Assembly: GCA_029263415.1 (NCBI GenBank)
Contig: JAJCXN010000008.1
Location: 62,001-126,000, forward strand
DNA length: 64,000 nucleotides
From: Acidobacteriota bacterium
GTDB lineage: Bacteria > Acidobacteriota > Thermoanaerobaculia > Multivoradales > Multivoraceae
Direction of reading: 5' to 3'
A program made the position numbers and the translations under genes. Each line of letters opens with the position of its first letter. The stretch's first letter is position 1. The notes under the pieces are model-generated. The model worked only from the letters and a program-made list of their open reading frames with translations, made no database searches and was not told the origin of the DNA. This document shows, piece by piece, positions 1 to 64,000 of this stretch.

Positions 1-544
1 TGAACTCCAAGATGGGAGGTAGTGCGACGGCTTCCAGCAGATGAGTTTTCTTGTTCAAGTAGATCGACAACGGACTTCCACCGATGGTCAACACATCGCA
101 CATGACGCCCTTGAACTCACTCTCCTCACCTACTTGAAAGACCCCAAGGCCGTACTGTTGAACAAGCGATGCGACGAAGCTCGGCGTCGCTGTGATCTTG
201 GCCAAGCCGAGTTCATCAGACCCCACATCGTCCGGCCCTTCAACCGAGTGCGACTTCCAACCCCTCTCGCCAACCCAACCCGTCACTTGACTGAAGGAAG
301 TGGTGGCCAAAGAAACTGAGCCGCGATCGTTCTTGAGGTCGTAGACCTCCTGAAACTTGCCCGAGAACCGGCCTTCAGCGCTCTCGATATCGGCAGTTCC
401 AGAACGCTGCATCGACTTGAGCGCAGCCAGCTTAGCCTCGCCACCGACGGCCTCGATGTGCAACTCGGCAGGGTGCTGTGACTGAACCGGAGCCGAAAAG
501 AGGCTAGCGGAGAGAATGGCGATTGCTAAGACTAGGCGCAACAT
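1..544 (-). CDS. Secreted protein of unknown function, partial (runs off the window start)
   Basis: Reading leftwards from an ATG at 544-542, the frame stays open for 181 codons to the window edge, so the C-terminus is missing. The first 22 or so residues form a signal peptide (MLRLVLAIAILSASLF, then SAPVQSQ). The mature part opens with an 'IEAVGGEAKLAALKSM' stretch. This resembles the start of acidobacterial secreted proteins often annotated as outer-membrane lipoprotein-sorting (LolA-like) proteins. Later strands (SFSQVTGWVGERGWKSH; GVFQVGEESEFKGVMCDVL) fit a beta-rich fold. The exported location is well supported. The LolA-like idea is only a resemblance in sequence style. No convincing Shine-Dalgarno sequence is seen. 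The gene has no operon partner on its own strand within the window. Confidence 0.75.
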   Translation of the reverse strand, partial: MLRLVLAIAILSASLFSAPVQSQHPAELHIEAVGGEAKLAALKSMQRSGTADIESAEGRFSGKFQEVYDLKNDRGSVSLATTSFSQVTGWVGERGWKSHSVEGPDDVGSDELGLAKITATPSFVASLVQQYGLGVFQVGEESEFKGVMCDVLTIGGSPLSIYLNKKTHLLEAVALPPILEF

Positions 545-861
545 GAACTGCTCCAGACTGTTTGATTCGGCTCACGGCAAAGCCCGCCATGAAAGCCAAT
601 GCTTGAGAAACTGAGAAATGAAGACCGACTCTACCCCTTTGGCACAGCGACGAGTTTGGTCAACACGTTGTTCCACCCTACGTACCGCCGGCCGAACTCA
701 TTCGCCCCCACCGCCTTCATAGCCCAAGAGACTCACGATCCGAGCCTCGGCCACGCCGCCAACACCAGCGCACACCAAGCCGCCGAGAGGCGACATTCAT
801 AGTTGCTGCGGCTCCCTCCTCAATCGCAGCCCAGTGCGCCCCTGCTGCTAGGCTTGAGCCC
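545..861. other. Intergenic, no gene recognised
   Basis: This 317-bp gap separates two divergently read genes, so both promoters should lie here. One 67-codon open frame (599-802, plus) has no signal peptide, no recognisable domain and no ribosome-binding site, and is not accepted as a gene. No clear -35/-10 pair, terminator hairpin or RNA gene was recognised. Confidence 0.5.
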
Positions 862-1515
862 ATGATTGGAGCCCAAATTCTCATCGCCTTTCTGCTCGCA
901 CAAGACCCGGCAGCCGCCAGTCCCCACGAGGATCCACCGAAGCCCATTCGGCCCTCCTCAGCCCCATCGTGAAGCGGCTGACCCGGCGAGGGCGCGCCGC
1001 TCCGGGGGAGTGGCATTCACACAGATTGGACGGTCTCAGCACGCTGGGCGGATATCGATATCGATCGTGCCAGGTGGCGCACCACGCTGGCCTATCGATT
1101 CCATCCACGGCTTCAAGCGGGAATCGAGTTCAACCCAGAAGTCAGCGAGATCAACCCGCTACTGACTATCTTCCTCGCCACCGAGACCGCTCGGCGGCCG
1201 GTGATCTTTCTAGGGACCAGCTCGGATCGGATCGGCTCTCCGGAAGGCACGCAGTCCTACTTCGCCACGGCATCGAAGCGGTTCGGCAACTCTCGATTCT
1301 CGGGATACGCGAGTCTCAACTACTCAGAATGGGATCGGGGTTTCAACGTACCCTTCGGCGTAGAGATTGGAATCGCAGAACGCTTCTCTGTGCGCGCAAT
1401 GTCCGACGGAAAACGCCCTCACCTGATGCTCAACTATATGGGCGACCGTTGGAGCGTGAGCCTGTTGGCCATCGACCTGGAAGATATTGGAGTGTCATTC
1501 GCATGGGGCTTTTAA
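862..1515 (+). pseudogene. Outer-membrane beta-barrel-like protein interrupted by two in-frame TGA codons
   Basis: An ATG at 862 starts a plausible signal peptide (MIGAQILIAFLLAQDPAAAS) and a proline-rich linker. The same frame then meets TGA at 970 and again at 979, and afterwards stays open to a stop at 1513-1515. The downstream part reads as a real protein: alternating amphipathic strands (WTVSARWADIDIDRARWRTTL, GYASLNYSEWDRGF) and a terminal phenylalanine (GVSFAWGF) typical of outer-membrane barrels. No ATG, GTG or TTG lies in frame between the second TGA and GTG at 1201. A GTG 1201 start would give only 104 residues and cut into the barrel. The most likely reading is a gene inactivated in the linker. 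Sequencing error or TGA recoding are less likely alternatives. The 3' end overlaps the next gene by 13 bases. Confidence 0.55.
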
Positions 1516-2198
1516 CCGTCACCCTTCTCATCGCCTCTCTCGTGTCGACGCCAATGGTCGCTGTGGCAGAAACTTCAGAAGAGGTCGCGCACCCGGACAA
1601 GGCGGTGTGCCGAGTCTGTGCCGCGCGCTCGACCCACGGCACCGATCCTGAAGCGGAGGAGGTCGCAGGAACGAGCCTGCACAACGGAACCCACTACTAC
1701 TTCTGCTCGGACGAATGTAAGACCGAGTTCGACGCAAGCCCTGAGTGGTGGGCACCCTTGGAGCTGCCGTTCGCCATCCCGGATCTTGGAGTGCGCAACC
1801 TCACAGGGGATGTGGTGCCGCTCGAGGTTGGCGGAGGACAACTCACCATCCTCGACTTCTGGGCAACCTGGTGCCAACCCTGTCGGAAGACCATGCGTGA
1901 ATTGCAGGAGTTGTACGCAACAGGGGATCAAGACCTACGCATCATTGGCCTCTCGATTGACGAGGGAAAGAACGCGCTCAAGAAGGTTCGCAAGGCGATC
2001 AAGTCGCAAGGCATTGACTACCCGATCTTTCTCGACGATCAAGATTCCTCTGCTTGGGCCGCGCTCAAGGTTTACGCCGTGCCGACCATCATGTTGGTCG
2101 ACGGCAAGGGCAACGTCGTTTGGCGATTCACCGGTCCAGATGGCGACCAACGCCTCAAACAGGCGATCAAAGCACTCGGTCCAACCCTCGACCAGTGA
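1503..2198 (+). CDS. Secreted YHS-domain/TlpA-like thioredoxin fusion protein
   Basis: The 231-residue protein starts at ATG 1503, inside the end of the preceding broken gene. The open frame extends further upstream, but this ATG begins a clean signal peptide (residues 1-22, VTLLIASLVSTPMVAVAE). Residues 30-80 carry a metal-binding YHS/TRASH-like pattern: CRVC (36-39), then YYFCSDEC with cysteines at 68 and 72. Residues 90-231 form a TlpA/ResA-type thioredoxin domain with the redox motif WCQPC (123-127) and the cis-proline segment AVPT (192-195). Export and a periplasmic thiol-redox role are supported by motifs. Coupling of a metal-sensing or metal-chaperone module to disulfide exchange is inference. 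Cytochrome-c maturation or copper-enzyme assembly are possible uses. Confidence 0.88.
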   Translation: MGLLTVTLLIASLVSTPMVAVAETSEEVAHPDKAVCRVCAARSTHGTDPEAEEVAGTSLHNGTHYYFCSDECKTEFDASPEWWAPLELPFAIPDLGVRNLTGDVVPLEVGGGQLTILDFWATWCQPCRKTMRELQELYATGDQDLRIIGLSIDEGKNALKKVRKAIKSQGIDYPIFLDDQDSSAWAALKVYAVPTIMLVDGKGNVVWRFTGPDGDQRLKQAIKALGPTLDQ

Positions 2199-2346
2199 TT
2201 CCTCGACTCGTCCCAAACTAGCTACTAAGAGGTTTCAAGAAGGCGGGAGTGTCGAACTGAGAGTTCGCAATCGAGCGGCCTGCTGCTACCCTGTTGGCCC
2301 GCTATCGTTGCCTCACGTTGACCCGACCCTCAGGAGAACTGAACCC

Positions 2347-3498
2347 GTGCGCAAGCTAAACCTTGACATAGCCCTCTCAGGGCCCTCTCGACGTCTCCCC
2401 TCGGGCCGTCTCACCTCGGCCCATCTCACCTTGAGCCGCACCCTCTCGACTGGCTGCCTCTTGCTGGCATTCTGCCTGCCGGGGCTACCGGCCTTCGCTG
2501 AAGAAGGAACCGACGGCAGGCCAGACTTGTCCGGTGTCTACGACGCTGGCACCGTGACGCCGATGGATCGACCGCGGCAATATGGCGACAATCTCTACAT
2601 GACGCCCGAGGAGGCCAAAGCCCTCGAGGAACAATCGGCGACCTTCTGGAAAGAAGCCGAAGAGAGCAAGGGCGGCGGCGCCGATCGCGAAGCACCCCAG
2701 AAGGGCGGCAATGGCGACAACCGGTTCGGCGGTGGTGGTGTTGGTGGCTACAACGCCTTCTGGATCGACCCCGGTTCAGAAGCGGTGATGGTGGATGGCA
2801 AGTTCCGAACATCGATCATCTACGAACCGGCCAATGGTCGCCGCCCACCGATGACGCCTGAGGGCACGGCTCGAGTGATTTCGAATTTCGCCTCCTTCAT
2901 TCACAACAACGACGGCACCGCATCGTGGCTCGATCACACCGGACCGGGCCCCTTCGACTCTCCGGAGACCTTAGCGTTAGCCGAGCGCTGCCTAGTCGGG
3001 TTCAGCGAAGGCCCCCCGATGATGCCGAGTCTCTACAACAACTACCTGCGCATTGTGCAGACCGACGATCACGTCGTCATCTTGGCCGAGATGGTGCACG
3101 ACGCGCGCATCGTACGCATCGATTCAGAGCACGATCCTGAGGATGTCAAGAAATGGTTCGGCGACAACATTGGCTACTGGGACGGAGACACCCTGGTGGT
3201 CGAGTCGCGCAACTACCGCAACGAAACAGGTCTCTCTGGTGCCGACGAGAACCTTCATGTCACCGAGCGTTTCACCCGCACCGAAGACGGCAATCTGCTC
3301 TACAACTTCAGAGTAGAAGATCCCACCGTGTGGACTGCACCCTGGGCCGGCGAATACACCTGGAAAGCCTCCGACAACAAGGTCTACGAGTACGCCTGTC
3401 ACGAAGGCAACTACGCGATGATCAATGTTCTCAAGGGCGCTCGCTTGCTCGAATCAGAGTACGACGAGCCACCCAAGCGGGACTCGCGGGACGACTAG
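2347..3498 (+). CDS. Secreted protein of unknown function (DLSGVY family)
   Basis: The start is GTG 2347, preceded by AGGAGA with a 9-base spacer. The open frame runs further upstream but only overlaps the thioredoxin gene in another frame. The 383-residue product has a long basic N-region, then a hydrophobic core and AFA cleavage site (LLLAFCLPGLPAFAEEG, about residues 37-55). After it comes the 'GRPDLSGVYDAG' segment seen in many uncharacterised secreted proteins of Acidobacteriota and Proteobacteria. A glycine-rich linker follows, then a conserved-looking C-terminal half with 'GYWDGDTLVVES' and 'LHVTERFTR'. No catalytic motif is recognised, so no function is assigned. A strong hairpin follows the stop codon. 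Confidence 0.8.
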   Translation: MRKLNLDIALSGPSRRLPSGRLTSAHLTLSRTLSTGCLLLAFCLPGLPAFAEEGTDGRPDLSGVYDAGTVTPMDRPRQYGDNLYMTPEEAKALEEQSATFWKEAEESKGGGADREAPQKGGNGDNRFGGGGVGGYNAFWIDPGSEAVMVDGKFRTSIIYEPANGRRPPMTPEGTARVISNFASFIHNNDGTASWLDHTGPGPFDSPETLALAERCLVGFSEGPPMMPSLYNNYLRIVQTDDHVVILAEMVHDARIVRIDSEHDPEDVKKWFGDNIGYWDGDTLVVESRNYRNETGLSGADENLHVTERFTRTEDGNLLYNFRVEDPTVWTAPWAGEYTWKASDNKVYEYACHEGNYAMINVLKGARLLESEYDEPPKRDSRDD

Positions 3499-3517
3499 TC
3501 GGACGGTCTCAAGGAGC

Positions 3518-3551
3518 GTTGGGGCGGGCAGCTTGCCTACCCGTCCCCAAC
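3518..3551 (+). terminator. Terminator-like hairpin
   Basis: GTTGGGGCGGG pairs with CCCGTCCCCAAC around an 11-base loop, with a single bulged base. It begins 20 bases after the stop codon of the DLSGVY-family gene. There is no U-run after the stem, so it may act as a mRNA 3' end stabiliser or Rho-assisted terminator rather than a classical intrinsic terminator. Confidence 0.45.
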
Positions 3552-3606
3552 CCCTACCGGGCCCGACACGGTTCGGCCTTTGCGGTGCGCGGTATAGCCT
3601 GTGGGC

Positions 3607-6261
3607 ATGAATTCACTTCCACGGGCCTTGCCGCTTGCCGTCATCGTCATCCTCGGATCGTCGTTCGCCGCTTGCTCGGAGCGATCCGACACCCAGTCAG
3701 CTGTTCGAGATCACGCTGTTGTGAACCCACATGGCGACGTCAGTCCAGACGAGCTCGAGGCCATTCGTGTATTCCTTTCAGAACGCATTACCACTGAGCT
3801 CGAGCGCAAAGAGATCGCATCGATCGCAATCGGCCTCTACACCGACGAGGGAGTTCTCTGGACCGACGGTTTCGGCATCGAAGCGCCCGCGTCCAACACC
3901 AATGACGCTGACTCCAACAACAAGGACAGCAGAGGCGGCGCCGCAGCAACCGTAAGGCAAGCGAGCCGCAGCACGGTCTACCGCGTAGGATCGGTATCCA
4001 AGCTGTTCACCGATATCGCAGTGATGCAACGCGTCGAAGCAGGAGACCTAGATCTCGACGCGCCGATCACCGACTACCTACCGGAGTTCCGGCCGCACAA
4101 CCCGTTCGACGCACCGATCACGCTACGGCAACTGATGTGCCATCGCGCGGGCCTCGTGCGCGAGCCGCCGATCGGCAACTACTTCGACGACACCGAGCCT
4201 TCGTTGGCCGAGACCGTGGCCAGCCTCAACGCCACACAGCTCGTTCACCAACCTGGCACAGTCACCAAGTACTCCAACGCCGGCATCGCGGTAGTCGGCC
4301 ACGTGTTGGCTCAAGTCAGCGGCGTGCCGTTCGAAGATGCGGTCCGCGCAGCGGTGCTCGATCCACTGGGCATGTTCACCAGCGATTTTCTGCCCAGCAC
4401 TCGAGTGGCGGGCCGAGTGGCTACAGCCGAAATGAGGACCTACGATCGACGACGTTTCGAAGCGCCCAAATTTCAACTCGGCATGTCACCCGCAGGGAGC
4501 CTCTACAGCACGATCGACGACCTTGCCTTGTTCACCGGCGCTCTTTTGAGGGGCGGTTCTCTTGCGAACAAGCCTGAGCCTGACGGTTCGCCCGCCGCGT
4601 CAGTTAGCGATGATCGACTGCTCTCCACCACGAGCCTGGCCGAGATGTTCACTCCGCAGTTCGCCGATGAGGGTGCTGCAACCGGATACGGCCTCGGCTT
4701 CAGAGTAGACACGCTGAAGCCCGGAAACGACTCCGCGAGCGAGCCTGTTCGCCGACTGGGCCACGGCGGCGCGATCTACGGTTTCTCCACGCAGCTAGGA
4801 TTTCTACCCGATCACGCTCTTGGGGTTGCAGTCACTTCCAGCCTTGATCAAAGCAACGGACTGATCTCACAGATCGCAAACCAAGCGCTCGAGGCTTTGC
4901 TGATCGCGAAACGGCATGATTCGGGCGACGGCGCTCTGCGCGACTTTCTCGCCAACGCCAACGGCGCTCCAACCGCCATACCGACGCCCGACCAGATCCG
5001 ACGACTGGCCGGAAGCTATCTGTCGCCAGAGGGCGCGTTCGACCTCTTAGCCCGCCCCAACAGTGCTGGTGATCTGCGACTGCTCTTGAGCACAGGAACC
5101 GCCGTGCACGAAGTTGCAGTCACCCACAGCGCAGATATCGTAGACGGAAGCGGGCTGGCAATCGACGGACTCTCAGGACGTGGCGGCCACCTCAACATCG
5201 TCGACCCTGATAGCGGACCGGACTCCACCGTTCGCCTTCGTCGAGGCGAGCAGGAGTACACGCAATCTGCTGTGCGGATCGCGCCACCCGCCCCGGACCG
5301 GCTCAGGCCAGCGCTTGGCAAGTACGGGTGGGAACACAACCCGCTCTACCTCTTTGAGCGCGAAGGAGAGCTTTGGGCACTGATCGAGTGGCTCGAAGTG
5401 ACTCGACTGCGCGAGATCGGTCCAGCAACAGATCGACCGCAACGGTTCGCGATCGATACCGGCATGTACGTCGGCGAAGAACTCACACTCGAATGGGACG
5501 CTCAAGGAGCGGTGTCGACTGCACTGCTCGGGCCAGTGGCATTCGAACGCAAAACGGGTGGCCTCGCTGCCGGTGACACCTTCCGCATCGATCCAATCCG
5601 GTCAATCGATGAGCTGCGCGCCGCAGCGCTCGCGGCTAGCCCTCCCAAAGAGGAGCGGCCTGCTGGCGGTACTTCTTCAGGTGGTACCGAGACCGCAACG
5701 TTTCGCGACTCCGACCTGGTGGAACTCACTGCGCTCGATCCCAACATCCAACTCGACATCCGGTATGCCACGACCAACAATTTCATGTCGTCGGTGTTCT
5801 ACAAACAACCGCGTGCCTTCCTCCAGCGAGCGGCCGCCGACGCCTTGGTTCGCGCCCATCTCAAGCTGCGAGAGCAGGGCTATGGCCTCTTGATTCACGA
5901 CGCCTATCGCCCCTGGTACGTGACCAAGATGTTCTGGGACGCTACCCCAGAGGACAAGAAGATCTTCGTCGCTGATCCCAGCAACGGGTCCCGCCACAAT
6001 CGCGGCTGTGCGGTCGATCTAACACTGATCGACCTTGCAACCGGACAACCCGTGCAGATGGTCGGCGGCTATGACGAGATGACCGACCGTTCCTTTCCGG
6101 ACACCCTCGATGGCACTGCCCGTCAACGCTCGTTGCGTGAACTACTGCGCACCGCGATGGAAGCCGAGGGCTTCGCCGTCTACGAGTTCGAGTGGTGGCA
6201 TTTCGACTATCAAGACTGGCGATCCTTCCGAATCGAGAACCGAACGTTCGACCAGCTCTAA
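3607..6261 (+). CDS. Lipoprotein fusing a class C beta-lactamase-like serine hydrolase to a VanX-type D-Ala-D-Ala dipeptidase
   Basis: ATG 3607 gives an 884-residue protein with a lipoprotein-like signal (LAVIVILGSSFAAC, Cys 23). GTG 3601 is an alternative start. Residues 50-430 are a beta-lactamase/PBP4-like serine hydrolase with SVSK (129-132, SxxK), YSN (222-224, YxN) and HGG (386-388, KTG equivalent). Residues 460-660 look like the C-terminal domain found after such hydrolases. Residues 700-884 are an M15D dipeptidase of the VanX/DdpX family with DAYRPW, the zinc motif SRHNRGCAVD (795-804) and EWWHFD (862-867). All catalytic residues known for the two families appear intact. The expected role is hydrolysis of D-Ala-D-Ala peptides or related amides in the periplasm. 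The physical fusion suggests consecutive steps on one cell-wall substrate (inference). Confidence 0.92.
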   Translation: MNSLPRALPLAVIVILGSSFAACSERSDTQSAVRDHAVVNPHGDVSPDELEAIRVFLSERITTELERKEIASIAIGLYTDEGVLWTDGFGIEAPASNTNDADSNNKDSRGGAAATVRQASRSTVYRVGSVSKLFTDIAVMQRVEAGDLDLDAPITDYLPEFRPHNPFDAPITLRQLMCHRAGLVREPPIGNYFDDTEPSLAETVASLNATQLVHQPGTVTKYSNAGIAVVGHVLAQVSGVPFEDAVRAAVLDPLGMFTSDFLPSTRVAGRVATAEMRTYDRRRFEAPKFQLGMSPAGSLYSTIDDLALFTGALLRGGSLANKPEPDGSPAASVSDDRLLSTTSLAEMFTPQFADEGAATGYGLGFRVDTLKPGNDSASEPVRRLGHGGAIYGFSTQLGFLPDHALGVAVTSSLDQSNGLISQIANQALEALLIAKRHDSGDGALRDFLANANGAPTAIPTPDQIRRLAGSYLSPEGAFDLLARPNSAGDLRLLLSTGTAVHEVAVTHSADIVDGSGLAIDGLSGRGGHLNIVDPDSGPDSTVRLRRGEQEYTQSAVRIAPPAPDRLRPALGKYGWEHNPLYLFEREGELWALIEWLEVTRLREIGPATDRPQRFAIDTGMYVGEELTLEWDAQGAVSTALLGPVAFERKTGGLAAGDTFRIDPIRSIDELRAAALAASPPKEERPAGGTSSGGTETATFRDSDLVELTALDPNIQLDIRYATTNNFMSSVFYKQPRAFLQRAAADALVRAHLKLREQGYGLLIHDAYRPWYVTKMFWDATPEDKKIFVADPSNGSRHNRGCAVDLTLIDLATGQPVQMVGGYDEMTDRSFPDTLDGTARQRSLRELLRTAMEAEGFAVYEFEWWHFDYQDWRSFRIENRTFDQL

Positions 6262-6609
6262 GAGCGACCAGCCGAACCCCACGCACTGTCGGCGAACGAC
6301 CGGTCCTGCCGGGCGAGGGTGCGACACGACGATCGCCGAGTCGGACCGGCCAGTGCTGGTGCTGGTGCTGGTGCTGGTGCTGGTGCTCAGACTGGTGGAT
6401 GGCGCCAAGGTCGAAGCTCGACTGCAGTGGATGGCGACGCTGGAGCCGGAGGCCTCCGCCTCCTCGGTTGGCCGTCCATGGCGGATATACGCCGTCGCGA
6501 GGGAAGGATCTCAACGCCCGAGGCATCTATGAAGAAGTCGTAAGGCGGTGGATCAGCCGCCGGTGCCCACGCACCCATTATCCAGATATCACTTCCGAGA
6601 CCTTTCTCC
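6262..6609. other. Intergenic with a GTGCTG hexamer tract
   Basis: This 348-bp gap separates the dipeptidase fusion from the polyphosphate polymerase gene. Its only obvious structure is the hexanucleotide tract listed separately. No gene, RNA or intrinsic terminator was recognised. The promoter for the following operon should lie here, but no consensus pair stands out. Confidence 0.5.
6353..6387. repeat. GTGCTG tandem repeat, five copies plus a partial sixth
   Basis: Five perfect copies of the hexamer GTGCTG run from 6353 to 6382, followed by five matching bases of a sixth. The tract is intergenic. Since the unit length is a multiple of three, it would not change frame if it lay in a coding region. 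Confidence 0.9.
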
Positions 6610-7344
6610 ATGTTCAGCCCGAGATTCGAGTACAAGTACCGTGTCGAACCCACCCAACTCGAGAGGATCCGACAAATCGCATCGTTTTACCTCGACCCGG
6701 ATGAACATTCGGTCGACGGCTCGTATCCCGTCAACAGCCTCTACTTCGACACTCCGCGATTCGCTGACGCTCACGAAATGGACGAAGGTGTCGCTCTGCG
6801 CTCAAAGGTCAGGCTCCGTTGCTACTACCGGACTCCGAAGCCGCCCTTTTTCATCGAGCTTAAGGCCCGCTTTGGTTCGACCATCATCAAGAGTCGCGCT
6901 GCGCTCACTCCCGAGGATGCCGAGCGGCTCTGTTGTGGCATGGCCCCGATCGACGCATATCGGGCCGGGAAGCCCACCGAAACCCTGGATCAGATCAGGG
7001 AGGTCATCGACAGTCGCGAGATGCAACCGCGGATCTGGTTGAACTACCAAAGGCGCGCCTTCGCTAGCAGCTGGGGTGACGGCGCGCGGATGACCTTCGA
7101 CAACTGCGTCGAGGCGCAGGTTGTCGATCCGTCACGCCCACTCTCGCCAGACCCTAGCGGCTGGGTGTTTCCTGATCTGGACGAACGCACCGTGCTCGAA
7201 CTCAAGTTCTTAGGCTCGGCGCCGCGGTGGATGAAGCAAGCGGCTGAACAACTCGGTCTCAACCGCATCTCCGTCTCGAAGTACGGACTCGGTGCGTTCT
7301 CGCTCGATCGTTCACCGGTGATCTCCGGCTTAGTCGAGGCTTAG
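6610..7344 (+). CDS. VTC-domain polyphosphate polymerase family protein
   Basis: This 244-residue protein matches the VTC catalytic domain, the tunnel-shaped triphosphate-tunnel-metalloenzyme fold that polymerises polyphosphate in yeast Vtc4 and occurs alone in bacteria. Visible hallmarks are the N-terminal FEYKYRV, the strand SLYFDTP, basic strands RSKVRLRCYYR and FIELKARFG, R-rich YQRRAF, the acidic strand TVLELKFLG and the C-terminal SVSKYGLG. The acidic and basic residues are those expected to line a nucleotide- and metal-binding tunnel. It has no signal peptide or membrane segment and should sit at the cytoplasmic face, probably with the membrane protein encoded one base downstream. That pairing is common in bacteria. 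Polyphosphate synthesis is inferred from the family and is not shown here. Confidence 0.88.
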   Translation: MFSPRFEYKYRVEPTQLERIRQIASFYLDPDEHSVDGSYPVNSLYFDTPRFADAHEMDEGVALRSKVRLRCYYRTPKPPFFIELKARFGSTIIKSRAALTPEDAERLCCGMAPIDAYRAGKPTETLDQIREVIDSREMQPRIWLNYQRRAFASSWGDGARMTFDNCVEAQVVDPSRPLSPDPSGWVFPDLDERTVLELKFLGSAPRWMKQAAEQLGLNRISVSKYGLGAFSLDRSPVISGLVEA

Positions 7345-7345
7345 C

Positions 7346-8035
7346 ATGAACGAGTTCATGGATGGCCTATTCGCGGGCAGCACCGTCTCGGGCGCCCTCG
7401 GCCTCGAAGACTTTCTGCTGCGACTGCTGGTGGCGTTCCTTGGCGGCGTCGCGGTCGCGTGGGTCTACAAATCAGCGCACGGAGCGATCAACTACAGCCA
7501 GAACTTCGTGCAGGCGTTGGTGCTCTTGAGCATGATCGTCGCCGTCATCATGTGCGTGGTTGGCGACAGCCTAGCCAAAGCCTTCGGGCTGGGCGCGGCG
7601 CTCGCAATCGTTCGTTTTCGCACCCCAATCAAGGACGCACTGGATACCGCCTTCCTGTTCATGACGGTCGCCGTTGGCATGGCCGCCGGCGCTGGCACAC
7701 CGTTGTTGGCGCTGGCCGCTGCATTAACCTGCGGCGCAGCTGCAATGTTCTTGTCCTGGGGTGCCTTTGGCGCCCCTACTGAAGCTGAAGGCCTGCTTCG
7801 GTTTCGCTTCTCCAGCCAACAACAAGAGGGAGACTTGGTATCAGCGGTGCTCAAGGCCCATTGTTCCAACTTCAGGTTGAGCGGCGTGCGCACCGTGTCT
7901 GATGACGAGGACGAATTCGTCTATGACGTCGATCTCAAGAAGGACGAACTCGGCGCCACCGTTGTTCGCGAACTCAAATCGCTCGGCGTCCACTCGATCT
8001 CACTGCTACCCGCTGCCCGCGTTCAGGGCGGCTAA
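7346..8035 (+). CDS. DUF4956 family membrane protein
   Basis: The ATG is one base after the stop of the VTC gene, so the two are almost certainly translated from one mRNA. The 229-residue protein has about four membrane segments (LLRLLVAFLGGVAVAWVY, ALVLLSMIVAVIMCVVG, ALDTAFLFMTVAVGMAAG, LALAAALTCGAAAMFL) and the family-typical loop 'GLGAALAIVRFRTPIKD'. A soluble C-terminal domain of about 90 residues follows. DUF4956 proteins are usual neighbours of bacterial VTC polymerases. They are suspected to be the membrane partner, possibly moving or anchoring the polymer, but no activity is established. Confidence 0.9.
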   Translation: MNEFMDGLFAGSTVSGALGLEDFLLRLLVAFLGGVAVAWVYKSAHGAINYSQNFVQALVLLSMIVAVIMCVVGDSLAKAFGLGAALAIVRFRTPIKDALDTAFLFMTVAVGMAAGAGTPLLALAAALTCGAAAMFLSWGAFGAPTEAEGLLRFRFSSQQQEGDLVSAVLKAHCSNFRLSGVRTVSDDEDEFVYDVDLKKDELGATVVRELKSLGVHSISLLPAARVQGG

Positions 8036-8046
8036 GGAGTACCCCT

Positions 8047-9066
8047 ATGTCCATGCTCACCTCTCAGCGCCTGCGCAAGGGTCTCACCGTTGCACTCTGG
8101 TTCCTTGGCCTGGGCCTCGCTGTGACCATGCTCCTTGCACGTCCGGCAGGCAACGCTCAAGGAGTCGCGTGGAGCGCTCCTGTCCAACTCTCCGCACCCA
8201 ATGACGGAGTCCTCCTCGAACTCGCAGTTGGCCTCCACCAGACCGTGACCAGAGGCCAGGTCGTTGCTCGGCTGGATCCTGCTCCCCTGCTCGCCAAAGC
8301 TGAAATTCTGAGCGCCGAACTCAAAGCACTCGAGTTTTCGGAATCTGAGGGCGCACAGGGTCGCAATCGTCGATTTGAAACGGATCGTGAAGACGCTCGC
8401 TTAGACCAGGCTCGGTTGCGAGCCTCAATTGCCGAGGAACGAGTCCGCCTGACGGCTATCGAAACCGAGCTCGCTCGCGAACAAAGACTGGTCGCAGACG
8501 GACTGCGCGCGCCCGCGATCGCGGAGGATCTGGAACTCCAGGCCGACGTCATCCGCACTCGTATCGAGGCGGAACGTTCTCGGATGAGCGCAGCCGCCCA
8601 AACGCTGCAAAGCGCAACTGCGCGAGCCACTGCCGCTAATGGACCCAACCGCTGGCAAATCACCGCGGCCCAACGCCGTCTCGACGAGGTCTACCAACGG
8701 CTCGACCGCCTCGAGTTGCGCAGTCCCATCGACGGTCAGACGGTCGAACTCCATGGGACCCCTGGAGAGTGGTTCAAGGCCGGCGATCCGATCGTGAAGA
8801 TCACGCAAATCGCGAGCACCGAAGTCCATGTCTGGACCGATCTGCCGGTGGCGCAAAGTACTGTCGTAGGAGCCGAGGCCAGCGTTCTCCGGGCGACCGG
8901 CGAACGTCTCTCGGGTACCGTATTGAGTGTTGCGGTCGAGCGCCAGCTAATACCGCAATCACTGTGGTACAGATCTAACAACAAGGAATGGGCATACCTG
9001 GTAAGACTCGAACTGGCCGACCAGGGGTTGCCAGCGGGCGAACCGGTTCGCGTCAGCCTACGCTAG
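8047..9066 (+). CDS. HlyD/MFP-family periplasmic adaptor subunit
   Basis: ATG 8047 follows AAGGAG with a suitable spacer, 11 bases after the DUF4956 stop codon. The 339-residue protein has one N-terminal membrane anchor (LTVALWFLGLGLAVTMLLA), a split lipoyl/barrel-sandwich domain (PVQLSAPNDGVLLELAV and LELRSPIDGQTVEL), a long charged coiled coil between about residues 75 and 205, and a C-terminal beta-barrel. Such adaptors bridge inner-membrane transporters to outer-membrane channels. No ABC, RND or MFS pump gene is adjacent. Its place directly after the VTC-DUF4956 pair suggests that the DUF4956 protein, or an unlinked pump, is the partner (inference). Confidence 0.88.
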   Translation: MSMLTSQRLRKGLTVALWFLGLGLAVTMLLARPAGNAQGVAWSAPVQLSAPNDGVLLELAVGLHQTVTRGQVVARLDPAPLLAKAEILSAELKALEFSESEGAQGRNRRFETDREDARLDQARLRASIAEERVRLTAIETELAREQRLVADGLRAPAIAEDLELQADVIRTRIEAERSRMSAAAQTLQSATARATAANGPNRWQITAAQRRLDEVYQRLDRLELRSPIDGQTVELHGTPGEWFKAGDPIVKITQIASTEVHVWTDLPVAQSTVVGAEASVLRATGERLSGTVLSVAVERQLIPQSLWYRSNNKEWAYLVRLELADQGLPAGEPVRVSLR

Positions 9067-9260
9067 TGGTGCGATCCATTCGCTCTGAAAACTCGCCTCG
9101 CTTGCGAATGGTCTACGATCAAACTGCATCTCACGAATACGCATGGCCCTCGAGTGCGCCGATGTGCGCGTCTCAGAGGCCCAGTCTCACTCAGCCAGTC
9201 CCACTCAGCCAGCAGGGCTGGCGCCCGGAATTCAGCCATATCTGCCCGGAAGGCCTAACG

Positions 9261-9968
9261 GTGATTTCAGACGAAACAGACAGGGACGACGGTTCCTCCG
9301 ACAACCCCCGAGGTCTTGCGTGGGAGCGCGATCTAGTCCAACGCATGGTCAGCGGCGATGAGTCGGCGTTCGACGCGTTCGCTGAAGAGTTCTTGCCCAG
9401 GCTCTACCGCTTCGCCGCAAGCCGCCTTCGCGGACGCGACCCGTCCGGTGAACTGGCCCGCGATCTCGTGCAAACCACCTTGTGCAAGGCCATTCAAAAG
9501 ATCGCCAGCTTTCGCAGCGAAGCTCGACTGTTCACCTGGCTGTGCACCTGCTGCCGCAACGAGATCCTGATGTACTTCCGCAAAGCCGAACGACGCTCAG
9601 TGCATGTGGAACTCGAAGACTTCGATCAAGGCGCGCTCGCGGTTCCGCCCAGCGGCCCGCATCACGACTACTCATCCAAGGAACAGGTCCAGCTTGTTCA
9701 CCTAGCGCTTGATGAGCTGCCATCCAACTACTCTCAGGCCCTGGAGTGGAAGTACATCGAGCGGGTGCCGGTGCAAGAGATCGCCGATCGATTGACAGTT
9801 GGCCTCAAGGCGGCAGAGTCACTGTTGACCCGTGCCAGGAAGGCCTTTCGACGGACCTTCGAAGAACAACTTGAGCGCTCACCAGCGACCGCCACTGAAC
9901 ACGTACACGCCACTGAACACGTACACGGAACCCCGATGTCTGGAGTTTGTCGGCAGCGACCGACCTAA
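9261..9968 (+). CDS. ECF-type RNA polymerase sigma-70 factor
   Basis: GTG 9261 is chosen because GGAAGG lies seven bases upstream. Earlier in-frame starts would overlap the HlyD gene. The 235-residue protein has sigma region 2 (RLYRFAASRL through LFTWLCTCCRNEILMYFRKAE) and region 4 (LDELPSNYSQALEWKYIERVPVQEIADRL, then a recognition helix near AAESLLTRARKAF). It lacks regions 1 and 3 and so is an ECF type. The C-terminal tail carries a six-residue duplication (ATEHVH twice) from an 18-bp tandem repeat. The stop codon is four bases before the FecR-like gene. The pair probably controls the convergent TonB receptor in the manner of FecI-FecR-FecA. Confidence 0.92.
   Translation: MISDETDRDDGSSDNPRGLAWERDLVQRMVSGDESAFDAFAEEFLPRLYRFAASRLRGRDPSGELARDLVQTTLCKAIQKIASFRSEARLFTWLCTCCRNEILMYFRKAERRSVHVELEDFDQGALAVPPSGPHHDYSSKEQVQLVHLALDELPSNYSQALEWKYIERVPVQEIADRLTVGLKAAESLLTRARKAFRRTFEEQLERSPATATEHVHATEHVHGTPMSGVCRQRPT
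9891..9926 (+). repeat. Perfect 18-bp tandem duplication inside the sigma factor gene
   Basis: The unit at 9891-9908 is repeated without change at 9909-9926. It is in frame and encodes ATEHVH twice near the C-terminus, after region 4, so the copy number can change without destroying the sigma domains. Confidence 0.95.
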
Positions 9969-9972
9969 GGAA

Positions 9973-11160
9973 ATGAAGATGACCAACGACCCAAGACAAC
10001 GATCCCCCAAGAAGTCGATGGACGCTCTGATCGCAGAGGCCGGAGCCAGACCGACGCCGCCCAAAGAGCACCTCGCGCAGATCCGCGCGGCGACCAAGGA
10101 GGAGTGGCGCAAGCTCTATGCCGTGAAGTCGAACTCAGCCGACAAACAATCAGAGCCTGCTGCCACCGAGATCCCAGCAACAGCGATCGAAACGCAGAGC
10201 GAACACGGCGGCGACACGCCGCTGCCGTTCGAGGTCCCAGAGCGAAGGCCTTCAGCACCACGGATCCGCAACAGCTGGCTCATCGCTGCCGGACTACTTG
10301 CCCTCGTTGGAGTTAGCTGGTGGTGGCTCGGCACGGGAACACATTCGAACGGCCTCGACGCCCCAACGCCCTCAATCGCCGTCGCCTCCGTTACTCGAGT
10401 CGTCGGCCAGGTCGAACACCTGGCGAACGAGGAAGCAACCTCTCAGGCGCTTAGAGGAGGTCTTCAACTCGAGGTCGGCGACACCGTTGAAACCTCACGC
10501 AGCGACAACACCATCGCTTCGTTGCGACTGGCATCAGGCCACACGTTGCGCATCGCCCAAGGCAGCCGTCTAAGGTTCCTCGCGGTAGATCAGGTCGAAC
10601 TCCTTGAGGGCAAGATCTACATCGCTTCTGACCCGCTGGCCCAAGGTCCCGGCAGCTCCGTGACGGTGCACACCGCCATCGGATCAGTGCGCGACATCGG
10701 AACCCAGTTCGAGGTCGCCCTACTGAAGACCGAGACCAAAGAACTCCAACTGCGCGCCCGCGTTCGAGAGGGCGAGATTGCCTTGCACATGAGCGGCGCG
10801 GAAACTGGCGATGGCGAAAGTGCTTCCGCCCCAGCCGGCGAGGAGCTGCTCGGCCACAGCACCGGGAGGATCTCCCGCCGTCAGGTGGCAGTGTTCGGTG
10901 AAGAGTGGCAGTGGGTTCTCGCCGGGGCAACACCCTTCCCGATGGATGGCCGCAGCGGCGCTGACTTACTCAATTGGCTAGCCAGTGAAACCGGACGTGA
11001 GGTCGTCTACCAAGACGCTAACGCAGCGAGTGCGGCAAACAGCTCGCTCGACGCAGGGCAGTCCAAAGCCGTTGAGCCAGCCAAAGCCCTGGACGTATTG
11101 TTGACTCTCGACCTCACCGCTCGATACGAGGGCGGCAGGATCTTGGTCGCCTTCCGCTAG
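9973..11160 (+). CDS. FecR-domain membrane regulator (predicted anti-sigma partner)
   Basis: ATG 9973 follows the sigma factor stop within a few bases (CTAAGGAA as ribosome-binding site). The 395-residue protein has a cytoplasmic N-terminal region of about 100 residues, one membrane segment (SWLIAAGLLALVGVSWWWLG) and a periplasmic FecR domain. That domain includes 'LEVGDTVETSRSDNTIASLRLASG', 'SRLRFLAVDQVELLEGKIYIAS' and 'VHTAIGSVRDIGTQFEV'. The C-terminus has an STN-like or DUF4974-like segment (ADLLNWLASETGREVVY), as in proteins that contact a TonB receptor signalling domain. It is expected to hold the adjacent ECF sigma factor at the membrane until the receptor signals. The assignment rests on domain pattern and gene order. 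Confidence 0.9.
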   Translation: MKMTNDPRQRSPKKSMDALIAEAGARPTPPKEHLAQIRAATKEEWRKLYAVKSNSADKQSEPAATEIPATAIETQSEHGGDTPLPFEVPERRPSAPRIRNSWLIAAGLLALVGVSWWWLGTGTHSNGLDAPTPSIAVASVTRVVGQVEHLANEEATSQALRGGLQLEVGDTVETSRSDNTIASLRLASGHTLRIAQGSRLRFLAVDQVELLEGKIYIASDPLAQGPGSSVTVHTAIGSVRDIGTQFEVALLKTETKELQLRARVREGEIALHMSGAETGDGESASAPAGEELLGHSTGRISRRQVAVFGEEWQWVLAGATPFPMDGRSGADLLNWLASETGREVVYQDANAASAANSSLDAGQSKAVEPAKALDVLLTLDLTARYEGGRILVAFR

Positions 11161-11245
11161 ACCGCTAGACCGCTAGACCGCTGGATCACTAGGCCGCCAG
11201 ATCACTAGGCGCTACGCCACTGGGCCACTGGGCGCTAGCGCTAGG
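11161..11245. repeat. Degenerate CGCTAG-type short repeats between convergent genes
   Basis: Imperfect copies of 'accgctag', 'atcactagg' and 'ccactggg' motifs fill the gap between the FecR-like gene and the convergent TonB receptor gene. The tract resembles an eroded short tandem repeat. No clear terminator stem with a U-run was seen. Confidence 0.6.
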
Positions 11246-11290
11246 GCGCAACGGCCGAAAGCTCTTCCAGGTCAGACGGACGTCCAGTAA

Positions 11291-14035
11291 CTAGAAGGTC
11301 CAGCGCAAGCCGAGTGAGGGAAAGATCCCTGGCCACCGTTCGGGACTGGCGGTCAACACACCATCGTCCAGGCTGTGATCTAGACCCGAGACATTCTGAC
11401 GATCGAGTCCGTTCTGTATGTCGAGGAAGAACATGAGCGAGCCACGCGATAGGTCCCAGGTCTTCGACAGTCGCAGATCGAGCCGGTAGTAGTCGTCGAG
11501 GCGCTCGCTGTTGAGGCCAGTCAGCACGAGCAATCCCGCATCGCTCTCCTCGCTTTCGTCGCTTTCGTCGCTTTCGTCGTCGCCCGCTCCGCCCTCTTCC
11601 TCGGTCGTAAGCAGCCGCAGTGACGAGGGCGTGACCGGCCAGCCGGTGTGGTAGCGCAAAGCAAGGCTCAACTGCCAGGCACGCGGCAATCGAACGGCGG
11701 TGACCAAGGACAGGGCATGCGGTTGATCGCTCTCTCGTTCGACAAACCGCAATCCACCTTCAGATGAACCCAACAAGTCTTCTGAGCGAGAGAACGAGTA
11801 GTTGAACCACCAGTCTGTGCGCGCACCAAGAGTGCCGCGCAAGACCACTTCGATACCGTCAGCGCGCGACCGGATCGGATCGATACCCACGCGGTCGGGC
11901 TCCAACTCCTGCAACACGTTGAAAGGCTCGAACGCGTTGTTGAACCGGATTCGCGGATCTGAGATCCTTCGCCTGTAGGCCTCAATACGCAGACCCTTGA
12001 GCTTCCGATTCAAGAACTGATGCTCTAATCCGAGGACCGCCTGGTTGGACCGTTCCAACCGCGCGGGCCCCGTCTGTCCGTCTTCAACCGCGATCTCGTA
12101 GGGCCGTTGGCTTTGATGGTAGAGACCCCAACCAGCTCGCAGGATCGTTCGCTCTGAGACTTGATAACCCAGGTTCAAGCGCGGGCTCCAAGCATTTGAA
12201 CTAGCGTCGGCCGGCAGCAGCGAACGAGAGTAGCTGTCGTATCGCAAGCCGGTCTCCACCGTCAGCCTCTCCCCCACGCGTAACCGGTCGCTGACATAGG
12301 CGCCTAGATGATCGCCCTCGAAGGTCGCCTGAAAGTCCTCCGGAGGAGTCGAGAGTGCCACCTCATCACCTACTGCGGTGAGTTCCCGCTCGAACGTGCT
12401 TTGATAGAGAAAATCGGACTCGTACGAGCGCCAGGCCCCCCCGAATTCCAAGGTGCGATGCGGCGTCAGTTGCATCGACCAGCTCTGCCTGGCTTCATCG
12501 ACCTCGAGCTCACGTCGATCCAAGAGGCCTAGGGTCTGTTCCTCCGCGCTCTCCGAGCCAGCTCGATCCCTAGCCAGCCGGCCATGTGACACCGACGTCA
12601 ACAACAGCGTTCGTTCCCCCACCAGTGCTTGGTGAGTCAGCCAGAACTGATCGTTTCGATAGCGCGTGTTCAGAGTATCCACTTCCCGAGCAGCGCCACT
12701 GCCCACAACTTCCACAAAGTCGATGCCGTCACCTGCCATCAAACCGTTGATTCGCAACTGCTGACGATCCCCCAGCTGGAACTCGGCCTTGCCAAGCACA
12801 TCCCAAAATCCCGGGTTCTCATCACCGAAGAGCCGACTCACGTACTCAAGGGAACCACGCCGGCCAGTGACTTGCCAACTACCGCGATCGCGAGCGATTT
12901 TTGCCCGGTAGGACGCTTCAATATTGACCGCACTCAAAGACAAACGGCCACCTCGCCCGTCGGGTGTGCCCGTCCGCAGGTCTAGCACGCCTCCCATCCG
13001 GTCGCCATTAGCGGCTGTGAAGTTTCCGGCAATCACATCGACTTGGGCAAGGTCATCAGCGGCAACGATGCTCAGTCCATTATCGTAGTCCTGGAGGTGG
13101 TAGGCGCCGTAGAGCTCTTGGCCGTCCAACACCACCTGCAACTCATCGCGCCGTCCACCACGGATCTGCGGCTGCGCCGATACGTCGTTGCTGACCACGC
13201 CAGGAAGTATCGAGAGCGCCCGAAACACATCGTTACCCAAACGCGGCAGCGACGCCACTTGGGCTCGATCGAGCGACAGCGACGAAGGCCCTGTTTCCGT
13301 GAGCAGCGACACCTCGCTCGCGCGCACTGCAATCTCGTCGTTCAGAAACGCACGCGGCAAGAGGTCGATCCGCACCCGGGGCTGCACTCCTACCGCCCTT
13401 CCAGACCTCGACGGCAATGGTTGCACCACAACAGAAGCGCGCTCGACCAGATGATCGTCACGCCCCGCCTCAAGCTGGTAGAGGCCAGGAGCGAGTCCAG
13501 CGAAGCGAAACGCACCCACCGGACCGGTGGTGGCAAGGGTGCCGATAACGCTCGGCGCCGAGGAACTGTTACCGCCACCTTCTACGCCACGGGCAACTGT
13601 TGGCGAGTCCGCACCGATCGACTGGACATCAACAATCCGGACGCTGACGCCGTTGAGCGGAGAACCCGTGTGTGCCGAGAAAACGGCCCCTTGCAGCAAC
13701 AATGGTGCGGCCACGCTCTCGTCGATGTTCGCGATCACCAAGAAGGCGCCGCCTTCCGTCTCGAGCGCGGTCAGTCCGTGTGGCGTCAGCAATTGCTCGA
13801 GCTGTTCGGCCAAGGAGCCAGTGGGCGCTTCGGCCACACGCAACTCGGGCCGCACCAGGCGTGCTGAATAGATCAACTCGAGCCCTTGCGCTCTGAGCTC
13901 GTGCAAAGCCTTCTGTAACCGCTTGCCGCGCTGACCCTCCGCCGCCGGCGCGCCGAGCAACAAACCCAAGGCAACGGTGCAAGCTGCGGCGCGAGCTCTC
14001 AATCGATACCACGCGATGCTGTCTGTTTCGGTCAC
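11291..14035 (-). CDS. TonB-dependent receptor with STN-like signalling domain and carboxypeptidase-regulatory-like domain
   Basis: GTG 14035 starts a 914-residue outer-membrane receptor. A signal peptide (VALGLLLGAPAAEG) precedes an STN-like domain at about residues 37-105 (KALHELRAQGLELIYS through LTALETEGGAFLV), the module by which transducer receptors talk to FecR-type proteins. Next come a carboxypeptidase-regulatory-like beta-sandwich, a plug (SLPRLGNDVFRALSILPGVV, then QIRGGRRDELQVVLDG) and a large barrel ending in aromatic GLRWTF. A run of DES/EES acidic repeats near residue 845 lies in a predicted extracellular loop. Convergent placement with the sigma and FecR-like genes supports ligand-controlled expression. 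The ligand is unknown. Confidence 0.92.
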   Translation of the reverse strand: MTETDSIAWYRLRARAAACTVALGLLLGAPAAEGQRGKRLQKALHELRAQGLELIYSARLVRPELRVAEAPTGSLAEQLEQLLTPHGLTALETEGGAFLVIANIDESVAAPLLLQGAVFSAHTGSPLNGVSVRIVDVQSIGADSPTVARGVEGGGNSSSAPSVIGTLATTGPVGAFRFAGLAPGLYQLEAGRDDHLVERASVVVQPLPSRSGRAVGVQPRVRIDLLPRAFLNDEIAVRASEVSLLTETGPSSLSLDRAQVASLPRLGNDVFRALSILPGVVSNDVSAQPQIRGGRRDELQVVLDGQELYGAYHLQDYDNGLSIVAADDLAQVDVIAGNFTAANGDRMGGVLDLRTGTPDGRGGRLSLSAVNIEASYRAKIARDRGSWQVTGRRGSLEYVSRLFGDENPGFWDVLGKAEFQLGDRQQLRINGLMAGDGIDFVEVVGSGAAREVDTLNTRYRNDQFWLTHQALVGERTLLLTSVSHGRLARDRAGSESAEEQTLGLLDRRELEVDEARQSWSMQLTPHRTLEFGGAWRSYESDFLYQSTFERELTAVGDEVALSTPPEDFQATFEGDHLGAYVSDRLRVGERLTVETGLRYDSYSRSLLPADASSNAWSPRLNLGYQVSERTILRAGWGLYHQSQRPYEIAVEDGQTGPARLERSNQAVLGLEHQFLNRKLKGLRIEAYRRRISDPRIRFNNAFEPFNVLQELEPDRVGIDPIRSRADGIEVVLRGTLGARTDWWFNYSFSRSEDLLGSSEGGLRFVERESDQPHALSLVTAVRLPRAWQLSLALRYHTGWPVTPSSLRLLTTEEEGGAGDDESDESDESEESDAGLLVLTGLNSERLDDYYRLDLRLSKTWDLSRGSLMFFLDIQNGLDRQNVSGLDHSLDDGVLTASPERWPGIFPSLGLRWTF

Positions 14036-14391
14036 TGTGCTTCAGCCATCCTCTGTTCCTATCCGAGAAACGTCGGTTCCTCGACCACCTCTTCAGTCAC
14101 CCTACTGGCATCACCACGACGAAGCTAGAAGATAGCGGAGTCCAAGCATCTCCCCTGTGACCCGAAGACGGCAGTAGCGATGAGTAGTAAGTAGTAAGGA
14201 GAACCGTGCACCGATCATTCCGACTCCTTAAACACCTGACACACCTGACACACCTGACAGTGGCAACTCAGTAGCGGGGCGGGCACCAACCGGTCACCGC
14301 AGACATGGGTGTGGCTACACAAAACGGAGCAATGCCCGGAACTCAATAGAGAACCGGGCACACTCCAAACTAAGACCGGCCTGCGGTCACC
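14036..14391. other. Intergenic region upstream of the STN-type receptor gene
   Basis: This 356-bp gap lies before the receptor start on the minus strand and after the end of the next minus-strand gene, so it should contain the receptor promoter. It holds a triple 9-bp repeat, listed separately. An ECF-type promoter cannot be assigned by eye, and no RNA or gene was recognised. Confidence 0.5.
14232..14258. repeat. ACACCTGAC repeated three times
   Basis: Three perfect consecutive copies of a 9-bp unit lie about 200 bases upstream of the receptor start codon, in an otherwise featureless gap. Confidence 0.9.
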
Positions 14392-15444
14392 TCAGGGGCA
14401 GTCGTTGAAGCTCGTGACATCCAGGACCGGGACAAACGGGTCGCCTTGCTCGTTTTCGTACTCCACAGTCTCGCCAGTCATGGTGTCGGTCACTTCAATC
14501 GTCACTTCGACATCGGTGAGACCGCCAGCAAACACCCAGTGCGCTCCAAACGCCTCGCAAGCATCAAGAACCTTGACGATCAATTCGGTGTTGTCTGTGT
14601 TGAAAAACCAGAACTCACCGCTATCCGCGGCACCCAGGATCGCGATCCCGTCACCCTCATCACCGTTCGGCGCGGTCCAATCCGCTTGCACTCGGAAGCG
14701 GCCATTGGAAAGACAGTGGGTCGTCTCGTCTGCTTGACAGGGTGGCAGAGTGAAACTGACCAACTCCGCATCCTCATCCTTGATCAAACCAACACCAGGT
14801 GCGAAGACCTTCTCGGCCACGTCTGGAGGATCCAGAATGTCGGTTTGTTCAATCACCAGGACATTGGAGAAGGTCCCAGCCGTCACCATGAGGTTGCCAC
14901 CATGCCCGGTGATCTCTGAGAGATCCAAAGCCTCGTCCGGGGCGTTGACCTCTAGGTACTTGGCCCCGATCAGCGGGGTGCCCGGCATCAGAAGACCAGG
15001 ACCAGCATCGTCTCGCCCCGAGCGCCATTCGATCGCTTCGTCGACCAGTTCGCCATCCTCGTACTCTTCGACGTCCTCGCCGAAGTACCAGACGTCACCG
15101 GTCTCGCGGCACACCGCAACGTAGTTGCGTGCAATCTCGACCAGTTCACCATCTTCTGATTCTTCAACGTCGACGACCCGCGTTCTAACGCCATCGATGA
15201 TCTTGGTGTCGCCAGTGACGATCATCCGCTCGCTGACGGTGATCGTCTCGCCATCGTCCTCCTCTTCCTCCTCGATCACCGTTTCATAGCCGGGCCAAAG
15301 TGGGTAATAGGGATTACTGCCAACCGTGGTAAAGGTGCATGCGCTACGGTCGAGCGCTTCGGTGAAGTCTTGAGCGATGACACCGGCCGAGAGGATTGCG
15401 ATGCAGCACAAAGCGACAAGGGCTGCACGAGAGAATCTGTTCAT
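14392..15444 (-). CDS. Secreted protein with C-terminal C-x7-C/FWFF module
   Basis: ATG 15444 (rather than the longer upstream extension) gives a 350-residue protein with a clear signal peptide (ALVALCCIAILSAGVIAQ). The N-terminal 230 residues contain several very acidic stretches (EEEEEDDGE, EESEDGE, EEYEDGE) and two cysteines (36 and 112) in beta-rich sequence. The C-terminal module, residues 236-350, starts with C-x7-C followed by LSNGRFRV. It contains EFWFFNTDNTELIVKVLDA and a VEVTIEVTDTMTG strand. The same module occurs twice in the propeller protein at 58.5-60.7 kb. No function is known for the module. Its cysteines and beta-sandwich look suggest an extracellular surface or stalk domain (inference). 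Confidence 0.85.
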   Translation of the reverse strand: MNRFSRAALVALCCIAILSAGVIAQDFTEALDRSACTFTTVGSNPYYPLWPGYETVIEEEEEDDGETITVSERMIVTGDTKIIDGVRTRVVDVEESEDGELVEIARNYVAVCRETGDVWYFGEDVEEYEDGELVDEAIEWRSGRDDAGPGLLMPGTPLIGAKYLEVNAPDEALDLSEITGHGGNLMVTAGTFSNVLVIEQTDILDPPDVAEKVFAPGVGLIKDEDAELVSFTLPPCQADETTHCLSNGRFRVQADWTAPNGDEGDGIAILGAADSGEFWFFNTDNTELIVKVLDACEAFGAHWVFAGGLTDVEVTIEVTDTMTGETVEYENEQGDPFVPVLDVTSFNDCP

Positions 15445-15701
15445 TGTGAGGGCTCCTGCGAAGGAAGAAGTTGTCGTGCCGGTCCGAACAGCACGTGGTT
15501 TCACCGGGCGCCAAGGCCAACGGTCATGGGGCGATAGATGCACCCGCCGCCACTTTCCTTCTCGCAATTTCCTCTACACGTTGGAAGCTCGAGGGTCCAA
15601 GGGATCATTCGCAGCACCTCCCATGCTTCAACCATCCAGCACCAACGCTGCTTGATCGAGAACCTTGTGGAGGATCTCGGGCTTCAGTAGGTACCGGCCC
15701 C
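15445..15701. other. Intergenic, nothing recognised
   Basis: This gap lies between the GMC oxidoreductase gene, which ends at 15702 on the minus strand, and the start of the FWFF-module gene. No open frame with coding character, no hairpin and no repeat was recognised. Confidence 0.45.
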
Positions 15702-17453
15702 TTAGGCCAAACGGCCAGCGGCATGCTCTGCCACTAGGTTCTTGCAAGAACGCACTGTCAACGCCATCATGGTGAGCGTTGGATTGACGCACCCACTCGA
15801 GACGAACGAACTGCCGTCCATGACAAAAAGGTTCTTCACGTCATGCGTCTGTTGGAACGCGTTGACCACGGAGTTCTTGCGGTCCGTGCCCATGCGCGCG
15901 GTGCCCACTTCGTGAATGCTCCAGCCCGGTGGCGCCGGATCGTAGAACTGCTCAACCTCTTCGACCCCAGCCGCTTCGAGCATGTGCTGCGCCTCGTTCG
16001 CCATGTCGATCGACATGCGCTTCTCGTTGTCACTCCAGGCACAGTCGATGTGCAAGACCGGCACGCCCCACTTGTCAGTGACCATCGGATCAAGTGAAAC
16101 CCGATTCGATCGGCGAGGCAACATCTCGCCATAGCCTTCGATCGAAAGGTGTGAAACCTGTGCGCTCCGTTGCAGGTGTTTCCATTCCGCTCCGAACCCC
16201 GGATTGCCATAGGCGTGCTCGAACGAGGTAACGTTCTCGCCGCCCTGGTAGCCGTAGGCCCGCAGGTAGCTTGGTTCTTTGACCCCAAGGTTCTTGAAGC
16301 GTGGAATGTAGATGCCGTTGGGCCGCCGAGCAAGCTCTGGTTTGCGGCCTCGTGCAGGCAGCACACCCTGCGCACCGCGCTGAAAGTGATGATCCATCAA
16401 GTAGCAACCCAAGGCGCCACTCGAGTTAGCCAACCCCTCGCTGCCTCTGTCTGCATCGGGAGAGTTGAGCAGAATTCTTGTTGAGCCCAGTGTGGACGCC
16501 GCGAGAACCACGATCTTTGCTTTGACTTCGCGTTCGGTCCCACCCGCTACCGAAGTATCCACGTAAGCAACACCGCGGGCCAAACCGCCGCCGTCCAAGT
16601 TCACTTGCCGAACATGAGCATGCGGGATCAGCCGATAGCGACCGGTCCGTTCAGCATCCAGCAAGGTCGACCCTGGACTAGTGAAGTAGGAACCGGTTCT
16701 GCACCCACGATGGCATGGGCCACAGTAGTGGCAAGCCAACCGGCCATTGTGATTTCGAGTCAGGACCGCCGCACGCCCAATGGTCATACGCCGCCCGATC
16801 TTCTCCAAGCCCGCCTTTAGATCTAGCTCACCGCAGGTGTAAGCCATCGGTGGTAGGAACTGGCCGTCCGGCAAGACGTCGATCCCCTCGCGCCGACCGG
16901 AAACGCCGATGTAGCGTTCAACGATGTCGTAGTAGGGCGCAAGATCGGCGTAGGCGATTGGCCAGTCGACACCAAACCCGTCTCGGCTCGCCGCCTTGAA
17001 GTCCCAGTCGCTCATCCGGTACGACTGTCGCGCCCACATCAGGGTCCGACCACCGACCTTGTTGCCGCGCACCCACCAAAAGTCGCGCCCGTCTGGCGTG
17101 GTCACCGGATTGTCGATCTCATCTTCAAAGAAGTGAGCGTTGCTCTCACCGCACGCATAGCACTTGCTCTGCACAGGTCGGCGCTTCAACGCTTCATTGC
17201 GAGGATCTCGCTTGCCACGCAACTCGAAGTCGTGCGGCAGCATGTGCTCGGTGAAGTCCACCTTGGGATCAAGAGGTTCACCCTTCTCCAGAACGCACAC
17301 CGAGAGGCCTGCTTCTGCCAGCAGCTTCGCCACCCAACCGCCGTTCGCGCCCGATCCCACCACCACAGCATCGAAGGTCTCGGCGGCCTTGGAGATGAGC
17401 GGGGCACCAGTCACTCGCTTGCTTGGTGCTCTGTTGGTCACGGTAGTTCTCAT
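15702..17453 (-). CDS. GMC family FAD-dependent oxidoreductase
   Basis: ATG 17453 encodes 583 residues. The FAD-binding Rossmann motif VVVGSGANGGWVA lies at about residues 31-43. The catalytic C-terminal region shows HEVGTARMG and SSGCVNPTLTMMALT, giving the His and Asn expected in the GMC family (glucose-methanol-choline oxidoreductases). A cluster CHYCGPCHRGC in the middle of the protein resembles the cysteine group in the large subunits of membrane-linked GMC dehydrogenases such as fructose or gluconate dehydrogenases, where it binds an iron-sulfur cluster. No signal peptide is visible. The substrate is probably a sugar or sugar acid, but this is inferred from the family and the neighbouring sugar island. 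No cytochrome or small subunit gene is adjacent. Confidence 0.88.
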   Translation of the reverse strand: MRTTVTNRAPSKRVTGAPLISKAAETFDAVVVGSGANGGWVAKLLAEAGLSVCVLEKGEPLDPKVDFTEHMLPHDFELRGKRDPRNEALKRRPVQSKCYACGESNAHFFEDEIDNPVTTPDGRDFWWVRGNKVGGRTLMWARQSYRMSDWDFKAASRDGFGVDWPIAYADLAPYYDIVERYIGVSGRREGIDVLPDGQFLPPMAYTCGELDLKAGLEKIGRRMTIGRAAVLTRNHNGRLACHYCGPCHRGCRTGSYFTSPGSTLLDAERTGRYRLIPHAHVRQVNLDGGGLARGVAYVDTSVAGGTEREVKAKIVVLAASTLGSTRILLNSPDADRGSEGLANSSGALGCYLMDHHFQRGAQGVLPARGRKPELARRPNGIYIPRFKNLGVKEPSYLRAYGYQGGENVTSFEHAYGNPGFGAEWKHLQRSAQVSHLSIEGYGEMLPRRSNRVSLDPMVTDKWGVPVLHIDCAWSDNEKRMSIDMANEAQHMLEAAGVEEVEQFYDPAPPGWSIHEVGTARMGTDRKNSVVNAFQQTHDVKNLFVMDGSSFVSSGCVNPTLTMMALTVRSCKNLVAEHAAGRLA

Positions 17454-17716
17454 TGCCTTAGGGGATCAAGAGTCGACACGCCGGCAGCGCCACCCACGAT
17501 TGCTAGGGCTACGCGCAACGTTCAGAGGACTGTGTTTGTATCGCTCGGAAACTGAGCCAAACATCGTTTAGAAACTAGACAACCCGCCGCCAGTTGATTG
17601 AGTCTACGGCAGGACCGTTTTCCCGTCCTTTCAGTCAGTAGTAGTTGGGCCTGCGGCCTGATCAGCGAGAAACCGACCCGCCCTGCGGCCGCACAATCGA
17701 CGTAGAGGTGACGCAA

Positions 17717-17992
17717 TATCCGCTCCTTGAGAAGCTCTTCATGAACTCTGACCGGTGTTAGCCGCCGCGCCTTCGTCGTACGTCTTGACCAACTCTCCAG
17801 CAGCTCGTTGGGGCGCGGCGCTACATGCTCCAAAACTCGACGCCGGCGCGACGCATTCTCGACGCGTTTGGGCTCGCTCTCCACTCAATACTTCGACACC
17901 GTCGTGCCGCTCACGCCCAGCTCGCGCGCAACAGATCGCTGACTGCGACCCTCCACCAACACCTTGTGGCGAATAACATTCACCTGAGCCAT
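17717..17992 (-). pseudogene. istA: IS21-family transposase (istA) N-terminal remnant
   Basis: ATG 17992 starts a 35-codon helix-turn-helix segment (VLVEGRSQRSVARELGVSGTTVSKY) ended by TGA at 17887-17885. The same frame then continues with residues that look like the next part of IstA: VLEHVAPRPNELLESW, an R-T-T stretch, then LTPVRVHEELL. No DDE catalytic domain, no istB and no terminal inverted repeats were found nearby, so this is a dead, 5'-end-only relic. The identification rests on the HTH and its characteristic following sequence. The exact 3' limit is uncertain. Confidence 0.72.
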
Positions 17993-18173
17993 CCTCAGCA
18001 TTCCTGCCTCCGTTTGTTCAGGCTCTAAACACGACAAAGCCAAGGGCCGGTTGGTGCTGAGGATGACTCACGTCCGAGCGATGATTGCCCTACTTTCTGA
18101 GCGATGCGTGCACCAGAGTCTTCAGACCTTGTACTGATCCAACCTCCGAATCGCGAAAGTAGTGACGGTCTGC

Positions 18174-18179
18174 TATCTT
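18174..18179 (+). promoter_or_regulatory. Possible -10 element of the VWFA-related gene
   Basis: TATCTT lies seven bases before the operator palindrome and about 77 bases before the ATG at 18256. No good -35 hexamer is seen at the usual distance. The element is proposed mainly because the arrangement repeats that of the other copy of the operator, where a -10-like hexamer abuts the palindrome. Confidence 0.35.
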
Positions 18180-18186
18180 GCAGGAA

Positions 18187-18200
18187 CTAAAACGTTTTAG
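18187..18200. promoter_or_regulatory. LacI-type operator, 14-bp perfect palindrome (copy 1)
   Basis: CTAAAACGTTTTAG is a perfect palindrome with the central CG and A/T arms typical of LacI-family operators. The same 14 bases occur at 29701-29714 beside a lacI-type gene. The copy here lies 55 bases upstream of the VWFA-related secreted protein gene. Confidence 0.8.
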
Positions 18201-18255
18201 CTCACGCCTAAGCGACCCTAGGAAACCCGCTCATATCTCCAGGAATCGAAGCAAG

Positions 18256-20043
18256 ATGCAATATGCGCTTCCGCCAGTCCTCTTGAAGTCCGCCGTCAAT
18301 TCGACGCTATTGACCCTTTTGGTGGCAACGCTGCTCGCTATACCTGTCGGAGCCCAAGCTCCGACAGAGACTTTCGTCGATCGGGTCGATGTGCCACTAG
18401 TCAACGTTGAAGTTTGGGTCTCAAGCTCCGGTGGCAAGCCGGTTGCCGGTCTCTCAGAGAACAACTTCCTGGTGCTTGAGGACGGCAAGCAGGTCGACAT
18501 TGCGTACTTTTCAGAAGTCACCGCAGCGTCGACGTTCTCTAGGCAAGTGAGTCGCGAACAAGAGAACAACGCCCAGACTTTCGGCGAACTTTCCCGACCC
18601 GCTCCCGCCGCAACGACCCATCTAGTCCTCTTCTTCGACGACGCCGGCACCGAGGCTGCCAGCCGTACTCAGTTGGTCCAGGACCTGCGGAGTTTCGTCT
18701 CCGATGGACAGGTTCCTGCCGAGCGCATCCTGCTGCTCAGTTTCGGCGAAACTCTCCAGGTGGAGTCGAGCTTTGGATCCACCAAGGAACAGCTCCAGAA
18801 TGCGCTCGATGCGATAGCAAAAGGAGCGACGCGGGGCACCTTAGAAGCGGGTTCCAAGCGCTTGGCACTTCGCAGTCTCCAGCAGCAGTGGGACGAAGCT
18901 CAGCAGCTCGCTGGCGGTAGAGGGGATCCCTGCGATCTCTTTCTACGACGCGGCCGCGCAGCGGTTGAAGCCTGGGCAAAGACGCGAAAGCAGCACCTCC
19001 TCCGAACCCTGGATGCGCTCGAATCAACCGCAACTCTGGTGTCGGGTATCCCTGGACTCAAGACCGTGGTCTACGCCAGCGACGGGATGGAGACCAGTCC
19101 GGGCGCAGATCTCGCTGGCTATATGGACTCTGTCTGCCCGGCTCGGCCGGATCTCCTCAACCTTCGCGATTTCCTGGGTGAACTCACCGACCCGATACAA
19201 AGCCTGAGTCGGCATGCGAACGCGAACCGAGTCACCTTCTACACCTTTCAAGCCACGGGCCTTCGGCCCTCTCCAGTCGGTAGCGCTGAGTCGAACAGCC
19301 TCGATGTCCGAAGCTTCGGGCGGATCCAAACCGAAGGCCGCGAGAATGCCCGTGAGGGGCTAGTGCTGCTGGCTGACGAAACTGGCGGGCGGGCCTTTCT
19401 CAACCGGAGTGACTTCGGCGAGCAGCTCGAAGAGATCGCTGAGGAAATGCGCTCGTACTACTCCATTGCCTTCACACCCAGCCATGGCGGTGACGGAGGT
19501 GACCACCGCATCGAGGTTCGTGTGTTGGGCGGAGACATGCGTGTCCGCTATCGCGGGAGCTACCATGACAAGACAGCAGCCGAGCGGCTGGGGGAGCAAC
19601 TCCAGAGTGTTCTCTTTCTGGGCGACGCTGAGAATCCACTTCAGGTTCGGCTGGGCGCTGGCGATTTATCGCCTCTGGACAAGGGACGATTCAACTTGCC
19701 GCTTTTCGTGATCGTGCCAACCAATCAGGTCACGTTCCTCCCAATTGACGGTTCTCAGAGCGGTCGACTTCTAGCGCAGGTCGGCCTGCGCGATAGCCGG
19801 AACCTGAGCGTCATTGCACCCTCGCGCCCCTACCCAGTCACCGCGCCTGCGGACGGTGAAACAACTTTCACTTTCCGCATAGACCTCGAAGTGGCGCCAG
19901 GCCCTCAGATTCTGGGGGTGGCGGTGCGCGACGAACATAGCCTGGAAACATCGCTGGTGACCACCACAATCAACGTTCCAGATCCGTCGGTTCCCGAGAG
20001 CAAGAAGCCGTCTCGCCGCAAGAAGCGGGGTTCCGGCCTCTAG
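18256..20043 (+). CDS. Secreted VWFA-related acidobacterial domain protein
   Basis: ATG 18256 is preferred over an upstream start, which would place the operator inside the gene. The 595-residue product has a signal peptide cleaved near residue 35 (LLVATLLAIPVGAQA). An N-terminal strand pair follows, 'VPLVNVEVWVSSSGGKPVAGLSENNFLVLEDGK', typical of the VWFA-related acidobacterial family. The VWA-like core has HLVLFFDDAG, where the usual DxSxS metal site is altered. Later parts include TVVYASDGM and a region with 'EEMRSYYSIAFTP', and the C-terminus is strongly basic (KKPSRRKKRGS). It is exported, and its role is unknown. The upstream LacI-type operator suggests co-regulation with the glucoside island. 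It converges on the 6-phosphogluconolactonase gene 43 bases away. Confidence 0.88.
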   Translation: MQYALPPVLLKSAVNSTLLTLLVATLLAIPVGAQAPTETFVDRVDVPLVNVEVWVSSSGGKPVAGLSENNFLVLEDGKQVDIAYFSEVTAASTFSRQVSREQENNAQTFGELSRPAPAATTHLVLFFDDAGTEAASRTQLVQDLRSFVSDGQVPAERILLLSFGETLQVESSFGSTKEQLQNALDAIAKGATRGTLEAGSKRLALRSLQQQWDEAQQLAGGRGDPCDLFLRRGRAAVEAWAKTRKQHLLRTLDALESTATLVSGIPGLKTVVYASDGMETSPGADLAGYMDSVCPARPDLLNLRDFLGELTDPIQSLSRHANANRVTFYTFQATGLRPSPVGSAESNSLDVRSFGRIQTEGRENAREGLVLLADETGGRAFLNRSDFGEQLEEIAEEMRSYYSIAFTPSHGGDGGDHRIEVRVLGGDMRVRYRGSYHDKTAAERLGEQLQSVLFLGDAENPLQVRLGAGDLSPLDKGRFNLPLFVIVPTNQVTFLPIDGSQSGRLLAQVGLRDSRNLSVIAPSRPYPVTAPADGETTFTFRIDLEVAPGPQILGVAVRDEHSLETSLVTTTINVPDPSVPESKKPSRRKKRGSGL

Positions 20044-20086
20044 CTCTTGGTGGGGCTCAGACCGCCTCTCCTCATGGACTGCAGCC

Positions 20087-20788
20087 TTAGGGTGACCACC
20101 AAACCTCGAGTTGAGGACAGACGTCGGCGACAAGTCGGATAGGAAGCTTCACGGCCTCCTCGGGCACAGCCAAGGCCGCCTCCAACACTTCTCTCTTTTC
20201 GGCCCCCTCAATGTGGAGGATGACGCGCTGGCTTGCTCGAATTGCCGACACCGTCATCGACAACCGAGGAAGGGGAGCACGCATCGGCAGCAACTGAGCC
20301 CAAGAGTGGGAGGTGATAACCGCATGCTTGAGTTGTTTTGCATCCGGAAAGAGGGACGCTGTGTGTCCATCTGTCCCCATGCCGAGCACAGTCACATCGA
20401 AGGGCCTTCCCGGCGGGATGATTTTGTCTTCCCGACCAATTCTTTCCAGCCGGTCTACAGCTGCGCGAAGCCCCTGATCTCGAAAGTCCCAAGGAGCAAG
20501 AAAGCTCGCCTCAGCGGCCGCGTTCTTCAGAAGTCGCTCACGCACTAACGTCTCGTTGCGGTCCCGCTCAACGGAAGTCCAACGCTCGTCCACTAACGCC
20601 ACCACCACTGAGTGGAACGGCACCGTGCTGGTCGATAGCGCCTCGAACAGACGCACCGGGGTCGAGCCTCCAGACACCGCGATCGCTGCTCGCCCATCTC
20701 GTGCCACAGCTTCAATCAAATCGTCCGCAATAGACGCCGCAAGCAGGCGCGCTAGCTCTTCACCGTCTTCGCATTCTGTCCAAATCAT
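20087..20788 (-). CDS. pgl: 6-phosphogluconolactonase (DevB/SOL type)
   Basis: The 233-residue protein has the family motifs AVSGGSTP (near residue 40), VDERWTSVERDRNE and GMGTDGHTASLFPDA. It hydrolyses 6-phosphoglucono-1,5-lactone to 6-phosphogluconate in the cytoplasm. This is the step between the Zwf and Edd enzymes encoded 16-20 kb away in the divergent operon. It is the last gene of the leftward set and lies 46 bases after glucokinase. Length and motifs are normal. Confidence 0.95.
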   Translation of the reverse strand: MIWTECEDGEELARLLAASIADDLIEAVARDGRAAIAVSGGSTPVRLFEALSTSTVPFHSVVVALVDERWTSVERDRNETLVRERLLKNAAAEASFLAPWDFRDQGLRAAVDRLERIGREDKIIPPGRPFDVTVLGMGTDGHTASLFPDAKQLKHAVITSHSWAQLLPMRAPLPRLSMTVSAIRASQRVILHIEGAEKREVLEAALAVPEEAVKLPIRLVADVCPQLEVWWSP

Positions 20789-20834
20789 GCAAGCTCACTC
20801 CCGTCAGAAACACCACCGAGCCTCCCATTGAGGC

Positions 20835-21836
20835 TCAGGCCTTCCGCCGATGAGACCACATGGCGGCTCCGCGGAGCCCGGCCACCGGATCAAGGATAAG
20901 CCGGACAGGGACCCTTTCTAGATAGCTTCCAAATCGACCCTTCTGTGCAAATCGATGCAGAAAGTGAATCTCGTCGAATGCAGGACCCATTTTGTCGAGC
21001 ACTCCGCCGCCAAGGTAAACCCCGCCGAGCGCACCAAAAGTGAGCACTGCGTCACCGACAACGGCTCCAAGCCAAGCCGAGAACATCCGGGTCGTGTCCA
21101 CACACACACGGTCACCATGATGTGCGCCATCAACAATCTCAGCCACTTCCAGCCTCGACTTGGCGAGTTCGCTGGTGCCCGAAAGTACCTGCCAGGCCTG
21201 ATAGAGGTTAACCAGGCCATCTCCCGACAAGACTCGTTCCGCAGACACGTGCCCGAACTCGCGCTGAAGAATCTGCAGGACTTGCCACTCCGGATCGGTG
21301 GTTGCCCCAAGATCCCGATGTCCCCCTTCCCCCTCAATGGCGATCCAGTCGCCTTCAACTGGGAGCAAGGCCGAAACACCAAGGCCGGTACCGGGTCCGA
21401 TCACCAGGATCGGCGCGTCAGCTCGGCTCGACTCACAGCCTGGACTGAGAACCCGGGTTTCCGACTCGGCAAGCAGCGGGATCGACTGGGCCAGAGCGGC
21501 GAAGTCGTTGACGACATCTAGGGAACGCAAGCCGAGGTCTTGTGCCAACGCTGTACGGGAAAAACTCCAATTGCTGTTGGTCAAGGCAACATGATCTCCC
21601 ACCACCGGACAGGCGACTGCGAGAGTCGCTTTCTCGACCTTGACACTCTGGCCGTCGAGATACTCCCGAAGCGCATCGGCCACAGTTGAATAAGCCTCGA
21701 CAGGTGACCGTTCGACCGAGCGCGGATGAGGATCAGCTGAATCGGCGACGAGACCACATCTAACCCAGGTCCCGCCGATGTCGACCACCAAGCGCTCGGG
21801 TTCCGTACGCGGAGCAATCTGTGGATTCACCGTCAT
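20835..21836 (-). CDS. glk: Glucokinase (ROK-independent, bacterial Glk family)
   Basis: ATG 21836 gives 333 residues. A GGAG lies 11 bases upstream, and the longer upstream reading adds an arginine-rich tail without homology. Motifs include VVDIGGTWVRCG (the phosphate loop), NDFAALAQSIP, VIGPGTGLGVS and the sugar-binding EGEGGHRDLG. The first motif has Trp where most Glk proteins have Asn, which is odd but does not break the fold pattern. The enzyme makes glucose-6-phosphate from glucose delivered by the upstream symporter and feeds the Entner-Doudoroff enzymes encoded in the same island. It is 55 bases after the symporter gene. Confidence 0.92.
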   Translation of the reverse strand: MTVNPQIAPRTEPERLVVDIGGTWVRCGLVADSADPHPRSVERSPVEAYSTVADALREYLDGQSVKVEKATLAVACPVVGDHVALTNSNWSFSRTALAQDLGLRSLDVVNDFAALAQSIPLLAESETRVLSPGCESSRADAPILVIGPGTGLGVSALLPVEGDWIAIEGEGGHRDLGATTDPEWQVLQILQREFGHVSAERVLSGDGLVNLYQAWQVLSGTSELAKSRLEVAEIVDGAHHGDRVCVDTTRMFSAWLGAVVGDAVLTFGALGGVYLGGGVLDKMGPAFDEIHFLHRFAQKGRFGSYLERVPVRLILDPVAGLRGAAMWSHRRKA

Positions 21837-21891
21837 GACAACAATTTCTCCGCAACTCCGTCGCCTAGGCAAACCCCTTCGCAAAACCACC

Positions 21892-23514
21892 TCATCTAAA
21901 CAGCACCCAAACCACGATGACCGCAGCGATCAGGAGACCCGTCCAGAGGAGATCCCGCTTGCGACTGTGCTCCTCGGATGCTGATCGGCTACCAAGGGTC
22001 GTAGCGAAGGTCAGCCCTTCCAGCTGAGCCGCCGGTAGCGGTTGGGTCATCAGACTGACCACGACCAGGACGAGAGAGCAAATCACAAAGAGTAAAAGAG
22101 CGAAATGGAGAAAGTTGATGGAGACAAAGCTGTCCATAATCCCGTTCAACGCGACTCCACGCAGTTCGAGCACTAAGCGCAAGGTTCCCAGGACAAAGCC
22201 AGTCAACAGTGACGCCATCGCACCCTTGGCATTGGCTCGCCTCCAGCACAGGCCGATCAGAAAGACCGCTGCGATGGGTGGAGCAATATACGCCTGCACG
22301 CTCTGAAGATAGACGTAAATCTGACCCGAGATGAACTTCATGAAGGGAATCCACGCCAAGCCAAGAACGACAAGAAACAGCGTTGAGACCTTGCCCACTA
22401 GGACGAGGGACTTCTCCGAGGCGTTTGGTCGCAACGGACGGTAGACATCAAGTGTGATCAGTGTCGAGCAAGAGTTGAAGACTGCAGCAAGTGAACTCAT
22501 CAGCGCCGCAAGAAATCCTGCGACCACCAAACCACGAATTCCCGCAGGTAACAAACTACGGATCATTTCCGGCAGTGCATGGTCCGGGTTGGTGATGTTC
22601 AGCACGCCCTTCTGGGTCAGGGCCAGGGCGATCACACCGGGAACCACAAACAAGAAGAGCGGCAGGATCTTGAGAAAGCCAGCGAAGATTGTTCCCCGAC
22701 GTGCTTGCTCGATGCCGTGCGCTGAAAGAACTCTCTGAACGATGAACTGATCTGTGCACCAATACCAGACACCCAGAATAGGAGCACCGAACAGAATCCC
22801 CGTCCAGGGAAAGCTCGGGTGACTCGACGGATGCCACATCTCCCAAAAACTCGGATCCACCGAGGTGCGCAGCGCGCTGATTCCGCCCAACTTGACGATG
22901 CCCAGAATCGTGACGAGAAGGGCTCCGAGGATCAGTAGGACGGTCTGGATAGCTTCGGTATAGAGCACCGCGCGCAGGCCGCCGAGAACGGTGTAAGCCC
23001 CGGTGAGTAGAACAATCAAGATGGCACCGGTCCAAAATCCACCACCGACTAAGACCTCGAAGACGATCCCGCCGGCATAGAGGGTGACTGAGATCTTGGT
23101 GAGTACGTAGCCGATGATCGAAACCACGGCGAGGTACCAGCGTGCTCCAGAAGAGTACCGGCGCTCCAGAAACTCCGGCATGGTGAAGACACCGCTCGAT
23201 ATGTAGAACGGGACAAACACCCAGCCCAGCAACAGCAGGATCAAAGAGGCGAGCAGTTCGAACTGGGCTACAGCCACGCCCGACCCAAAGCCGGTACCGG
23301 CTAGGCCCACTAAGTGCTCAGAGCCAATATTGGAAGCAAAGAGCGCCGCGCCGACCACGAACCAGCCAACGTTGCGGCCCGCGAGGAAGTAGCCTGTGGA
23401 CGATTCGTGCGTCGACTTCTTGCCAGCGGCTGACCACCACGCGACGCCGAGTATCAGGCCGAAGTATGCGGCAACTACTAACCAGTCGAGAGTCCCAAGT
23501 TGCTCGGTCATCAC
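21892..23514 (-). CDS. Sodium/solute symporter (SSS family), SGLT-like sugar transporter
   Basis: The 540-residue membrane protein has about 13-14 hydrophobic helices and SSS-family signatures: 'GYFLAGRNVGWFVVGAALFASNIGSEHLVGLAG' near the N-terminus, 'GGLRAVLYTEAIQTVLL', 'WYWCTDQFIVQRVLSA' and 'AALMSSLAAVFNSCSTLITLDVYR'. The WCTDQ..VQR.L stretch is characteristic of the SGLT/glucose branch. Imported substrate would be glucose, or galactose, released in the periplasm by the GH3 enzyme encoded upstream. It is read leftwards between bglX-like and glk genes, with short gaps. Sugar specificity is inferred from family and context. Confidence 0.93.
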   Translation of the reverse strand: MMTEQLGTLDWLVVAAYFGLILGVAWWSAAGKKSTHESSTGYFLAGRNVGWFVVGAALFASNIGSEHLVGLAGTGFGSGVAVAQFELLASLILLLLGWVFVPFYISSGVFTMPEFLERRYSSGARWYLAVVSIIGYVLTKISVTLYAGGIVFEVLVGGGFWTGAILIVLLTGAYTVLGGLRAVLYTEAIQTVLLILGALLVTILGIVKLGGISALRTSVDPSFWEMWHPSSHPSFPWTGILFGAPILGVWYWCTDQFIVQRVLSAHGIEQARRGTIFAGFLKILPLFLFVVPGVIALALTQKGVLNITNPDHALPEMIRSLLPAGIRGLVVAGFLAALMSSLAAVFNSCSTLITLDVYRPLRPNASEKSLVLVGKVSTLFLVVLGLAWIPFMKFISGQIYVYLQSVQAYIAPPIAAVFLIGLCWRRANAKGAMASLLTGFVLGTLRLVLELRGVALNGIMDSFVSINFLHFALLLFVICSLVLVVVSLMTQPLPAAQLEGLTFATTLGSRSASEEHSRKRDLLWTGLLIAAVIVVWVLFR

Positions 23515-23599
23515 ACCAACTCCAGTCCTTGACGCACTTGGTTGAGCCCAGGGTTGATCTCCGCTCGAGGACGGTCACCGAGGACATAGAAATTTCGCA

Positions 23600-25975
23600 T
23601 CATTCCGCAGGGCGCTCGAGCGTCAGTGTGGCCGACTGATCGCCCACCGTAATCACGAAGTCACCAGGCTCCACAATCCGCTCAAGGTCACGTCGGACGA
23701 ACTCGAAGTCCGCTGGTCCGAGGGTGAACTCCACCACAACTGACTTGCCAGGTTCGAGAAAAACCTTTTGAAAGCGCCGCAATCGTTTTGCCGATGGCGT
23801 GATGCTCGCCACCTCGTCGGTCACGAAGAGCAACGTCGATTCAAGCCCCGCTCGCTGTCCAGTATTGGTCACTTGGTACGAAACCCCAACGCTTTCGCGA
23901 AGTCCCGCAGACGACTCTGTAAGAGTCAGATCCGATACCTCGAACGTCGTGTAGCTGAGACCATGGCCAAAGGGCCACTGCGGGTTGAAGGCCGTGAGTC
24001 CGAAAGTTGTGTCCTGCCTTTCAGACTGCTTGAAGTCGTAGGTCCGCAGTGCATTGGTGAAGCGCGGATAAGTGATCGGAAGTTTGCCGCTCGGGTTGAC
24101 CATGCCGAGCAATACTTCGGCGATCGCTTGGCCGCCCTCGTGGCCAGGGTTCGGCGCGAACAGCACCGCCGCTGCAGCATCCGCGATGCCATCCAAGACC
24201 CGGGGCCGACCCTGAATCAGCACCAGTACTACCGGCTTGCCAAGATCGTAGGCCGCTCTGGCCAACTCAAGCTGATCCTTAGGCAAGCGTAGATCGTCGA
24301 TATTTCCTGGCGTCTCGGTGTAGGACTGCTCGCCCAGGCAGAGGATCACAACATCGGCCTTTCGACTTTCACGGCGTAAGCCTGGCAAGATCGAGGGTAC
24401 ATTGATGTCTGCTCGAGGGGTCGGAAGGTAGTGCACGCGATTCCGGGCCATGGCGCTCAGGCCGGCGACTAGGCTCAGCGACTCCTCGGGATAGTTCGAG
24501 GCCCCGTGTCCCTGCCACGTGTAAGTCCAACCATTCGCCAGTGACTCAAGAGAGTCTGCCGTCGGCCCAGTGATCAGCAGGCGTGTTCCTTCATCCAGCG
24601 GCAAGGTCGCATCTCGATTTTCGAGAAGAACGATCGATTCGCGCGCCGCTGCAAGCGCTACTTTGCGCGCCTCGGTGGAGCCAACCTCTACCTCTGAATC
24701 AACCCCTAGGAGCGGGTCGGAGAACAGACCGAGTTCGAATTTGAGCCGCAGAATGCGACGCACCGAGAGGTCCAGTCGAGCTTCGCTGATCGAGCCTTCT
24801 GCGACAAGCTCCGCCATGAGATCCATGAAACTTGCATCGCGCGGCACCATGCTCATGTCTACGCCCGCGTTGATCGCCATGAGAGTGGCCTGTTTCTCGG
24901 TGACAGCCACCCGGTGAAGGGTGACCAGCTTCTTAATGTCTTCCCAATCGGTCACTGCCACACCGCGAAAGCCGAGTTCCTCACGGAGCAGCTCGGTCAA
25001 CATTCGGCGATCACCATGTACAGGGATTCCGTTGATCTCGCCCGAATTGATCATCACCGTGCGGGCACCAGCGTTCACCGCAGCTCGAAACGGTGGCACG
25101 AAGATTTCGTGCAACCTGCGCTCGGGAATCCTCGACGGCGTCCGATCATGTCCGGTCACCGGCTCGCTGTAACCAAGGAAATGTTTCATCGTCGAAGCGA
25201 CGCTCATGGCACCGTCAATGCGCCGACCCTCGTAGCCGCGGATCGAGGCAACGCCGAACACCGATACCAGGTAGGGATCTTCGCCAAAGGTTTCGTAGAG
25301 CCGAGGCCAGGCGGGATGCCTCCCCACATCTAGGACTGGCGAGAAGTTCCATGGCACGCCGGCTTTGCGGGTCTCCGCCGCAGCCAACCGGCTACCTTTC
25401 AAGGTCAACTCCGGGTTGAATGTCGCAGCCAGGCCCAACGGCTGCGGAAAGATTGTCGCCGACTCCACATAGTTTGCTCCGTGGATGCTGTCGAGACCAT
25501 AGATCACTGGAATCTTCAAACGTGAAGCCGTGGCCGCGTTTTGGATCGCTCGAATCAGGCCATGCCAACGTTCCACCGAGAGCGCCTCCCCATTGACGTT
25601 CAGAATCGACCCAACGGCTCGCTCTGTCACCATCTCACGAAGCTTGTCCGGATTGATCTGCATCTCTTGATGCAAACCGTCGGTAATCATGAAGATGTCG
25701 AGCTGCGTCATCTGGCCGATCTTCTCGGTCACGGTCATCCGAGCAAGGAGGGCCTCGAGCGCCACTTCATCCACGGGCTGGGCTTGCGCGCGGCCCTCCG
25801 CTGCAAGAAACGCCTCACTACCGACCGAACCGGTGGTGGACTCAGGGAATCCGACGATGACCTGCGCCGACACAGCAGCACCACAGAGGAACAGGACCAG
25901 AAACATCAACCAAAGCGAAGGCTGAGTGCCGCGCCAGTTTGCCGATCGGGCCGCTCGATCAACCAGGTACTTCAT
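23600..25975 (-). CDS. Glycoside hydrolase family 3 beta-glucosidase, exported
   Basis: ATG 25975, after a GAGAG box, gives 791 residues. The open frame extends upstream, but this start places the hydrophobic signal (LWLMFLVLFLCGAAVSAQ, residues 21-38) near the N-terminus. The TIM-barrel domain shows EKIGQMTQ, PVIYGLDSIHG, ETFGEDP, KHFLGYSEP (substrate-binding KH, 264-265) and the nucleophile motif VTDWED (Asp 343). The alpha/beta sandwich and a C-terminal fibronectin-III-like domain (FGHGLSYTTFEVSDL) follow. This is the layout of BglX/ExoP-type exo-beta-glucosidases. It should release glucose from beta-gluco-oligosaccharides in the periplasm after entry through the neighbouring TonB receptor. 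Linkage preference cannot be read from sequence alone. Confidence 0.95.
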   Translation of the reverse strand: MKYLVDRAARSANWRGTQPSLWLMFLVLFLCGAAVSAQVIVGFPESTTGSVGSEAFLAAEGRAQAQPVDEVALEALLARMTVTEKIGQMTQLDIFMITDGLHQEMQINPDKLREMVTERAVGSILNVNGEALSVERWHGLIRAIQNAATASRLKIPVIYGLDSIHGANYVESATIFPQPLGLAATFNPELTLKGSRLAAAETRKAGVPWNFSPVLDVGRHPAWPRLYETFGEDPYLVSVFGVASIRGYEGRRIDGAMSVASTMKHFLGYSEPVTGHDRTPSRIPERRLHEIFVPPFRAAVNAGARTVMINSGEINGIPVHGDRRMLTELLREELGFRGVAVTDWEDIKKLVTLHRVAVTEKQATLMAINAGVDMSMVPRDASFMDLMAELVAEGSISEARLDLSVRRILRLKFELGLFSDPLLGVDSEVEVGSTEARKVALAAARESIVLLENRDATLPLDEGTRLLITGPTADSLESLANGWTYTWQGHGASNYPEESLSLVAGLSAMARNRVHYLPTPRADINVPSILPGLRRESRKADVVILCLGEQSYTETPGNIDDLRLPKDQLELARAAYDLGKPVVLVLIQGRPRVLDGIADAAAAVLFAPNPGHEGGQAIAEVLLGMVNPSGKLPITYPRFTNALRTYDFKQSERQDTTFGLTAFNPQWPFGHGLSYTTFEVSDLTLTESSAGLRESVGVSYQVTNTGQRAGLESTLLFVTDEVASITPSAKRLRRFQKVFLEPGKSVVVEFTLGPADFEFVRRDLERIVEPGDFVITVGDQSATLTLERPAE

Positions 25976-26168
25976 GTCATCTCTCGTAAATTCAGATGGA
26001 ACGGGGTGCCAAACACGTCGGTGCAACGAGCAGCCGAAGGAATGGCCTCCAGGACCCGCCTCAAAGCCGGCCAGTCTGGTTACACAAGCCAAGAGCAACG
26101 GCTAGATGAGCCAACCCGGTCGTGAAGAAAGCTCACGATCGGGCTGTGCTTCCGCCTTCGAAAGACCT
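25976..26168. other. Gap between receptor and beta-glucosidase genes
   Basis: A 193-bp spacer lies within the leftward set. It contains a short imperfect hairpin around 26120-26145 (CGTGA paired with TCACG) but no operator copy. A secondary promoter for the downstream genes, or an mRNA processing site that gives the receptor gene its own level, is possible. Confidence 0.35.
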
Positions 26169-29100
26169 CTAGAAGATCAGGCGAAGACCTAGCTGTACCT
26201 GGCGAGGATCACGAGTTGCAATCGCCCGGCCAAAAGAGCCGGAGGGAGTGAAACCGGTAATCGTCGTGGCCTGATCGACCGGGGCATCGAGGGTGATCGA
26301 ACTCGGGTTCAACGCGGTATCCACCGCGATGAAGTTGTCCCGATTAAATACATTGAAGACCTCGAACCGGACTTGCATGCGCACACTGTCGGTCACTCGG
26401 ATGTTCTTGTAGAAGGACAGGTCAACCTGAAAGAACTCTGGACCTTCGCAAGAACCACGTTCGTAGTCACCAATGCTTCCCAGCTGAAACCCGTCCAGAG
26501 TGAACGCATTTGGGTTGAGCCACTGCTCGCCCGGGCCACCACTTGCCTTACAGGGCTGACCAGGAACGCGGTTAGGCCGTTGGTTGTTGGCGAAACCAGT
26601 GCCAGAGACACCACCACCGAGGCCAGGTGCACCACCGACAGTCACATTAAGAGCCTGCCCTGATGCGTAGTTGACGATACTTGCGATCTCCCAGTTGCCG
26701 AAGAGCCCGCGGACAAAGCCGCCCTTGTTGTCCAGCGTTGGCAAGTTGAGCACCAAGCTCGCATTGAAGACATGGTCCCGATGCAAACCGGCGTAGCCCC
26801 AATCAAGACGCGAATTCTCCGGATCGATAACCTGCCCCGCGAAGGTGCCCGCACCAGAATCGTTCAGTGGATCGTCGGCCTTGAAGTTCGCGTACGTGTA
26901 GGACGCCTGGAACTGCGAGCCACGACCGAAGGTGCTCCTGAACTGCGTTTGCAACGAGTGGTACTCCGACGAACCGTTGTTTTCCCAGTAGAGGATGGTC
27001 GCGTCACCAAAGACACTGTACTGACGGAAGCGGCCTGGATTGTTCGCTCCGGCTCGAATGTAGTCGAGTCGATCCGAGACACCATTGCCGTCGCCGTCCC
27101 CAGTTGAAACGTAGTTGATGTCGGAACGACGCATCAGATGCTTGCCGCGACTCCCAACGTAGCCCACCTCAAACGAGGAGTTGCGGCCAATCCGCTGCTC
27201 CCAGCTCAGGTTGTACTGGAGGTTGTAAGGAGTCTCAGCGTTCTTGTCGAAACCGTTCCGCGGCGCACCCGCACCGACTGAAAAGCAGCCCCCGCACGGT
27301 TCGTTTGCATCATCGAGCTTCCGAATCCCACTCTGCGAGAACGCATACGGCGGATTACCGGCCATCTCCAAGATGACGTTGACACGCTCACGCTGGAAGA
27401 ATTGGCCAGCTCCTGCTCGCACCACCGTCCTGCCATCACCCTTAAGGTCCCAGGCAAGGCCGAGACGAGGAGCGAAGTTGTCGTCGTCGGTCTCGACCAG
27501 AGCACTATTCGGACCCGGTCTTCCGCCAAGAAAACCTGCTGCCTGGCAACCGCTGGTTCCAGGGACCTCGAGCAATCCGTTGCACGGATCGTTACCCAGC
27601 GCGGGGTCAAACGAGGCGGGATCGAAACTAGTGATCCGACTGTCAGCAGCACTGGGTAACTCATAGCGCGAGTAACGAATGCCGTAGTCCAGGGTCACTC
27701 GATCGGTGATGCTCCAAGAATCGGCAACGTAAAGTTCGATGTCGGTCCATTCCAACTCAGGAAACGGCTCGAACGAGTTCTCAGAGAAGCCAAAGGTCAT
27801 GTCATCAATGAGGAAGTCCGCAAGGACATTGCCACTGGTCGCACCCCAGCCGTTGATGCCGGCCGCACCCCAGAACTGCGGCGACTCGAACGCCGAGGCA
27901 CCGCCGATGAACTCATCCTTCTTGCCTTCCCCGTAGAGAATGCCAGCACGCAGCCAGTGATCGCCGAAGACCTGTTCATAGTCGTTCTTCAGCACGAGAA
28001 GATCTTGCTTGTTCTGCCAAGGTGCGATGTTCCAGAGAGCTTGGTAGCCCTGCCCACCCCAGAAAACCGGATGGCTGCGATCCGCGCCGCCAGTCTTTCC
28101 GCCGAAGACGGTGGGAATCAGCGAGTTGATCTCGCCGTTCAATCCAGGGTTCGTACCGCCACGCGCGATATCGATCTCGTTCCCAGAGTAGGAGAAGCGC
28201 AAGCTGTTGACCGAGTTGGCGCCCAGCGTATTCGTCAGCTGTGTCACCACCGAGCGAGCGGGCTGGTCCCAGGATGAATCAACCACCGGGAAGGGATCGT
28301 CGCCCCACAAGCCGTTCGAAGCACCCGCGTTAGGAGAGCCGTTTTCCCAGCTGTCCTGGGTGTAGCGCAGCATGACTTGAGTGCGGTCGTTGGGTGTCGC
28401 GTCAAGCCGCAGGCTGTCCTGACGCCACTCAATCGGTGTCGCCGGAGCATCGACGTAGTTGTTGCAACTACCACCGGTGGGATTCACGTTCGGCTGGGGG
28501 AACAGATTGAGATATGCAAGACCAGCATCACTGAGCCGATCGGCAGGAATCTGGTTACCGGGGAAAGGCTGACCCGTCAGCGGATCGACCGGAATCGCTG
28601 GAGAGCAACCAGCAATACGAGCGCCACTGAAGTCTCCGACCCGCTCTGCAGCGGTCGGAACAAACCCGGTCCGCACAACACCGCGCGCTTCATCGTTCCA
28701 CTCCTCGGACCAAAAAAAGTGCAGCTTGTCGCGCACCACAGGGCCGCCTAGGGTGAAGCCGAAGTCGTCGCGCTTGAGCGGTTCCTTTGCGAGATTGGCC
28801 TGCTCGAGAAAGTAGTTCGTTTCCGAAAGAGAGGCATCCCGATTGAAGTAGAAGGCGGAACCATGAAAGCGGTTGGTGCCGCTCTTAGTAACGAGATTGA
28901 TTTGGGCACCACCGGACTGTCCAAACTCCGCTCCATAGCTATTGCGATGGATTTTGAACTGCTCGATGCTCTCAGCAGCCGGGTACACCAGAATCGTGCG
29001 GTTCGAACCAACGTCGTTGTTGTTGGCGCCATCTACCGACCAAAGGTTTGAAGTGGTCGAACCACCAGACACCGAGAGATCAACGCCACCCAGCAGTCCC

Positions 29101-29615
29101 TTGTTCTTGGTATCAAGGCCCTCTGGCGCACTGACACCTGGCATGAGCTGGGCAAGCTGCACAAAGTTGCGACCGTTTAGCGGCAGTTCGCGGACCTGGT
29201 CTCCAGTGATAACCCCGGCCACTTCGCCACCGACGGTCTCCAAGGAGACCGCGTCGGCGCTGACAGTGACGACATCTACGAGAGTGCCCACGTCCATGGC
29301 GAAACTCATCGAGCGATTATCCGCTACGTTGAGCACAACCCCTTCGATCTCCTTGCTCTGGAAGCCATCCAGCGACGCTGAAAGATCGTAGGTCCCAACC
29401 ACCAAGTTGGGGAAGCTGAAAGCACCGTTGCTTCCAGTGATAGCAGTCCGTTCGAAGCCATTCTTGGCATTGTTGATCACGACCGTTACGCCCGGAAGGG
29501 CCTGGCCATCGGGACTCGTCACGGTGCCCTGCAAGCTCGCCAACGTTCGCTGGGAAAAAACTGCAACTGGGACGACCAAGACGAGAAGGAATAGCACGAG
29601 ACTTCGTGTGCGCAT
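26169..29615 (-). CDS. TonB-dependent receptor, carboxypeptidase-regulatory-like type (oligosaccharide uptake)
   Basis: ATG 29615, nine bases after GAGGAA, gives 1148 residues. A TTG two codons upstream is the alternative. After a signal peptide (LVLFLLVLVVPVAVFSQ) comes a carboxypeptidase-regulatory-like beta-sandwich (ASLQGTVTSPDGQALPGVTV to FQSKEIEGVVL). A plug with LNGRNFVQLAQLMPGV follows, then a long barrel ending in VQLGLRLIF. No STN-like domain is present, unlike the other receptor in this window. Such acidobacterial receptors are thought to import oligosaccharides, and no SusD gene accompanies it. It is the first gene of the leftward sugar set and lies next to a LacI operator. Ligand identity (a beta-glucan oligomer) is inference. 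Confidence 0.93.
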   Translation of the reverse strand: MRTRSLVLFLLVLVVPVAVFSQRTLASLQGTVTSPDGQALPGVTVVINNAKNGFERTAITGSNGAFSFPNLVVGTYDLSASLDGFQSKEIEGVVLNVADNRSMSFAMDVGTLVDVVTVSADAVSLETVGGEVAGVITGDQVRELPLNGRNFVQLAQLMPGVSAPEGLDTKNKGLLGGVDLSVSGGSTTSNLWSVDGANNNDVGSNRTILVYPAAESIEQFKIHRNSYGAEFGQSGGAQINLVTKSGTNRFHGSAFYFNRDASLSETNYFLEQANLAKEPLKRDDFGFTLGGPVVRDKLHFFWSEEWNDEARGVVRTGFVPTAAERVGDFSGARIAGCSPAIPVDPLTGQPFPGNQIPADRLSDAGLAYLNLFPQPNVNPTGGSCNNYVDAPATPIEWRQDSLRLDATPNDRTQVMLRYTQDSWENGSPNAGASNGLWGDDPFPVVDSSWDQPARSVVTQLTNTLGANSVNSLRFSYSGNEIDIARGGTNPGLNGEINSLIPTVFGGKTGGADRSHPVFWGGQGYQALWNIAPWQNKQDLLVLKNDYEQVFGDHWLRAGILYGEGKKDEFIGGASAFESPQFWGAAGINGWGATSGNVLADFLIDDMTFGFSENSFEPFPELEWTDIELYVADSWSITDRVTLDYGIRYSRYELPSAADSRITSFDPASFDPALGNDPCNGLLEVPGTSGCQAAGFLGGRPGPNSALVETDDDNFAPRLGLAWDLKGDGRTVVRAGAGQFFQRERVNVILEMAGNPPYAFSQSGIRKLDDANEPCGGCFSVGAGAPRNGFDKNAETPYNLQYNLSWEQRIGRNSSFEVGYVGSRGKHLMRRSDINYVSTGDGDGNGVSDRLDYIRAGANNPGRFRQYSVFGDATILYWENNGSSEYHSLQTQFRSTFGRGSQFQASYTYANFKADDPLNDSGAGTFAGQVIDPENSRLDWGYAGLHRDHVFNASLVLNLPTLDNKGGFVRGLFGNWEIASIVNYASGQALNVTVGGAPGLGGGVSGTGFANNQRPNRVPGQPCKASGGPGEQWLNPNAFTLDGFQLGSIGDYERGSCEGPEFFQVDLSFYKNIRVTDSVRMQVRFEVFNVFNRDNFIAVDTALNPSSITLDAPVDQATTITGFTPSGSFGRAIATRDPRQVQLGLRLIF

Positions 29616-29697
29616 GAGCAACGTTCCTCACTTTCTAAATGGATGCCTTGCGGCGTGTGGCAAGCTGACGAGGTCATAAGCGGCCAGCGGACTTGCC

Positions 29698-29717
29698 TTA
29701 CTAAAACGTTTTAGTAA
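29698..29717. promoter_or_regulatory. LacI-type operator, 20-bp perfect palindrome (copy 2)
   Basis: TTACTAAAACGTTTTAGTAA is identical to its own reverse complement. Its central 14 bases match the copy at 18187-18200. It lies 82 bases before the receptor ATG (minus strand) and 255 bases before the lacI start, directly after the predicted leftward -10 box. A repressor bound here would cover the transcription start. Confidence 0.88.
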
Positions 29718-29746
29718 ACTTACCACGCTCCCAACAAAGCCGTCAA
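29717..29746 (-). promoter_or_regulatory. Predicted promoter of the leftward receptor/beta-glucosidase set
   Basis: On the minus strand TTGACG (29746-29741) and TAAGTT (29722-29717) are 18 bases apart, a plausible sigma-70 -35/-10 pair. The -10 box overlaps the first base of the operator palindrome, a classical repression geometry. The -10 match is modest. Confidence 0.5.
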
Positions 29747-29972
29747 GCAGCACCTTCTTGATTTCTTCACGAGGAGAATGCTTCACAGAGCGAAAGTCAC
29801 GAGTTTCAACTCGTTTCCTAGGGAATCACTGGTGCCCAGGACTCTCCAATTCTCTTCACCCGATCTCGATCGCCTGTATCCTTCAGATTCTTTCAGCATC
29901 CTTTCGCGCCGCTCGAAGGCAACTTCGCCGACATAAACGGCAGCGCATCCTCACTTCATAGGCACTCTCATT

Positions 29973-31082
29973 TTGGTAGCCGACAAACGAACAGCCCGAT
30001 TGCCCAAAGCCCGCACCAAGGCCCAGCCCGTCCGCCTGAAGGATGTCGCTCAATTTCTCGGCGTCTCCCCCGCAACCGTCTCGCTAATTCTTAACCGGGC
30101 CCCCGCCGCAGCGGCCATACCGGAAGAGACCCATCGACGCGTCCGCGCCGCCGCCAAGAGCCTTGGCTATCGCCCGAACCAACTCGCGCGCTCGCTGCGA
30201 AGCAACCGTACGCAGACCATCGGCGTGTTGGTCCCGGAGATTTCAGAGGGCTACGAGGCCGCGGTCCTAGCGGGCATCGAGGAACAGCTACACAAAGAGA
30301 ACTACTTCTACTTCGTAGCCAGTCATACCTCAGACCCAGAACGGATGCGCTTCGCCCTGCAGACCTTCGAAGACCGTCAGGTCGAGGGCCTCATTCTCGC
30401 CAATACCAATCTGCCGAGCGACACCAACGTGCCGACGGTAAGGATTTCTGGAGATGCCAAGCGCACCGTTGGTGCTTCCGTCGTCCTGGACCACGACCAT
30501 GCTGCCAAGCTCGCACTCGATCACCTCTGGCAGCTAGGCCACCGAGATGTAGCTTTCTTCCGAGGCCCTGTAGATAGTGCCGATTCGGGTGTGCGCTGGA
30601 AAGCAATCGTCCGCTACGCACGCACTCTCGGCCTACCCATTCGGGAGAATCTGGTCAGACGTCTAGGCGAACTCAAGAGCGATCATAGCGGCGCCGCTAG
30701 AGAACATTTCCGGGATGTCGAAGTCGGCTATGCCGAGGGATATGAGTGCGCAGCTGATTTGTTGAGCTCGCTAGTTCCCTTCACGGCGCTGTTTTCCTTC
30801 AACGATCTTTCCGCGATTGGCGCCGCAAGAGCATTCGCAGAGTCCAACCGCTATGTTCCACAAGACATCTCGCTGGTGGGATTCGACGACATCTTAAGCG
30901 CGTCGTTCCATACGCCTCCCTTGACTACGGTGCGGCAGCCCCTTCGCGAAATGGGTCGACTCGCTGCCAAAACACTGCTCGCTGCAGTCCGCGGGGAGCA
31001 GGAAGCTGAGGCGGGAGCCCAAACGGTGGAACCCCAACTCATGATCCGAAGATCCACCGCAACCCCCCTACGAAGGCTGTAG
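29973..31082 (+). CDS. LacI family transcriptional regulator
   Basis: The 369-residue protein seems to start at TTG 29973, since no ATG or GTG is available ahead of the DNA-binding domain. The helix-turn-helix and hinge helix lie at about residues 21-75 (VRLKDVAQFLGVSPATVSLILN, then RPNQLARSLRSNRTQTIGVLVPEI). The periplasmic-binding-protein-like effector domain follows, with YFVASHTSDPER, FSFNDLSAIGAARAF and the C-terminal SLVGFDDI and TTVRQP motifs. It is the first gene of a seven-gene rightward operon and adjoins the 20-bp operator, so it is the obvious candidate to bind both operator copies. The effector is probably a glucoside or ED intermediate (inference). Confidence 0.93.
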   Translation: MVADKRTARLPKARTKAQPVRLKDVAQFLGVSPATVSLILNRAPAAAAIPEETHRRVRAAAKSLGYRPNQLARSLRSNRTQTIGVLVPEISEGYEAAVLAGIEEQLHKENYFYFVASHTSDPERMRFALQTFEDRQVEGLILANTNLPSDTNVPTVRISGDAKRTVGASVVLDHDHAAKLALDHLWQLGHRDVAFFRGPVDSADSGVRWKAIVRYARTLGLPIRENLVRRLGELKSDHSGAAREHFRDVEVGYAEGYECAADLLSSLVPFTALFSFNDLSAIGAARAFAESNRYVPQDISLVGFDDILSASFHTPPLTTVRQPLREMGRLAAKTLLAAVRGEQEAEAGAQTVEPQLMIRRSTATPLRRL

Positions 31083-31084
31083 GT

Positions 31085-33445
31085 ATGGTGCACAGCAAAA
31101 TCACACAGCCCCCCCTTGCGGGACTGAACGTCACTATCCTCAGCCTCCTCTTCGCGTTTGCTGCGGCTGCGTACGGAGCCAGCCCCAACCCGAGAACAGA
31201 CTCTGGGCGTCCGGAACGCCTCGCCCTAGGGCTCATTCTCCAAGGAGAGCGAGCGCTCGCCGCCGGCGAACTTGACCTCGGCGAAAGCCTGCTCAGGGAA
31301 GGACTTCTCGAAGCCTGGTTGGTACGCGCCGCGATGGCCAGCTCTCTAGATGAAACCCAGACCGCTGAGCGAAGTTACCAAGCCGCGCTGAGGATCTCCG
31401 CGGAGGAAAGGCGACCCCTCCTCGGGACTGCGCTGGTCGCTTTCGAGAAGGGTCAGCTCGAAACTGCAAACCTGACACTCCGCCGGGTCCTCGAGCGCTC
31501 CCCCACCGACCTGATCGCTAAGCGGTGGATCGCGCACGTCCTGGCAGCGGAGGGCCACGAAGAAGAAGCTGTTCAAGAGCTTCGGGAGCTAGTTAACACC
31601 AGCAAGGCTGCGGATGAGGCACCTGAGCCTTCACAAACCACCGTGGAATTGATGTTCACCCTAGGCACCGGGCTTCTGCGCACAGGCGAGGTGTCAGAGG
31701 CGATCACGCTCTTTGAAGAGCTAACCCTAAAGGACCCTCGAGCAGAAACATACGTACTAGTAGGCCGTACCTTGCGTGATTTCAGGCAGCTCGAGCCTGC
31801 TCGCGCAATGCTCGAACGGGCCCTCGCCATTGACCCTGAGGCTGCACGAGCCAATTTCTACCTGGCCTCGGTGGAGCTGCTGATCGATGGCCCGCAGGCC
31901 AACCAGAAAGCGATCACGGCGTACCGAAGGGAGCTTCGGAACACGCCCGACGAACCTTGGCTCAACTTCCATCTTGGGATTGTGTTGATGGAAACCCGCC
32001 TCTACCAGGAAGCGGCTGACGCCTTGGAGCGCGCCGTCAAACCTCCATCGCCGAGTGTCGGCGCGTTGCACGTCTATGGCACGGTTTTGGTGAGGCTCAG
32101 TCGGGACCAAGAAGCGGTCGAAACCCTCGGCCGGGCTCTCGCATCTGCGCGTTCAGAGGGCTCCGCGCCGGAGCAGCTCTCAAGCATCCGTTATCAACTC
32201 GGTTTAGCTCATCGCAATCTCGGCAACCAAGCCTCGGCAACTGAGCACTTCAACGCCGCCAAACAATCGAGTGCGCAACAAGTTTCGAGCGCCCGCTCGC
32301 AACTAACCCTCTATCTCGACGACTCGTCCTCCGCTGACTTGACCGACCAAAACCGCGATCGCTCACTTGTTCTTGGCGCGATGCAGGCGCCCCGTTACCC
32401 CGCCACAGATCCTGACTCGCTCCGATTGGCGGCCGCCGCCCTCGACCGCCGCATGGGCAGTGCCTACTACAACCTGGGCCTACTTCTCTTGCAGAAGGAC
32501 GAGGCCGCCAGGGCCGCGGATCTCTTCGAGATTGCCACCCAAACTTCTCCAGAAACTCAGTACGTTCATGCGCTTTCGGTAGCGCAATTTCGTGCGGGCA
32601 ACTATCGCGAGGCGGTGACCGGTCTGGAACGGGCCTTGGCATCCACGAGCGGAACCGCGAGCTTAGCGTTCGACCCGATGGAGGCGCGGCGGATGTTGGC
32701 CGTTGCTCAGATGCAGAGCGGGCAGTTCGACGTGGCGGCGGATCTCTTGCTTTCTGATCCGGCCACTGGCAACGATCCCAATCTCCAGTACGTGCTGGGT
32801 ACAGCCCTGATCCGCGGTGGCCGCCGCGAGCAGGCGGCCCTGCTCCTAGATAGCCTGGTCGCCCGTCACGAAGGCTGGGCACCTTTGCAAGTCTTACTCG
32901 GCCAGGCAAAGGCCCAGACTGGTGACTTCGAGGCTGCAGTCGAACATCTCGAGAAGGCCCTCGAGCTCAACCCTGATGTCCAGGACGCCCATTCCGGACT
33001 CGGCATGATCGCCCTGCGTGAAGGACGACTTGAGCAGGCCGAACAGCACTACCTCGCCGAACTCGAACGTCAGCCAAACTCACTCGAACTAGAGTACCTC
33101 CTAGCAAACGTGCTCGAACGGTCGCAGCAACTCGAGCGCGCATCGAACCTTCTTTTCGGAGTCTTGCGCCGCGACCCAGAACACGCCAACGCGCGATATC
33201 TCCTGGGCAAGATCCAGCTCGCCCGCGGCCTCCTCGTGGAGGCAGCGCAACATCTGGCAACCGCAGTCCAACTGGCGCCCGGCAACTACAACGCGCACTA
33301 TCAGCTGGGCATCTGTTTGCAGCGGCTGGGAAGAGCGGATGAATCTAGTGCAGCGTTCGCTGAGTACCGACGGCTCAAGGCCACCAATGGCGATAGTCCC
33401 CAAGCAGATCCGCTATCGAACCCGCAACTAGAGCCGCTCCCATGA
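31085..33445 (+). CDS. Secreted TPR-repeat protein (large)
   Basis: The ATG is two bases after the LacI stop codon. The 786-residue protein begins with a signal-like segment (VTILSLLFAFAAAAYGASP, residues 16-34) and is then almost entirely tetratricopeptide repeats. Copies are clear near residues 190-260, 290-350, 450-520 and 590-760 (for example 'AVEHLEKALELNPDVQDAHSGLGMIAL'). TPR solenoids are protein-interaction scaffolds. The export signal places this one in the periplasm. Translational linkage to LacI, a second TPR protein and a CRTAC1 protein suggests a role in an envelope assembly tied to sugar use, but no direct function is known. Confidence 0.88.
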   Translation: MVHSKITQPPLAGLNVTILSLLFAFAAAAYGASPNPRTDSGRPERLALGLILQGERALAAGELDLGESLLREGLLEAWLVRAAMASSLDETQTAERSYQAALRISAEERRPLLGTALVAFEKGQLETANLTLRRVLERSPTDLIAKRWIAHVLAAEGHEEEAVQELRELVNTSKAADEAPEPSQTTVELMFTLGTGLLRTGEVSEAITLFEELTLKDPRAETYVLVGRTLRDFRQLEPARAMLERALAIDPEAARANFYLASVELLIDGPQANQKAITAYRRELRNTPDEPWLNFHLGIVLMETRLYQEAADALERAVKPPSPSVGALHVYGTVLVRLSRDQEAVETLGRALASARSEGSAPEQLSSIRYQLGLAHRNLGNQASATEHFNAAKQSSAQQVSSARSQLTLYLDDSSSADLTDQNRDRSLVLGAMQAPRYPATDPDSLRLAAAALDRRMGSAYYNLGLLLLQKDEAARAADLFEIATQTSPETQYVHALSVAQFRAGNYREAVTGLERALASTSGTASLAFDPMEARRMLAVAQMQSGQFDVAADLLLSDPATGNDPNLQYVLGTALIRGGRREQAALLLDSLVARHEGWAPLQVLLGQAKAQTGDFEAAVEHLEKALELNPDVQDAHSGLGMIALREGRLEQAEQHYLAELERQPNSLELEYLLANVLERSQQLERASNLLFGVLRRDPEHANARYLLGKIQLARGLLVEAAQHLATAVQLAPGNYNAHYQLGICLQRLGRADESSAAFAEYRRLKATNGDSPQADPLSNPQLEPLP

Positions 33446-34425
33446 CTATGCGGACTCCCAGATCCACCGAACCATCGTTGACTAACCCAGAAAGTTCAAA
33501 AGTCAGGAAACCGCAACTTGCTTTGCTGCTCGTATGCGCTCTCCTAGGTGGAGCGTGTGCCTCAACACTCTCCGCAGCAACTTCAGCCGGAAGGCTCCTG
33601 CTGAGTAATGCTCTAATGAATCAAGGCCAGGATGATATCGAGCCTGTTCCTCGCATTAAGGAACGACTTGCCGCCGCCGAGCGCGCTGCCTCTGAGGGAG
33701 ACTTCGACCGGGCGGAAAGCTTGTTGCAACCGCTCCATTCCCTGGCGCCAAACGCGGAGCGCGTGCTGCTGCTAAGCGCTCGTATCGCCCTGGCCCGAAC
33801 CGAGCCTGCCTCGGCGCTGCTACCCCTTCAGGCCCTCCAGCGCATGCACCCGTCCGTGGCCGAATACTCCTATCTCCTGGGAGTAGCGCGCCTCGCCCTG
33901 AGTGACCTGCAAAACGCGGAGGTGGCTCTACGGCGCGCCATCGAGCTTGCTCCCAAAAATCACCTTGCCTGGGCTGGTCTCGGCCTCAGTCTCAACGGTC
34001 TCGACCGTCATCAGGAGGCCCGAGCCGTCCTCGGCGAGGCCTTGCGATTGCGTCCGGAGAGCATCGAAGCACGAGCCGCGATGAGCGAGTCCCTAGAAGG
34101 GTCAGGTGAACTGGACGCCGCTGAACAAGAAGCCACGGCTGCCCTCACGGGAAATCCAGAACATGCAAAAGCGCTGCTGGTTCTCGGCATGGTACGGATG
34201 AAGCAGGGACTCTTCGCCGAAGCAAAGGACTTTCTCTTGCGCAGCCTCGAGTCCAGCGATACACCTGGCAAAGCCCACTACCAATTGAGTCTCGCGTACA
34301 CACGGCTCGGCGATCGCGAGTCATCCTCCCAGCACTACCAGCTGTACAAACAGTCACAGGACGCTATGGAAGAACGTATTCTCACGCTGCGTGGCCAAGT
34401 ACCCGGAGGTAGCTCTTCGCCATGA
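33442..34425 (+). CDS. Exported TPR-repeat protein (small), possible lipoprotein
   Basis: The ATG overlaps the previous stop codon (ATGA). The 327-residue protein has a hydrophobic leader (QLALLLVCALLGGACAS) whose Cys could be lipidated, although the lipobox is not perfect. After it come five or six TPR units from about residue 70 to 300 (for example 'AEVALRRAIELAPKNHLAWAGLGLSL'). It resembles a shorter companion to the large TPR protein before it. The stop codon overlaps the start of the CRTAC1 gene, so the three are translated as a unit. Its function is unknown beyond scaffold-type binding. Confidence 0.87.
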   Translation: MTMRTPRSTEPSLTNPESSKVRKPQLALLLVCALLGGACASTLSAATSAGRLLLSNALMNQGQDDIEPVPRIKERLAAAERAASEGDFDRAESLLQPLHSLAPNAERVLLLSARIALARTEPASALLPLQALQRMHPSVAEYSYLLGVARLALSDLQNAEVALRRAIELAPKNHLAWAGLGLSLNGLDRHQEARAVLGEALRLRPESIEARAAMSESLEGSGELDAAEQEATAALTGNPEHAKALLVLGMVRMKQGLFAEAKDFLLRSLESSDTPGKAHYQLSLAYTRLGDRESSSQHYQLYKQSQDAMEERILTLRGQVPGGSSSP

Positions 34426-36245
34426 TCAAAAAACGTCGAACTCGACGACTTGCATCGAGTTCACTCGCTGCCGCGACCATCGCCATCGTCCTTTTGGCTC
34501 CCAGCCTTGCAGGGGCACAAACTACAGCCAACGCCACAGAATCAGCTGGAATCAGGTCTGCGCCGCTGCCGATTTTTGTCGATGTGGCCGATCGCTGGGG
34601 TATCGATTTCCAGCAACGCTCGGCTCCGGAGAAGAAGTACATCGTCGAATCCATGAGCGGCGGCGTTGCCCTAGTCGATATCGACAACGATGGGCTCCTA
34701 GACATTTATCTGGTCAACTCGCTGACCGTCGATTCTGCGAAGAATCCTCAGGCAGCATCGAGCGCACTGTTTCATAACCGCGGAAGCGGAAAGTTCGAGC
34801 GACTGCCCGACACTGCCGGTGTCGACTATCCGGGCTGGGGAGTCGGGGTGTGCGTTGGCGACGCTGACGGCGACGGCCACGACGACATCTACGTGACCGG
34901 CGTGGAGCAAAGCCGCCTGTTTCGCAATCGCGGCGATTTATCCTTCGAAGATGCAACCAAGAGTTCCGGAGTCTCGGTCAATGGCTGGTCCACCGGCTGC
35001 GGATTCGCCGACCCCGACCGTGATGGCGACCTCGACCTTTTCGTCAGCCGCTATGTCGAAATTGATCTCGACGACCTGCCGGAGTTCGGCAAGGACAAGA
35101 CGTGTCAGTACCGGGGCGTCTCGGTCCAGTGCGGCCCGCGAGGACTTCCTGGGCTGTCGGATGTTTTCTACCGTAACCGAGGTGACGGTACCTTCGAGGA
35201 TGCCGGAAAGGAAGTGGGGATCCTGGATGCCGACGGCTACTTTGGATTGGGCATCGCCTGGTTCGACGCCAACGACGACGGCTGGATCGATCTTTACGTG
35301 GCCAACGACGCGACCCCGAACTTCTTGTTCCTGAATCAGAAAAACGGAACGTTCCTTGAGGAGGCCTTTCCGATGGGGGTCGCGGTGAGCGAGGACGGAG
35401 GTGAGCAGGGCGGAATGGGCGTCGCCGTCGGCGATCTCGGCAACCGTGCAAAGCTCGACCTATTCGTCTCGAACTTTGCCGAGGAATACAACGCGGTCTA
35501 TCAGAACAAGATCGACTTTCTAGTCGACATCTCGTTCGCTTCGGGATCTGGGGCAGCAAGTTTGCCCTACGTCGGATGGGGTTCGGCCTTTCTTGACGCC
35601 GACAACGACACCTGGCTCGATCTACTGGTCGTCAACGGTCACGTCTACCCGCAGCTCGACCGATCCAAGTTGGGAGCCTCGGCGCCGTATCGGCAGCGCC
35701 GGCTCTTCTATCGCAACCAGGGGGGCAAGCTCACCGAGGTGGGTGAACAGATGGGCCCGGCTTTCAACGTGCCTCGCGTTTCCCGCGGCCTCGCCATCGG
35801 TGACCTCGACAACGACGGCCGACAGGACGTAGTGATCAACGATCTCGACGGCAAGGCACAAGTGCTGCACAACCGAAGCGCCGCCAGCAACTGGTTAACG
35901 GTAATTCTTCAGCAGCCAGGGCCCAATCATCGCGCCCTGGGAGCCAAGGTCACCGCGACCTGGACAAGCAAAACCGCCGGTTCCGATACAGAAGCCAAGA
36001 AGGATGCTGCGGGCACCTCGCAGACCAGCAGTGCCAGGATCGTGCAAAGCGGAACCTCGTACCTTTCCCAATCAGATTTTCGAGTGCACTTCGGACTGGG
36101 CCAGGCAACGCAAGTCGATCGTTTGGTGGTCCGCTGGCCAGACGGCGAGGAGACTGTGCACGAAAACCTCGCTGCCAACCAATTCTTCGAGCTGGACCGG
36201 AGCCAGACGTCTGCCAGCGCCACGATCCCAAGGGGAGGATCATGA
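34422..36245 (+). CDS. CRTAC1-family protein (FG-GAP/VCBS repeats plus UnbV/ASPIC domain)
   Basis: ATG 34422 overlaps the previous stop codon. The 607-residue protein has a signal peptide ([18 protein letters not shown]) and a chain of FG-GAP/VCBS repeats, each with a calcium-binding DxDxDGxxD-type loop: [50 protein letters not shown] and [10 protein letters not shown]. That predicts a beta-propeller. The C-terminal UnbV/ASPIC domain is recognisable as '[37 protein letters not shown]'. Such proteins are abundant in Acidobacteriota beside TPR genes. They are extracellular or periplasmic, and their ligands are unknown. Position between the TPR genes and edd in an overlapping operon links it to the glucose regulon. 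Confidence 0.93.
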
Positions 36246-38257
36246 GCCGAACAGCACCGGATAGCGACGCCACACAAGCGACCGTCCAGCGGGTCACGGA
36301 GCGCATCATCGACCGCTCCGCGCCTACCCGCAAGGCCTACCTCGAACGAATGCGACGAGCACAAGAAGCGCCCCGCCCGGAACGTTCACGCCACGACTGC
36401 TCAAACCTCGCTCATGGGCTTGCCGCCTGTAGCGCCGAGGACAAGTCCACCTTGCGCGGCGACGCGCCCAACATCGGCATCGTGACGGCCTACAACGACA
36501 TGCTCTCGGCTCACCAGCCGTATGCGTCCTACCCAGATCAGATCAAGCAAGCCGTCGCAGAAGTTGGAGCTGTGGCCCAGGTAGCCGGTGGAGTCCCTGC
36601 GATGTGCGATGGGGTGACTCAGGGTCGGGCCGGTATGGAGCTGTCCCTGTTCAGCCGCGACATCATTGCACTCTCCACCGCAATCGCAATGAGCCACGAG
36701 ATGTTCGATGCCGCGGTGTGTTTCGGCATCTGCGACAAGATCGTCCCAGGCGAGTTGATCGGCGCACTGTCCTTCGGCCACCTCCCTTTCATCTGGGTCC
36801 CGGCGGGACCAATGCCGTCGGGCCTTTCTAACAAGGAAAAGGCAAGTATTCGGCAACGCTTTGCCACCGGTGACATCACTCGCGAGGAGCTGCTCGATGC
36901 CGAATCGGCGGCATACCACTCACCTGGTACTTGCACTTTCTACGGCACCGCGAACAGCAACCAGATGTTCATGGAGGTGCTTGGTCTACAGCTTCCAGGC
37001 AGTTCCTTCGTCAATCCAGACACAGCCCTGCGCACCGGGCTCACTCGCGCAGCGGCTCACCGCGCAGTTCTCCTCGCGGAGGCCGCAGGGCGAGCCAACT
37101 CAGAAGCTTCAACCGGCCTTCTCGGCCAGGTGGTCAGTGAGCGAGCCATGGTCAACGCGATTGTAGGGCTGCTCGCAACTGGAGGTTCCACCAACCACAC
37201 AATTCATCTGGTCGCGATCGCTCGCGCCGCTGGCGTCTTGATCGATTGGAATGACTTTGATGAGCTTTCCAGCGTCACTCCCCTACTGACCCGGATTTAT
37301 CCAAACGGCATAGCGGACGTCAATCACTTTCATCGCGCAGGCGGCATGGCATGCCTGATCGGCGAACTTCTCGACGCGGGGCTACTGCACGATTCGGTCG
37401 AGACGATCATGGGACCCGGCCTGGATGCTTACACTCGGTCGCCCGAGCTAATTCCCCAGCCCAACGACGAGAAATCTAACGCCGAGGAAGACGAGCGAAG
37501 CCTTGACCTGGTGTGGACAGACGTGGATCGTCAGAGTTCCGATTCGATGATTTTGCGCCCTCACACCAAACCGTTTCGCGGAGACGGGGGTCTCCGGGTC
37601 CTCGAGGGCAACCTCGGTCGAGCCATTCTAAAGACCTCGTCGATTCCCGACGACCGGTATTCGATCCAGGCACAAGCGCGAGTCTTCGACGATCAAAGTG
37701 AAGTCCAGAAAGCCTTCGACGCAGGCGAGCTTGACCGAGACGTTGTGGTTGTCGTGCGATTCCAGGGCCCTCAAGCGAATGGCATGCCGGAACTTCACAA
37801 ACTGATGCCCCCCCTAGGGGTCCTACAAGATCGAGGCTTCCGAGTGTCCCTGCTCACCGACGGACGGCTGTCCGGAGCATCCGGCAAGGTCCCAGCCGCA
37901 CTACACGTAGTCCCGGAAGCCGCGAACGGAGGTCTGCTGGCCCGCCTGAACGATGGAGATGAGATCTTGGTCGATGCTGCAGCCGGAAAGCTCGAAGTGC
38001 TAGTCGAATCAGAAGTGCTCAACAACCGCGAAGCGGCTAGCCAGCCAGCCGACCACCACAGCGCAGGAGTCGGACGGGAGCTGTTCGCCGGAATGCGAGC
38101 CTTTAGTTCTGGTGCCGAACAAGGGGCATCGTCACTCGGTTGGATTCATCCCGAACTGGGGCACTCAGATGGTGCCATCGCGGCACAGACGGACGTGAGC
38201 TCAGATGACGGCTCGCTGAACTCGCCAGAGAAATCGCCGGATCGGAGCCTTCGATGA
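36242..38257 (+). CDS. edd: Phosphogluconate dehydratase (Entner-Doudoroff)
   Basis: The start overlaps the CRTAC1 stop (ATGA). The 671-residue protein belongs to the IlvD/Edd family and matches Edd in length and motifs: [72 protein letters not shown] and [16 protein letters not shown]. The conserved cysteines that hold the iron-sulfur cluster in the family are present. It converts 6-phosphogluconate to 2-keto-3-deoxy-6-phosphogluconate. The acidic, serine-rich C-terminal tail (residues 640-671) is an extension. The stop codon overlaps the aldolase start. Confidence 0.95.
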
Positions 38258-38937
38258 CCAAGGCACTCGGATACTCGAACCTCCGAGCTACGCTTTCCGG
38301 TTCTCCGATCCTTCCCGTCCTGACCGTGGATCGTGCCGAGGACGCCGTGCCGCTAGCCACAGCTCTCAGTCGTGGCGGCGTCCGCGCGCTCGAGATCGTC
38401 TTACGTACTCCTTCTGCTCTGGACGCCATCCGAGCCGTGCACGAGGCCGAACTCGACATCGCCTTGGGTTTCGGTACGGTGCGATCCCTGAAGGATTTGG
38501 AGAGCGGATTTGCCGCTGGTGCCCGGTTCGCGGTCAGTCCCGGCCTCAATCCGGAACTCTCCGAAGTTGGTTCCCGGTACACCCTCGTTCCAGGCGTAGC
38601 GACCGCCGGCGAAGCGATGACTGCAGCAACCCAAGGCTTCCAACTATTGAAGCTGTTCCCAGCCTCCGCCTGCGGCGGCACAGCTCTTCTGCGCGCACTC
38701 CAGGGCCCCCTCCCTGACCTCGCCTTTTGCCCAACCGGAGGCATTAACGAAGGGAACTTCACCGACTACCTCAGTCTGCACAATGTCGTCTGCGTAGGTG
38801 GCTCGTGGCTCGCTCCCAAGACCGACATCGAACGCTCAGACTGGACCGCCATCGAAGAGCGCACTCGACGGACCTTAGCCGAACTCGGCTCCCAATCCCC
38901 CCACCGGTGTAGACCGATCCAAACGAGAAATCCCTGA
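38254..38937 (+). CDS. eda: 2-keto-3-deoxy-6-phosphogluconate (KDPG) aldolase
   Basis: The ATG overlaps the edd stop (ATGA). The 227-residue protein closely follows E. coli Eda: [13 protein letters not shown] contains the acid/base Glu, LLKLFPAS the Schiff-base Lys, and AFCPTGGIN the phosphate-binding loop. One oddity is LGFGTV where most homologues have GAGTV. It splits KDPG to pyruvate and glyceraldehyde-3-phosphate. The last 20 or so residues are a non-conserved tail. The stop codon shares one base with the zwf start (TGATG), so the edd-eda-zwf trio is translationally coupled. Confidence 0.95.
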
Positions 38938-40427
38938 TGACTTCAGCCCGCGACTCAAAGGCCAAACGACGACCATCCTTCGAGATGGTGGTCATCGGAG
39001 GCACCGGTGATCTAGCGCAACGCAAACTCTTCCCCGCCTTGTTCATTCTGAAGAAGTACCAAGAGATCTCCGAAGAGAGTCGGATCCTCGCCGTGGCAAG
39101 GCATCCCGAAACCGAGGAAGATTTTAGAGATGAAATCGGCCCCAAGGCCGCCTCCTATGTCGAGAAAGACGAGTTCGACCAGGCTCCTTGGGACGAGTTT
39201 TGGCAAGGCATCTCGTACCACGCTCTGTCAGCCACGGATCAAGAGGCGATGAGGGGACTCGGAGCCATTCTCGACCAGAACCCTGAGCGGGTTCGCATCT
39301 TCTACCTCGCCACCGCTCCGTCTCTTTATGGCGAAATCTCGCGCACGCTGCATGCCGCCGGTCTGGTGCACGCTTCGACGCGGATCGTTCTCGAGAAGCC
39401 GATTGGGCGCGATCTCGACTCAGCGCGCGAAATCAACGAGCAAGTCGGCGCGGTCTTCGAGGAAAGTCAGATCTACCGAATCGACCACTACCTCGGAAAA
39501 GAGACGGTCCAGAACCTCATGGCCTTGCGCTTCGGCAACTCCATGTTCGAGCCACTCTGGGACTCTCGGAGCATCGACCACGTGCAGATCACGGTTGCTG
39601 AAACGCTCGGAATGGAGGGGCGAGCCAGTTACTACGACCACAGCGGCGCAGTACGGGACATGGTGCAGAACCATCTCTTGCAGCTTCTCTGTCTAACGGC
39701 AATGGAGCCGCCAGCGTTGCTTGAACAAGACTCTATTCGTCATGAGAAGCTCAAGGTTCTCAAGGCCCTGCGGCCGATCGCTCGCGCTGACGTCCGCGAC
39801 AACACCGTACGAGGTCAATACCAGGCCGGGGCCGTTGCCGGAAAGGCGGTCTGTGGATACCTCGAAGAGCCGGGCATCCCCAGCGATTCCGAAACCGAAA
39901 CGTTCTGCGTCCTACGATGCCACATCGACAACTGGCGCTGGGCTGGCACACCGTTCTTCCTGCGCACCGGCAAACGCATGGGCCACCGGGTATCGGAAAT
40001 CATTATCGAATACAAGGAAGTGCCTCATAAGCTGTTTCTTGATCAGAACGACCAACTAGAGGCCAACCGTCTGGTCATTCGCCTCCAACCCGACGAAAGC
40101 ATCAAGCTAAGCCTGATGGCCAAAGCACCAGGATCGGGAGTTCGACTCCGTCGGGAGTTCCTCAACCTGAACCTTCGTGATCGCCCGGGAGAGCGCACCC
40201 TGCTGGCCTACGAAAGATTGCTCCTCGACGTGGTTAAGGGCAGCACAACCCTTTTCATGCACCGGGATGAGGTCGAAGAAGCTTGGCGGTGGGTCGAACC
40301 AATTCTCGATGAGTGGGAGAGTTCGAACAGCAGGCCGCGGTTCTACAGCGCCGGAAGCTGGGGTCCACCCGAGAGCATCGCACTGATCCTCAAGAACGGG
40401 CGCAGTTGGTACGAGCACGTCGTCTAA
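38937..40427 (+). CDS. zwf: Glucose-6-phosphate 1-dehydrogenase
   Basis: The 496-residue enzyme has the Rossmann motif VVIGGTGDLAQRKLFPAL (residues 18-35), the substrate-binding RIDHYLGKETVQNLMALRFGN and the expected length for G6PD. It oxidises glucose-6-phosphate with NAD(P)+ to 6-phosphogluconolactone. It is the last gene of the overlapping lacI-TPR-TPR-CRTAC1-edd-eda-zwf operon. The lactonase for its product is encoded in the divergent set. No clear intrinsic terminator follows. Confidence 0.96.
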   Translation: MTSARDSKAKRRPSFEMVVIGGTGDLAQRKLFPALFILKKYQEISEESRILAVARHPETEEDFRDEIGPKAASYVEKDEFDQAPWDEFWQGISYHALSATDQEAMRGLGAILDQNPERVRIFYLATAPSLYGEISRTLHAAGLVHASTRIVLEKPIGRDLDSAREINEQVGAVFEESQIYRIDHYLGKETVQNLMALRFGNSMFEPLWDSRSIDHVQITVAETLGMEGRASYYDHSGAVRDMVQNHLLQLLCLTAMEPPALLEQDSIRHEKLKVLKALRPIARADVRDNTVRGQYQAGAVAGKAVCGYLEEPGIPSDSETETFCVLRCHIDNWRWAGTPFFLRTGKRMGHRVSEIIIEYKEVPHKLFLDQNDQLEANRLVIRLQPDESIKLSLMAKAPGSGVRLRREFLNLNLRDRPGERTLLAYERLLLDVVKGSTTLFMHRDEVEEAWRWVEPILDEWESSNSRPRFYSAGSWGPPESIALILKNGRSWYEHVV

Positions 40428-40509
40428 AGCCGCGGAAGGTGGACGTTTCTAAGGCCATCCCCTGTCTCGGATGAAGCGGGGTCCGCCCCGACTCTTGGAC
40501 TGACCGAAT

Positions 40510-40538
40510 GAATGATGACAGTGTGAATGATGACAGTG
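40510..40538 (+). repeat. Near-perfect 15-bp tandem duplication upstream of the gluconolactonase gene
   Basis: GAATGATGACAGTGT at 40510-40524 is followed by the same sequence (14 of 15 bases) at 40525-40538. It ends in the ribosome-binding site region, ten bases before ATG 40549, so copy number could influence initiation. Confidence 0.9.
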
Positions 40539-40548
40539 GAGTCTCACA

Positions 40549-41775
40549 ATGAAGCGAACCACCAAAGCCGCACGCCCTCCGAAGCCCGAGCTGATCAGAC
40601 CTTGGGCTAGTCCAGAGGGCTACCTGGCCTGTATGTTGATCATCCTGGGACTCGGCTGCGGATCCGATTCGAGAGTCAACACAATCGACGCTCATGAAGA
40701 AACCGCGCACGGCAGCACGCGCCCCGAGACAAACGACTCGTCAAGCATCGAGACCGTCGGAAGCATCGAGCGGCTCGATCCCAAGCTGGTAGACCTGATT
40801 GCCGAAGACGCGGTACTCGAGGTCCTGGCCCGGGGTTTCGATTGGTCTGAAGGTCCTGTCTGGGTGCCAGGGCTCGGCCGCTCACAGACGGGTTCGCCAG
40901 ACGGTTTCCTTCTGTTCTCTGATGTCCCTCAGAACGTCATCCACCGCTGGAGTGCTTCTGAAGGAACTTCCGTTTGGCTCAAACCAAGCGGCTATACAGG
41001 CACGAGTCCACGTGGAGCCGAACTCGGCTCGAATGGACTGTTCCTGGACAGCGCAAGGAAACTTTTGATCGCGCAGCACGGCGATCGACGTATTGCCCGC
41101 TTGCACGCCAAACCAAGTCTCCAGCTGCCGAGTGCAGCCAGCCAGTCCTCTCAACTCTTCGAGACCATCGCCGAAAGCTACGAGGGCAAACAGTTCAGCA
41201 GTCCCAACGACCTGGTAGTTGGTGACGACGGCACCCTGTGGTTCACCGACCCACCTTACGGATTGGAACACGGCCCAGAGGATCCCGCACGTGAGATCGC
41301 CTACCAAGGCGTCTACGAGGTCAGTCCAAAGGGCGCGGTCACGCTTGTCACCAATCGCCTGTCTCGTCCGAACGGTGTCGCTCTTTCACCCGACGGGGAT
41401 TGGCTCTACATCACCAATTCCGACCCGGAACGGGCAGTCTGGTGGCGGATCCCTCGCCAGGCAGGCGGTTCCTTCCGGGTCGGCGAAGGCGACGAATCGC
41501 CAGTCTGGTTTGACGCCACCAATCTGGTCGCCGACCGTCCAGGCCTACCGGACGGACTCGACGTTGACCGCGATGGCAATGTCTGGTCAACAGGACCTGG
41601 AGGGGTTCTCGTCCTCAGCGCACAAGGTGAACATCTAGGCACTCTCTTGACCGAACGCCCCACCGGAAACTGTACCTTCGGCGAAGACGGCCGAAGCTTG
41701 TTTATCACCGCCGACGACGTACTTCTGCGGATCCGCACCAAGGCCATCGGAGCTCGATTCCCAAACGCCGAATGA
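40549..41775 (+). CDS. SMP-30/gluconolactonase-like lipoprotein
   Basis: ATG 40549 follows GGAG at a good distance. The 408-residue protein has a lipoprotein signal (YLACMLIILGLGCGSDS, Cys 37) and then a low-complexity linker. A six-bladed SMP-30/gluconolactonase propeller follows, with the metal-binding pattern GFDWSEGPVW, FSSPNDLVVGDDGTLWFTDPPYG, LSRPNGVALSPDGDWLYITNSD and GLPDGLDVDRDGNVW. It would hydrolyse sugar lactones outside the cytoplasm. Next to a glucose island this suggests handling of gluconolactone made by a periplasmic or membrane dehydrogenase. The GMC enzyme of this window is one candidate source (inference). Confidence 0.9.
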   Translation: MKRTTKAARPPKPELIRPWASPEGYLACMLIILGLGCGSDSRVNTIDAHEETAHGSTRPETNDSSSIETVGSIERLDPKLVDLIAEDAVLEVLARGFDWSEGPVWVPGLGRSQTGSPDGFLLFSDVPQNVIHRWSASEGTSVWLKPSGYTGTSPRGAELGSNGLFLDSARKLLIAQHGDRRIARLHAKPSLQLPSAASQSSQLFETIAESYEGKQFSSPNDLVVGDDGTLWFTDPPYGLEHGPEDPAREIAYQGVYEVSPKGAVTLVTNRLSRPNGVALSPDGDWLYITNSDPERAVWWRIPRQAGGSFRVGEGDESPVWFDATNLVADRPGLPDGLDVDRDGNVWSTGPGGVLVLSAQGEHLGTLLTERPTGNCTFGEDGRSLFITADDVLLRIRTKAIGARFPNAE

Positions 41776-41879
41776 TTCCGACCTGCTTCGATTTGCCTTC
41801 TTGCATGAACTCATCGTGACGCAACCCTGGCGCTGATTGGCCGTAGACAAGACAATCACTTGTCTGCCAAGGTAATACC

Positions 41880-42263
41880 ATGATCAAGAAGAAGACTCCT
41901 GCACCCAAAGAACGCCCCGAGCCGCAAGCGCAGCTCAACCAACCTGCACTTCAGGTGCTGCTAGCCCTTGCCGACGGCGACAAACATGGCTGGGCAATCC
42001 TCAAGGATATTGAGCGTTTCACCAACGGCCGCATCGCGCTCAGCGCTGGCACGCTCTATGGAGTCGTCAAGCGCCTCTTCGCCCTGGGTCTGATCGAGGA
42101 CTCCAGCGAGCGCCCGCCGATCCACTGGGACGATGAGCGACGCCGCTACTACCACCTGACCGACACCGGCCGATCGGCCGCAACCGCCGAAATCTCTCGA
42201 CTCGAAAGCCTGGTAACAACGGCGCGTTCGCGCAAGCTCGGCACCCCTCAGGTGGACCAATGA
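41880..42263 (+). CDS. PadR family transcriptional regulator
   Basis: The 127-residue protein has a PadR winged helix: LQVLLALADGDKHGWAILKDIE, then ALSAGTLYGVVKRLFALGLIED, and the wing with RRYYHLTDTGR. The short C-terminal part makes it a small PadR type. The stop overlaps the ADOP permease start (ATGA). In Acidobacteriota PadR genes typically precede ADOP permeases and are assumed to control them. Confidence 0.93.
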   Translation: MIKKKTPAPKERPEPQAQLNQPALQVLLALADGDKHGWAILKDIERFTNGRIALSAGTLYGVVKRLFALGLIEDSSERPPIHWDDERRRYYHLTDTGRSAATAEISRLESLVTTARSRKLGTPQVDQ

Positions 42264-44944
42264 ATCAAACAACACCTAAGTGGGTCGCCAGCGCCTTCAA
42301 GTTCATCCTTCGTCTCTACCCGGCTCGGTTTCGCGACGACTGGCAAGATGAAATGGAGTCGGTGCTGCGGAGTGACCACCTGCAGCGAACAGGTCGGCTG
42401 GAGCAATCGCGCTTCTGGCTGCGAACCCTCGGTTCCACAATCGCAACGGCGCCCAAAGAGCACTTGTTCGATCTCGGAGCCGACCTGCGTTACACCCTCA
42501 GGACCCTGAAGCGTCGTCCGGTATTCCTTCTCGTCTCGGTGGCCTCGATGGCTATCGGAATTGGGGCTGCAACCGTTGTCGCAGCCACCTTGAGCTCTCT
42601 CTTCTTGCAGCCGGTTGCGGGCGTGGCGGACGCCGATCGCCTGATCAACATCAAACCGTTCTCGAGCCGCTCGGAGACGTTCGACAGCATCTCCTACCCC
42701 GACTACTTGGACCTGCAATCCTCGACTTCCTCGGTCGCTGATCTAGCCATCTTCCGCGGATCGACCACTACCGTCCGAGCCACGGCCGAAGATGATGCGG
42801 TCCCGGTTCTTTCCCAGTTCGCAACCTCAAATTTCCTGCCCACACTCGGCGTAGTGCCGTCGCAAGGACGCTTCTTCGTCAGTGAAGAGGACCACGCAGC
42901 GCGCCCGATGGCGGTGGTCAGCCATTGGCTTTGGGAGAACCGGCTGGGTAGCCGCGCCGACCTTGGTTCAATCCTGGTCAACGGCGAGTCGCTCGAGGTC
43001 ATCGGCGTAGGGCCCGCGGGGTTTAGGGGCAACTTCAAGGGGTTCCCCAGCGATCTGTTCCTGCCGCTACCCATGGGGAGCTTGGCTGGACTCGCGCCGC
43101 TCGAAGATCGCGCAGCACGCGAGTTCGAGATCATCGGTCGGCTGGCGCCGAGCGAGACCGTCAAGAGCGCAGCAGTCGAGTTCGATCGTCTCGGACAACT
43201 CATGGCGCAGAACAATCTCAACGCCAGTGATCTCAGTCTCCAGGTCGAACCGATGACCGGGATCGATGCCGACTTCCGTTCGGGTCTCTTGACGTTCTTG
43301 CTCTTGCTCTTGGCAGTCACCGGCTTGATCCTGGTTGTTGCAACGCTCAACGTCGCAGGAATGATGGCAAGCCGCGCCGCAGAACGCGCTCAAGAGACCA
43401 CGGTACGGATGGCTCTCGGTGCTCCCCGCTACCGTTTGAGCCGCCAGCTCACCGTCGAAGCGCTGCTACTCGGAGTGCTCTCCGCGGCTGCGGGCCTTGC
43501 TTTCTCGGTATGGGGCATCACTTATGTTGGCGCTGCCTTCGGCAGCATCGACTCGCGCGTGGCTGTTGACATCCCGCTCGATGGAGTTGCACTGACCACA
43601 GCTATTGGGCTCGCTCTCGCAGTGGCGCTGCTCGCTTCTTTTGCGTCTGGCTCGGCCAGCAGGCGTAGCACGCTGGTGCAGTCTCAACGGGGAACTTCGC
43701 CAAAGCAACGATGGCGGCGCGCGCTCGTCGTCGGGCAAGTGTTGTTGTCGTTCGTGGTCCTCACCTGCGCCGTCTTCTTCTTGAGGGCCCTCAATGAGGC
43801 AGGCGATATCGAAATCGGCTTCGACCCCGACCCAGTGGCAATCACCACGCTGAGTCCCCGCCTCGCCCAAATGGATTCCGGTGATGCACAACAACTCTTC
43901 AAAGATCTGGTCAATTCGGTTGAGGATCTTCCCGCGGTCGAGCGTGCCGCATTGATCACCCGCGTTCCTCTCGGCTTAGGTGCTCGCTTCTTCCCCAACC
44001 AAAGCGAGGTCGGCATTCCCGGCCACGAACCCGCTCAGAACACAGATGTGCTTAATGGCAACGATCAAACATCCACACAACCCGCACGCGACGGTTTCGC
44101 GATCGAAACAACAACGGTCGGCGAAGGCGCATTCGAAGTGCTGGGTCTGGAACTCGTCGAAGGTCGACCGTTTTTTGAGACCGACGACAAAACCAGACCG
44201 GCTGTAGTCGTCGTCAACCAGGTCTTCGCGCACCGCTTTTTCGACGGGGAGCAAGCCCTCGGCCAGACGATCTTCGTGGAGGGCGAAGCTCACTCCGTGA
44301 TCGGTGTCGCACGCAACGCAAAGTACCGAACACTCAACGAAGCCGAGGTCCCATTTCTCTACCTCTCCTTTCACCGGCAACAACCTGGCGGCGCCGATTT
44401 GATCGTCAAGGCTCAGGGTGCGGGCGACCAAAAAGCCGACCCAACCCTCCTGCTGTCAGCCATCCGAGATGCGCAAAGATCCCTAGCTCCCGATCTGCCA
44501 GTCCTTGAGCTCGGCACGGTCGCGGACCGGATCGCATCGTCGGTGCTGCCGCAGCGGGTCGGCGCCGTAGCAGCAGGAGCACTTGGACTACTCGGGCTGT
44601 TCCTCACCGCCATCGGCCTCGCTGGCGTCCTGGCTCACTGGGTGGACAGTCGTCGCCGGGAAATCGGCCTGCGCATGAGCGTTGGCGCGAGCCCATCTAG
44701 CGTCCTCAGTTTGGTCGTGAGCCAGGGGGCTTGGCTGGGTCTACTTGGCATGGCGCTGGGACTGCCCTTAGCGTTCGGACTTTCCAAGGCGCTGGCTGGC
44801 TTCCTTTACGGTGTGCCGTCGCTCGACCCGTGGACCTATCTCAGTGTGGGCGGCATTTTGGTCGTCACCATCTTGCTTGCCTGCGCCGCTCCCGCACTCA
44901 GGGCCTCTCGACTCGATCCCCTAGCGGCCCTTCGAGCGGAGTAG
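42260..44944 (+). CDS. ADOP-family ABC transporter permease (duplicated MacB/FtsX type)
   Basis: The 894-residue membrane protein starts with the short ADOP N-terminal segment (LRLYPARFRDDWQDEMESVL). A first membrane helix (FLLVSVASMAIGIGAATVVAATLS) leads to a MacB-like periplasmic core domain with 'YPDYLDLQ'. FtsX-type helices with 'ERAQETTVRMALGAPRYRL' follow. A second periplasmic core and second FtsX set (SRRREIGLRMSVGASPSSVLSLVV) complete the duplicated layout. The family lacks a linked ATPase gene, hence 'orphan permease', and none is found here. The transported or mechanically driven substrate is unknown. Confidence 0.94.
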   Translation: MNQTTPKWVASAFKFILRLYPARFRDDWQDEMESVLRSDHLQRTGRLEQSRFWLRTLGSTIATAPKEHLFDLGADLRYTLRTLKRRPVFLLVSVASMAIGIGAATVVAATLSSLFLQPVAGVADADRLINIKPFSSRSETFDSISYPDYLDLQSSTSSVADLAIFRGSTTTVRATAEDDAVPVLSQFATSNFLPTLGVVPSQGRFFVSEEDHAARPMAVVSHWLWENRLGSRADLGSILVNGESLEVIGVGPAGFRGNFKGFPSDLFLPLPMGSLAGLAPLEDRAAREFEIIGRLAPSETVKSAAVEFDRLGQLMAQNNLNASDLSLQVEPMTGIDADFRSGLLTFLLLLLAVTGLILVVATLNVAGMMASRAAERAQETTVRMALGAPRYRLSRQLTVEALLLGVLSAAAGLAFSVWGITYVGAAFGSIDSRVAVDIPLDGVALTTAIGLALAVALLASFASGSASRRSTLVQSQRGTSPKQRWRRALVVGQVLLSFVVLTCAVFFLRALNEAGDIEIGFDPDPVAITTLSPRLAQMDSGDAQQLFKDLVNSVEDLPAVERAALITRVPLGLGARFFPNQSEVGIPGHEPAQNTDVLNGNDQTSTQPARDGFAIETTTVGEGAFEVLGLELVEGRPFFETDDKTRPAVVVVNQVFAHRFFDGEQALGQTIFVEGEAHSVIGVARNAKYRTLNEAEVPFLYLSFHRQQPGGADLIVKAQGAGDQKADPTLLLSAIRDAQRSLAPDLPVLELGTVADRIASSVLPQRVGAVAAGALGLLGLFLTAIGLAGVLAHWVDSRRREIGLRMSVGASPSSVLSLVVSQGAWLGLLGMALGLPLAFGLSKALAGFLYGVPSLDPWTYLSVGGILVVTILLACAAPALRASRLDPLAALRAE

Positions 44945-44946
44945 CT

Positions 44947-45009
44947 GCACAGGGCACAGGGCACAGGGCACAGGGCACAGGGCACAGGGCACAGGGCACA
45001 GGGCACAGG
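44947..45009. repeat. Nine perfect copies of GCACAGG between convergent genes
   Basis: A 63-bp array of an exact 7-bp unit lies between the ADOP stop (44944) and the stop of the convergent lipoprotein gene (45051). There are no interspersed spacers. Perfect identity across nine copies suggests recent expansion by replication slippage. Confidence 0.97.
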
Positions 45010-45050
45010 GCGAGCCTGCCAGTTGCTCGCTCGACCGACTGGACGCGCCC

Positions 45051-46220
45051 TCAACCTTCGGATTCTGCGGCGGTCGCCCAAACGATCCGCGAAGCCTCAG
45101 GCGGTTGGAGTTGGTCCACGACTGCTTCTCTGATCTCCTGTTTTGAGGGAACCCGCCCGGTCAAGAACTCTCTTTGTGCAAAACCACTGACATCAAACGC
45201 ATCGCCGTCCGTTGCCTGCAAGAGGAATTCGGCTTTTGCCACCAGCGGGTCGGGCTGTAGCCATTCCCCCTCCAACGATCGAAAGGCATCCCACAAGCTG
45301 GTTCGCGGCACCCGCCAACTTCCATCTCCCGCGGCCTGCAGCCCCTCGACGCTCTGCGGATCTTGGCTCAAGGCTCGACCCGATGCGTCCGTAAGGACCA
45401 GAAGTATGTCGGTGCTGTAGGGGTCGTAGATCAAGCGCGAGAGTTCCTGCGCAGTATGGGCCTCGCCTTTGGGGGTCTCGTAGATCCCAACAACACGAAG
45501 CTCTGCTTCTTCATAACGCGACAAGAGAGCCTTCTCCAACGTCGTCGCGGTGCCTGCGGGCTCATCTTCGCCAAGGTCAGCGAAGGCCATCGAGAGGATC
45601 GCCATCCGACGACTCGGGTTGGTCTCGATGTGCTTCCAGAGTCCCGCCACCGCCTCCAGGTATTCAGCGATGGCATCCGTCCAATCGCTCAGCAGGCGCT
45701 CCATCCGTTGTCGCTGGCGTCGATCGCCGCCCTGCGGTGCACCGGGGACCAAGATGATGCCGATCCCATCGACTAGTCGTTCGACTCGAGCATCGATCGC
45801 ACTGTGAGCAAACAGCTCAGGCAAAGCGCGTTCGAGGTCGGTTGTTTGACTCCACGCCTCGTACCGAACCAACTGCTCTTCGTCATGGCGTTGCTCTGAA
45901 CCCACTAGAGCGCGGCTGGCGATGGTTCTCAGCGATCGCGGCCAATCCGCAGTGCCTTCGACCAACGATCGCTGAAAACGCTCTACTCGCTCCCGAGCAC
46001 GGTCACCATGGAGTTTCACTTCGTCGAAACCGACCGCGTAGTGAACGGTGCCGGCACCATCCGCCGTCACGCCGATCGTCAGTGTCTCTTCAACGCGATC
46101 CTTGAAGCATCCGCTGCATAGGAGCAGGGTCAGCAGGAGAGCGATGCGCCCTCGCAATGGCTGACCACCGCAACCGCGAAGGGCGCGGCTCTTTCGGCCA
46201 GATCGTTGAAAACTCCACAT
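45051..46220 (-). CDS. Putative lipoprotein of unknown function
   Basis: ATG 46220 gives 389 residues with a long basic start and a hydrophobic leader ending at Cys 38 (IALLLTLLLCSGC), a probable lipidation site. The mature protein is mixed alpha/beta with charged helices. It has no recognisable catalytic motif; segments such as 'GVTADGAGTVHYAVGF' and 'DGIGIILVPGAP' suggest a beta-rich N-terminal part. It is a single-gene unit read towards the ADOP gene, with the 7-bp repeat array between them. No homology is recognised. Confidence 0.75.
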   Translation of the reverse strand: MWSFQRSGRKSRALRGCGGQPLRGRIALLLTLLLCSGCFKDRVEETLTIGVTADGAGTVHYAVGFDEVKLHGDRARERVERFQRSLVEGTADWPRSLRTIASRALVGSEQRHDEEQLVRYEAWSQTTDLERALPELFAHSAIDARVERLVDGIGIILVPGAPQGGDRRQRQRMERLLSDWTDAIAEYLEAVAGLWKHIETNPSRRMAILSMAFADLGEDEPAGTATTLEKALLSRYEEAELRVVGIYETPKGEAHTAQELSRLIYDPYSTDILLVLTDASGRALSQDPQSVEGLQAAGDGSWRVPRTSLWDAFRSLEGEWLQPDPLVAKAEFLLQATDGDAFDVSGFAQREFLTGRVPSKQEIREAVVDQLQPPEASRIVWATAAESEG

Positions 46221-46266
46221 GGGTGCCTACTCTACTCACGCTCGCCGTCCGCCGCCCACCACCCAC

Positions 46267-46292
46267 CGCTCGCCGCTCGCCGCTCGCCGCTC
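46267..46292. repeat. CGCTCGC tandem repeat (about 3.7 copies)
   Basis: Three full copies of a 7-bp unit plus five bases of a fourth lie in the 122-bp gap between two minus-strand genes, just upstream of the lipoprotein start. The flanking sequence is also CGCC-rich. Confidence 0.85.
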
Positions 46293-46342
46293 CGGCCAAC
46301 TGCCACCTCGATTCACCCAACGCCCCGGAATGGGATCCCGCT

Positions 46343-47215
46343 CTAGACCGATTCCTCACCGTCTAGCTGAGGACGACCTCCTCGCAAGACCACCGAGATT
46401 CCAACCAGCACAGCGATATCAGCCAAAATCAGGCGCTGGGTAACAGGTTCGCCAAGCACCAAGATCCCCATGATGGCTGCCAGCGCCGGCACGCTGAGTT
46501 GAATCGTCGACGCGTTGACTACACTGAGTCGGGGCACCACCTTGTACCAGACGATGTACCCAAGGCCCGACGTGATGATCCCCGATAGCAGCGCATAGAC
46601 CAGGCCTTGCCCATCCACGTTCATGTAGGGAAACGCAACAGCGACCAACACCAGGCACATCGGCAGGGTGCGCATGAAGTTGCCTGCACTGGTCGCCACC
46701 GGGTCACCTACACCGCCTCCCCTTAGCGAGTAAACGCCCCATCCGACGCCGCTGATCGTCATCAGCAGTGCACCAGACCGAGCTGGTGCTGTGACTCCGG
46801 GCGAGAGCAGAAGGCCGACGCCCAAACAGGCCAGTACAAAGCCTGCCCACTGCGGGACGTTAAAGCGGTCGCCTTTGACCCACCCGAAACCCAGCATGGT
46901 CGCCTGAACTGTCCCAAAGAGAATCAGCGCACCAGCACCCGCCGACAATTGAAGGTAGGCGTAGGAGAAAGCAACTCCATACCCGAAGAGCGCCGTTGCC
47001 GACCACCAGCTGCCGGCTCTTAGCGACAACGTCTTGTCACGCAAGACGACAAAGAACCACAGACTCATGGCGCCAGAAACCAAGCGAGCAACGCTGAACG
47101 CGGCCGGGTCGGTTCCGGTCTCAGAAAGCGCCAATCTGGCGAGCAGGCTGTTCGCAGCAAACGCGACCATCGCGAAGCTTGCCATCGCGAAGAATCTCGC
47201 TTGGACCAATGTCAC
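46343..47215 (-). CDS. EamA/DMT-family inner-membrane transporter
   Basis: GTG 47215 starts a 290-residue protein with about ten hydrophobic helices in two repeated halves, as in the drug/metabolite transporter superfamily. The first half ends near 'CLGVGLLLSPGV', and the second EamA repeat shows 'SGIITSGLGYIVWYKVVPRLSVVNASTIQLSVPALAAIMGILVLGEPVTQRL'. Such proteins export amino acids, nucleosides or other small metabolites. The substrate cannot be read from sequence. An internal ATG ten codons later is a possible start. Confidence 0.9.
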   Translation of the reverse strand: MTLVQARFFAMASFAMVAFAANSLLARLALSETGTDPAAFSVARLVSGAMSLWFFVVLRDKTLSLRAGSWWSATALFGYGVAFSYAYLQLSAGAGALILFGTVQATMLGFGWVKGDRFNVPQWAGFVLACLGVGLLLSPGVTAPARSGALLMTISGVGWGVYSLRGGGVGDPVATSAGNFMRTLPMCLVLVAVAFPYMNVDGQGLVYALLSGIITSGLGYIVWYKVVPRLSVVNASTIQLSVPALAAIMGILVLGEPVTQRLILADIAVLVGISVVLRGGRPQLDGEESV

Positions 47216-47591
47216 CTCATTTGTCCTGCGTGGACGTCTATTCTTAGTGTTCGGCCCGACAATGTAGCAGCGTCAACTCGCACAAGGGCAGACGATCAAA
47301 CCGACCAGCCGGTATAGTTTGCCGAGTTCAGGTCAGCCACCTTAGGTATTCAGGAGTCAACCCAGGGCTCTGCCTCTATCCTCTGACGACTCGAACAACA
47401 CGAAGGCTGCTCAACCTGCGAATGACTCTTGCCTTACGCACCGTGACCGAACGAGCCCGCAGGCGACCGATCAGATGCTCAGAAGGATTTCTTGTGCCAA
47501 TTCGTCTTTTGCCCTGTCTTACCAGGCAGCATGAAACTGCCCCTCCACAAGACACCCTTCGACAACGACGCCAGTTGCCCCTGGCGCTCGA
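47216..47591. other. Intergenic region between divergent EamA and sigma-factor genes
   Basis: This 376-bp gap should contain both promoters. Small open frames within it (for example 47422-47613) lack coding features. No palindrome, repeat or RNA was recognised. Confidence 0.5.
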
Positions 47592-48221
47592 TTGGCTACG
47601 GGCCCCCGATTGAACGCGCGAGTCGATCTAGCCAACCTGAGCGACGAGGATCTGATCGCCGAGTTCAGGAGCGCACTCAGCAATCAGCCGAACACCGATC
47701 CGGCACCCTTCGCAGCAGTTCTCTACGAACGCCACTTCGAATCAGTCAAGAACTGGTGCTACCGCATCAGCGGCGATCCCGATCGCGCTCAGGACATGGC
47801 GCAAGACGTATTCTTGCGCCTGCAAACCAGGCTGGGCAGCTTCAAAGGAGACAGCCGGTTCGCCACTTGGCTCTATTCGCTCACTCGGCGAACGGCGATC
47901 AACTTCCTGCAGAAAGTCAGCAACCGTCTGGAGGACCGCGGCAACGAGGCCCTCGATTGGCAACTCGACACAGCCGAGTCAGGACTGGCAACCTTGGTGC
48001 GCCAAGAGCAACTCGAGAAGGTGATGGCAGTCGTCAACTCAGACCTCGAGCCGCTACCGCGCCAAGTCATTTACCTCCACTACCTCGTTGGGATGTCACT
48101 GAGCGCCATCAACCAGCACCTCGGCCTGACCAACAAATCAGGCGCGAAGGCTCACCTGGTTTCCGCTCAACGCAGCCTGCGCAAAGCCCTAGCACGCGAA
48201 CGGAAGGAACTTGAGTCTTAG
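47592..48221 (+). CDS. ECF-type RNA polymerase sigma factor (second set)
   Basis: The start is uncertain: TTG 47592 or TTG 47610, since no ATG precedes the conserved part. The 209-residue protein (from 47592) has region 2 (FAAVLYERHFESVKNWCYRISGDPDRAQDMAQDVFLRLQTRL, then RFATWLYSLTRRTAINFLQK) and region 4 (LEPLPRQVIYLHYLVGMSLSAINQHLGL). The stop codon is four bases before the start of a predicted zinc-binding anti-sigma protein, and the pair should act together. It shares no special features with the other sigma factor in the window. Confidence 0.9.
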   Translation: MATGPRLNARVDLANLSDEDLIAEFRSALSNQPNTDPAPFAAVLYERHFESVKNWCYRISGDPDRAQDMAQDVFLRLQTRLGSFKGDSRFATWLYSLTRRTAINFLQKVSNRLEDRGNEALDWQLDTAESGLATLVRQEQLEKVMAVVNSDLEPLPRQVIYLHYLVGMSLSAINQHLGLTNKSGAKAHLVSAQRSLRKALARERKELES

Positions 48222-48225
48222 TCCA

Positions 48226-49014
48226 ATGAACGAGCACGTACCCCCGAACGGATCCGAACCAAAAGCCACCGACCTGCGAGAGTTGCTGTCGGCTGCCTTC
48301 GCTGAAGACGGGCTAGAGAGCGCCAGCGACTGCCCATCACCCGAGTGGTGGTTCGAGTGGGCTGCGGGAAACTCGAACCCAACGGCCTCGGACTCAACGT
48401 CCAACGCTTCACCTGCCGTGCAATCGCCGCTATCGGCGCAAGACGCCGTTGAGCACGCCGCCACCTGTGCACGATGCAGCGCCGAGCGCACACTCGCGGA
48501 GGCTTTTATTGAAGAGCAGCACGCCAGTGGCACAGAACCTGCCACCAGCTCAGCCCCGCTGACTTTCCCTAAGGCCGCGCCCCCCACCAAACGCCCGTCG
48601 AACACAATGGGGCTTGCTGGATTGCTGGCGGCCGCAGCGGTTCTGTTCGCCGTCATTGGCACCGTCTCCGTTGTTCGCACGCCCAGTGTTCGCCCACCTG
48701 GCTCCGGCAAAGTCGTCAGAAGCCAGACTGTCGAAGCGATCGCCCCGACCGGAATCTTGATTTCAACACCGACTCAGTTCGAGTGGACCAACGTCGACAA
48801 CGCATCGACGTACGAACTCATCATCGAACGAGTCGATGGGGAGCGCGTCTTGGCGAGAACTGTCTCGACCTCCACCGTAAACCTGCAGACAACCGACTTG
48901 TCCCTACTCCAAAACTTCGTGCGCTATCGCTGGACGGTAGTAGCAACACTCAGCAACGGAGAAACAGCACGATCGCTGGCCACCGGATTCCGGATTGAGC
49001 CCGCAAGCCCGTAA
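48226..49014 (+). CDS. Membrane anti-sigma-like protein with HX3CX2C motif and periplasmic FnIII-like domain
   Basis: ATG 48226 is chosen over TTG 48211, which lies too close to the GGAAGGA box. The 262-residue protein has a cytoplasmic part containing the zinc anti-sigma signature H77-x3-C81-x2-C84 (HAATCARC). One membrane helix follows at about 128-150 (MGLAGLLAAAAVLFAVIGTV), then a periplasmic beta-sandwich resembling fibronectin III ('TQFEWTNVDNASTYELIIER'). Gene order after an ECF sigma factor supports an anti-sigma role. The FnIII-like sensor end is an inference from pattern. Translation may be coupled to the sigma gene. Confidence 0.82.
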   Translation: MNEHVPPNGSEPKATDLRELLSAAFAEDGLESASDCPSPEWWFEWAAGNSNPTASDSTSNASPAVQSPLSAQDAVEHAATCARCSAERTLAEAFIEEQHASGTEPATSSAPLTFPKAAPPTKRPSNTMGLAGLLAAAAVLFAVIGTVSVVRTPSVRPPGSGKVVRSQTVEAIAPTGILISTPTQFEWTNVDNASTYELIIERVDGERVLARTVSTSTVNLQTTDLSLLQNFVRYRWTVVATLSNGETARSLATGFRIEPASP

Positions 49015-49105
49015 ACGGGGTGCGCGGACCAGGAGCCACGCTCTGACGGCTTCACTAACCAGAGCCAACGCTAGAACCAAAACTGACGAATCGATCTTTC
49101 TACCA

Positions 49106-50149
49106 ATGAACAGCACAACCCCCAACACGCTCTCAAAGCGCAACGCCTCCTCTAGGAGCACCACTCTCCCAGCGTTCTTGCTGATGGCTCTCTGCAGTGC
49201 CGGAATCCTAGAAGGGCAGAATGAAGAACTCACACTGCGTGTCAACGACATCGAGGCGGTCGCTGGTGAGCAGACCGCCATTGTCGTCCGCACCTATGCC
49301 TCGCGGCCAATTTCGCAAGGCCAACTGTGTCTTCGGGCGTCCGGAAACCGACGCGCGGGCGCGCCCACTGGGCCATTTCTCTCGCTAGATGATTGGATCG
49401 TCTACAGCGCCAACGGCGACGTCCTGGGTAGTGCAGGACTCAACGGCAGCGACGAAATAGTCATCGACTTCAATTCCGCAGCCGCCTCCATTAACACCAC
49501 AGACGGTCCGCTGCTGGTCATTCGCGTCACGCTCGCCGAGGACCTTCTACCCGGTGAACTACTAGCAGTCGCGATTGACCCCGCCGGTACGTTCCTAGAA
49601 GACGAAGCCGGAATGCCCGTACAAGTCGACCTGCGATCCGGCGACCTCACGATTGTCGACGCATCTGCCCCGCTGACCCTTTCCGCTGAAGCCGAAGACA
49701 CTGAAGCAGGTTCGGTCGCGCGGCTCTCGATCGCCACCGAACGGGTGCTGCCGTGGATCAGCGGGTTCGTCGAGTTCGCCTACCCAGCGTCGATCGCCAA
49801 CGCCCTGCCGACGGTCCAGGTGGACCCGCGCTACGGCAACGCATCGTTGGTGGTGCTCTACCCCAGCAGCGGGGTCGTCAGCATCGACTTCCAATCGGCG
49901 GACCAATCGCTGAATACCCTACCGGGCGAGGTGATCCAGATACTGCTTCCGATCCGGACCGACGCACCCACCGGGACCTACCCCTTGAGCATCTCTCCTC
50001 TGACCGCCCAGGTGAGAGACGTAGGTGGTGTCCTGCGTACTGTCGCACTGCAGAACCTGGAAATCGAGAACGACCCTCTTGAGGTGATCAACGCCACGCT
50101 CTTCACTGACGGGTTCGAGACCGGTGACTCCAGCGCCTGGTCGCCTTAG
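49106..50149 (+). CDS. Secreted cohesin-like protein with C-terminal DGFETGDSSAWS tail
   Basis: ATG 49106 opens a 347-residue protein with a signal peptide (LPAFLLMALCSAGILEGQ). Two beta-sandwich modules resemble cohesin-type domains. The first is at about residues 43-185 (LTLRVNDIEAVAGEQTAIVVRT), the second at about 190-325 (LSAEAEDTEAGSVARLSIAT to PTGTYPLSI). The protein ends in LFTDGFETGDSSAWSP, a tail seen at the C-terminus of many secreted proteins in Acidobacteriota and Xanthomonadales-like bacteria. It follows the anti-sigma gene by 91 bases and converges with the CHAT gene, whose stop overlaps its own by four bases. A cell-surface or matrix role is inferred. Confidence 0.8.
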   Translation: MNSTTPNTLSKRNASSRSTTLPAFLLMALCSAGILEGQNEELTLRVNDIEAVAGEQTAIVVRTYASRPISQGQLCLRASGNRRAGAPTGPFLSLDDWIVYSANGDVLGSAGLNGSDEIVIDFNSAAASINTTDGPLLVIRVTLAEDLLPGELLAVAIDPAGTFLEDEAGMPVQVDLRSGDLTIVDASAPLTLSAEAEDTEAGSVARLSIATERVLPWISGFVEFAYPASIANALPTVQVDPRYGNASLVVLYPSSGVVSIDFQSADQSLNTLPGEVIQILLPIRTDAPTGTYPLSISPLTAQVRDVGGVLRTVALQNLEIENDPLEVINATLFTDGFETGDSSAWSP

Positions 50150-52710
50150 CTTTGGGAACGCGCGCGCCGTAAACGGCTGAACCCCGCCGTACAGATTGCC
50201 AGCCCCAACAACAGAGAGGCAACAGCAAAGCCGCGTGTCCGACTGCGCCCTAGAGAAACACCGCGGGGGTTGCCGACCAAAACATACGCCGACCACTGAG
50301 CCGATTGCTCCCAGGCCGGATCTGAGCGCAACCGACGCTTGGCTGCAGCCAGTGCCACTTGCGGGTCCAAGCCTCGGCTCAACTGAGCGTAGAACTGCTC
50401 CATCAGAGCGTAGGTCGAAGCATCGTCAACATCCCAGAGAGTGGCCAGGACGCCTTGGGCTCCCGCTCTCAGCCAGGCGCCGGTCAAGGTCTCAAGCACC
50501 CGACCGCTACCCAACTCATCGACTAGCGTACTGCACGACGCCAACACCGCGAGGCCAACACGTAAACTGCGGTGTTCCAGTTGGTCGGCACTCAACGGCA
50601 TTCCCTCGAGCAGAATGGCAGCTCCACCCCCCGGGCGCTCATCGATCACCGTGTGCGCCGCGACGTGAATGATCTCGGCCCCACCCGCGCCGTGTTCAAT
50701 ATCAAGAAAACCTAAGACGGCGGCCCCTGTGGCTGCACCCTGAGCCAGCGCCACGCCCTTTCCACCAAGGGTGTCTGCGACCATCTGCACCTCTTCCATC
50801 GCGAAACGCAACGGCCTGGTCCCGCTACTCAAGCGCTCAATCCACGAGGCGGACGACCGAGCCGACGAACCTTCGCTAGAAGCCTGCGGGACCGAGACGG
50901 TTACCCAACGCAACACTTCTCCCGGTTCAGGCCTCGCGGGCCCGGCGCTCAGCAAGGCACCCGCGCTCGGCAACATCGCAACCGCTGTCAGATCCACCAG
51001 AAGCTCGCCACCGTCCCGCTCGCTCCTCAGAATCTCCCAGGGGAAGAAACCAAGGCTGCCGCTCACCGCCACGAACAACCGATCCGGCAGATCGATGTCC
51101 ACCAGGAGTTCAGACAAAAGGTGGACGTCGCTCTCTGCTGGCAGAATCGATGCGGCAAGACTCCGCCTGATACGAACAGCTGCGTCGAAGTACCGTTGAG
51201 GTGACGAGAATCGCTTGTGCCGAAGGCCTCGCGCATCCAGGCTGAATCGAATCAACGTCTCATCCAAACGGATCCACTCCAACAGCGCCGCCCCATCCAA
51301 GACTTCGAGAATCATCGGAGCCAGCTCTCCGGAACCCAAGCTCATCAGCCTGTCGCTAGCCTCTGGGTCACTCCGGCTCCTCAATTGTTCCTTCGACCGT
51401 AGTGCAATCTCGAAGGCCTCCGCCAAAAGCTGTTGCGTCACAGGATCATCCTGAGCACCCCTGTGTTCGACTTGGTCCAGCAAAAGATCGACCGCAAACG
51501 TAAACGCTGCGGCACGGTGCTCAAGGAAGCGAGACCTTCGCTGGGCACCAGCGATCAGCGCCGAAAGAGAACCGATCGAGGCCACCGCTTCCCGCGCCGA
51601 TTCGATTGCCAACTCGGTCTCGCCAACAGCACTCGCGAGGCGAGCTTGACCGACCTTGAGTCGCCACACGGCCTCCGTGTCCTCGCTGCCCTCGACTAGC
51701 GTGCGGGTCTGCTCGAGCGTGGCGCGCGCCTCGCCCATCGCTCCTGATGTCACCTGCGCCTCGACCAAGTACGAGAGTGCCCGCAATTGGTCGGGAACGT
51801 CGCCGCTCAGCCGAGCAAGACTCACCGCCTTCTCGAAAGCGCCCATCGCAGAGACCAGATCGGCGAACTCCAACTGCTGCGTCAAACCCAGGTTGAGCCA
51901 CGCAGTCGCCTCACCCGCGACATCGTTCGCTGCGGCGAACTGGTCAACGGCTGCGCGAAACCGCCGTTCCGCTTCCACCGCATCCCCGAGATTCCGATAC
52001 ACCACCCCCAGGTTGAGCTCGACATTCGCTAAATCTGACTCCTTGGCTCCTAGCGAATTACTGTGATCGGCCTGCAGGAGTTTGTAGACACGCAACGCTT
52101 CTTCATGCGCCTCCAACCGTTCGAGCGCCGAGCCTTGGTTCTGGCGAGCAATGAAAACCTGCCGAGGGGTCCAATCAGCATCAGCCGCCAAGGCGTGCTG
52201 TTCTGCGTCTTGGTAGAGCCTGAACGCCCGATCGTTGTTTCCACGATGGCTCGAGACAGCACCGAGATTGAGCAGGTTGATCACGGCACTCAGCTCTTCG
52301 CCGTTCTCACTGTTGAGCGCCAACGCCTGCTCAAAGCCTTGCTCGGCTTCCTCCAGCCGCCCCATGGTTTGCAGCGCCAGCGCCTGATTATTCAAGCTGC
52401 GACCGGTGCCGACGGTGTCGCTCAGTCCACGCCGTAATGCGATCGCACGCGCACAGTCAGCCAAAGCAGTTTCCAACTCACCAGCTCGGGTCAAGAGCAC
52501 ACAAGCATTGTTGAAAGCAGCGGCTTTGCGCTCCACATTCTCCAAGCTGGGCGCCGACTCGTGGAGCAAGAGGCCGGCTTGTTTGACCAAGCCCGCGTCA
52601 AGCAAACGTTGCACACGCTCCGAAAGATCTTGAGCGACTAACGGAGACGCCAGGCTGCAGACGAGCACAAAGGCACCAACAAAGCGGAAACGGAGAGGCT
52701 CAAAGCGCAT
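50146..52710 (-). CDS. Exported TPR-CHAT caspase-like protease with C-terminal membrane anchor
   Basis: ATG 52710 is preferred because it places a signal peptide (FVGAFVLVCSLASPLVAQ) at the N-terminus of an 854-residue protein. Residues 35-450 are TPR-like repeats (for example 'SLNNQALALQTMGRLEEAEQGFEQALALN'). Residues 560-820 are a CHAT domain with the caspase-like dyad His 686 (IIHVAAHTVID) and Cys 726 (VLASCSTL), followed by the family motif GAQGVLATLWDVDD. A terminal helix (FAVASLLLGLAICTAGF, about 828-845) would fix it in the membrane with the protease outside the cytoplasm. Both catalytic residues are present. Targets are unknown, but the adjacent surface protein and anti-sigma protein are candidates (inference). 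Confidence 0.9.
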   Translation of the reverse strand: MRFEPLRFRFVGAFVLVCSLASPLVAQDLSERVQRLLDAGLVKQAGLLLHESAPSLENVERKAAAFNNACVLLTRAGELETALADCARAIALRRGLSDTVGTGRSLNNQALALQTMGRLEEAEQGFEQALALNSENGEELSAVINLLNLGAVSSHRGNNDRAFRLYQDAEQHALAADADWTPRQVFIARQNQGSALERLEAHEEALRVYKLLQADHSNSLGAKESDLANVELNLGVVYRNLGDAVEAERRFRAAVDQFAAANDVAGEATAWLNLGLTQQLEFADLVSAMGAFEKAVSLARLSGDVPDQLRALSYLVEAQVTSGAMGEARATLEQTRTLVEGSEDTEAVWRLKVGQARLASAVGETELAIESAREAVASIGSLSALIAGAQRRSRFLEHRAAAFTFAVDLLLDQVEHRGAQDDPVTQQLLAEAFEIALRSKEQLRSRSDPEASDRLMSLGSGELAPMILEVLDGAALLEWIRLDETLIRFSLDARGLRHKRFSSPQRYFDAAVRIRRSLAASILPAESDVHLLSELLVDIDLPDRLFVAVSGSLGFFPWEILRSERDGGELLVDLTAVAMLPSAGALLSAGPARPEPGEVLRWVTVSVPQASSEGSSARSSASWIERLSSGTRPLRFAMEEVQMVADTLGGKGVALAQGAATGAAVLGFLDIEHGAGGAEIIHVAAHTVIDERPGGGAAILLEGMPLSADQLEHRSLRVGLAVLASCSTLVDELGSGRVLETLTGAWLRAGAQGVLATLWDVDDASTYALMEQFYAQLSRGLDPQVALAAAKRRLRSDPAWEQSAQWSAYVLVGNPRGVSLGRSRTRGFAVASLLLGLAICTAGFSRLRRARSQS

Positions 52711-52877
52711 CACCCGATTGTCGCAGTCGCTAGCCCATGCGGTCCACACATTCAGAGATGCAAATAGCTTTGCGTTTTCTTGTTCCATCCTTCGCTTTGT
52801 CCTGTCTAACCGTCCATAACCGCAGCGGAGTCCTCCCGTCTGCGACCGAATCCTTGACCTGCAAATGGAGAAAGCCA

Positions 52878-54011
52878 ATGGTGTCGAAACCACTGCCGAT
52901 CGAATCTCACGAAGGCTTCGCTGTGAACGCTGGGCGGCCAAGTCAAAGTGCTCCACTCAATGCCAAGCGCGTTGCCAACGCGAAGATCGCGTTCTCCTGT
53001 CGCAGGGTCCCAACGACACAGATGCGCGCATTGATCAACGGCATTCGTCCGCGTGCCGGCGACCTGGTGTTGGCACGAGTGGTTCGCAAGCGTCAACACC
53101 CTCGCATCGAGTTGCCTAGTGGCCGCAAGGCATCCTTGTTCGTGGGCGACGAGATCGTCGTCTGCTACGGCAACCGCTACGCAACCGATCAGTTTGAAGC
53201 GGTAGTGCCCCAAGACCTAGGGCCTTGCCATCTGGTGGCATCGGGCGGCGTCGCCGCGATCGCCTTATCGCGCACCCGAGGGACCAGACCTGCTACCGAG
53301 ATCAGTCCGGTCGGACTGATCGGCGACAGCGAAGGGCAACCACTCAATCTCTCCGCTTTCGCGATCAAACCACCAACGCAGACCTACGCGTTTCCCCCGT
53401 GCATCGCAGTCGCCGGTAGCGCGATGAACGCAGGCAAGACGACGTCCGCGGCGCTGTTTGTCAAAGGTCTGACGCTTGCTGGATACAGAGTGGGTGCGGC
53501 CAAAGTAACCGGTACCGGTTCTGGAGGCGACTATTGGAAGCTCCTCGACGCAGGCGCCTGCGCTGTCGCCGACTTCACCGACGCGGGGCTCATTTCGACC
53601 TTCAAGGTCTCACTTCCCGAACTCGAGCAGGTGGTCGTCGACCTCACTGGTCATCTTCAAGATCAGGGCGCAGAAGTCATCGTTCTAGAAGTTGCGGACG
53701 GCCTCTTGCAGTTGGAAACAGCTGCCCTTCTTCAGTCCACCACCATGCGGCAGCGCGTCAGCGGGTATCTCTTAGCGGTGACTGATCCGCTAGGTGTGGT
53801 CTCCGCTCGCGACTGGATGGAACATCGCGACCTACCACTGATCGCTCTGTGCGGTACGTTGACCAGGTCTGCCCTGGCGGTACGTGAGGCAGCCGATGCA
53901 ACCTCTTTGCCAGTTCTCTCACTCAAGGAACTGCGCACCCCGGAGATCGCCACGCTGGTGGCCTCTGAGAGCAAACCTGGAGAACTCAAGCTAGCGACCT
54001 GCGCGCAATGA
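52878..54011 (+). CDS. P-loop NTPase of unknown function (DUF1611/MobB-like)
   Basis: ATG 52878, seven bases after GGAG, gives 377 residues. The N-terminal 160 residues are a mixed domain without a recognised family (ALINGIRPRAGDLVLARVV). The C-terminal half is a P-loop NTPase: Walker A AGSAMNAGKTTSAA, then 'GAAKVTGTGSGGDYWKLLDAGA' and a Walker B-like VIVLEVADGLL. It resembles dethiobiotin synthetase/MobB/DUF1611-type proteins, which act on small metabolites. It is the first gene of an overlapping operon with an ABC exporter, a hydrolase and an outer-membrane barrel. The substrate is unknown. Confidence 0.75.
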   Translation: MVSKPLPIESHEGFAVNAGRPSQSAPLNAKRVANAKIAFSCRRVPTTQMRALINGIRPRAGDLVLARVVRKRQHPRIELPSGRKASLFVGDEIVVCYGNRYATDQFEAVVPQDLGPCHLVASGGVAAIALSRTRGTRPATEISPVGLIGDSEGQPLNLSAFAIKPPTQTYAFPPCIAVAGSAMNAGKTTSAALFVKGLTLAGYRVGAAKVTGTGSGGDYWKLLDAGACAVADFTDAGLISTFKVSLPELEQVVVDLTGHLQDQGAEVIVLEVADGLLQLETAALLQSTTMRQRVSGYLLAVTDPLGVVSARDWMEHRDLPLIALCGTLTRSALAVREAADATSLPVLSLKELRTPEIATLVASESKPGELKLATCAQ

Positions 54012-55741
54012 CAACTCAACGACTGGTGCGACTTCTTCACTCGCGCACTCGACCGCACTTCGTCCTGGTCGCAGGCCTAGGCCTAGGCCAGGCGGCGTTC
54101 AGCATCGCCTTAACCCTAGGCGTAGCGAAGGCGTTTCAGTGGATCACAACGTCTGACCTCGACCAGCAACGCTTGGTTTGGATTGCAACCGGCGCTCTCT
54201 GCCTTGCCGCGATCAGCCTTTTCTTCAGGTACTCCGAGCACTTCGTCGGCGAACGCCTAGGCCAAGAGTATGTACACGCAGTGCGCATGCAGCTCTTCCG
54301 GCACCTTGAAGCCCTGCCCGCACGAAACATTGCGGGCGAACGAAAAGGAGCTACCGTCCTGCGTTTCATTGGTGACCTCTCAGCGCTCAAGACCTGGGTG
54401 AGCCGGGGACTGGTGGGAGCGACCATCGCGTTGCTGACTTTGAGCGGTGGTGTCACCGCACTGTTCATTCTGGAACCACAGCTCGGCGCTGTCGCTCTCG
54501 GCGCGCTCCTGTTCACTGGTCTCATCCAAGCCCATTGCAGCGAACGCATTCTCAAGCGAGTGCGCACACTTCGTCGACAGCGCTCTCGTCTTGCCACCGA
54601 CATCGTCGAACGCGTGGAGTCTTTGGGTGTAGTGCAGGCTTCCAATCAAACCGAGCGCGAAAGACGGCGCATCGCACGTCGCAGCCGTGGTGTCGTGGAG
54701 GCTTCGGTTCGAACGGCAAGAGCATCCGGAGCGCTACTCGGAATAGCCGAAGCGGCGTCGATCGGGTTCACTGCAATGATCTTGATCACCGGTTCCACCC
54801 AGGTCGCAACTGGCCGACTCGACCCAAGTGCGTTGGTCGCAGCGCTTGTCCTTAGCCGCTTCCTAGGCTCACCCATCAAACGCATAAGCCGGCTTCAAGA
54901 GCAGAGGCTCAGGGCAGTCGTTTCACGCCGCAAGCTGGAACAGTTCCTCGCTCTTGCCGGACTCACCGACCCATCCAGCGCTCGGGGTCTAAAGCCCGGT
55001 GACGGCAGACTCAAGATCAGGAACCTCGACCTCGACGGGGTCAGGCGCCCCATCAATGCGACCGCTCCAGCCCACTCCAGGATTCGACTGGAGGGGCGCT
55101 CAGCAATCGGCAAGTCCACCCTACTCCGCCGCATCGCAGGCCTCGAAGAGCAGGCACCTGGAACCATCTCACTTGACGGTCGCCTGCTCGACCGATGCAG
55201 TCTGACAACGGTGCGTTCGGCGATCTGCCTGGTTAGCCCTGACCTGCCCCTCATGCGCGGTTCACTCAGGCGCAACCTCACCTACGGCAATCCGAGGGCA
55301 TCCTCGGCAGAAATCGAGGCAGCGATCTCGGCTACTGACCTCGAAACGCTCATCGCAGCGAGCGATCATGGCCTCAAGACTCGGATCACCGACGGCGGAT
55401 CCAATCTCTCCAGCGGTGAAGGTTTCCGCGTGCGCTTAGCTCGAGCCTTGCTGTCGAAACCGCGAGTGCTTCTTCTTGACGAGGCCGATGCCTGCCTCGA
55501 CAGAGCGGGGCGCAGAATCCTCCGTCGTGTCATCCGAAGGTTCTCCGGAACCGTCATTTTTGTCTGGCGCGGACCAGGGGCACCATTCAGTGACCAATCC
55601 TGGAAACTCAGCCAGGGTCGGATCAAGATCACAACCAAGCCTCTTGACCTTGAACCCGACGCCACTCGTCCTCAGCTCCTCATCCAAGGCCGCGCACGAC
55701 AGGAGCATCCAGTCGTCATCTCCCTCGGAGCGACAGCGTGA
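54008..55741 (+). CDS. ABC half-transporter (type I exporter) with altered Q-loop and H-loop
   Basis: The start overlaps the previous stop (ATGA). The 577-residue protein has about six membrane helices in the first 300 residues and a nucleotide-binding domain. Walker A GRSAIGKS (363-370), signature LSSGE (467-471) and Walker B VLLLDE (487-492, catalytic Glu present) are intact. The Q-loop glutamine is absent (LVSPDLPL, 408-415), and the switch His of the H-loop is replaced (VIFVWRGPG near 520). In known heterodimeric exporters one site is degenerate, so a partner half or a non-canonical cycle is expected. No second half-transporter lies nearby. Confidence 0.88.
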   Translation: MTTQRLVRLLHSRTRPHFVLVAGLGLGQAAFSIALTLGVAKAFQWITTSDLDQQRLVWIATGALCLAAISLFFRYSEHFVGERLGQEYVHAVRMQLFRHLEALPARNIAGERKGATVLRFIGDLSALKTWVSRGLVGATIALLTLSGGVTALFILEPQLGAVALGALLFTGLIQAHCSERILKRVRTLRRQRSRLATDIVERVESLGVVQASNQTERERRRIARRSRGVVEASVRTARASGALLGIAEAASIGFTAMILITGSTQVATGRLDPSALVAALVLSRFLGSPIKRISRLQEQRLRAVVSRRKLEQFLALAGLTDPSSARGLKPGDGRLKIRNLDLDGVRRPINATAPAHSRIRLEGRSAIGKSTLLRRIAGLEEQAPGTISLDGRLLDRCSLTTVRSAICLVSPDLPLMRGSLRRNLTYGNPRASSAEIEAAISATDLETLIAASDHGLKTRITDGGSNLSSGEGFRVRLARALLSKPRVLLLDEADACLDRAGRRILRRVIRRFSGTVIFVWRGPGAPFSDQSWKLSQGRIKITTKPLDLEPDATRPQLLIQGRARQEHPVVISLGATA

Positions 55742-56568
55742 TCGCCAGGTCAATCGCTGCTGTCTCGGAGGCGCCTGAGATCATGGAGTACCGACTCGCT
55801 GACGTCGGCATGCGTTACCTCTGCTTGAGACCGAAAAACTGGAGTAGCGAGCGAACGATCGTCGTGATTCATGGCATCTCCCGAAATCACAGGGAGCACG
55901 CCAACCTGTTCGCAGATGCCTGCCTCGCCGCCAACACCGCCTTAATCGTTCCCCGCTTCAGCAATCGCGGATACCGCGGATACCAACGGCTCAGGCGGGG
56001 TCGGCGCGGACTAACCTCTGCCGAGGCTCTTCGTTTAGTTCTCAGCGATGCACAGGCACGGCTCGGTGCTAACACCACTAGTGGTCTCCGCCTCTTTGGC
56101 TTCTCCGGCGGCGCGCAATTCGTGCATCGCTTCTCGCTGGTGCACCCCGACCTGGTGGCGCGACAGGTGATCACTGCTGCTGGGTACTACACCTTGCCGG
56201 AGCAGGCGACCCCCTATCCCTACGGCCTCAAGTCAAGTAACAGCAGCCGCAACCTAGACCCCCGCGGGTTCCTAGTGCCCACGCTTGTGCTCGTCGGCGA
56301 ACGCGACACGGAACGTGATGACGACCTGCGCGCAAATCCTGATCTGGATCGCCTCCAGGGCCAGCATCGCCTCGACCGCGCGCGCCGATATGTCCTCGCT
56401 ATCAGAGGCTTTGCCTCGCGCTCCACACAGACGCCGTGCTGTTCCTTACAGTTACTGAAGGAAAGCGATCACCAGCTCGCGACCTGCGATGAACGCGGCA
56501 ACTTGGTGGCAAAGACGATGCGCTTCTTGGTGCCTGAAGCGTCCACCTCCCGAGGCGACGGACAATGA
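55738..56568 (+). CDS. Alpha/beta hydrolase
   Basis: GTG 55738 overlaps the ABC stop (GTGA) and yields 276 residues. The fold is recognisable from VVIHGISRNHREHANLFADACLAANTALIVPRF, the nucleophile elbow FGFSGGAQFVHRF (Ser) and a late His in LKESDHQLATC. An acidic residue in VLVGERDTERDDD is the likely third member of the triad. It looks like an esterase or depolymerase-type hydrolase without a signal peptide, so it acts in the cytoplasm. In the operon it may process the compound handled by the NTPase and exporter (inference). The stop codon overlaps the next start. Confidence 0.82.
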   Translation: MIARSIAAVSEAPEIMEYRLADVGMRYLCLRPKNWSSERTIVVIHGISRNHREHANLFADACLAANTALIVPRFSNRGYRGYQRLRRGRRGLTSAEALRLVLSDAQARLGANTTSGLRLFGFSGGAQFVHRFSLVHPDLVARQVITAAGYYTLPEQATPYPYGLKSSNSSRNLDPRGFLVPTLVLVGERDTERDDDLRANPDLDRLQGQHRLDRARRYVLAIRGFASRSTQTPCCSLQLLKESDHQLATCDERGNLVAKTMRFLVPEASTSRGDGQ

Positions 56569-58427
56569 TGTGCTTCGGCAGAGACCTCAGCGCGGCGCCC
56601 AGGAGCTGGTTGCGACGACGCGTCGTTCCGGCAAGGAGGATGGCCGCGATCTTGTTGGTCGTGCTCTCGCCCGTGTCGGCATTCGGCGCTGCCGAAGGCA
56701 ACTCTGATCCGCGCGACGTCGACGTCTTGAGCAACCTCCGCGTGGGCCACTGGGTCGAGGTGCGAGGAGAACTCACGCGGCCCGACCTTTTCCTCGCCGA
56801 TCGGGTCGCCATCATCAAACCCAAACCGGAGAGCCGTCTCTGGGGCATCGCAGCGCCAGGCGAGCTTGCTGACTCGATGATGGTGCTGGGCCGGAAGGTT
56901 CAGATTGACGATCGCACCCAATGGTTAGACCGCGAAAAGGAGACCCGCGACCACACGGCCGGTAGCGCCCGCGACCACAGAGTCCGAGTCAGCGGTCATC
57001 TCGGAGTGCGAGGACGCTTCCTCGCTGAGACTATTGAAATTCGCGATCCCGGCACCAGCAGGATCCTAGGCCGGGTCGACGCCATCAGCACACGCAACGG
57101 CGCGACGCAGCTGAAGATCCTAGGCTTCGACGTTCAGGTGCCCAGCACCGTCAAACAACGCGCAAGTGCAGCGCTTGAAGACTTCGACCGCACCTCGCCC
57201 ACGCCCCTTCGCTCACCGTCGAGCAAGACCGTCGACGCAGACGATCTGCTCGGAGATGGCTACTCGCTGAGCAGATCGGCCACCCTGCGGTTGCGGCAGG
57301 ACATCTCGATCAACTCGCAACGCAACTTCGAGATCGATCGCCGCAACGACCGCGACGTCGACGAGAACGATGACCGCGACGACGGCGCACACAATCTGCG
57401 CTTCCAGCTCATCTGGGCCCCCAACGCTCGCACAACCGCGCTCGTCGACGCTCGGCACCGCTGGCGCCGCCGAGAGCTCGACCAGGGTGTAGGCGAGACG
57501 TCGAGTTCCACTCGACTCGGGGAAGCTTGGCTCCTGTTTCGAGACATCGGCTTCGGCATCGACCTACAGGTCGGCCGACAAGACTTCGACGAAAGTCGAG
57601 AGTGGTTGTTCGACCAGAACCTCGACGGGATCAGGCTCTTTCGTCAAACCCAGAACTTGCACTTCGAACTCGGGCTCACGACCACTCTTAGCGACGGCTC
57701 GCGGCGAAACCAGAGCGCGGTGAACACCACACTCTACGTGTCCAACCGACACGGCGCGCGGCACCTTGCTAGCTACTTGATCAACCGCAACTTCGGCGGC
57801 GGACGCGATACCACTCAAACACACTACGGCGTCCGCGCCTTCGGACCACTGAACCAAAGGCTCAGCGGATGGGCTGAGCTGTCCGGTCTCGCAGGCACCA
57901 GAAACGGCACCTCGGTGTCGGCTTGGGGAGGTGACTTAGGCCTCAGAGTCAAGACGCTTGGTCAAAGACGCACCACACTTTCCTTCAGCTACGCGCTCGG
58001 TTCTGGCGATCGTGCCGGCGGAAAGAACACCGAGTTCGTCCAGACGGGTCTGCAAGACAACGACGGGCGACTCAGCGGTTTGTCCTCCGTGCGCTACTAC
58101 GGAGAATTGTTTGACCCCGAGCTCTCCAACATCAGCATCGCGAGCCTCGGCATCGGCACACGGATCTTCAAGAAGACGTCGGTTGAGCTGCAAGGCCACC
58201 TCTACCGCCAAGGCGTCGCATCGACGCGACTGCGCAACACCAACCTCGACCGCAACCCTCTGGGAGAGAGCCGCGACCTCGGTTGGGAGATCGACGCGGT
58301 CCTCGCGCTGCGCCAGTTTGCTCGTTGGGATATCGAGTTCGTCGCGGCCCACTTCTCGCCCGGTTCGGCCTTCCCGCAGGGCGACGACGCGCAGCTTGCA
58401 CGGCTCCAAGTTCGGTTTCGGTACTAA
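56565..58427 (+). CDS. Alginate-export-type outer-membrane protein with N-terminal DUF5666 domains
   Basis: ATG 56565 overlaps the hydrolase stop (ATGA). The 620-residue protein has a signal peptide (RRMAAILLVVLSPVSAFG, about residues 24-42). It has two small DUF5666-like beta-barrels with 'VGHWVEVRGELTRPDLFLADRV' and 'VRVSGHLGVRGRFLAETIEI'. A large barrel of the alginate export family fills residues 230-620, with LGSGDRAGGKNTEFVQTGLQDNDGRL, VRYYGELFDPELSNI and a terminal aromatic RFRY. Such barrels, AlgE in Pseudomonas, pass anionic polysaccharide or other compounds. No alginate biosynthesis genes lie nearby, so the cargo is unknown. Confidence 0.85.
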   Translation: MMCFGRDLSAAPRSWLRRRVVPARRMAAILLVVLSPVSAFGAAEGNSDPRDVDVLSNLRVGHWVEVRGELTRPDLFLADRVAIIKPKPESRLWGIAAPGELADSMMVLGRKVQIDDRTQWLDREKETRDHTAGSARDHRVRVSGHLGVRGRFLAETIEIRDPGTSRILGRVDAISTRNGATQLKILGFDVQVPSTVKQRASAALEDFDRTSPTPLRSPSSKTVDADDLLGDGYSLSRSATLRLRQDISINSQRNFEIDRRNDRDVDENDDRDDGAHNLRFQLIWAPNARTTALVDARHRWRRRELDQGVGETSSSTRLGEAWLLFRDIGFGIDLQVGRQDFDESREWLFDQNLDGIRLFRQTQNLHFELGLTTTLSDGSRRNQSAVNTTLYVSNRHGARHLASYLINRNFGGGRDTTQTHYGVRAFGPLNQRLSGWAELSGLAGTRNGTSVSAWGGDLGLRVKTLGQRRTTLSFSYALGSGDRAGGKNTEFVQTGLQDNDGRLSGLSSVRYYGELFDPELSNISIASLGIGTRIFKKTSVELQGHLYRQGVASTRLRNTNLDRNPLGESRDLGWEIDAVLALRQFARWDIEFVAAHFSPGSAFPQGDDAQLARLQVRFRY

Positions 58428-58452
58428 TTTCACAACCCTGAGGGGAAACATC

Positions 58453-60735
58453 ATGAAGAGCGTCAACTCGAGAGCGGCGTGCCGCCTGGCAGGTCTTGTT
58501 CTCCTTCTATCTGGAGTCGCACACGGTCAAACCGAGATCGGACCCGACGACTTTCGCATCAGTTCAGCGGGCCCTAACGGCGATCCTCTGTTTGATGCGA
58601 CTCACGACGGTTCGGCCTACAACTCCATGGATGATCAGTACCTGGTGGTGTGGGATGCTGACACCGTGATCTCTGGCGTGGGCCCCACCTTCAACGGTAA
58701 ACGCGAGGTGTTCGGCCGACTACTCAACGGCGATGGGGGGTTTGCAACCGGAGAACAGCTCCTGGCCACGCGCGGGCCCAGCTCGGACGAGGCATGGGAC
58801 GCCCAGAATCCTGAAGTCGCGTACAACAGCGTTGCAAACGAGTACTACCTGGTGTTCGTAGGGACGGTCGAGGTCAACCAGGCGACCGCCCAGAAGACTG
58901 AAATCTTCGGTCTGCGAGTGAACCGTAACGGGGATGCAATCGGCGCACCGGTACGGCTGAGTCAGACCGGCAACGATAGCAATCTGAGACTCGACTCACG
59001 CGAACCCTCGTTAGCCTACAATCCTCAAACAAATCAAATGTTGGTGGTGTGGCAGCGCGAGCTGGTCGACGACGGCTCGCGCGTTGAACACGAGATTTAC
59101 GCACGTTTGGTGAACGCCAATGGCACACCCACCGGCAACGCCATCCGCGTCAGCACCATGGGCCCTAACGGCAACACTGCCTACGACGCCCTGGATCCGT
59201 TTGTCGCCTACGGAAGCGGGCGCAACGAGTTCTTAGTCACCTGGCGCGGCGATGACAACCGCAGCCCACTCGTGCAAGGAGAGTTCGAGGTCTTTGGCCA
59301 ACGCATCGCTGCCGACGGCATCCCCACAGGCCCCGACGACTTCCGGATCTCTCAGATGGGCCCGAACAGAAACCCATCCTTCGATGCATCCGATCCCGCC
59401 ATCGCCTACAACCCTGATCTTGATGAGTTCATGGTGACATGGACCGGGATCGACCAACTCAACGACGGCGAAGAAGTGTTCGCCCAACTCGTGCGCTCCG
59501 ACGGCACGGCAGTCGGCTCTCAGATCCAAGTCTCAACCATGGGCAGCTCGGGGCCTACAGCTTCAGACTGGGTGGTGGACGAGTCGCTGGTTAGCTACAA
59601 CCCCGCGTCGGCCGAGTACTTCGTCATCTGGATCGGTGAGGACGATCGCGCACTCCTGGCGATCGATGAATTTGAGGTCTTCGGCCAGCGTCTTGACCCA
59701 GACGGTTTGGAGATCGGTCTCGATGACGCACGACTCTCGACCCTGGGGCCGGATGGCAGCAGCCGCTACGACCCCTTCTCCATCGATCTGGCCTACAACT
59801 CGCGTCGGAACGAGTATCTCGTTGTCTTCTCGGGCGATGACAATCCCGGTTCGTTGACGGATGACGAGGTCGAGATCTTTGGCCAACGAGTTGCTCCTCG
59901 TCTGCCAACCTGTCTCCCAGACACAACCACCCTCTGTCTAGCCGAAGGCCGCTTCAAGGTTACACTCGACTGGCGAACCAATGAGGAAACCGGTCGCGGC
60001 CAAGCGAACTCGCTCACTCAAGATTCCGGGTGGTTCTGGTTCTTCAATCAAGAAAACTCTGAGCTAGTAGTTAAGGTACTCGACGCTCGAGTGGTGAACG
60101 GCAATTTCTGGGTGTTCTTCGGCGCACTCTCCGACGTTGAGTACGTGTTGACTGTGCAGGACACGGAGACCGGCGAAGAGCGTGAGTACCGCAACGAACA
60201 GGACACCCTTGCAAGTTTGGGCGACACCGCAGCTTTCCCCCTTCCAGACGCTGGCCTGCAACAGAACCCTAGTTCTCTCGTCTCCATACGGAGCACCGTG
60301 GGGATCTCCGCTCAGAGTTCCACCGCCCAGCTGCTTCAAACGCTGCCTCTGGCCGCCGCCGAACTGCCCGACACCCATGCCGGGACAGGATCCTGCGAAC
60401 CCTCCTCCACCGCGCAGTGTTTGAGTGGCGACCGGTTCCGTGTCGAGATCGAATGGGCAACGAACCAGGGGACATCAGGAGTGGGACAGGCGGTCGATCT
60501 GTCGACCGACACAGGATGGTTCTGGTTCTTCGATTCAGCCAACACCGAGGTCATGGTCAAGGTGCTCGACGCGCGAGTCATCAACAATCAGTTTTGGGTG
60601 TTCTTCGGATCGCTGTCCAACGTCGAGTTCACGCTGACCGTCACTGACACCGAAACGGGCAGCTCCAAGAGCTACTTCAATCCCCACGGAACCTTCGCGA
60701 GCGTGGGCGACACCAGCGCCTTTCCAGGATCCTGA
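58453..60735 (+). CDS. Secreted seven-repeat propeller-like protein with two C-x7-C/FWFF modules
   Basis: ATG 58453, after GAGGGG, gives 760 residues with a signal peptide (LAGLVLLLSGVAHGQ). Residues 30-480 carry seven repeats, each with an AYN-x-NEYLVVW-type strand (near residues 54, 123, 188, 252, 318, 381 and 447). Most are followed by an EIFGQR-type strand and an RxSxxGP loop, which fits a seven-bladed beta-propeller. Two modules of about 110 residues follow (487-597 and 648-760), each starting with C-x7-C-L and containing GWFWFF, VKVLDARV and a FWVFFG strand. These match the C-terminus of the secreted protein at 14.4-15.4 kb. Export is clear. A surface-recognition role is inferred. Confidence 0.87.
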   Translation: MKSVNSRAACRLAGLVLLLSGVAHGQTEIGPDDFRISSAGPNGDPLFDATHDGSAYNSMDDQYLVVWDADTVISGVGPTFNGKREVFGRLLNGDGGFATGEQLLATRGPSSDEAWDAQNPEVAYNSVANEYYLVFVGTVEVNQATAQKTEIFGLRVNRNGDAIGAPVRLSQTGNDSNLRLDSREPSLAYNPQTNQMLVVWQRELVDDGSRVEHEIYARLVNANGTPTGNAIRVSTMGPNGNTAYDALDPFVAYGSGRNEFLVTWRGDDNRSPLVQGEFEVFGQRIAADGIPTGPDDFRISQMGPNRNPSFDASDPAIAYNPDLDEFMVTWTGIDQLNDGEEVFAQLVRSDGTAVGSQIQVSTMGSSGPTASDWVVDESLVSYNPASAEYFVIWIGEDDRALLAIDEFEVFGQRLDPDGLEIGLDDARLSTLGPDGSSRYDPFSIDLAYNSRRNEYLVVFSGDDNPGSLTDDEVEIFGQRVAPRLPTCLPDTTTLCLAEGRFKVTLDWRTNEETGRGQANSLTQDSGWFWFFNQENSELVVKVLDARVVNGNFWVFFGALSDVEYVLTVQDTETGEEREYRNEQDTLASLGDTAAFPLPDAGLQQNPSSLVSIRSTVGISAQSSTAQLLQTLPLAAAELPDTHAGTGSCEPSSTAQCLSGDRFRVEIEWATNQGTSGVGQAVDLSTDTGWFWFFDSANTEVMVKVLDARVINNQFWVFFGSLSNVEFTLTVTDTETGSSKSYFNPHGTFASVGDTSAFPGS

Positions 60736-60737
60736 CC

Positions 60738-62339
60738 ATGCAAGAGCTGGACAGCGAGATCGATGCCAAGGCGCCGATCTCGAACACCCTGTCGCTGGTG
60801 ATCGTGGGGTCTCTCTTTGGCAGCGTGATCGACCATGCAACGCCGCATATGTTGCTCATGGTGCTGATGGCTGCCATAGCCCTGCTCCTGCCAGGGCGCC
60901 TCATCGGCAAGGGCCAGCGTATCGGTGTCCTCGGTGCCGTAGCCGCAGCAATGCTGGTCAGTGGTGCCAGGGACGATGTTTCCCGACTGCTAGATGGCAA
61001 GGTGCGAGTTTGGAACGTCTACCACTACTACGTCGGAGCGAAGTACTTCCCCGAACTGGGCTACACCGACCTCTATCTCGCAACGCTCGCAGCAGATCGT
61101 GAAGAGGACCAATACTGGTCGCAAGATGTCGAGAAGATTAGATCCTTGGAGAACTACTCAGTTCGCAAGATCACCAAAGACGATCTCGCCTACGACCCAA
61201 CGGCCCATTTCTCACCGCAACGATGGGCGCACTTCAAGGCGGACGCCAAGGCTCTAGCAAGACACCGAACGCCTAAAGGCTGGCGTAATGTCTTCCGCGA
61301 CCGTGGATACAACGGAACTCCGGTTTGGACTGCGATCGGCAGGTTCTTGGGCGCGATCGTGCCAGCCAGTTCCCCACTACTGTTCGGGCTCATCGGTCTC
61401 GACCTCGCCCTGCTCGGTGCCACTGCCACCCTGCTGTTCCGCACGTTCGGCGGTGCAAACACGATCTTCGTCGTGCTCTTGTTCGCCGCGAGTCCGACCA
61501 ACGTTGCCCGCCTAGTCGGCGGCTTCCTACAAACAGACTGGTTCTGTGCGCTGGTGGCCGGCGTGTGCTTTCTGCAACGCAAACGCCCAATCCTCGCCGG
61601 CGTCTTGATCTCATACGCGGTGATGACTCGCGCTTTCCCACTGGCCATGGTCGCCTGCGCCGGTGCGGTCATGCTCGCGCACCACCTCCGGCAAGGGCAC
61701 AACCGCGCGGACCTCATACGTCGTTCGCGGTTCTACGTCGCCACCGTGATGGCATCAGGAGCCTTATTCTGCATCGGCACCGTCGCCAACGGTCGAGGAG
61801 TCGAAGGATGGATTGAGTTCAAGTCAGCGATCAGTGTGCATCGCACCGTCCACGTCATTGGCGACCGGCGGATTGGCACAGAACACGCCTTCACCCAGGA
61901 TCTGACCGCCCCCGGCAGCTCCGTGAAAGATGCGAAACGTGAACAACTGGTCGTCTCTCAGCGCTGGCTCTATCGTCTATTCGCTCTGGCCCTGCTTGCT
62001 GCCTTGGTCGCGGTCATGATGACTCGCAACGAACTCGACGCCCTACTCCTAGGAACCATCGCGGTCTTCGCTCTGCTGGTTCTGTCGCGCTACTACTTCG
62101 CGGGCCTTGCACTCTTTCCACTGATTGCTGCTAGGCGTCAGCTCACCCAGCGTCTCATCAGCGGTGGCCAGCTGATCGTCTTTGCCGCTTTCTACTGGCT
62201 CGCTGAACGCCTACCTGATCAGCACACCGCCTACGCCTCGCTGAATTCGCTCTTGATCATCTACTTCTTCGTTGTTCTTGCCTCGCTCTGGCGAGAAAGA
62301 GAACCGGCAAGTGCTCGCTCGAGCGATGCTCCAGTCTAG
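60738..62339 (+). CDS. Polytopic membrane protein of unknown function (possible GT-C-like)
   Basis: ATG 60738 is two bases after the propeller protein stop codon. The 533-residue protein has about 11-12 hydrophobic helices and a large non-membrane loop after helix 3 (residues 92-195). The loop begins with VWNVYHYYVGAKYFPELGYTDLY. That YYVGAKYF-ELGYT-LY stretch recalls a family of uncharacterised membrane proteins with glycosyltransferase-C-like layout, though the usual acidic metal-binding motif near helix 1 is not obvious. It may be involved in surface glycan or glycoprotein formation for its neighbours (inference). Confidence 0.75.
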   Translation: MQELDSEIDAKAPISNTLSLVIVGSLFGSVIDHATPHMLLMVLMAAIALLLPGRLIGKGQRIGVLGAVAAAMLVSGARDDVSRLLDGKVRVWNVYHYYVGAKYFPELGYTDLYLATLAADREEDQYWSQDVEKIRSLENYSVRKITKDDLAYDPTAHFSPQRWAHFKADAKALARHRTPKGWRNVFRDRGYNGTPVWTAIGRFLGAIVPASSPLLFGLIGLDLALLGATATLLFRTFGGANTIFVVLLFAASPTNVARLVGGFLQTDWFCALVAGVCFLQRKRPILAGVLISYAVMTRAFPLAMVACAGAVMLAHHLRQGHNRADLIRRSRFYVATVMASGALFCIGTVANGRGVEGWIEFKSAISVHRTVHVIGDRRIGTEHAFTQDLTAPGSSVKDAKREQLVVSQRWLYRLFALALLAALVAVMMTRNELDALLLGTIAVFALLVLSRYYFAGLALFPLIAARRQLTQRLISGGQLIVFAAFYWLAERLPDQHTAYASLNSLLIIYFFVVLASLWREREPASARSSDAPV

Positions 62340-62414
62340 TTGGACGTGCGGTACCGACCGTAGGCCGACGACTTGGGGTCTGCACTCTCGAACTTTCCGC
62401 AGCTTTTCAAGCAT

Positions 62415-63146
62415 CTAGCCGGCGGGCTGCTCTATACACTCCATGCCAGCACGGATACTGGCGAGTTCGTCCCAAACACGGTGGTCTTGACCCTGAGGCG
62501 AAAGCGCGAAGAACACCAGCTGGCGGCCCACTGACCAGCATGGGAGCCGCTGGACCTGAACATTTAACCGAACTTGTTCATGCGTAGTGAAGCTGTCGAG
62601 GATGTGAGCAGTACCGACAACGCCGCGGTCATCTGACTCCTCAAGAGCAACCTCAAACGTCGCTTGTTCGAAGCTGGGGTCGCCTCCCGCCAGCCCTCTG
62701 AAGTAGGTCTCGAGGTGCTCGCCAAGCGAGGCGGCATCGCTTGGGTCCTCGTCCCTGATCCACCAAGCAAATCCGTAGCTCCAGAAAGTCTCGCTCTCGG
62801 CCTCGAACATGCCCGGCGCAAAGCGCAGCTCCTCAATCCCTTGATACGGAAGGTCAGGGGCGAACGAAAGCGGGAACGGAATGGTCTCGGTGCGCCAGCC
62901 CGCTGGGACTGGCATGCTAAACGGAAGCGGCGCGGCAACCTCCTCAGCGACCTCCTGCCCACCGGGGTTATCAGATCCACTCGACGGCACAGCTGAGGTG
63001 GTCTCCTGAGCGTCAGTCGAGGCATCGGCCAACTCTTCCTCGGGCTGACACGCCACAACAAGTGTCAACGCAGCTGCCAAAGGAATTGCCAAAGGAATTG
63101 TGAGTAGGGCGCGTCGGGTGAGAAAGGGAATCGTGGTTGCTCGCAT
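62415..63146 (-). CDS. Putative lipoprotein of unknown function
   Basis: ATG 63146 gives 243 residues. The longer frame upstream is dropped because this start gives a good lipoprotein signal (LAAALTLVVACQ). A threonine/serine-rich linker is followed by a soluble domain with several conserved-looking aromatic segments, 'MFEAESETFWSYGFAWWIRDEDP' and 'LPCWSVGRQLVFFALSP'. The domain is reminiscent of secreted beta-rich proteins but matches no known family by eye. It is divergent from the outer-membrane protein gene to its right. Confidence 0.75.
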   Translation of the reverse strand: MRATTIPFLTRRALLTIPLAIPLAAALTLVVACQPEEELADASTDAQETTSAVPSSGSDNPGGQEVAEEVAAPLPFSMPVPAGWRTETIPFPLSFAPDLPYQGIEELRFAPGMFEAESETFWSYGFAWWIRDEDPSDAASLGEHLETYFRGLAGGDPSFEQATFEVALEESDDRGVVGTAHILDSFTTHEQVRLNVQVQRLPCWSVGRQLVFFALSPQGQDHRVWDELASIRAGMECIEQPAG

Positions 63147-63318
63147 GGTTTGAGACCCTATCCTGCGGCCGACACCGCCACGGCTAGTCAACGAACGGTC
63201 ATACACCTTCGAAGGATCGAGCGGACCCGTGCATCCCAAGGACAGTGACCGCAGTCTCGCTCCAGCATCGCCCGGTTCCAATGCCAGACCAACACCGAAT
63301 AGAAGGAGTCGCCACCCC

Positions 63319-63993
63319 TTGCATACCAACACATCCCCAATCTTCAAGTACCTCCTTCCAGTCGCCGCCACGTTCTCAATCCTCTTGACTACAGCTGTAG
63401 CTGCTTCTGGCGAGGACTGGAAAGTACAACTATCTGGAACAGTCAACGAGCCCGGAAGCGACGCGACCACAGTCGCAGCGGTCGGCCCAACCGGCGCACT
63501 CACGGTTCAAGACAACACCTCAGGCTTCAGCGTGTCACTGGAGCGCCAGATCACCGCGCTGTTTAGCGTGGAGTTGGGCGTCTCCTTTGCCGACTACACT
63601 GCCGACGTGGTGAGCTCCGGGAGCAACACGATTCTCACTAGCTCAGACTTTGGCACCTACACGCTCTTTGGCGGTGTTGACTGGCACCCCGGACGACGCG
63701 CCGACCCGAGGCCAACGAAGGGGATCGACTGGACGGTCGGCATCTTCGTGGCACAGGGCAACTACGACGATCTCGTCCTCTTCCGCGGTACGCCCGCACA
63801 GAACACGCAGCGTTACGACGACGACTTCGGCTTCGGTCTAAAGATCGGTGCCGATATCCCGCTCGGTAGCGGCTCGTGGTTCTTGAACACCGAAGTTCGC
63901 GCTGTTCAGCTATTGCTCGAGTCTGAAGTAGCTGGGGAAGACATCGGCCTTGATCCTCTCACCATCGCGGTCGGCATCGGCGTTCGTCTGTGA
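63319..63993 (+). CDS. Outer-membrane beta-barrel protein (OmpW-like)
   Basis: TTG 63319 is favoured because AAGGAG lies ten bases before it. GTG 63229 is the alternative and would add 30 basic residues. The 224-residue product has a signal peptide (FKYLLPVAATFSILLTTAVAASG). The rest is eight or so amphipathic beta-strands (VSLERQITALFSVELGVSFADY, YTLFGGVDWHPG, WFLNTEVRAVQLLLES), ending in VGIGVRL. Proteins of this size and pattern are small outer-membrane barrels or pores. Function is unknown. It ends seven bases before the window edge. Confidence 0.8.
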   Translation: MHTNTSPIFKYLLPVAATFSILLTTAVAASGEDWKVQLSGTVNEPGSDATTVAAVGPTGALTVQDNTSGFSVSLERQITALFSVELGVSFADYTADVVSSGSNTILTSSDFGTYTLFGGVDWHPGRRADPRPTKGIDWTVGIFVAQGNYDDLVLFRGTPAQNTQRYDDDFGFGLKIGADIPLGSGSWFLNTEVRAVQLLLESEVAGEDIGLDPLTIAVGIGVRL

Positions 63994-64000
63994 ACGCCGA

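Follow-up and report, generated by a model that had tools for sequence, protein, structure and literature searches.

A predicted LacI-family regulon for glucan use in an acidobacterium includes a TIGR03436 VWA-domain gene

In the Sus-type PULs of Bacteroidota, a TonB-dependent receptor, a glycosidase, an inner-membrane importer and a local regulator are found together, and the SusC-like receptor is accompanied by a SusD lipoprotein. In Caulobacterales, according to passages of PMC4052901, the LacI-family proteins BglR and GluR are local sugar regulators with targets that include glk, zwf, pgl and edd, and for Bifidobacterium, a section of PMC4746261 gives the consensus TGATAAAACGTTTTATCA for RbsR2 and RbsR3. 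Two regularities of the LacI family are set out in part of PMC2978694: Arg goes with G at NT-6, and hinge Ala and Leu (AA-51, AA-54) go with an even palindrome with a central CG. For the TIGR03436 family of VWA-domain proteins, our literature search found no function or regulon, nor did it find a VWFA regulon in Acidobacteriota; passages of PMC3174227 only list VWA, UnbV and TonB paralogues of Solibacter.

The DNA analyzed here (the window) is a 64-kb stretch of an acidobacterial genome (G000; 6,891,803 bases, 60 contigs, 99.2% complete) that very probably holds a local LacI-family regulon for glucan and beta-glucoside use, covering a receptor operon and a VWFA gene. The receptor operon, on the minus strand, encodes a TonB-dependent receptor that we take to be Oar-type (26169..29621, likely from ATG 29615; CarboxypepD_reg, plug and OMP_b-brl_4 domains; PF25183, 581.5 bits), a GH3 glycosidase, probably of the beta-glucosidase type (23600..26098; PF00933, PF01915 and PF14310, the best NCBIfam names all falling below their cut-offs), a sodium/solute symporter (SSF; 21892..23514; PF00474, and TIGR00813 above cut-off), a glucokinase (20835..21890; PF02685, and TIGR00749 above cut-off) and 6-phosphogluconolactonase (pgl; 20087..20788; TIGR01198, 162.3 bits, above cut-off). 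On the plus strand, lacI (29973..31082) is followed after a 2-base gap by genes for one TPR protein (31085..33445, domain match) and another that overlaps its neighbors (33442..34425, domain match), an FG-GAP/ASPIC-UnbV protein (34422..36245; PF13517, PF07593), 6-phosphogluconate dehydratase (edd; 36242..38257; TIGR01196, 900.8 bits), KDPG aldolase (eda; 38254..38937; PF01081) and glucose-6-phosphate dehydrogenase (zwf; 38937..40427; PF00479, PF02781). The VWFA gene (18256..20043, plus strand) encodes a 595-aa TIGR03436 protein with a signal-peptide-like N-terminus. An earlier note on this DNA placed it beyond the sugar genes; in fact it directly adjoins them, facing pgl in convergent orientation, and most relatives that carry it have it just downstream of lacI.

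As in the Sus-type PULs, receptor, glycosidase, inner-membrane importer and local regulator share one locus. Unlike in those PULs, the receptor is Oar-type, the regulator is LacI instead of HTCS or SusR, a TPR/UnbV/VWFA set is added, and none of the 20 window proteins scanned matched a SusD family (E 0.001). With BglR and GluR, as described in passages of PMC4052901, the locus shares a LacI-family factor beside beta-glucoside genes, an even palindrome with a central CG, sites 30-140 bp before gene starts, and glk, zwf, pgl and edd among the targets. However, the half-site here is TAAA without G at NT-6, probably unlike theirs, the targets include the Oar-type receptor, TPR, ASPIC/UnbV and TIGR03436 VWA proteins, and the host belongs to the Acidobacteriota. 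When the literature was searched by motif text, PMC4746261 was, among the papers listed, the only one seen to concern a LacI-type site: the RbsR2/RbsR3 consensus contains the same TAAAACGTTTTA core, whereas its flanks differ (TGA..TCA against TAC..GTA) and, in the section concerned, its targets are ribose and nucleoside genes in an unrelated lineage.

The 14-mer CTAAAACGTTTTAG is present exactly at 18187..18200, before the VWFA gene (predicted operator 1), and at 29701..29714, between the receptor operon and lacI (predicted operator 2). The earlier note counted two copies in the regions that it examined, and the count holds for the whole 6.89-Mb genome, in which 0.0005-0.006 exact copies are expected (Markov orders 0-3, trained on the window); the genome-wide scan returned these two rather than dozens of unrelated hits. 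No third match with up to three mismatches was found in the 64-kb window (shuffles average 0.70 such matches), and one further place in the genome, on contig C21, comes within two mismatches. At operator 2, the core is extended, as the same note stated, to a perfect 20-bp palindrome, TTACTAAAACGTTTTAGTAA (29698..29717), near the lacI-type gene; at operator 1, palindromy is limited to the 14 bp. Because the flanks of the two sites, 11.5 kb apart in a single locus, have little in common beyond the operator (one 15-base match), a recent duplication of the promoter region can be rejected. A wider regulon was not found in this genome: a third exact copy of the 12-mer core TAAANCGNTTTA (TAAA.CG.TTTA), at C23:181202, falls within a 457-aa ORF, which is followed by an ORF that appears helicase-like by eye, and the 12-mer has 17 places within one mismatch where the reversed control pattern has 45.

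A likely receptor promoter (29717..29746, minus strand) combines a -35 element TTGACG (29746-29741), aligned with a TTGACA conserved in relatives, an 18-bp spacer and a -10 element TAAGTT (29722-29717), with operator 2 apparently covering +1. The VWFA gene likely starts at ATG 18256, 55 bp past operator 1, which the long ORF from TTG 18178 takes in; a possible extended -10 element, TGCTATCTT (18171..18179, plus strand), was recognized by eye, and the operator would then cover +1. The -10-like hexamer that had been proposed just before the palindrome is accordingly plausible by eye at both sites, whereas a scan for consensus promoters found none at either. As regards a possible autoregulation of lacI, operator 2 is 258 bp upstream of the lacI start in this genome and nearer in genus g2.

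The regulator combines a PF00356 HTH domain (42.7 bits) with a C-terminal periplasmic-binding-like domain (PF13377, 107.1 bits), and it is the sole PF00356 protein found in the genome; a control search with this family gave matches in 9 of 14 named genomes. The hinge residues A72, S74 and L75 are invariant and R73 is nearly so in 11 aligned orthologues, so that the association of hinge Ala and Leu with an even central-CG palindrome is seen here with A72, L75 and the central CG all invariant. In place of the Arg that goes with G at NT-6, the protein has Leu, and the operator sites have T. In all 15 aligned lacI/receptor intergenic regions, a set chosen from those available, TAAANCGNTTTA is unchanged, beside the conserved TTGACA-like -35 element. 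Across 60 genomes, 25 have both a LacI orthologue and an exact TAAANCGNTTTA, two only LacI, two only the site and 31 neither (Fisher 2e-12, the genomes not being independent); no site was seen in G034, whose LacI shows 50% identity. The single PF00356 gene, the intergenic conservation and this co-occurrence support the attribution of the motif to LacI made in the earlier note.

The VWFA gene has an orthologue in 25 of the 60 genomes, by a hand-typed list with a hand-drawn score gap, in which G015 and G017, where the gene is split or cut, are included. LacI is present at E<=1e-60 in 24 of these, and the remaining one, G022, has part of a LacI gene where a contig ends. VWFA and lacI share a contig in 21 of the 24; in all of these besides the window (20 genomes), VWFA is co-directional with lacI and just downstream. 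In one genome of genus g2 (G009), an MFS gene was identified between the two. In G043, VWFA is away from lacI, on another contig, yet has an operator: this 10.2-Mb genome contains three sites within two mismatches of TACTAAANCGNTTTAGTA, preceding GH3, GH16 and VWFA. In G060, VWFA and the receptor gene are transcribed divergently and the operator lies between them. These comparisons support VWFA as a regulon member, with four relatives (G033, G056, G065 and G067) in which the upstream sequence examined shows nothing resembling the operator; G056 has three VWFA copies, one with only 79 bp of such DNA, and in G065 (82% complete) LacI was not found. Judged by this comparative sequence evidence, VWFA belongs to the core of the predicted glucan regulon and is not an outlier, and its product probably takes part in glucan use.

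The canonical MIDAS metal site of VWA domains is DxSxS. It is absent from the VWFA protein, which has DDAGT at 128-132, and from its orthologues, which mostly have D[EDQ]LHL. The protein scores 169.9 bits against the TIGR03436 curated cut-off of 81.25; no Pfam family was found on the product of the longer ORF, and no relative of the clade with a solved structure was found by sequence at E 0.01. By the AlphaFold model (pLDDT 79.9, pTM 0.78), it has a Rossmann-like VWA fold, residues ~118-403 matching VWA-fold chains with Z up to 14.7 and an rmsd of 2.5 over 166 residues. The genome encodes 30 TIGR03436 proteins above cut-off; the orthologous clade shows 38-42% identity to the window protein, as against ~30% for most other paralogues, and is a distinct group tied to a predicted LacI regulon. 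When places within one mismatch of the 12-mer were enumerated genome-wide, none fell in the regions examined for the other 29 paralogues. A general pairing of TIGR03436 proteins with receptors was not found either: tblastn with the two window receptors gave one match in 20 regions around these 29 paralogues, and for two of the paralogues these regions reached only ~0.2 and 0.5 kb upstream.

At the level of sequence, the motif, its uniqueness, the single LacI gene, the conservation and the gene content are established. Under the regulatory model that we propose, a LacI dimer would bind palindromes of the form (S)TAAANCGNTTTA(S) with a central CG, one over the promoter start of the receptor-GH3-SSF-glucokinase-pgl operon and a second over that of the single exported-VWA gene; the receptor-side operator may act on the divergent lacI-TPR-TPR-UnbV-edd-eda-zwf operon as well. 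With no sugar available, LacI would repress both targets, and glucose or a beta-gluco-oligosaccharide would release it, so that the uptake, cleavage and phosphorylation of oligosaccharides would be switched on together with the Entner-Doudoroff pathway and the VWA protein.

We consider it hardly credible that the common palindrome is a coincidence or belongs to a different regulator. The next-best genome sites do look random by the comparison with the reversed control, but two exact copies against the small fraction expected and a single LacI-HTH gene lead us to reject such an origin, and the motif is conserved with LacI across genomes. LacI-family proteins can act through distant operators, and the two sites lie on one locus, so the VWFA-side copy might be an auxiliary operator, at which bound LacI would form a DNA loop with site 2 and adjust receptor-operon expression, VWFA itself not being meaningfully regulated. 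This appears very unlikely given that site 1 is so close to the VWFA ATG, that the G043 VWFA site is on a different contig from lacI, that VWFA in genus g2 is just downstream of lacI, and that LacI has no obvious C-terminal tetramerization tail by eye.

Somewhat less remote, but still improbable, is that LacI owns both sites but is not a repressor that beta-glucosides release; it would instead be an activator responding to glucose, or would control central sugar metabolism as a dual regulator in the manner of GapR/GluR. Judging from gene spacing, zwf, edd and eda belong to the lacI operon here, and Caulobacter GluR is predicted, in passages of PMC4052901, to control zwf-pgl-edd-glk. However, +1 of both promoters, as read by eye, appears to lie under the operator, and edd, eda and zwf had no tblastn match in 40 loci of relatives, so that control of the Entner-Doudoroff pathway looks like a local addition.

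Under the preferred reading, a local repressor of glucan use, operator and gene order tie one TIGR03436 clade to glucan uptake, which points to a class of inducers, a set of partners and a phenotype open to testing, and hence offers a handle on a large uncharacterized family. The link outlives gene order: one genus has VWFA just downstream of lacI, and in G000 and G043 the gene stands by itself and has a separate operator. The VWA protein most likely works in the envelope together with the receptor, TPR and UnbV proteins. A bolder and decidedly tentative proposal is that the MIDAS-less clade provides an envelope component, in a SusD-like role, of an acidobacterial glucan-capture machine that also comprises the Oar-type receptor, the two TPR proteins and ASPIC/UnbV, its LacI-tied expression outlasting repeated relocations because the operator moves along or is regained.

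Sites further afield were also surveyed. Weak 18-mer sites (up to three mismatches) do not exceed the background given by the reversed control in G052 (7 vs 14) or G043 (9 vs 6), and two such three-mismatch sites in G043 (C17 and C20) have no clear target; the follow-up left out G052 C17 (twice), C112 and C248 and G043 C35 and C37. Among 52 of 80 named loci (L143-L194; the 28 left out are more distant), 22 have a site within one mismatch and nine an exact one, at least six of the nine duplicating genomes already in the main search. No GH16 was found in G000, and its natural substrate is therefore less clear than that of relatives. Exact TAAANCGNTTTA cores away from lacI number 18 in the 60 genomes, five of them inside ORFs or near genes without a clear link; GH16 is preceded by sites in G040, in G056 and, with two of them, in G052, where other sites precede GH3 and a ROK kinase.

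The palindromic 14-mer CTAAAACGTTTTAG was located by exact match search at positions 18187-18200 and 29701-29714 of the window, with no third place at up to 3 mismatches anywhere in the window. A scan of the entire genome of the same organism (G000; 6.89 Mb, 99.2% complete) returned the same two copies alone, as the earlier note had claimed from the regions it examined, together with one more place at 2 mismatches. Markov models of orders 0 to 3, trained on the window, predict between 0.0005 and 0.006 exact copies by chance in a genome of 6.89 Mb. The palindrome at the first site spans 14 bp, and the lacI-side copy indeed extends to a perfect 20 bp. These putative operators delimit a compact locus. 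From left to right, a GMC oxidoreductase gene (- strand) is followed by operator 1 and the gene for an exported TIGR03436 VWA-domain protein (VWFA, 18256-20043, +), then by pgl and the genes for glucokinase, a sodium/solute symporter (SSF), GH3 and an Oar-type receptor (all -), operator 2, and finally lacI-TPR-TPR-UnbV-edd-eda-zwf (all +), where TPR and UnbV denote genes for TPR and FG-GAP/ASPIC-UnbV proteins. Because start and stop codons touch or overlap from lacI to zwf (29973-40427), with gaps of at most 2 bases, this run looks like a single operon; edd, eda and zwf had no tblastn match in 40 loci of relatives. Given its placement between operator 1 and pgl, with which it is convergent, VWFA is a neighbour of the sugar operon and not, as previously proposed, a remote target beyond the sugar genes. 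A broken transposase reading, IstA-like (IS21-type) as named by eye, lies directly upstream of the VWFA promoter (approximately 17522-18020, -) and may mark how the gene moved.

The regulator and the operator largely occur together. The window LacI was the only PF00356 protein found in G000. Among the 60 genomes searched, LacI orthologues (E<=1e-60) were detected in 27, counting G000, and exact TAAANCGNTTTA also in 27, with agreement in 56 (25 with both, 31 with neither; Fisher 2e-12, a value that overstates independence because the genomes are related). The discordant genomes are G018 and G034, with LacI and no site, and G022 and G040, with a site and no LacI; the G018 protein is truncated by a contig start, and a fragment of LacI is present at the end of a G022 contig. 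An alignment of 15 receptor/lacI intergenic regions shows no variation in the TAAA.CG.TTTA columns or in TCAAG, which on the receptor strand forms the core of a -35 TTGACA. In genus g2, the relatives with VWFA just downstream of lacI, 19 of 21 genomes, namely those having sites, carry two operators at lacI with a spacing of 65 to 69 bp. In G036, an exact site lies between lacI and SSF. Among 52 database-record loci, three beyond these genomes carry exact sites in extended form (for example, TTACTAAATCGTTTTAGTAG in L156 and TTACTAAATCGTTTTAGTAT in L158), some at 13-bp steps, and 30 have no site at up to 1 mismatch. In other Acidobacteriota (L149, L156, L158, L160, L163, L165), operator-like sites overlap in arrays with a 13-bp step, most of them lying shortly before related LacI genes.

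According to Camas et al. (PMC2978694), Arg at position 20 goes with G at NT-6, and a conserved hinge Ala/Leu with a central CG. Position 20 of the window LacI is Leu (TVSL), and Leu, Val or Ile in aligned orthologues, the operators have T at NT-6, and hinge residues A72, S74 and L75 do not vary among 11 aligned sequences; residues and bases agree with these rules. LacI regulons whose even palindromes have a central CG and mostly lie 30-140 bp upstream are well established (PMC4052901), and the Caulobacter BglR and GluR regulons resemble that of the window in gene content; the Bifidobacterium RbsR2/3 consensus (PMC4746261) contains the same core TAAAACGTTTTA. What seems to be new is the predicted acidobacterial regulator-operator pair and its putative link to a TIGR03436 clade, no report of either of which was found in a literature search.

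Members of this clade are 38-42% identical to the window protein, and full-length genes score >350 bits; most other paralogues are at approximately 30% identity. By a hand-drawn cut, 25 of the 60 genomes have a VWFA orthologue; 24 of these pass the E<=1e-60 threshold for LacI, and the remaining one is G022. VWFA shares a contig with lacI in 21 of the 24. The order in genus g2 is SSF-GH3-receptor, operators, lacI-X-VWFA-TPR-TPR-UnbV, where X is an MFS gene as judged from one genome (G009), and G052 has the order lacI-VWFA-GSDH-TPR-TPR-UnbV. The window VWFA stands outside the lacI operon, with an exact operator of its own. In G043 (10.2 Mb), where VWFA and lacI are on different contigs, a site lies 45 bp before the VWFA ATG; it is one of just three matches to TACTAAANCGNTTTAGTA at up to 2 mismatches, the others preceding GH3 and GH16. 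In G060, an operator separates the receptor from a divergent VWFA start, the remainder of the gene apparently being on another contig. Counting against membership, no operator was found in the examined upstream DNA of the orthologues in G033, G056, G065 and G067. G000 has 30 TIGR03436 genes over the cut-off (one with internal stops), and none of the other 29 has a site at up to 1 mismatch. For a 391-aa ORF without a Pfam match (14392-15567, -), partial relatives were seen in G000 close to other TIGR03436 genes (L255, L264) and in G043 next to an exact core site (L112).

Away from lacI, the 60 genomes contain 18 exact core sites: three precede GH16 (G040, G052, G056), nine adjoin an Oar-type receptor (six genus-g2 genomes and G033), one is that of the window VWFA, and five fall within ORFs or close to genes with no evident connection. 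The G022 receptor, cut by a contig end, was recognised by eye. In four receptor cases the site is shared with a divergent ORF, a possible additional target; in L103, the one scanned, this is an FAA-hydrolase gene, 10 bp from the site. In G033 (L113:1737-7041), an exact operator separates the receptor from a divergent, more distant TIGR03436 paralogue. At five genus-g2 loci (L103-L106, L108), a single exact operator or a pair of them (spaced by 23 bp in L108) adjoins a further Oar-type receptor. G052 has weaker 18-mer sites ahead of genes for GH3, another GH16 and a ROK-family kinase; the total of such sites (7 vs 14 for a reversed-pattern control) is not above background. The predicted targets therefore point to beta-glucan use. 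Because GH16 was not found in G000 and its locus holds glucokinase, pgl, edd, eda and zwf, this organism probably lives on imported beta-gluco-oligosaccharides fed directly into the Entner-Doudoroff pathway.

The VWA protein has, by pattern, a signal-peptide-like N-terminus without a lipobox, and canonical MIDAS residues were absent on sequence inspection. The predicted structure has a VWA fold at approximately 118-403 (best Z 14.7, rmsd 2.5, 166 residues, among many tied rows), an Ig-like domain at approximately 45-97 and C-terminal beta domains, the names other than VWA being read from strand order. In one genus-g2 genome, the VWFA orthologue is split by a frame change (G015:C6:275524-276618).
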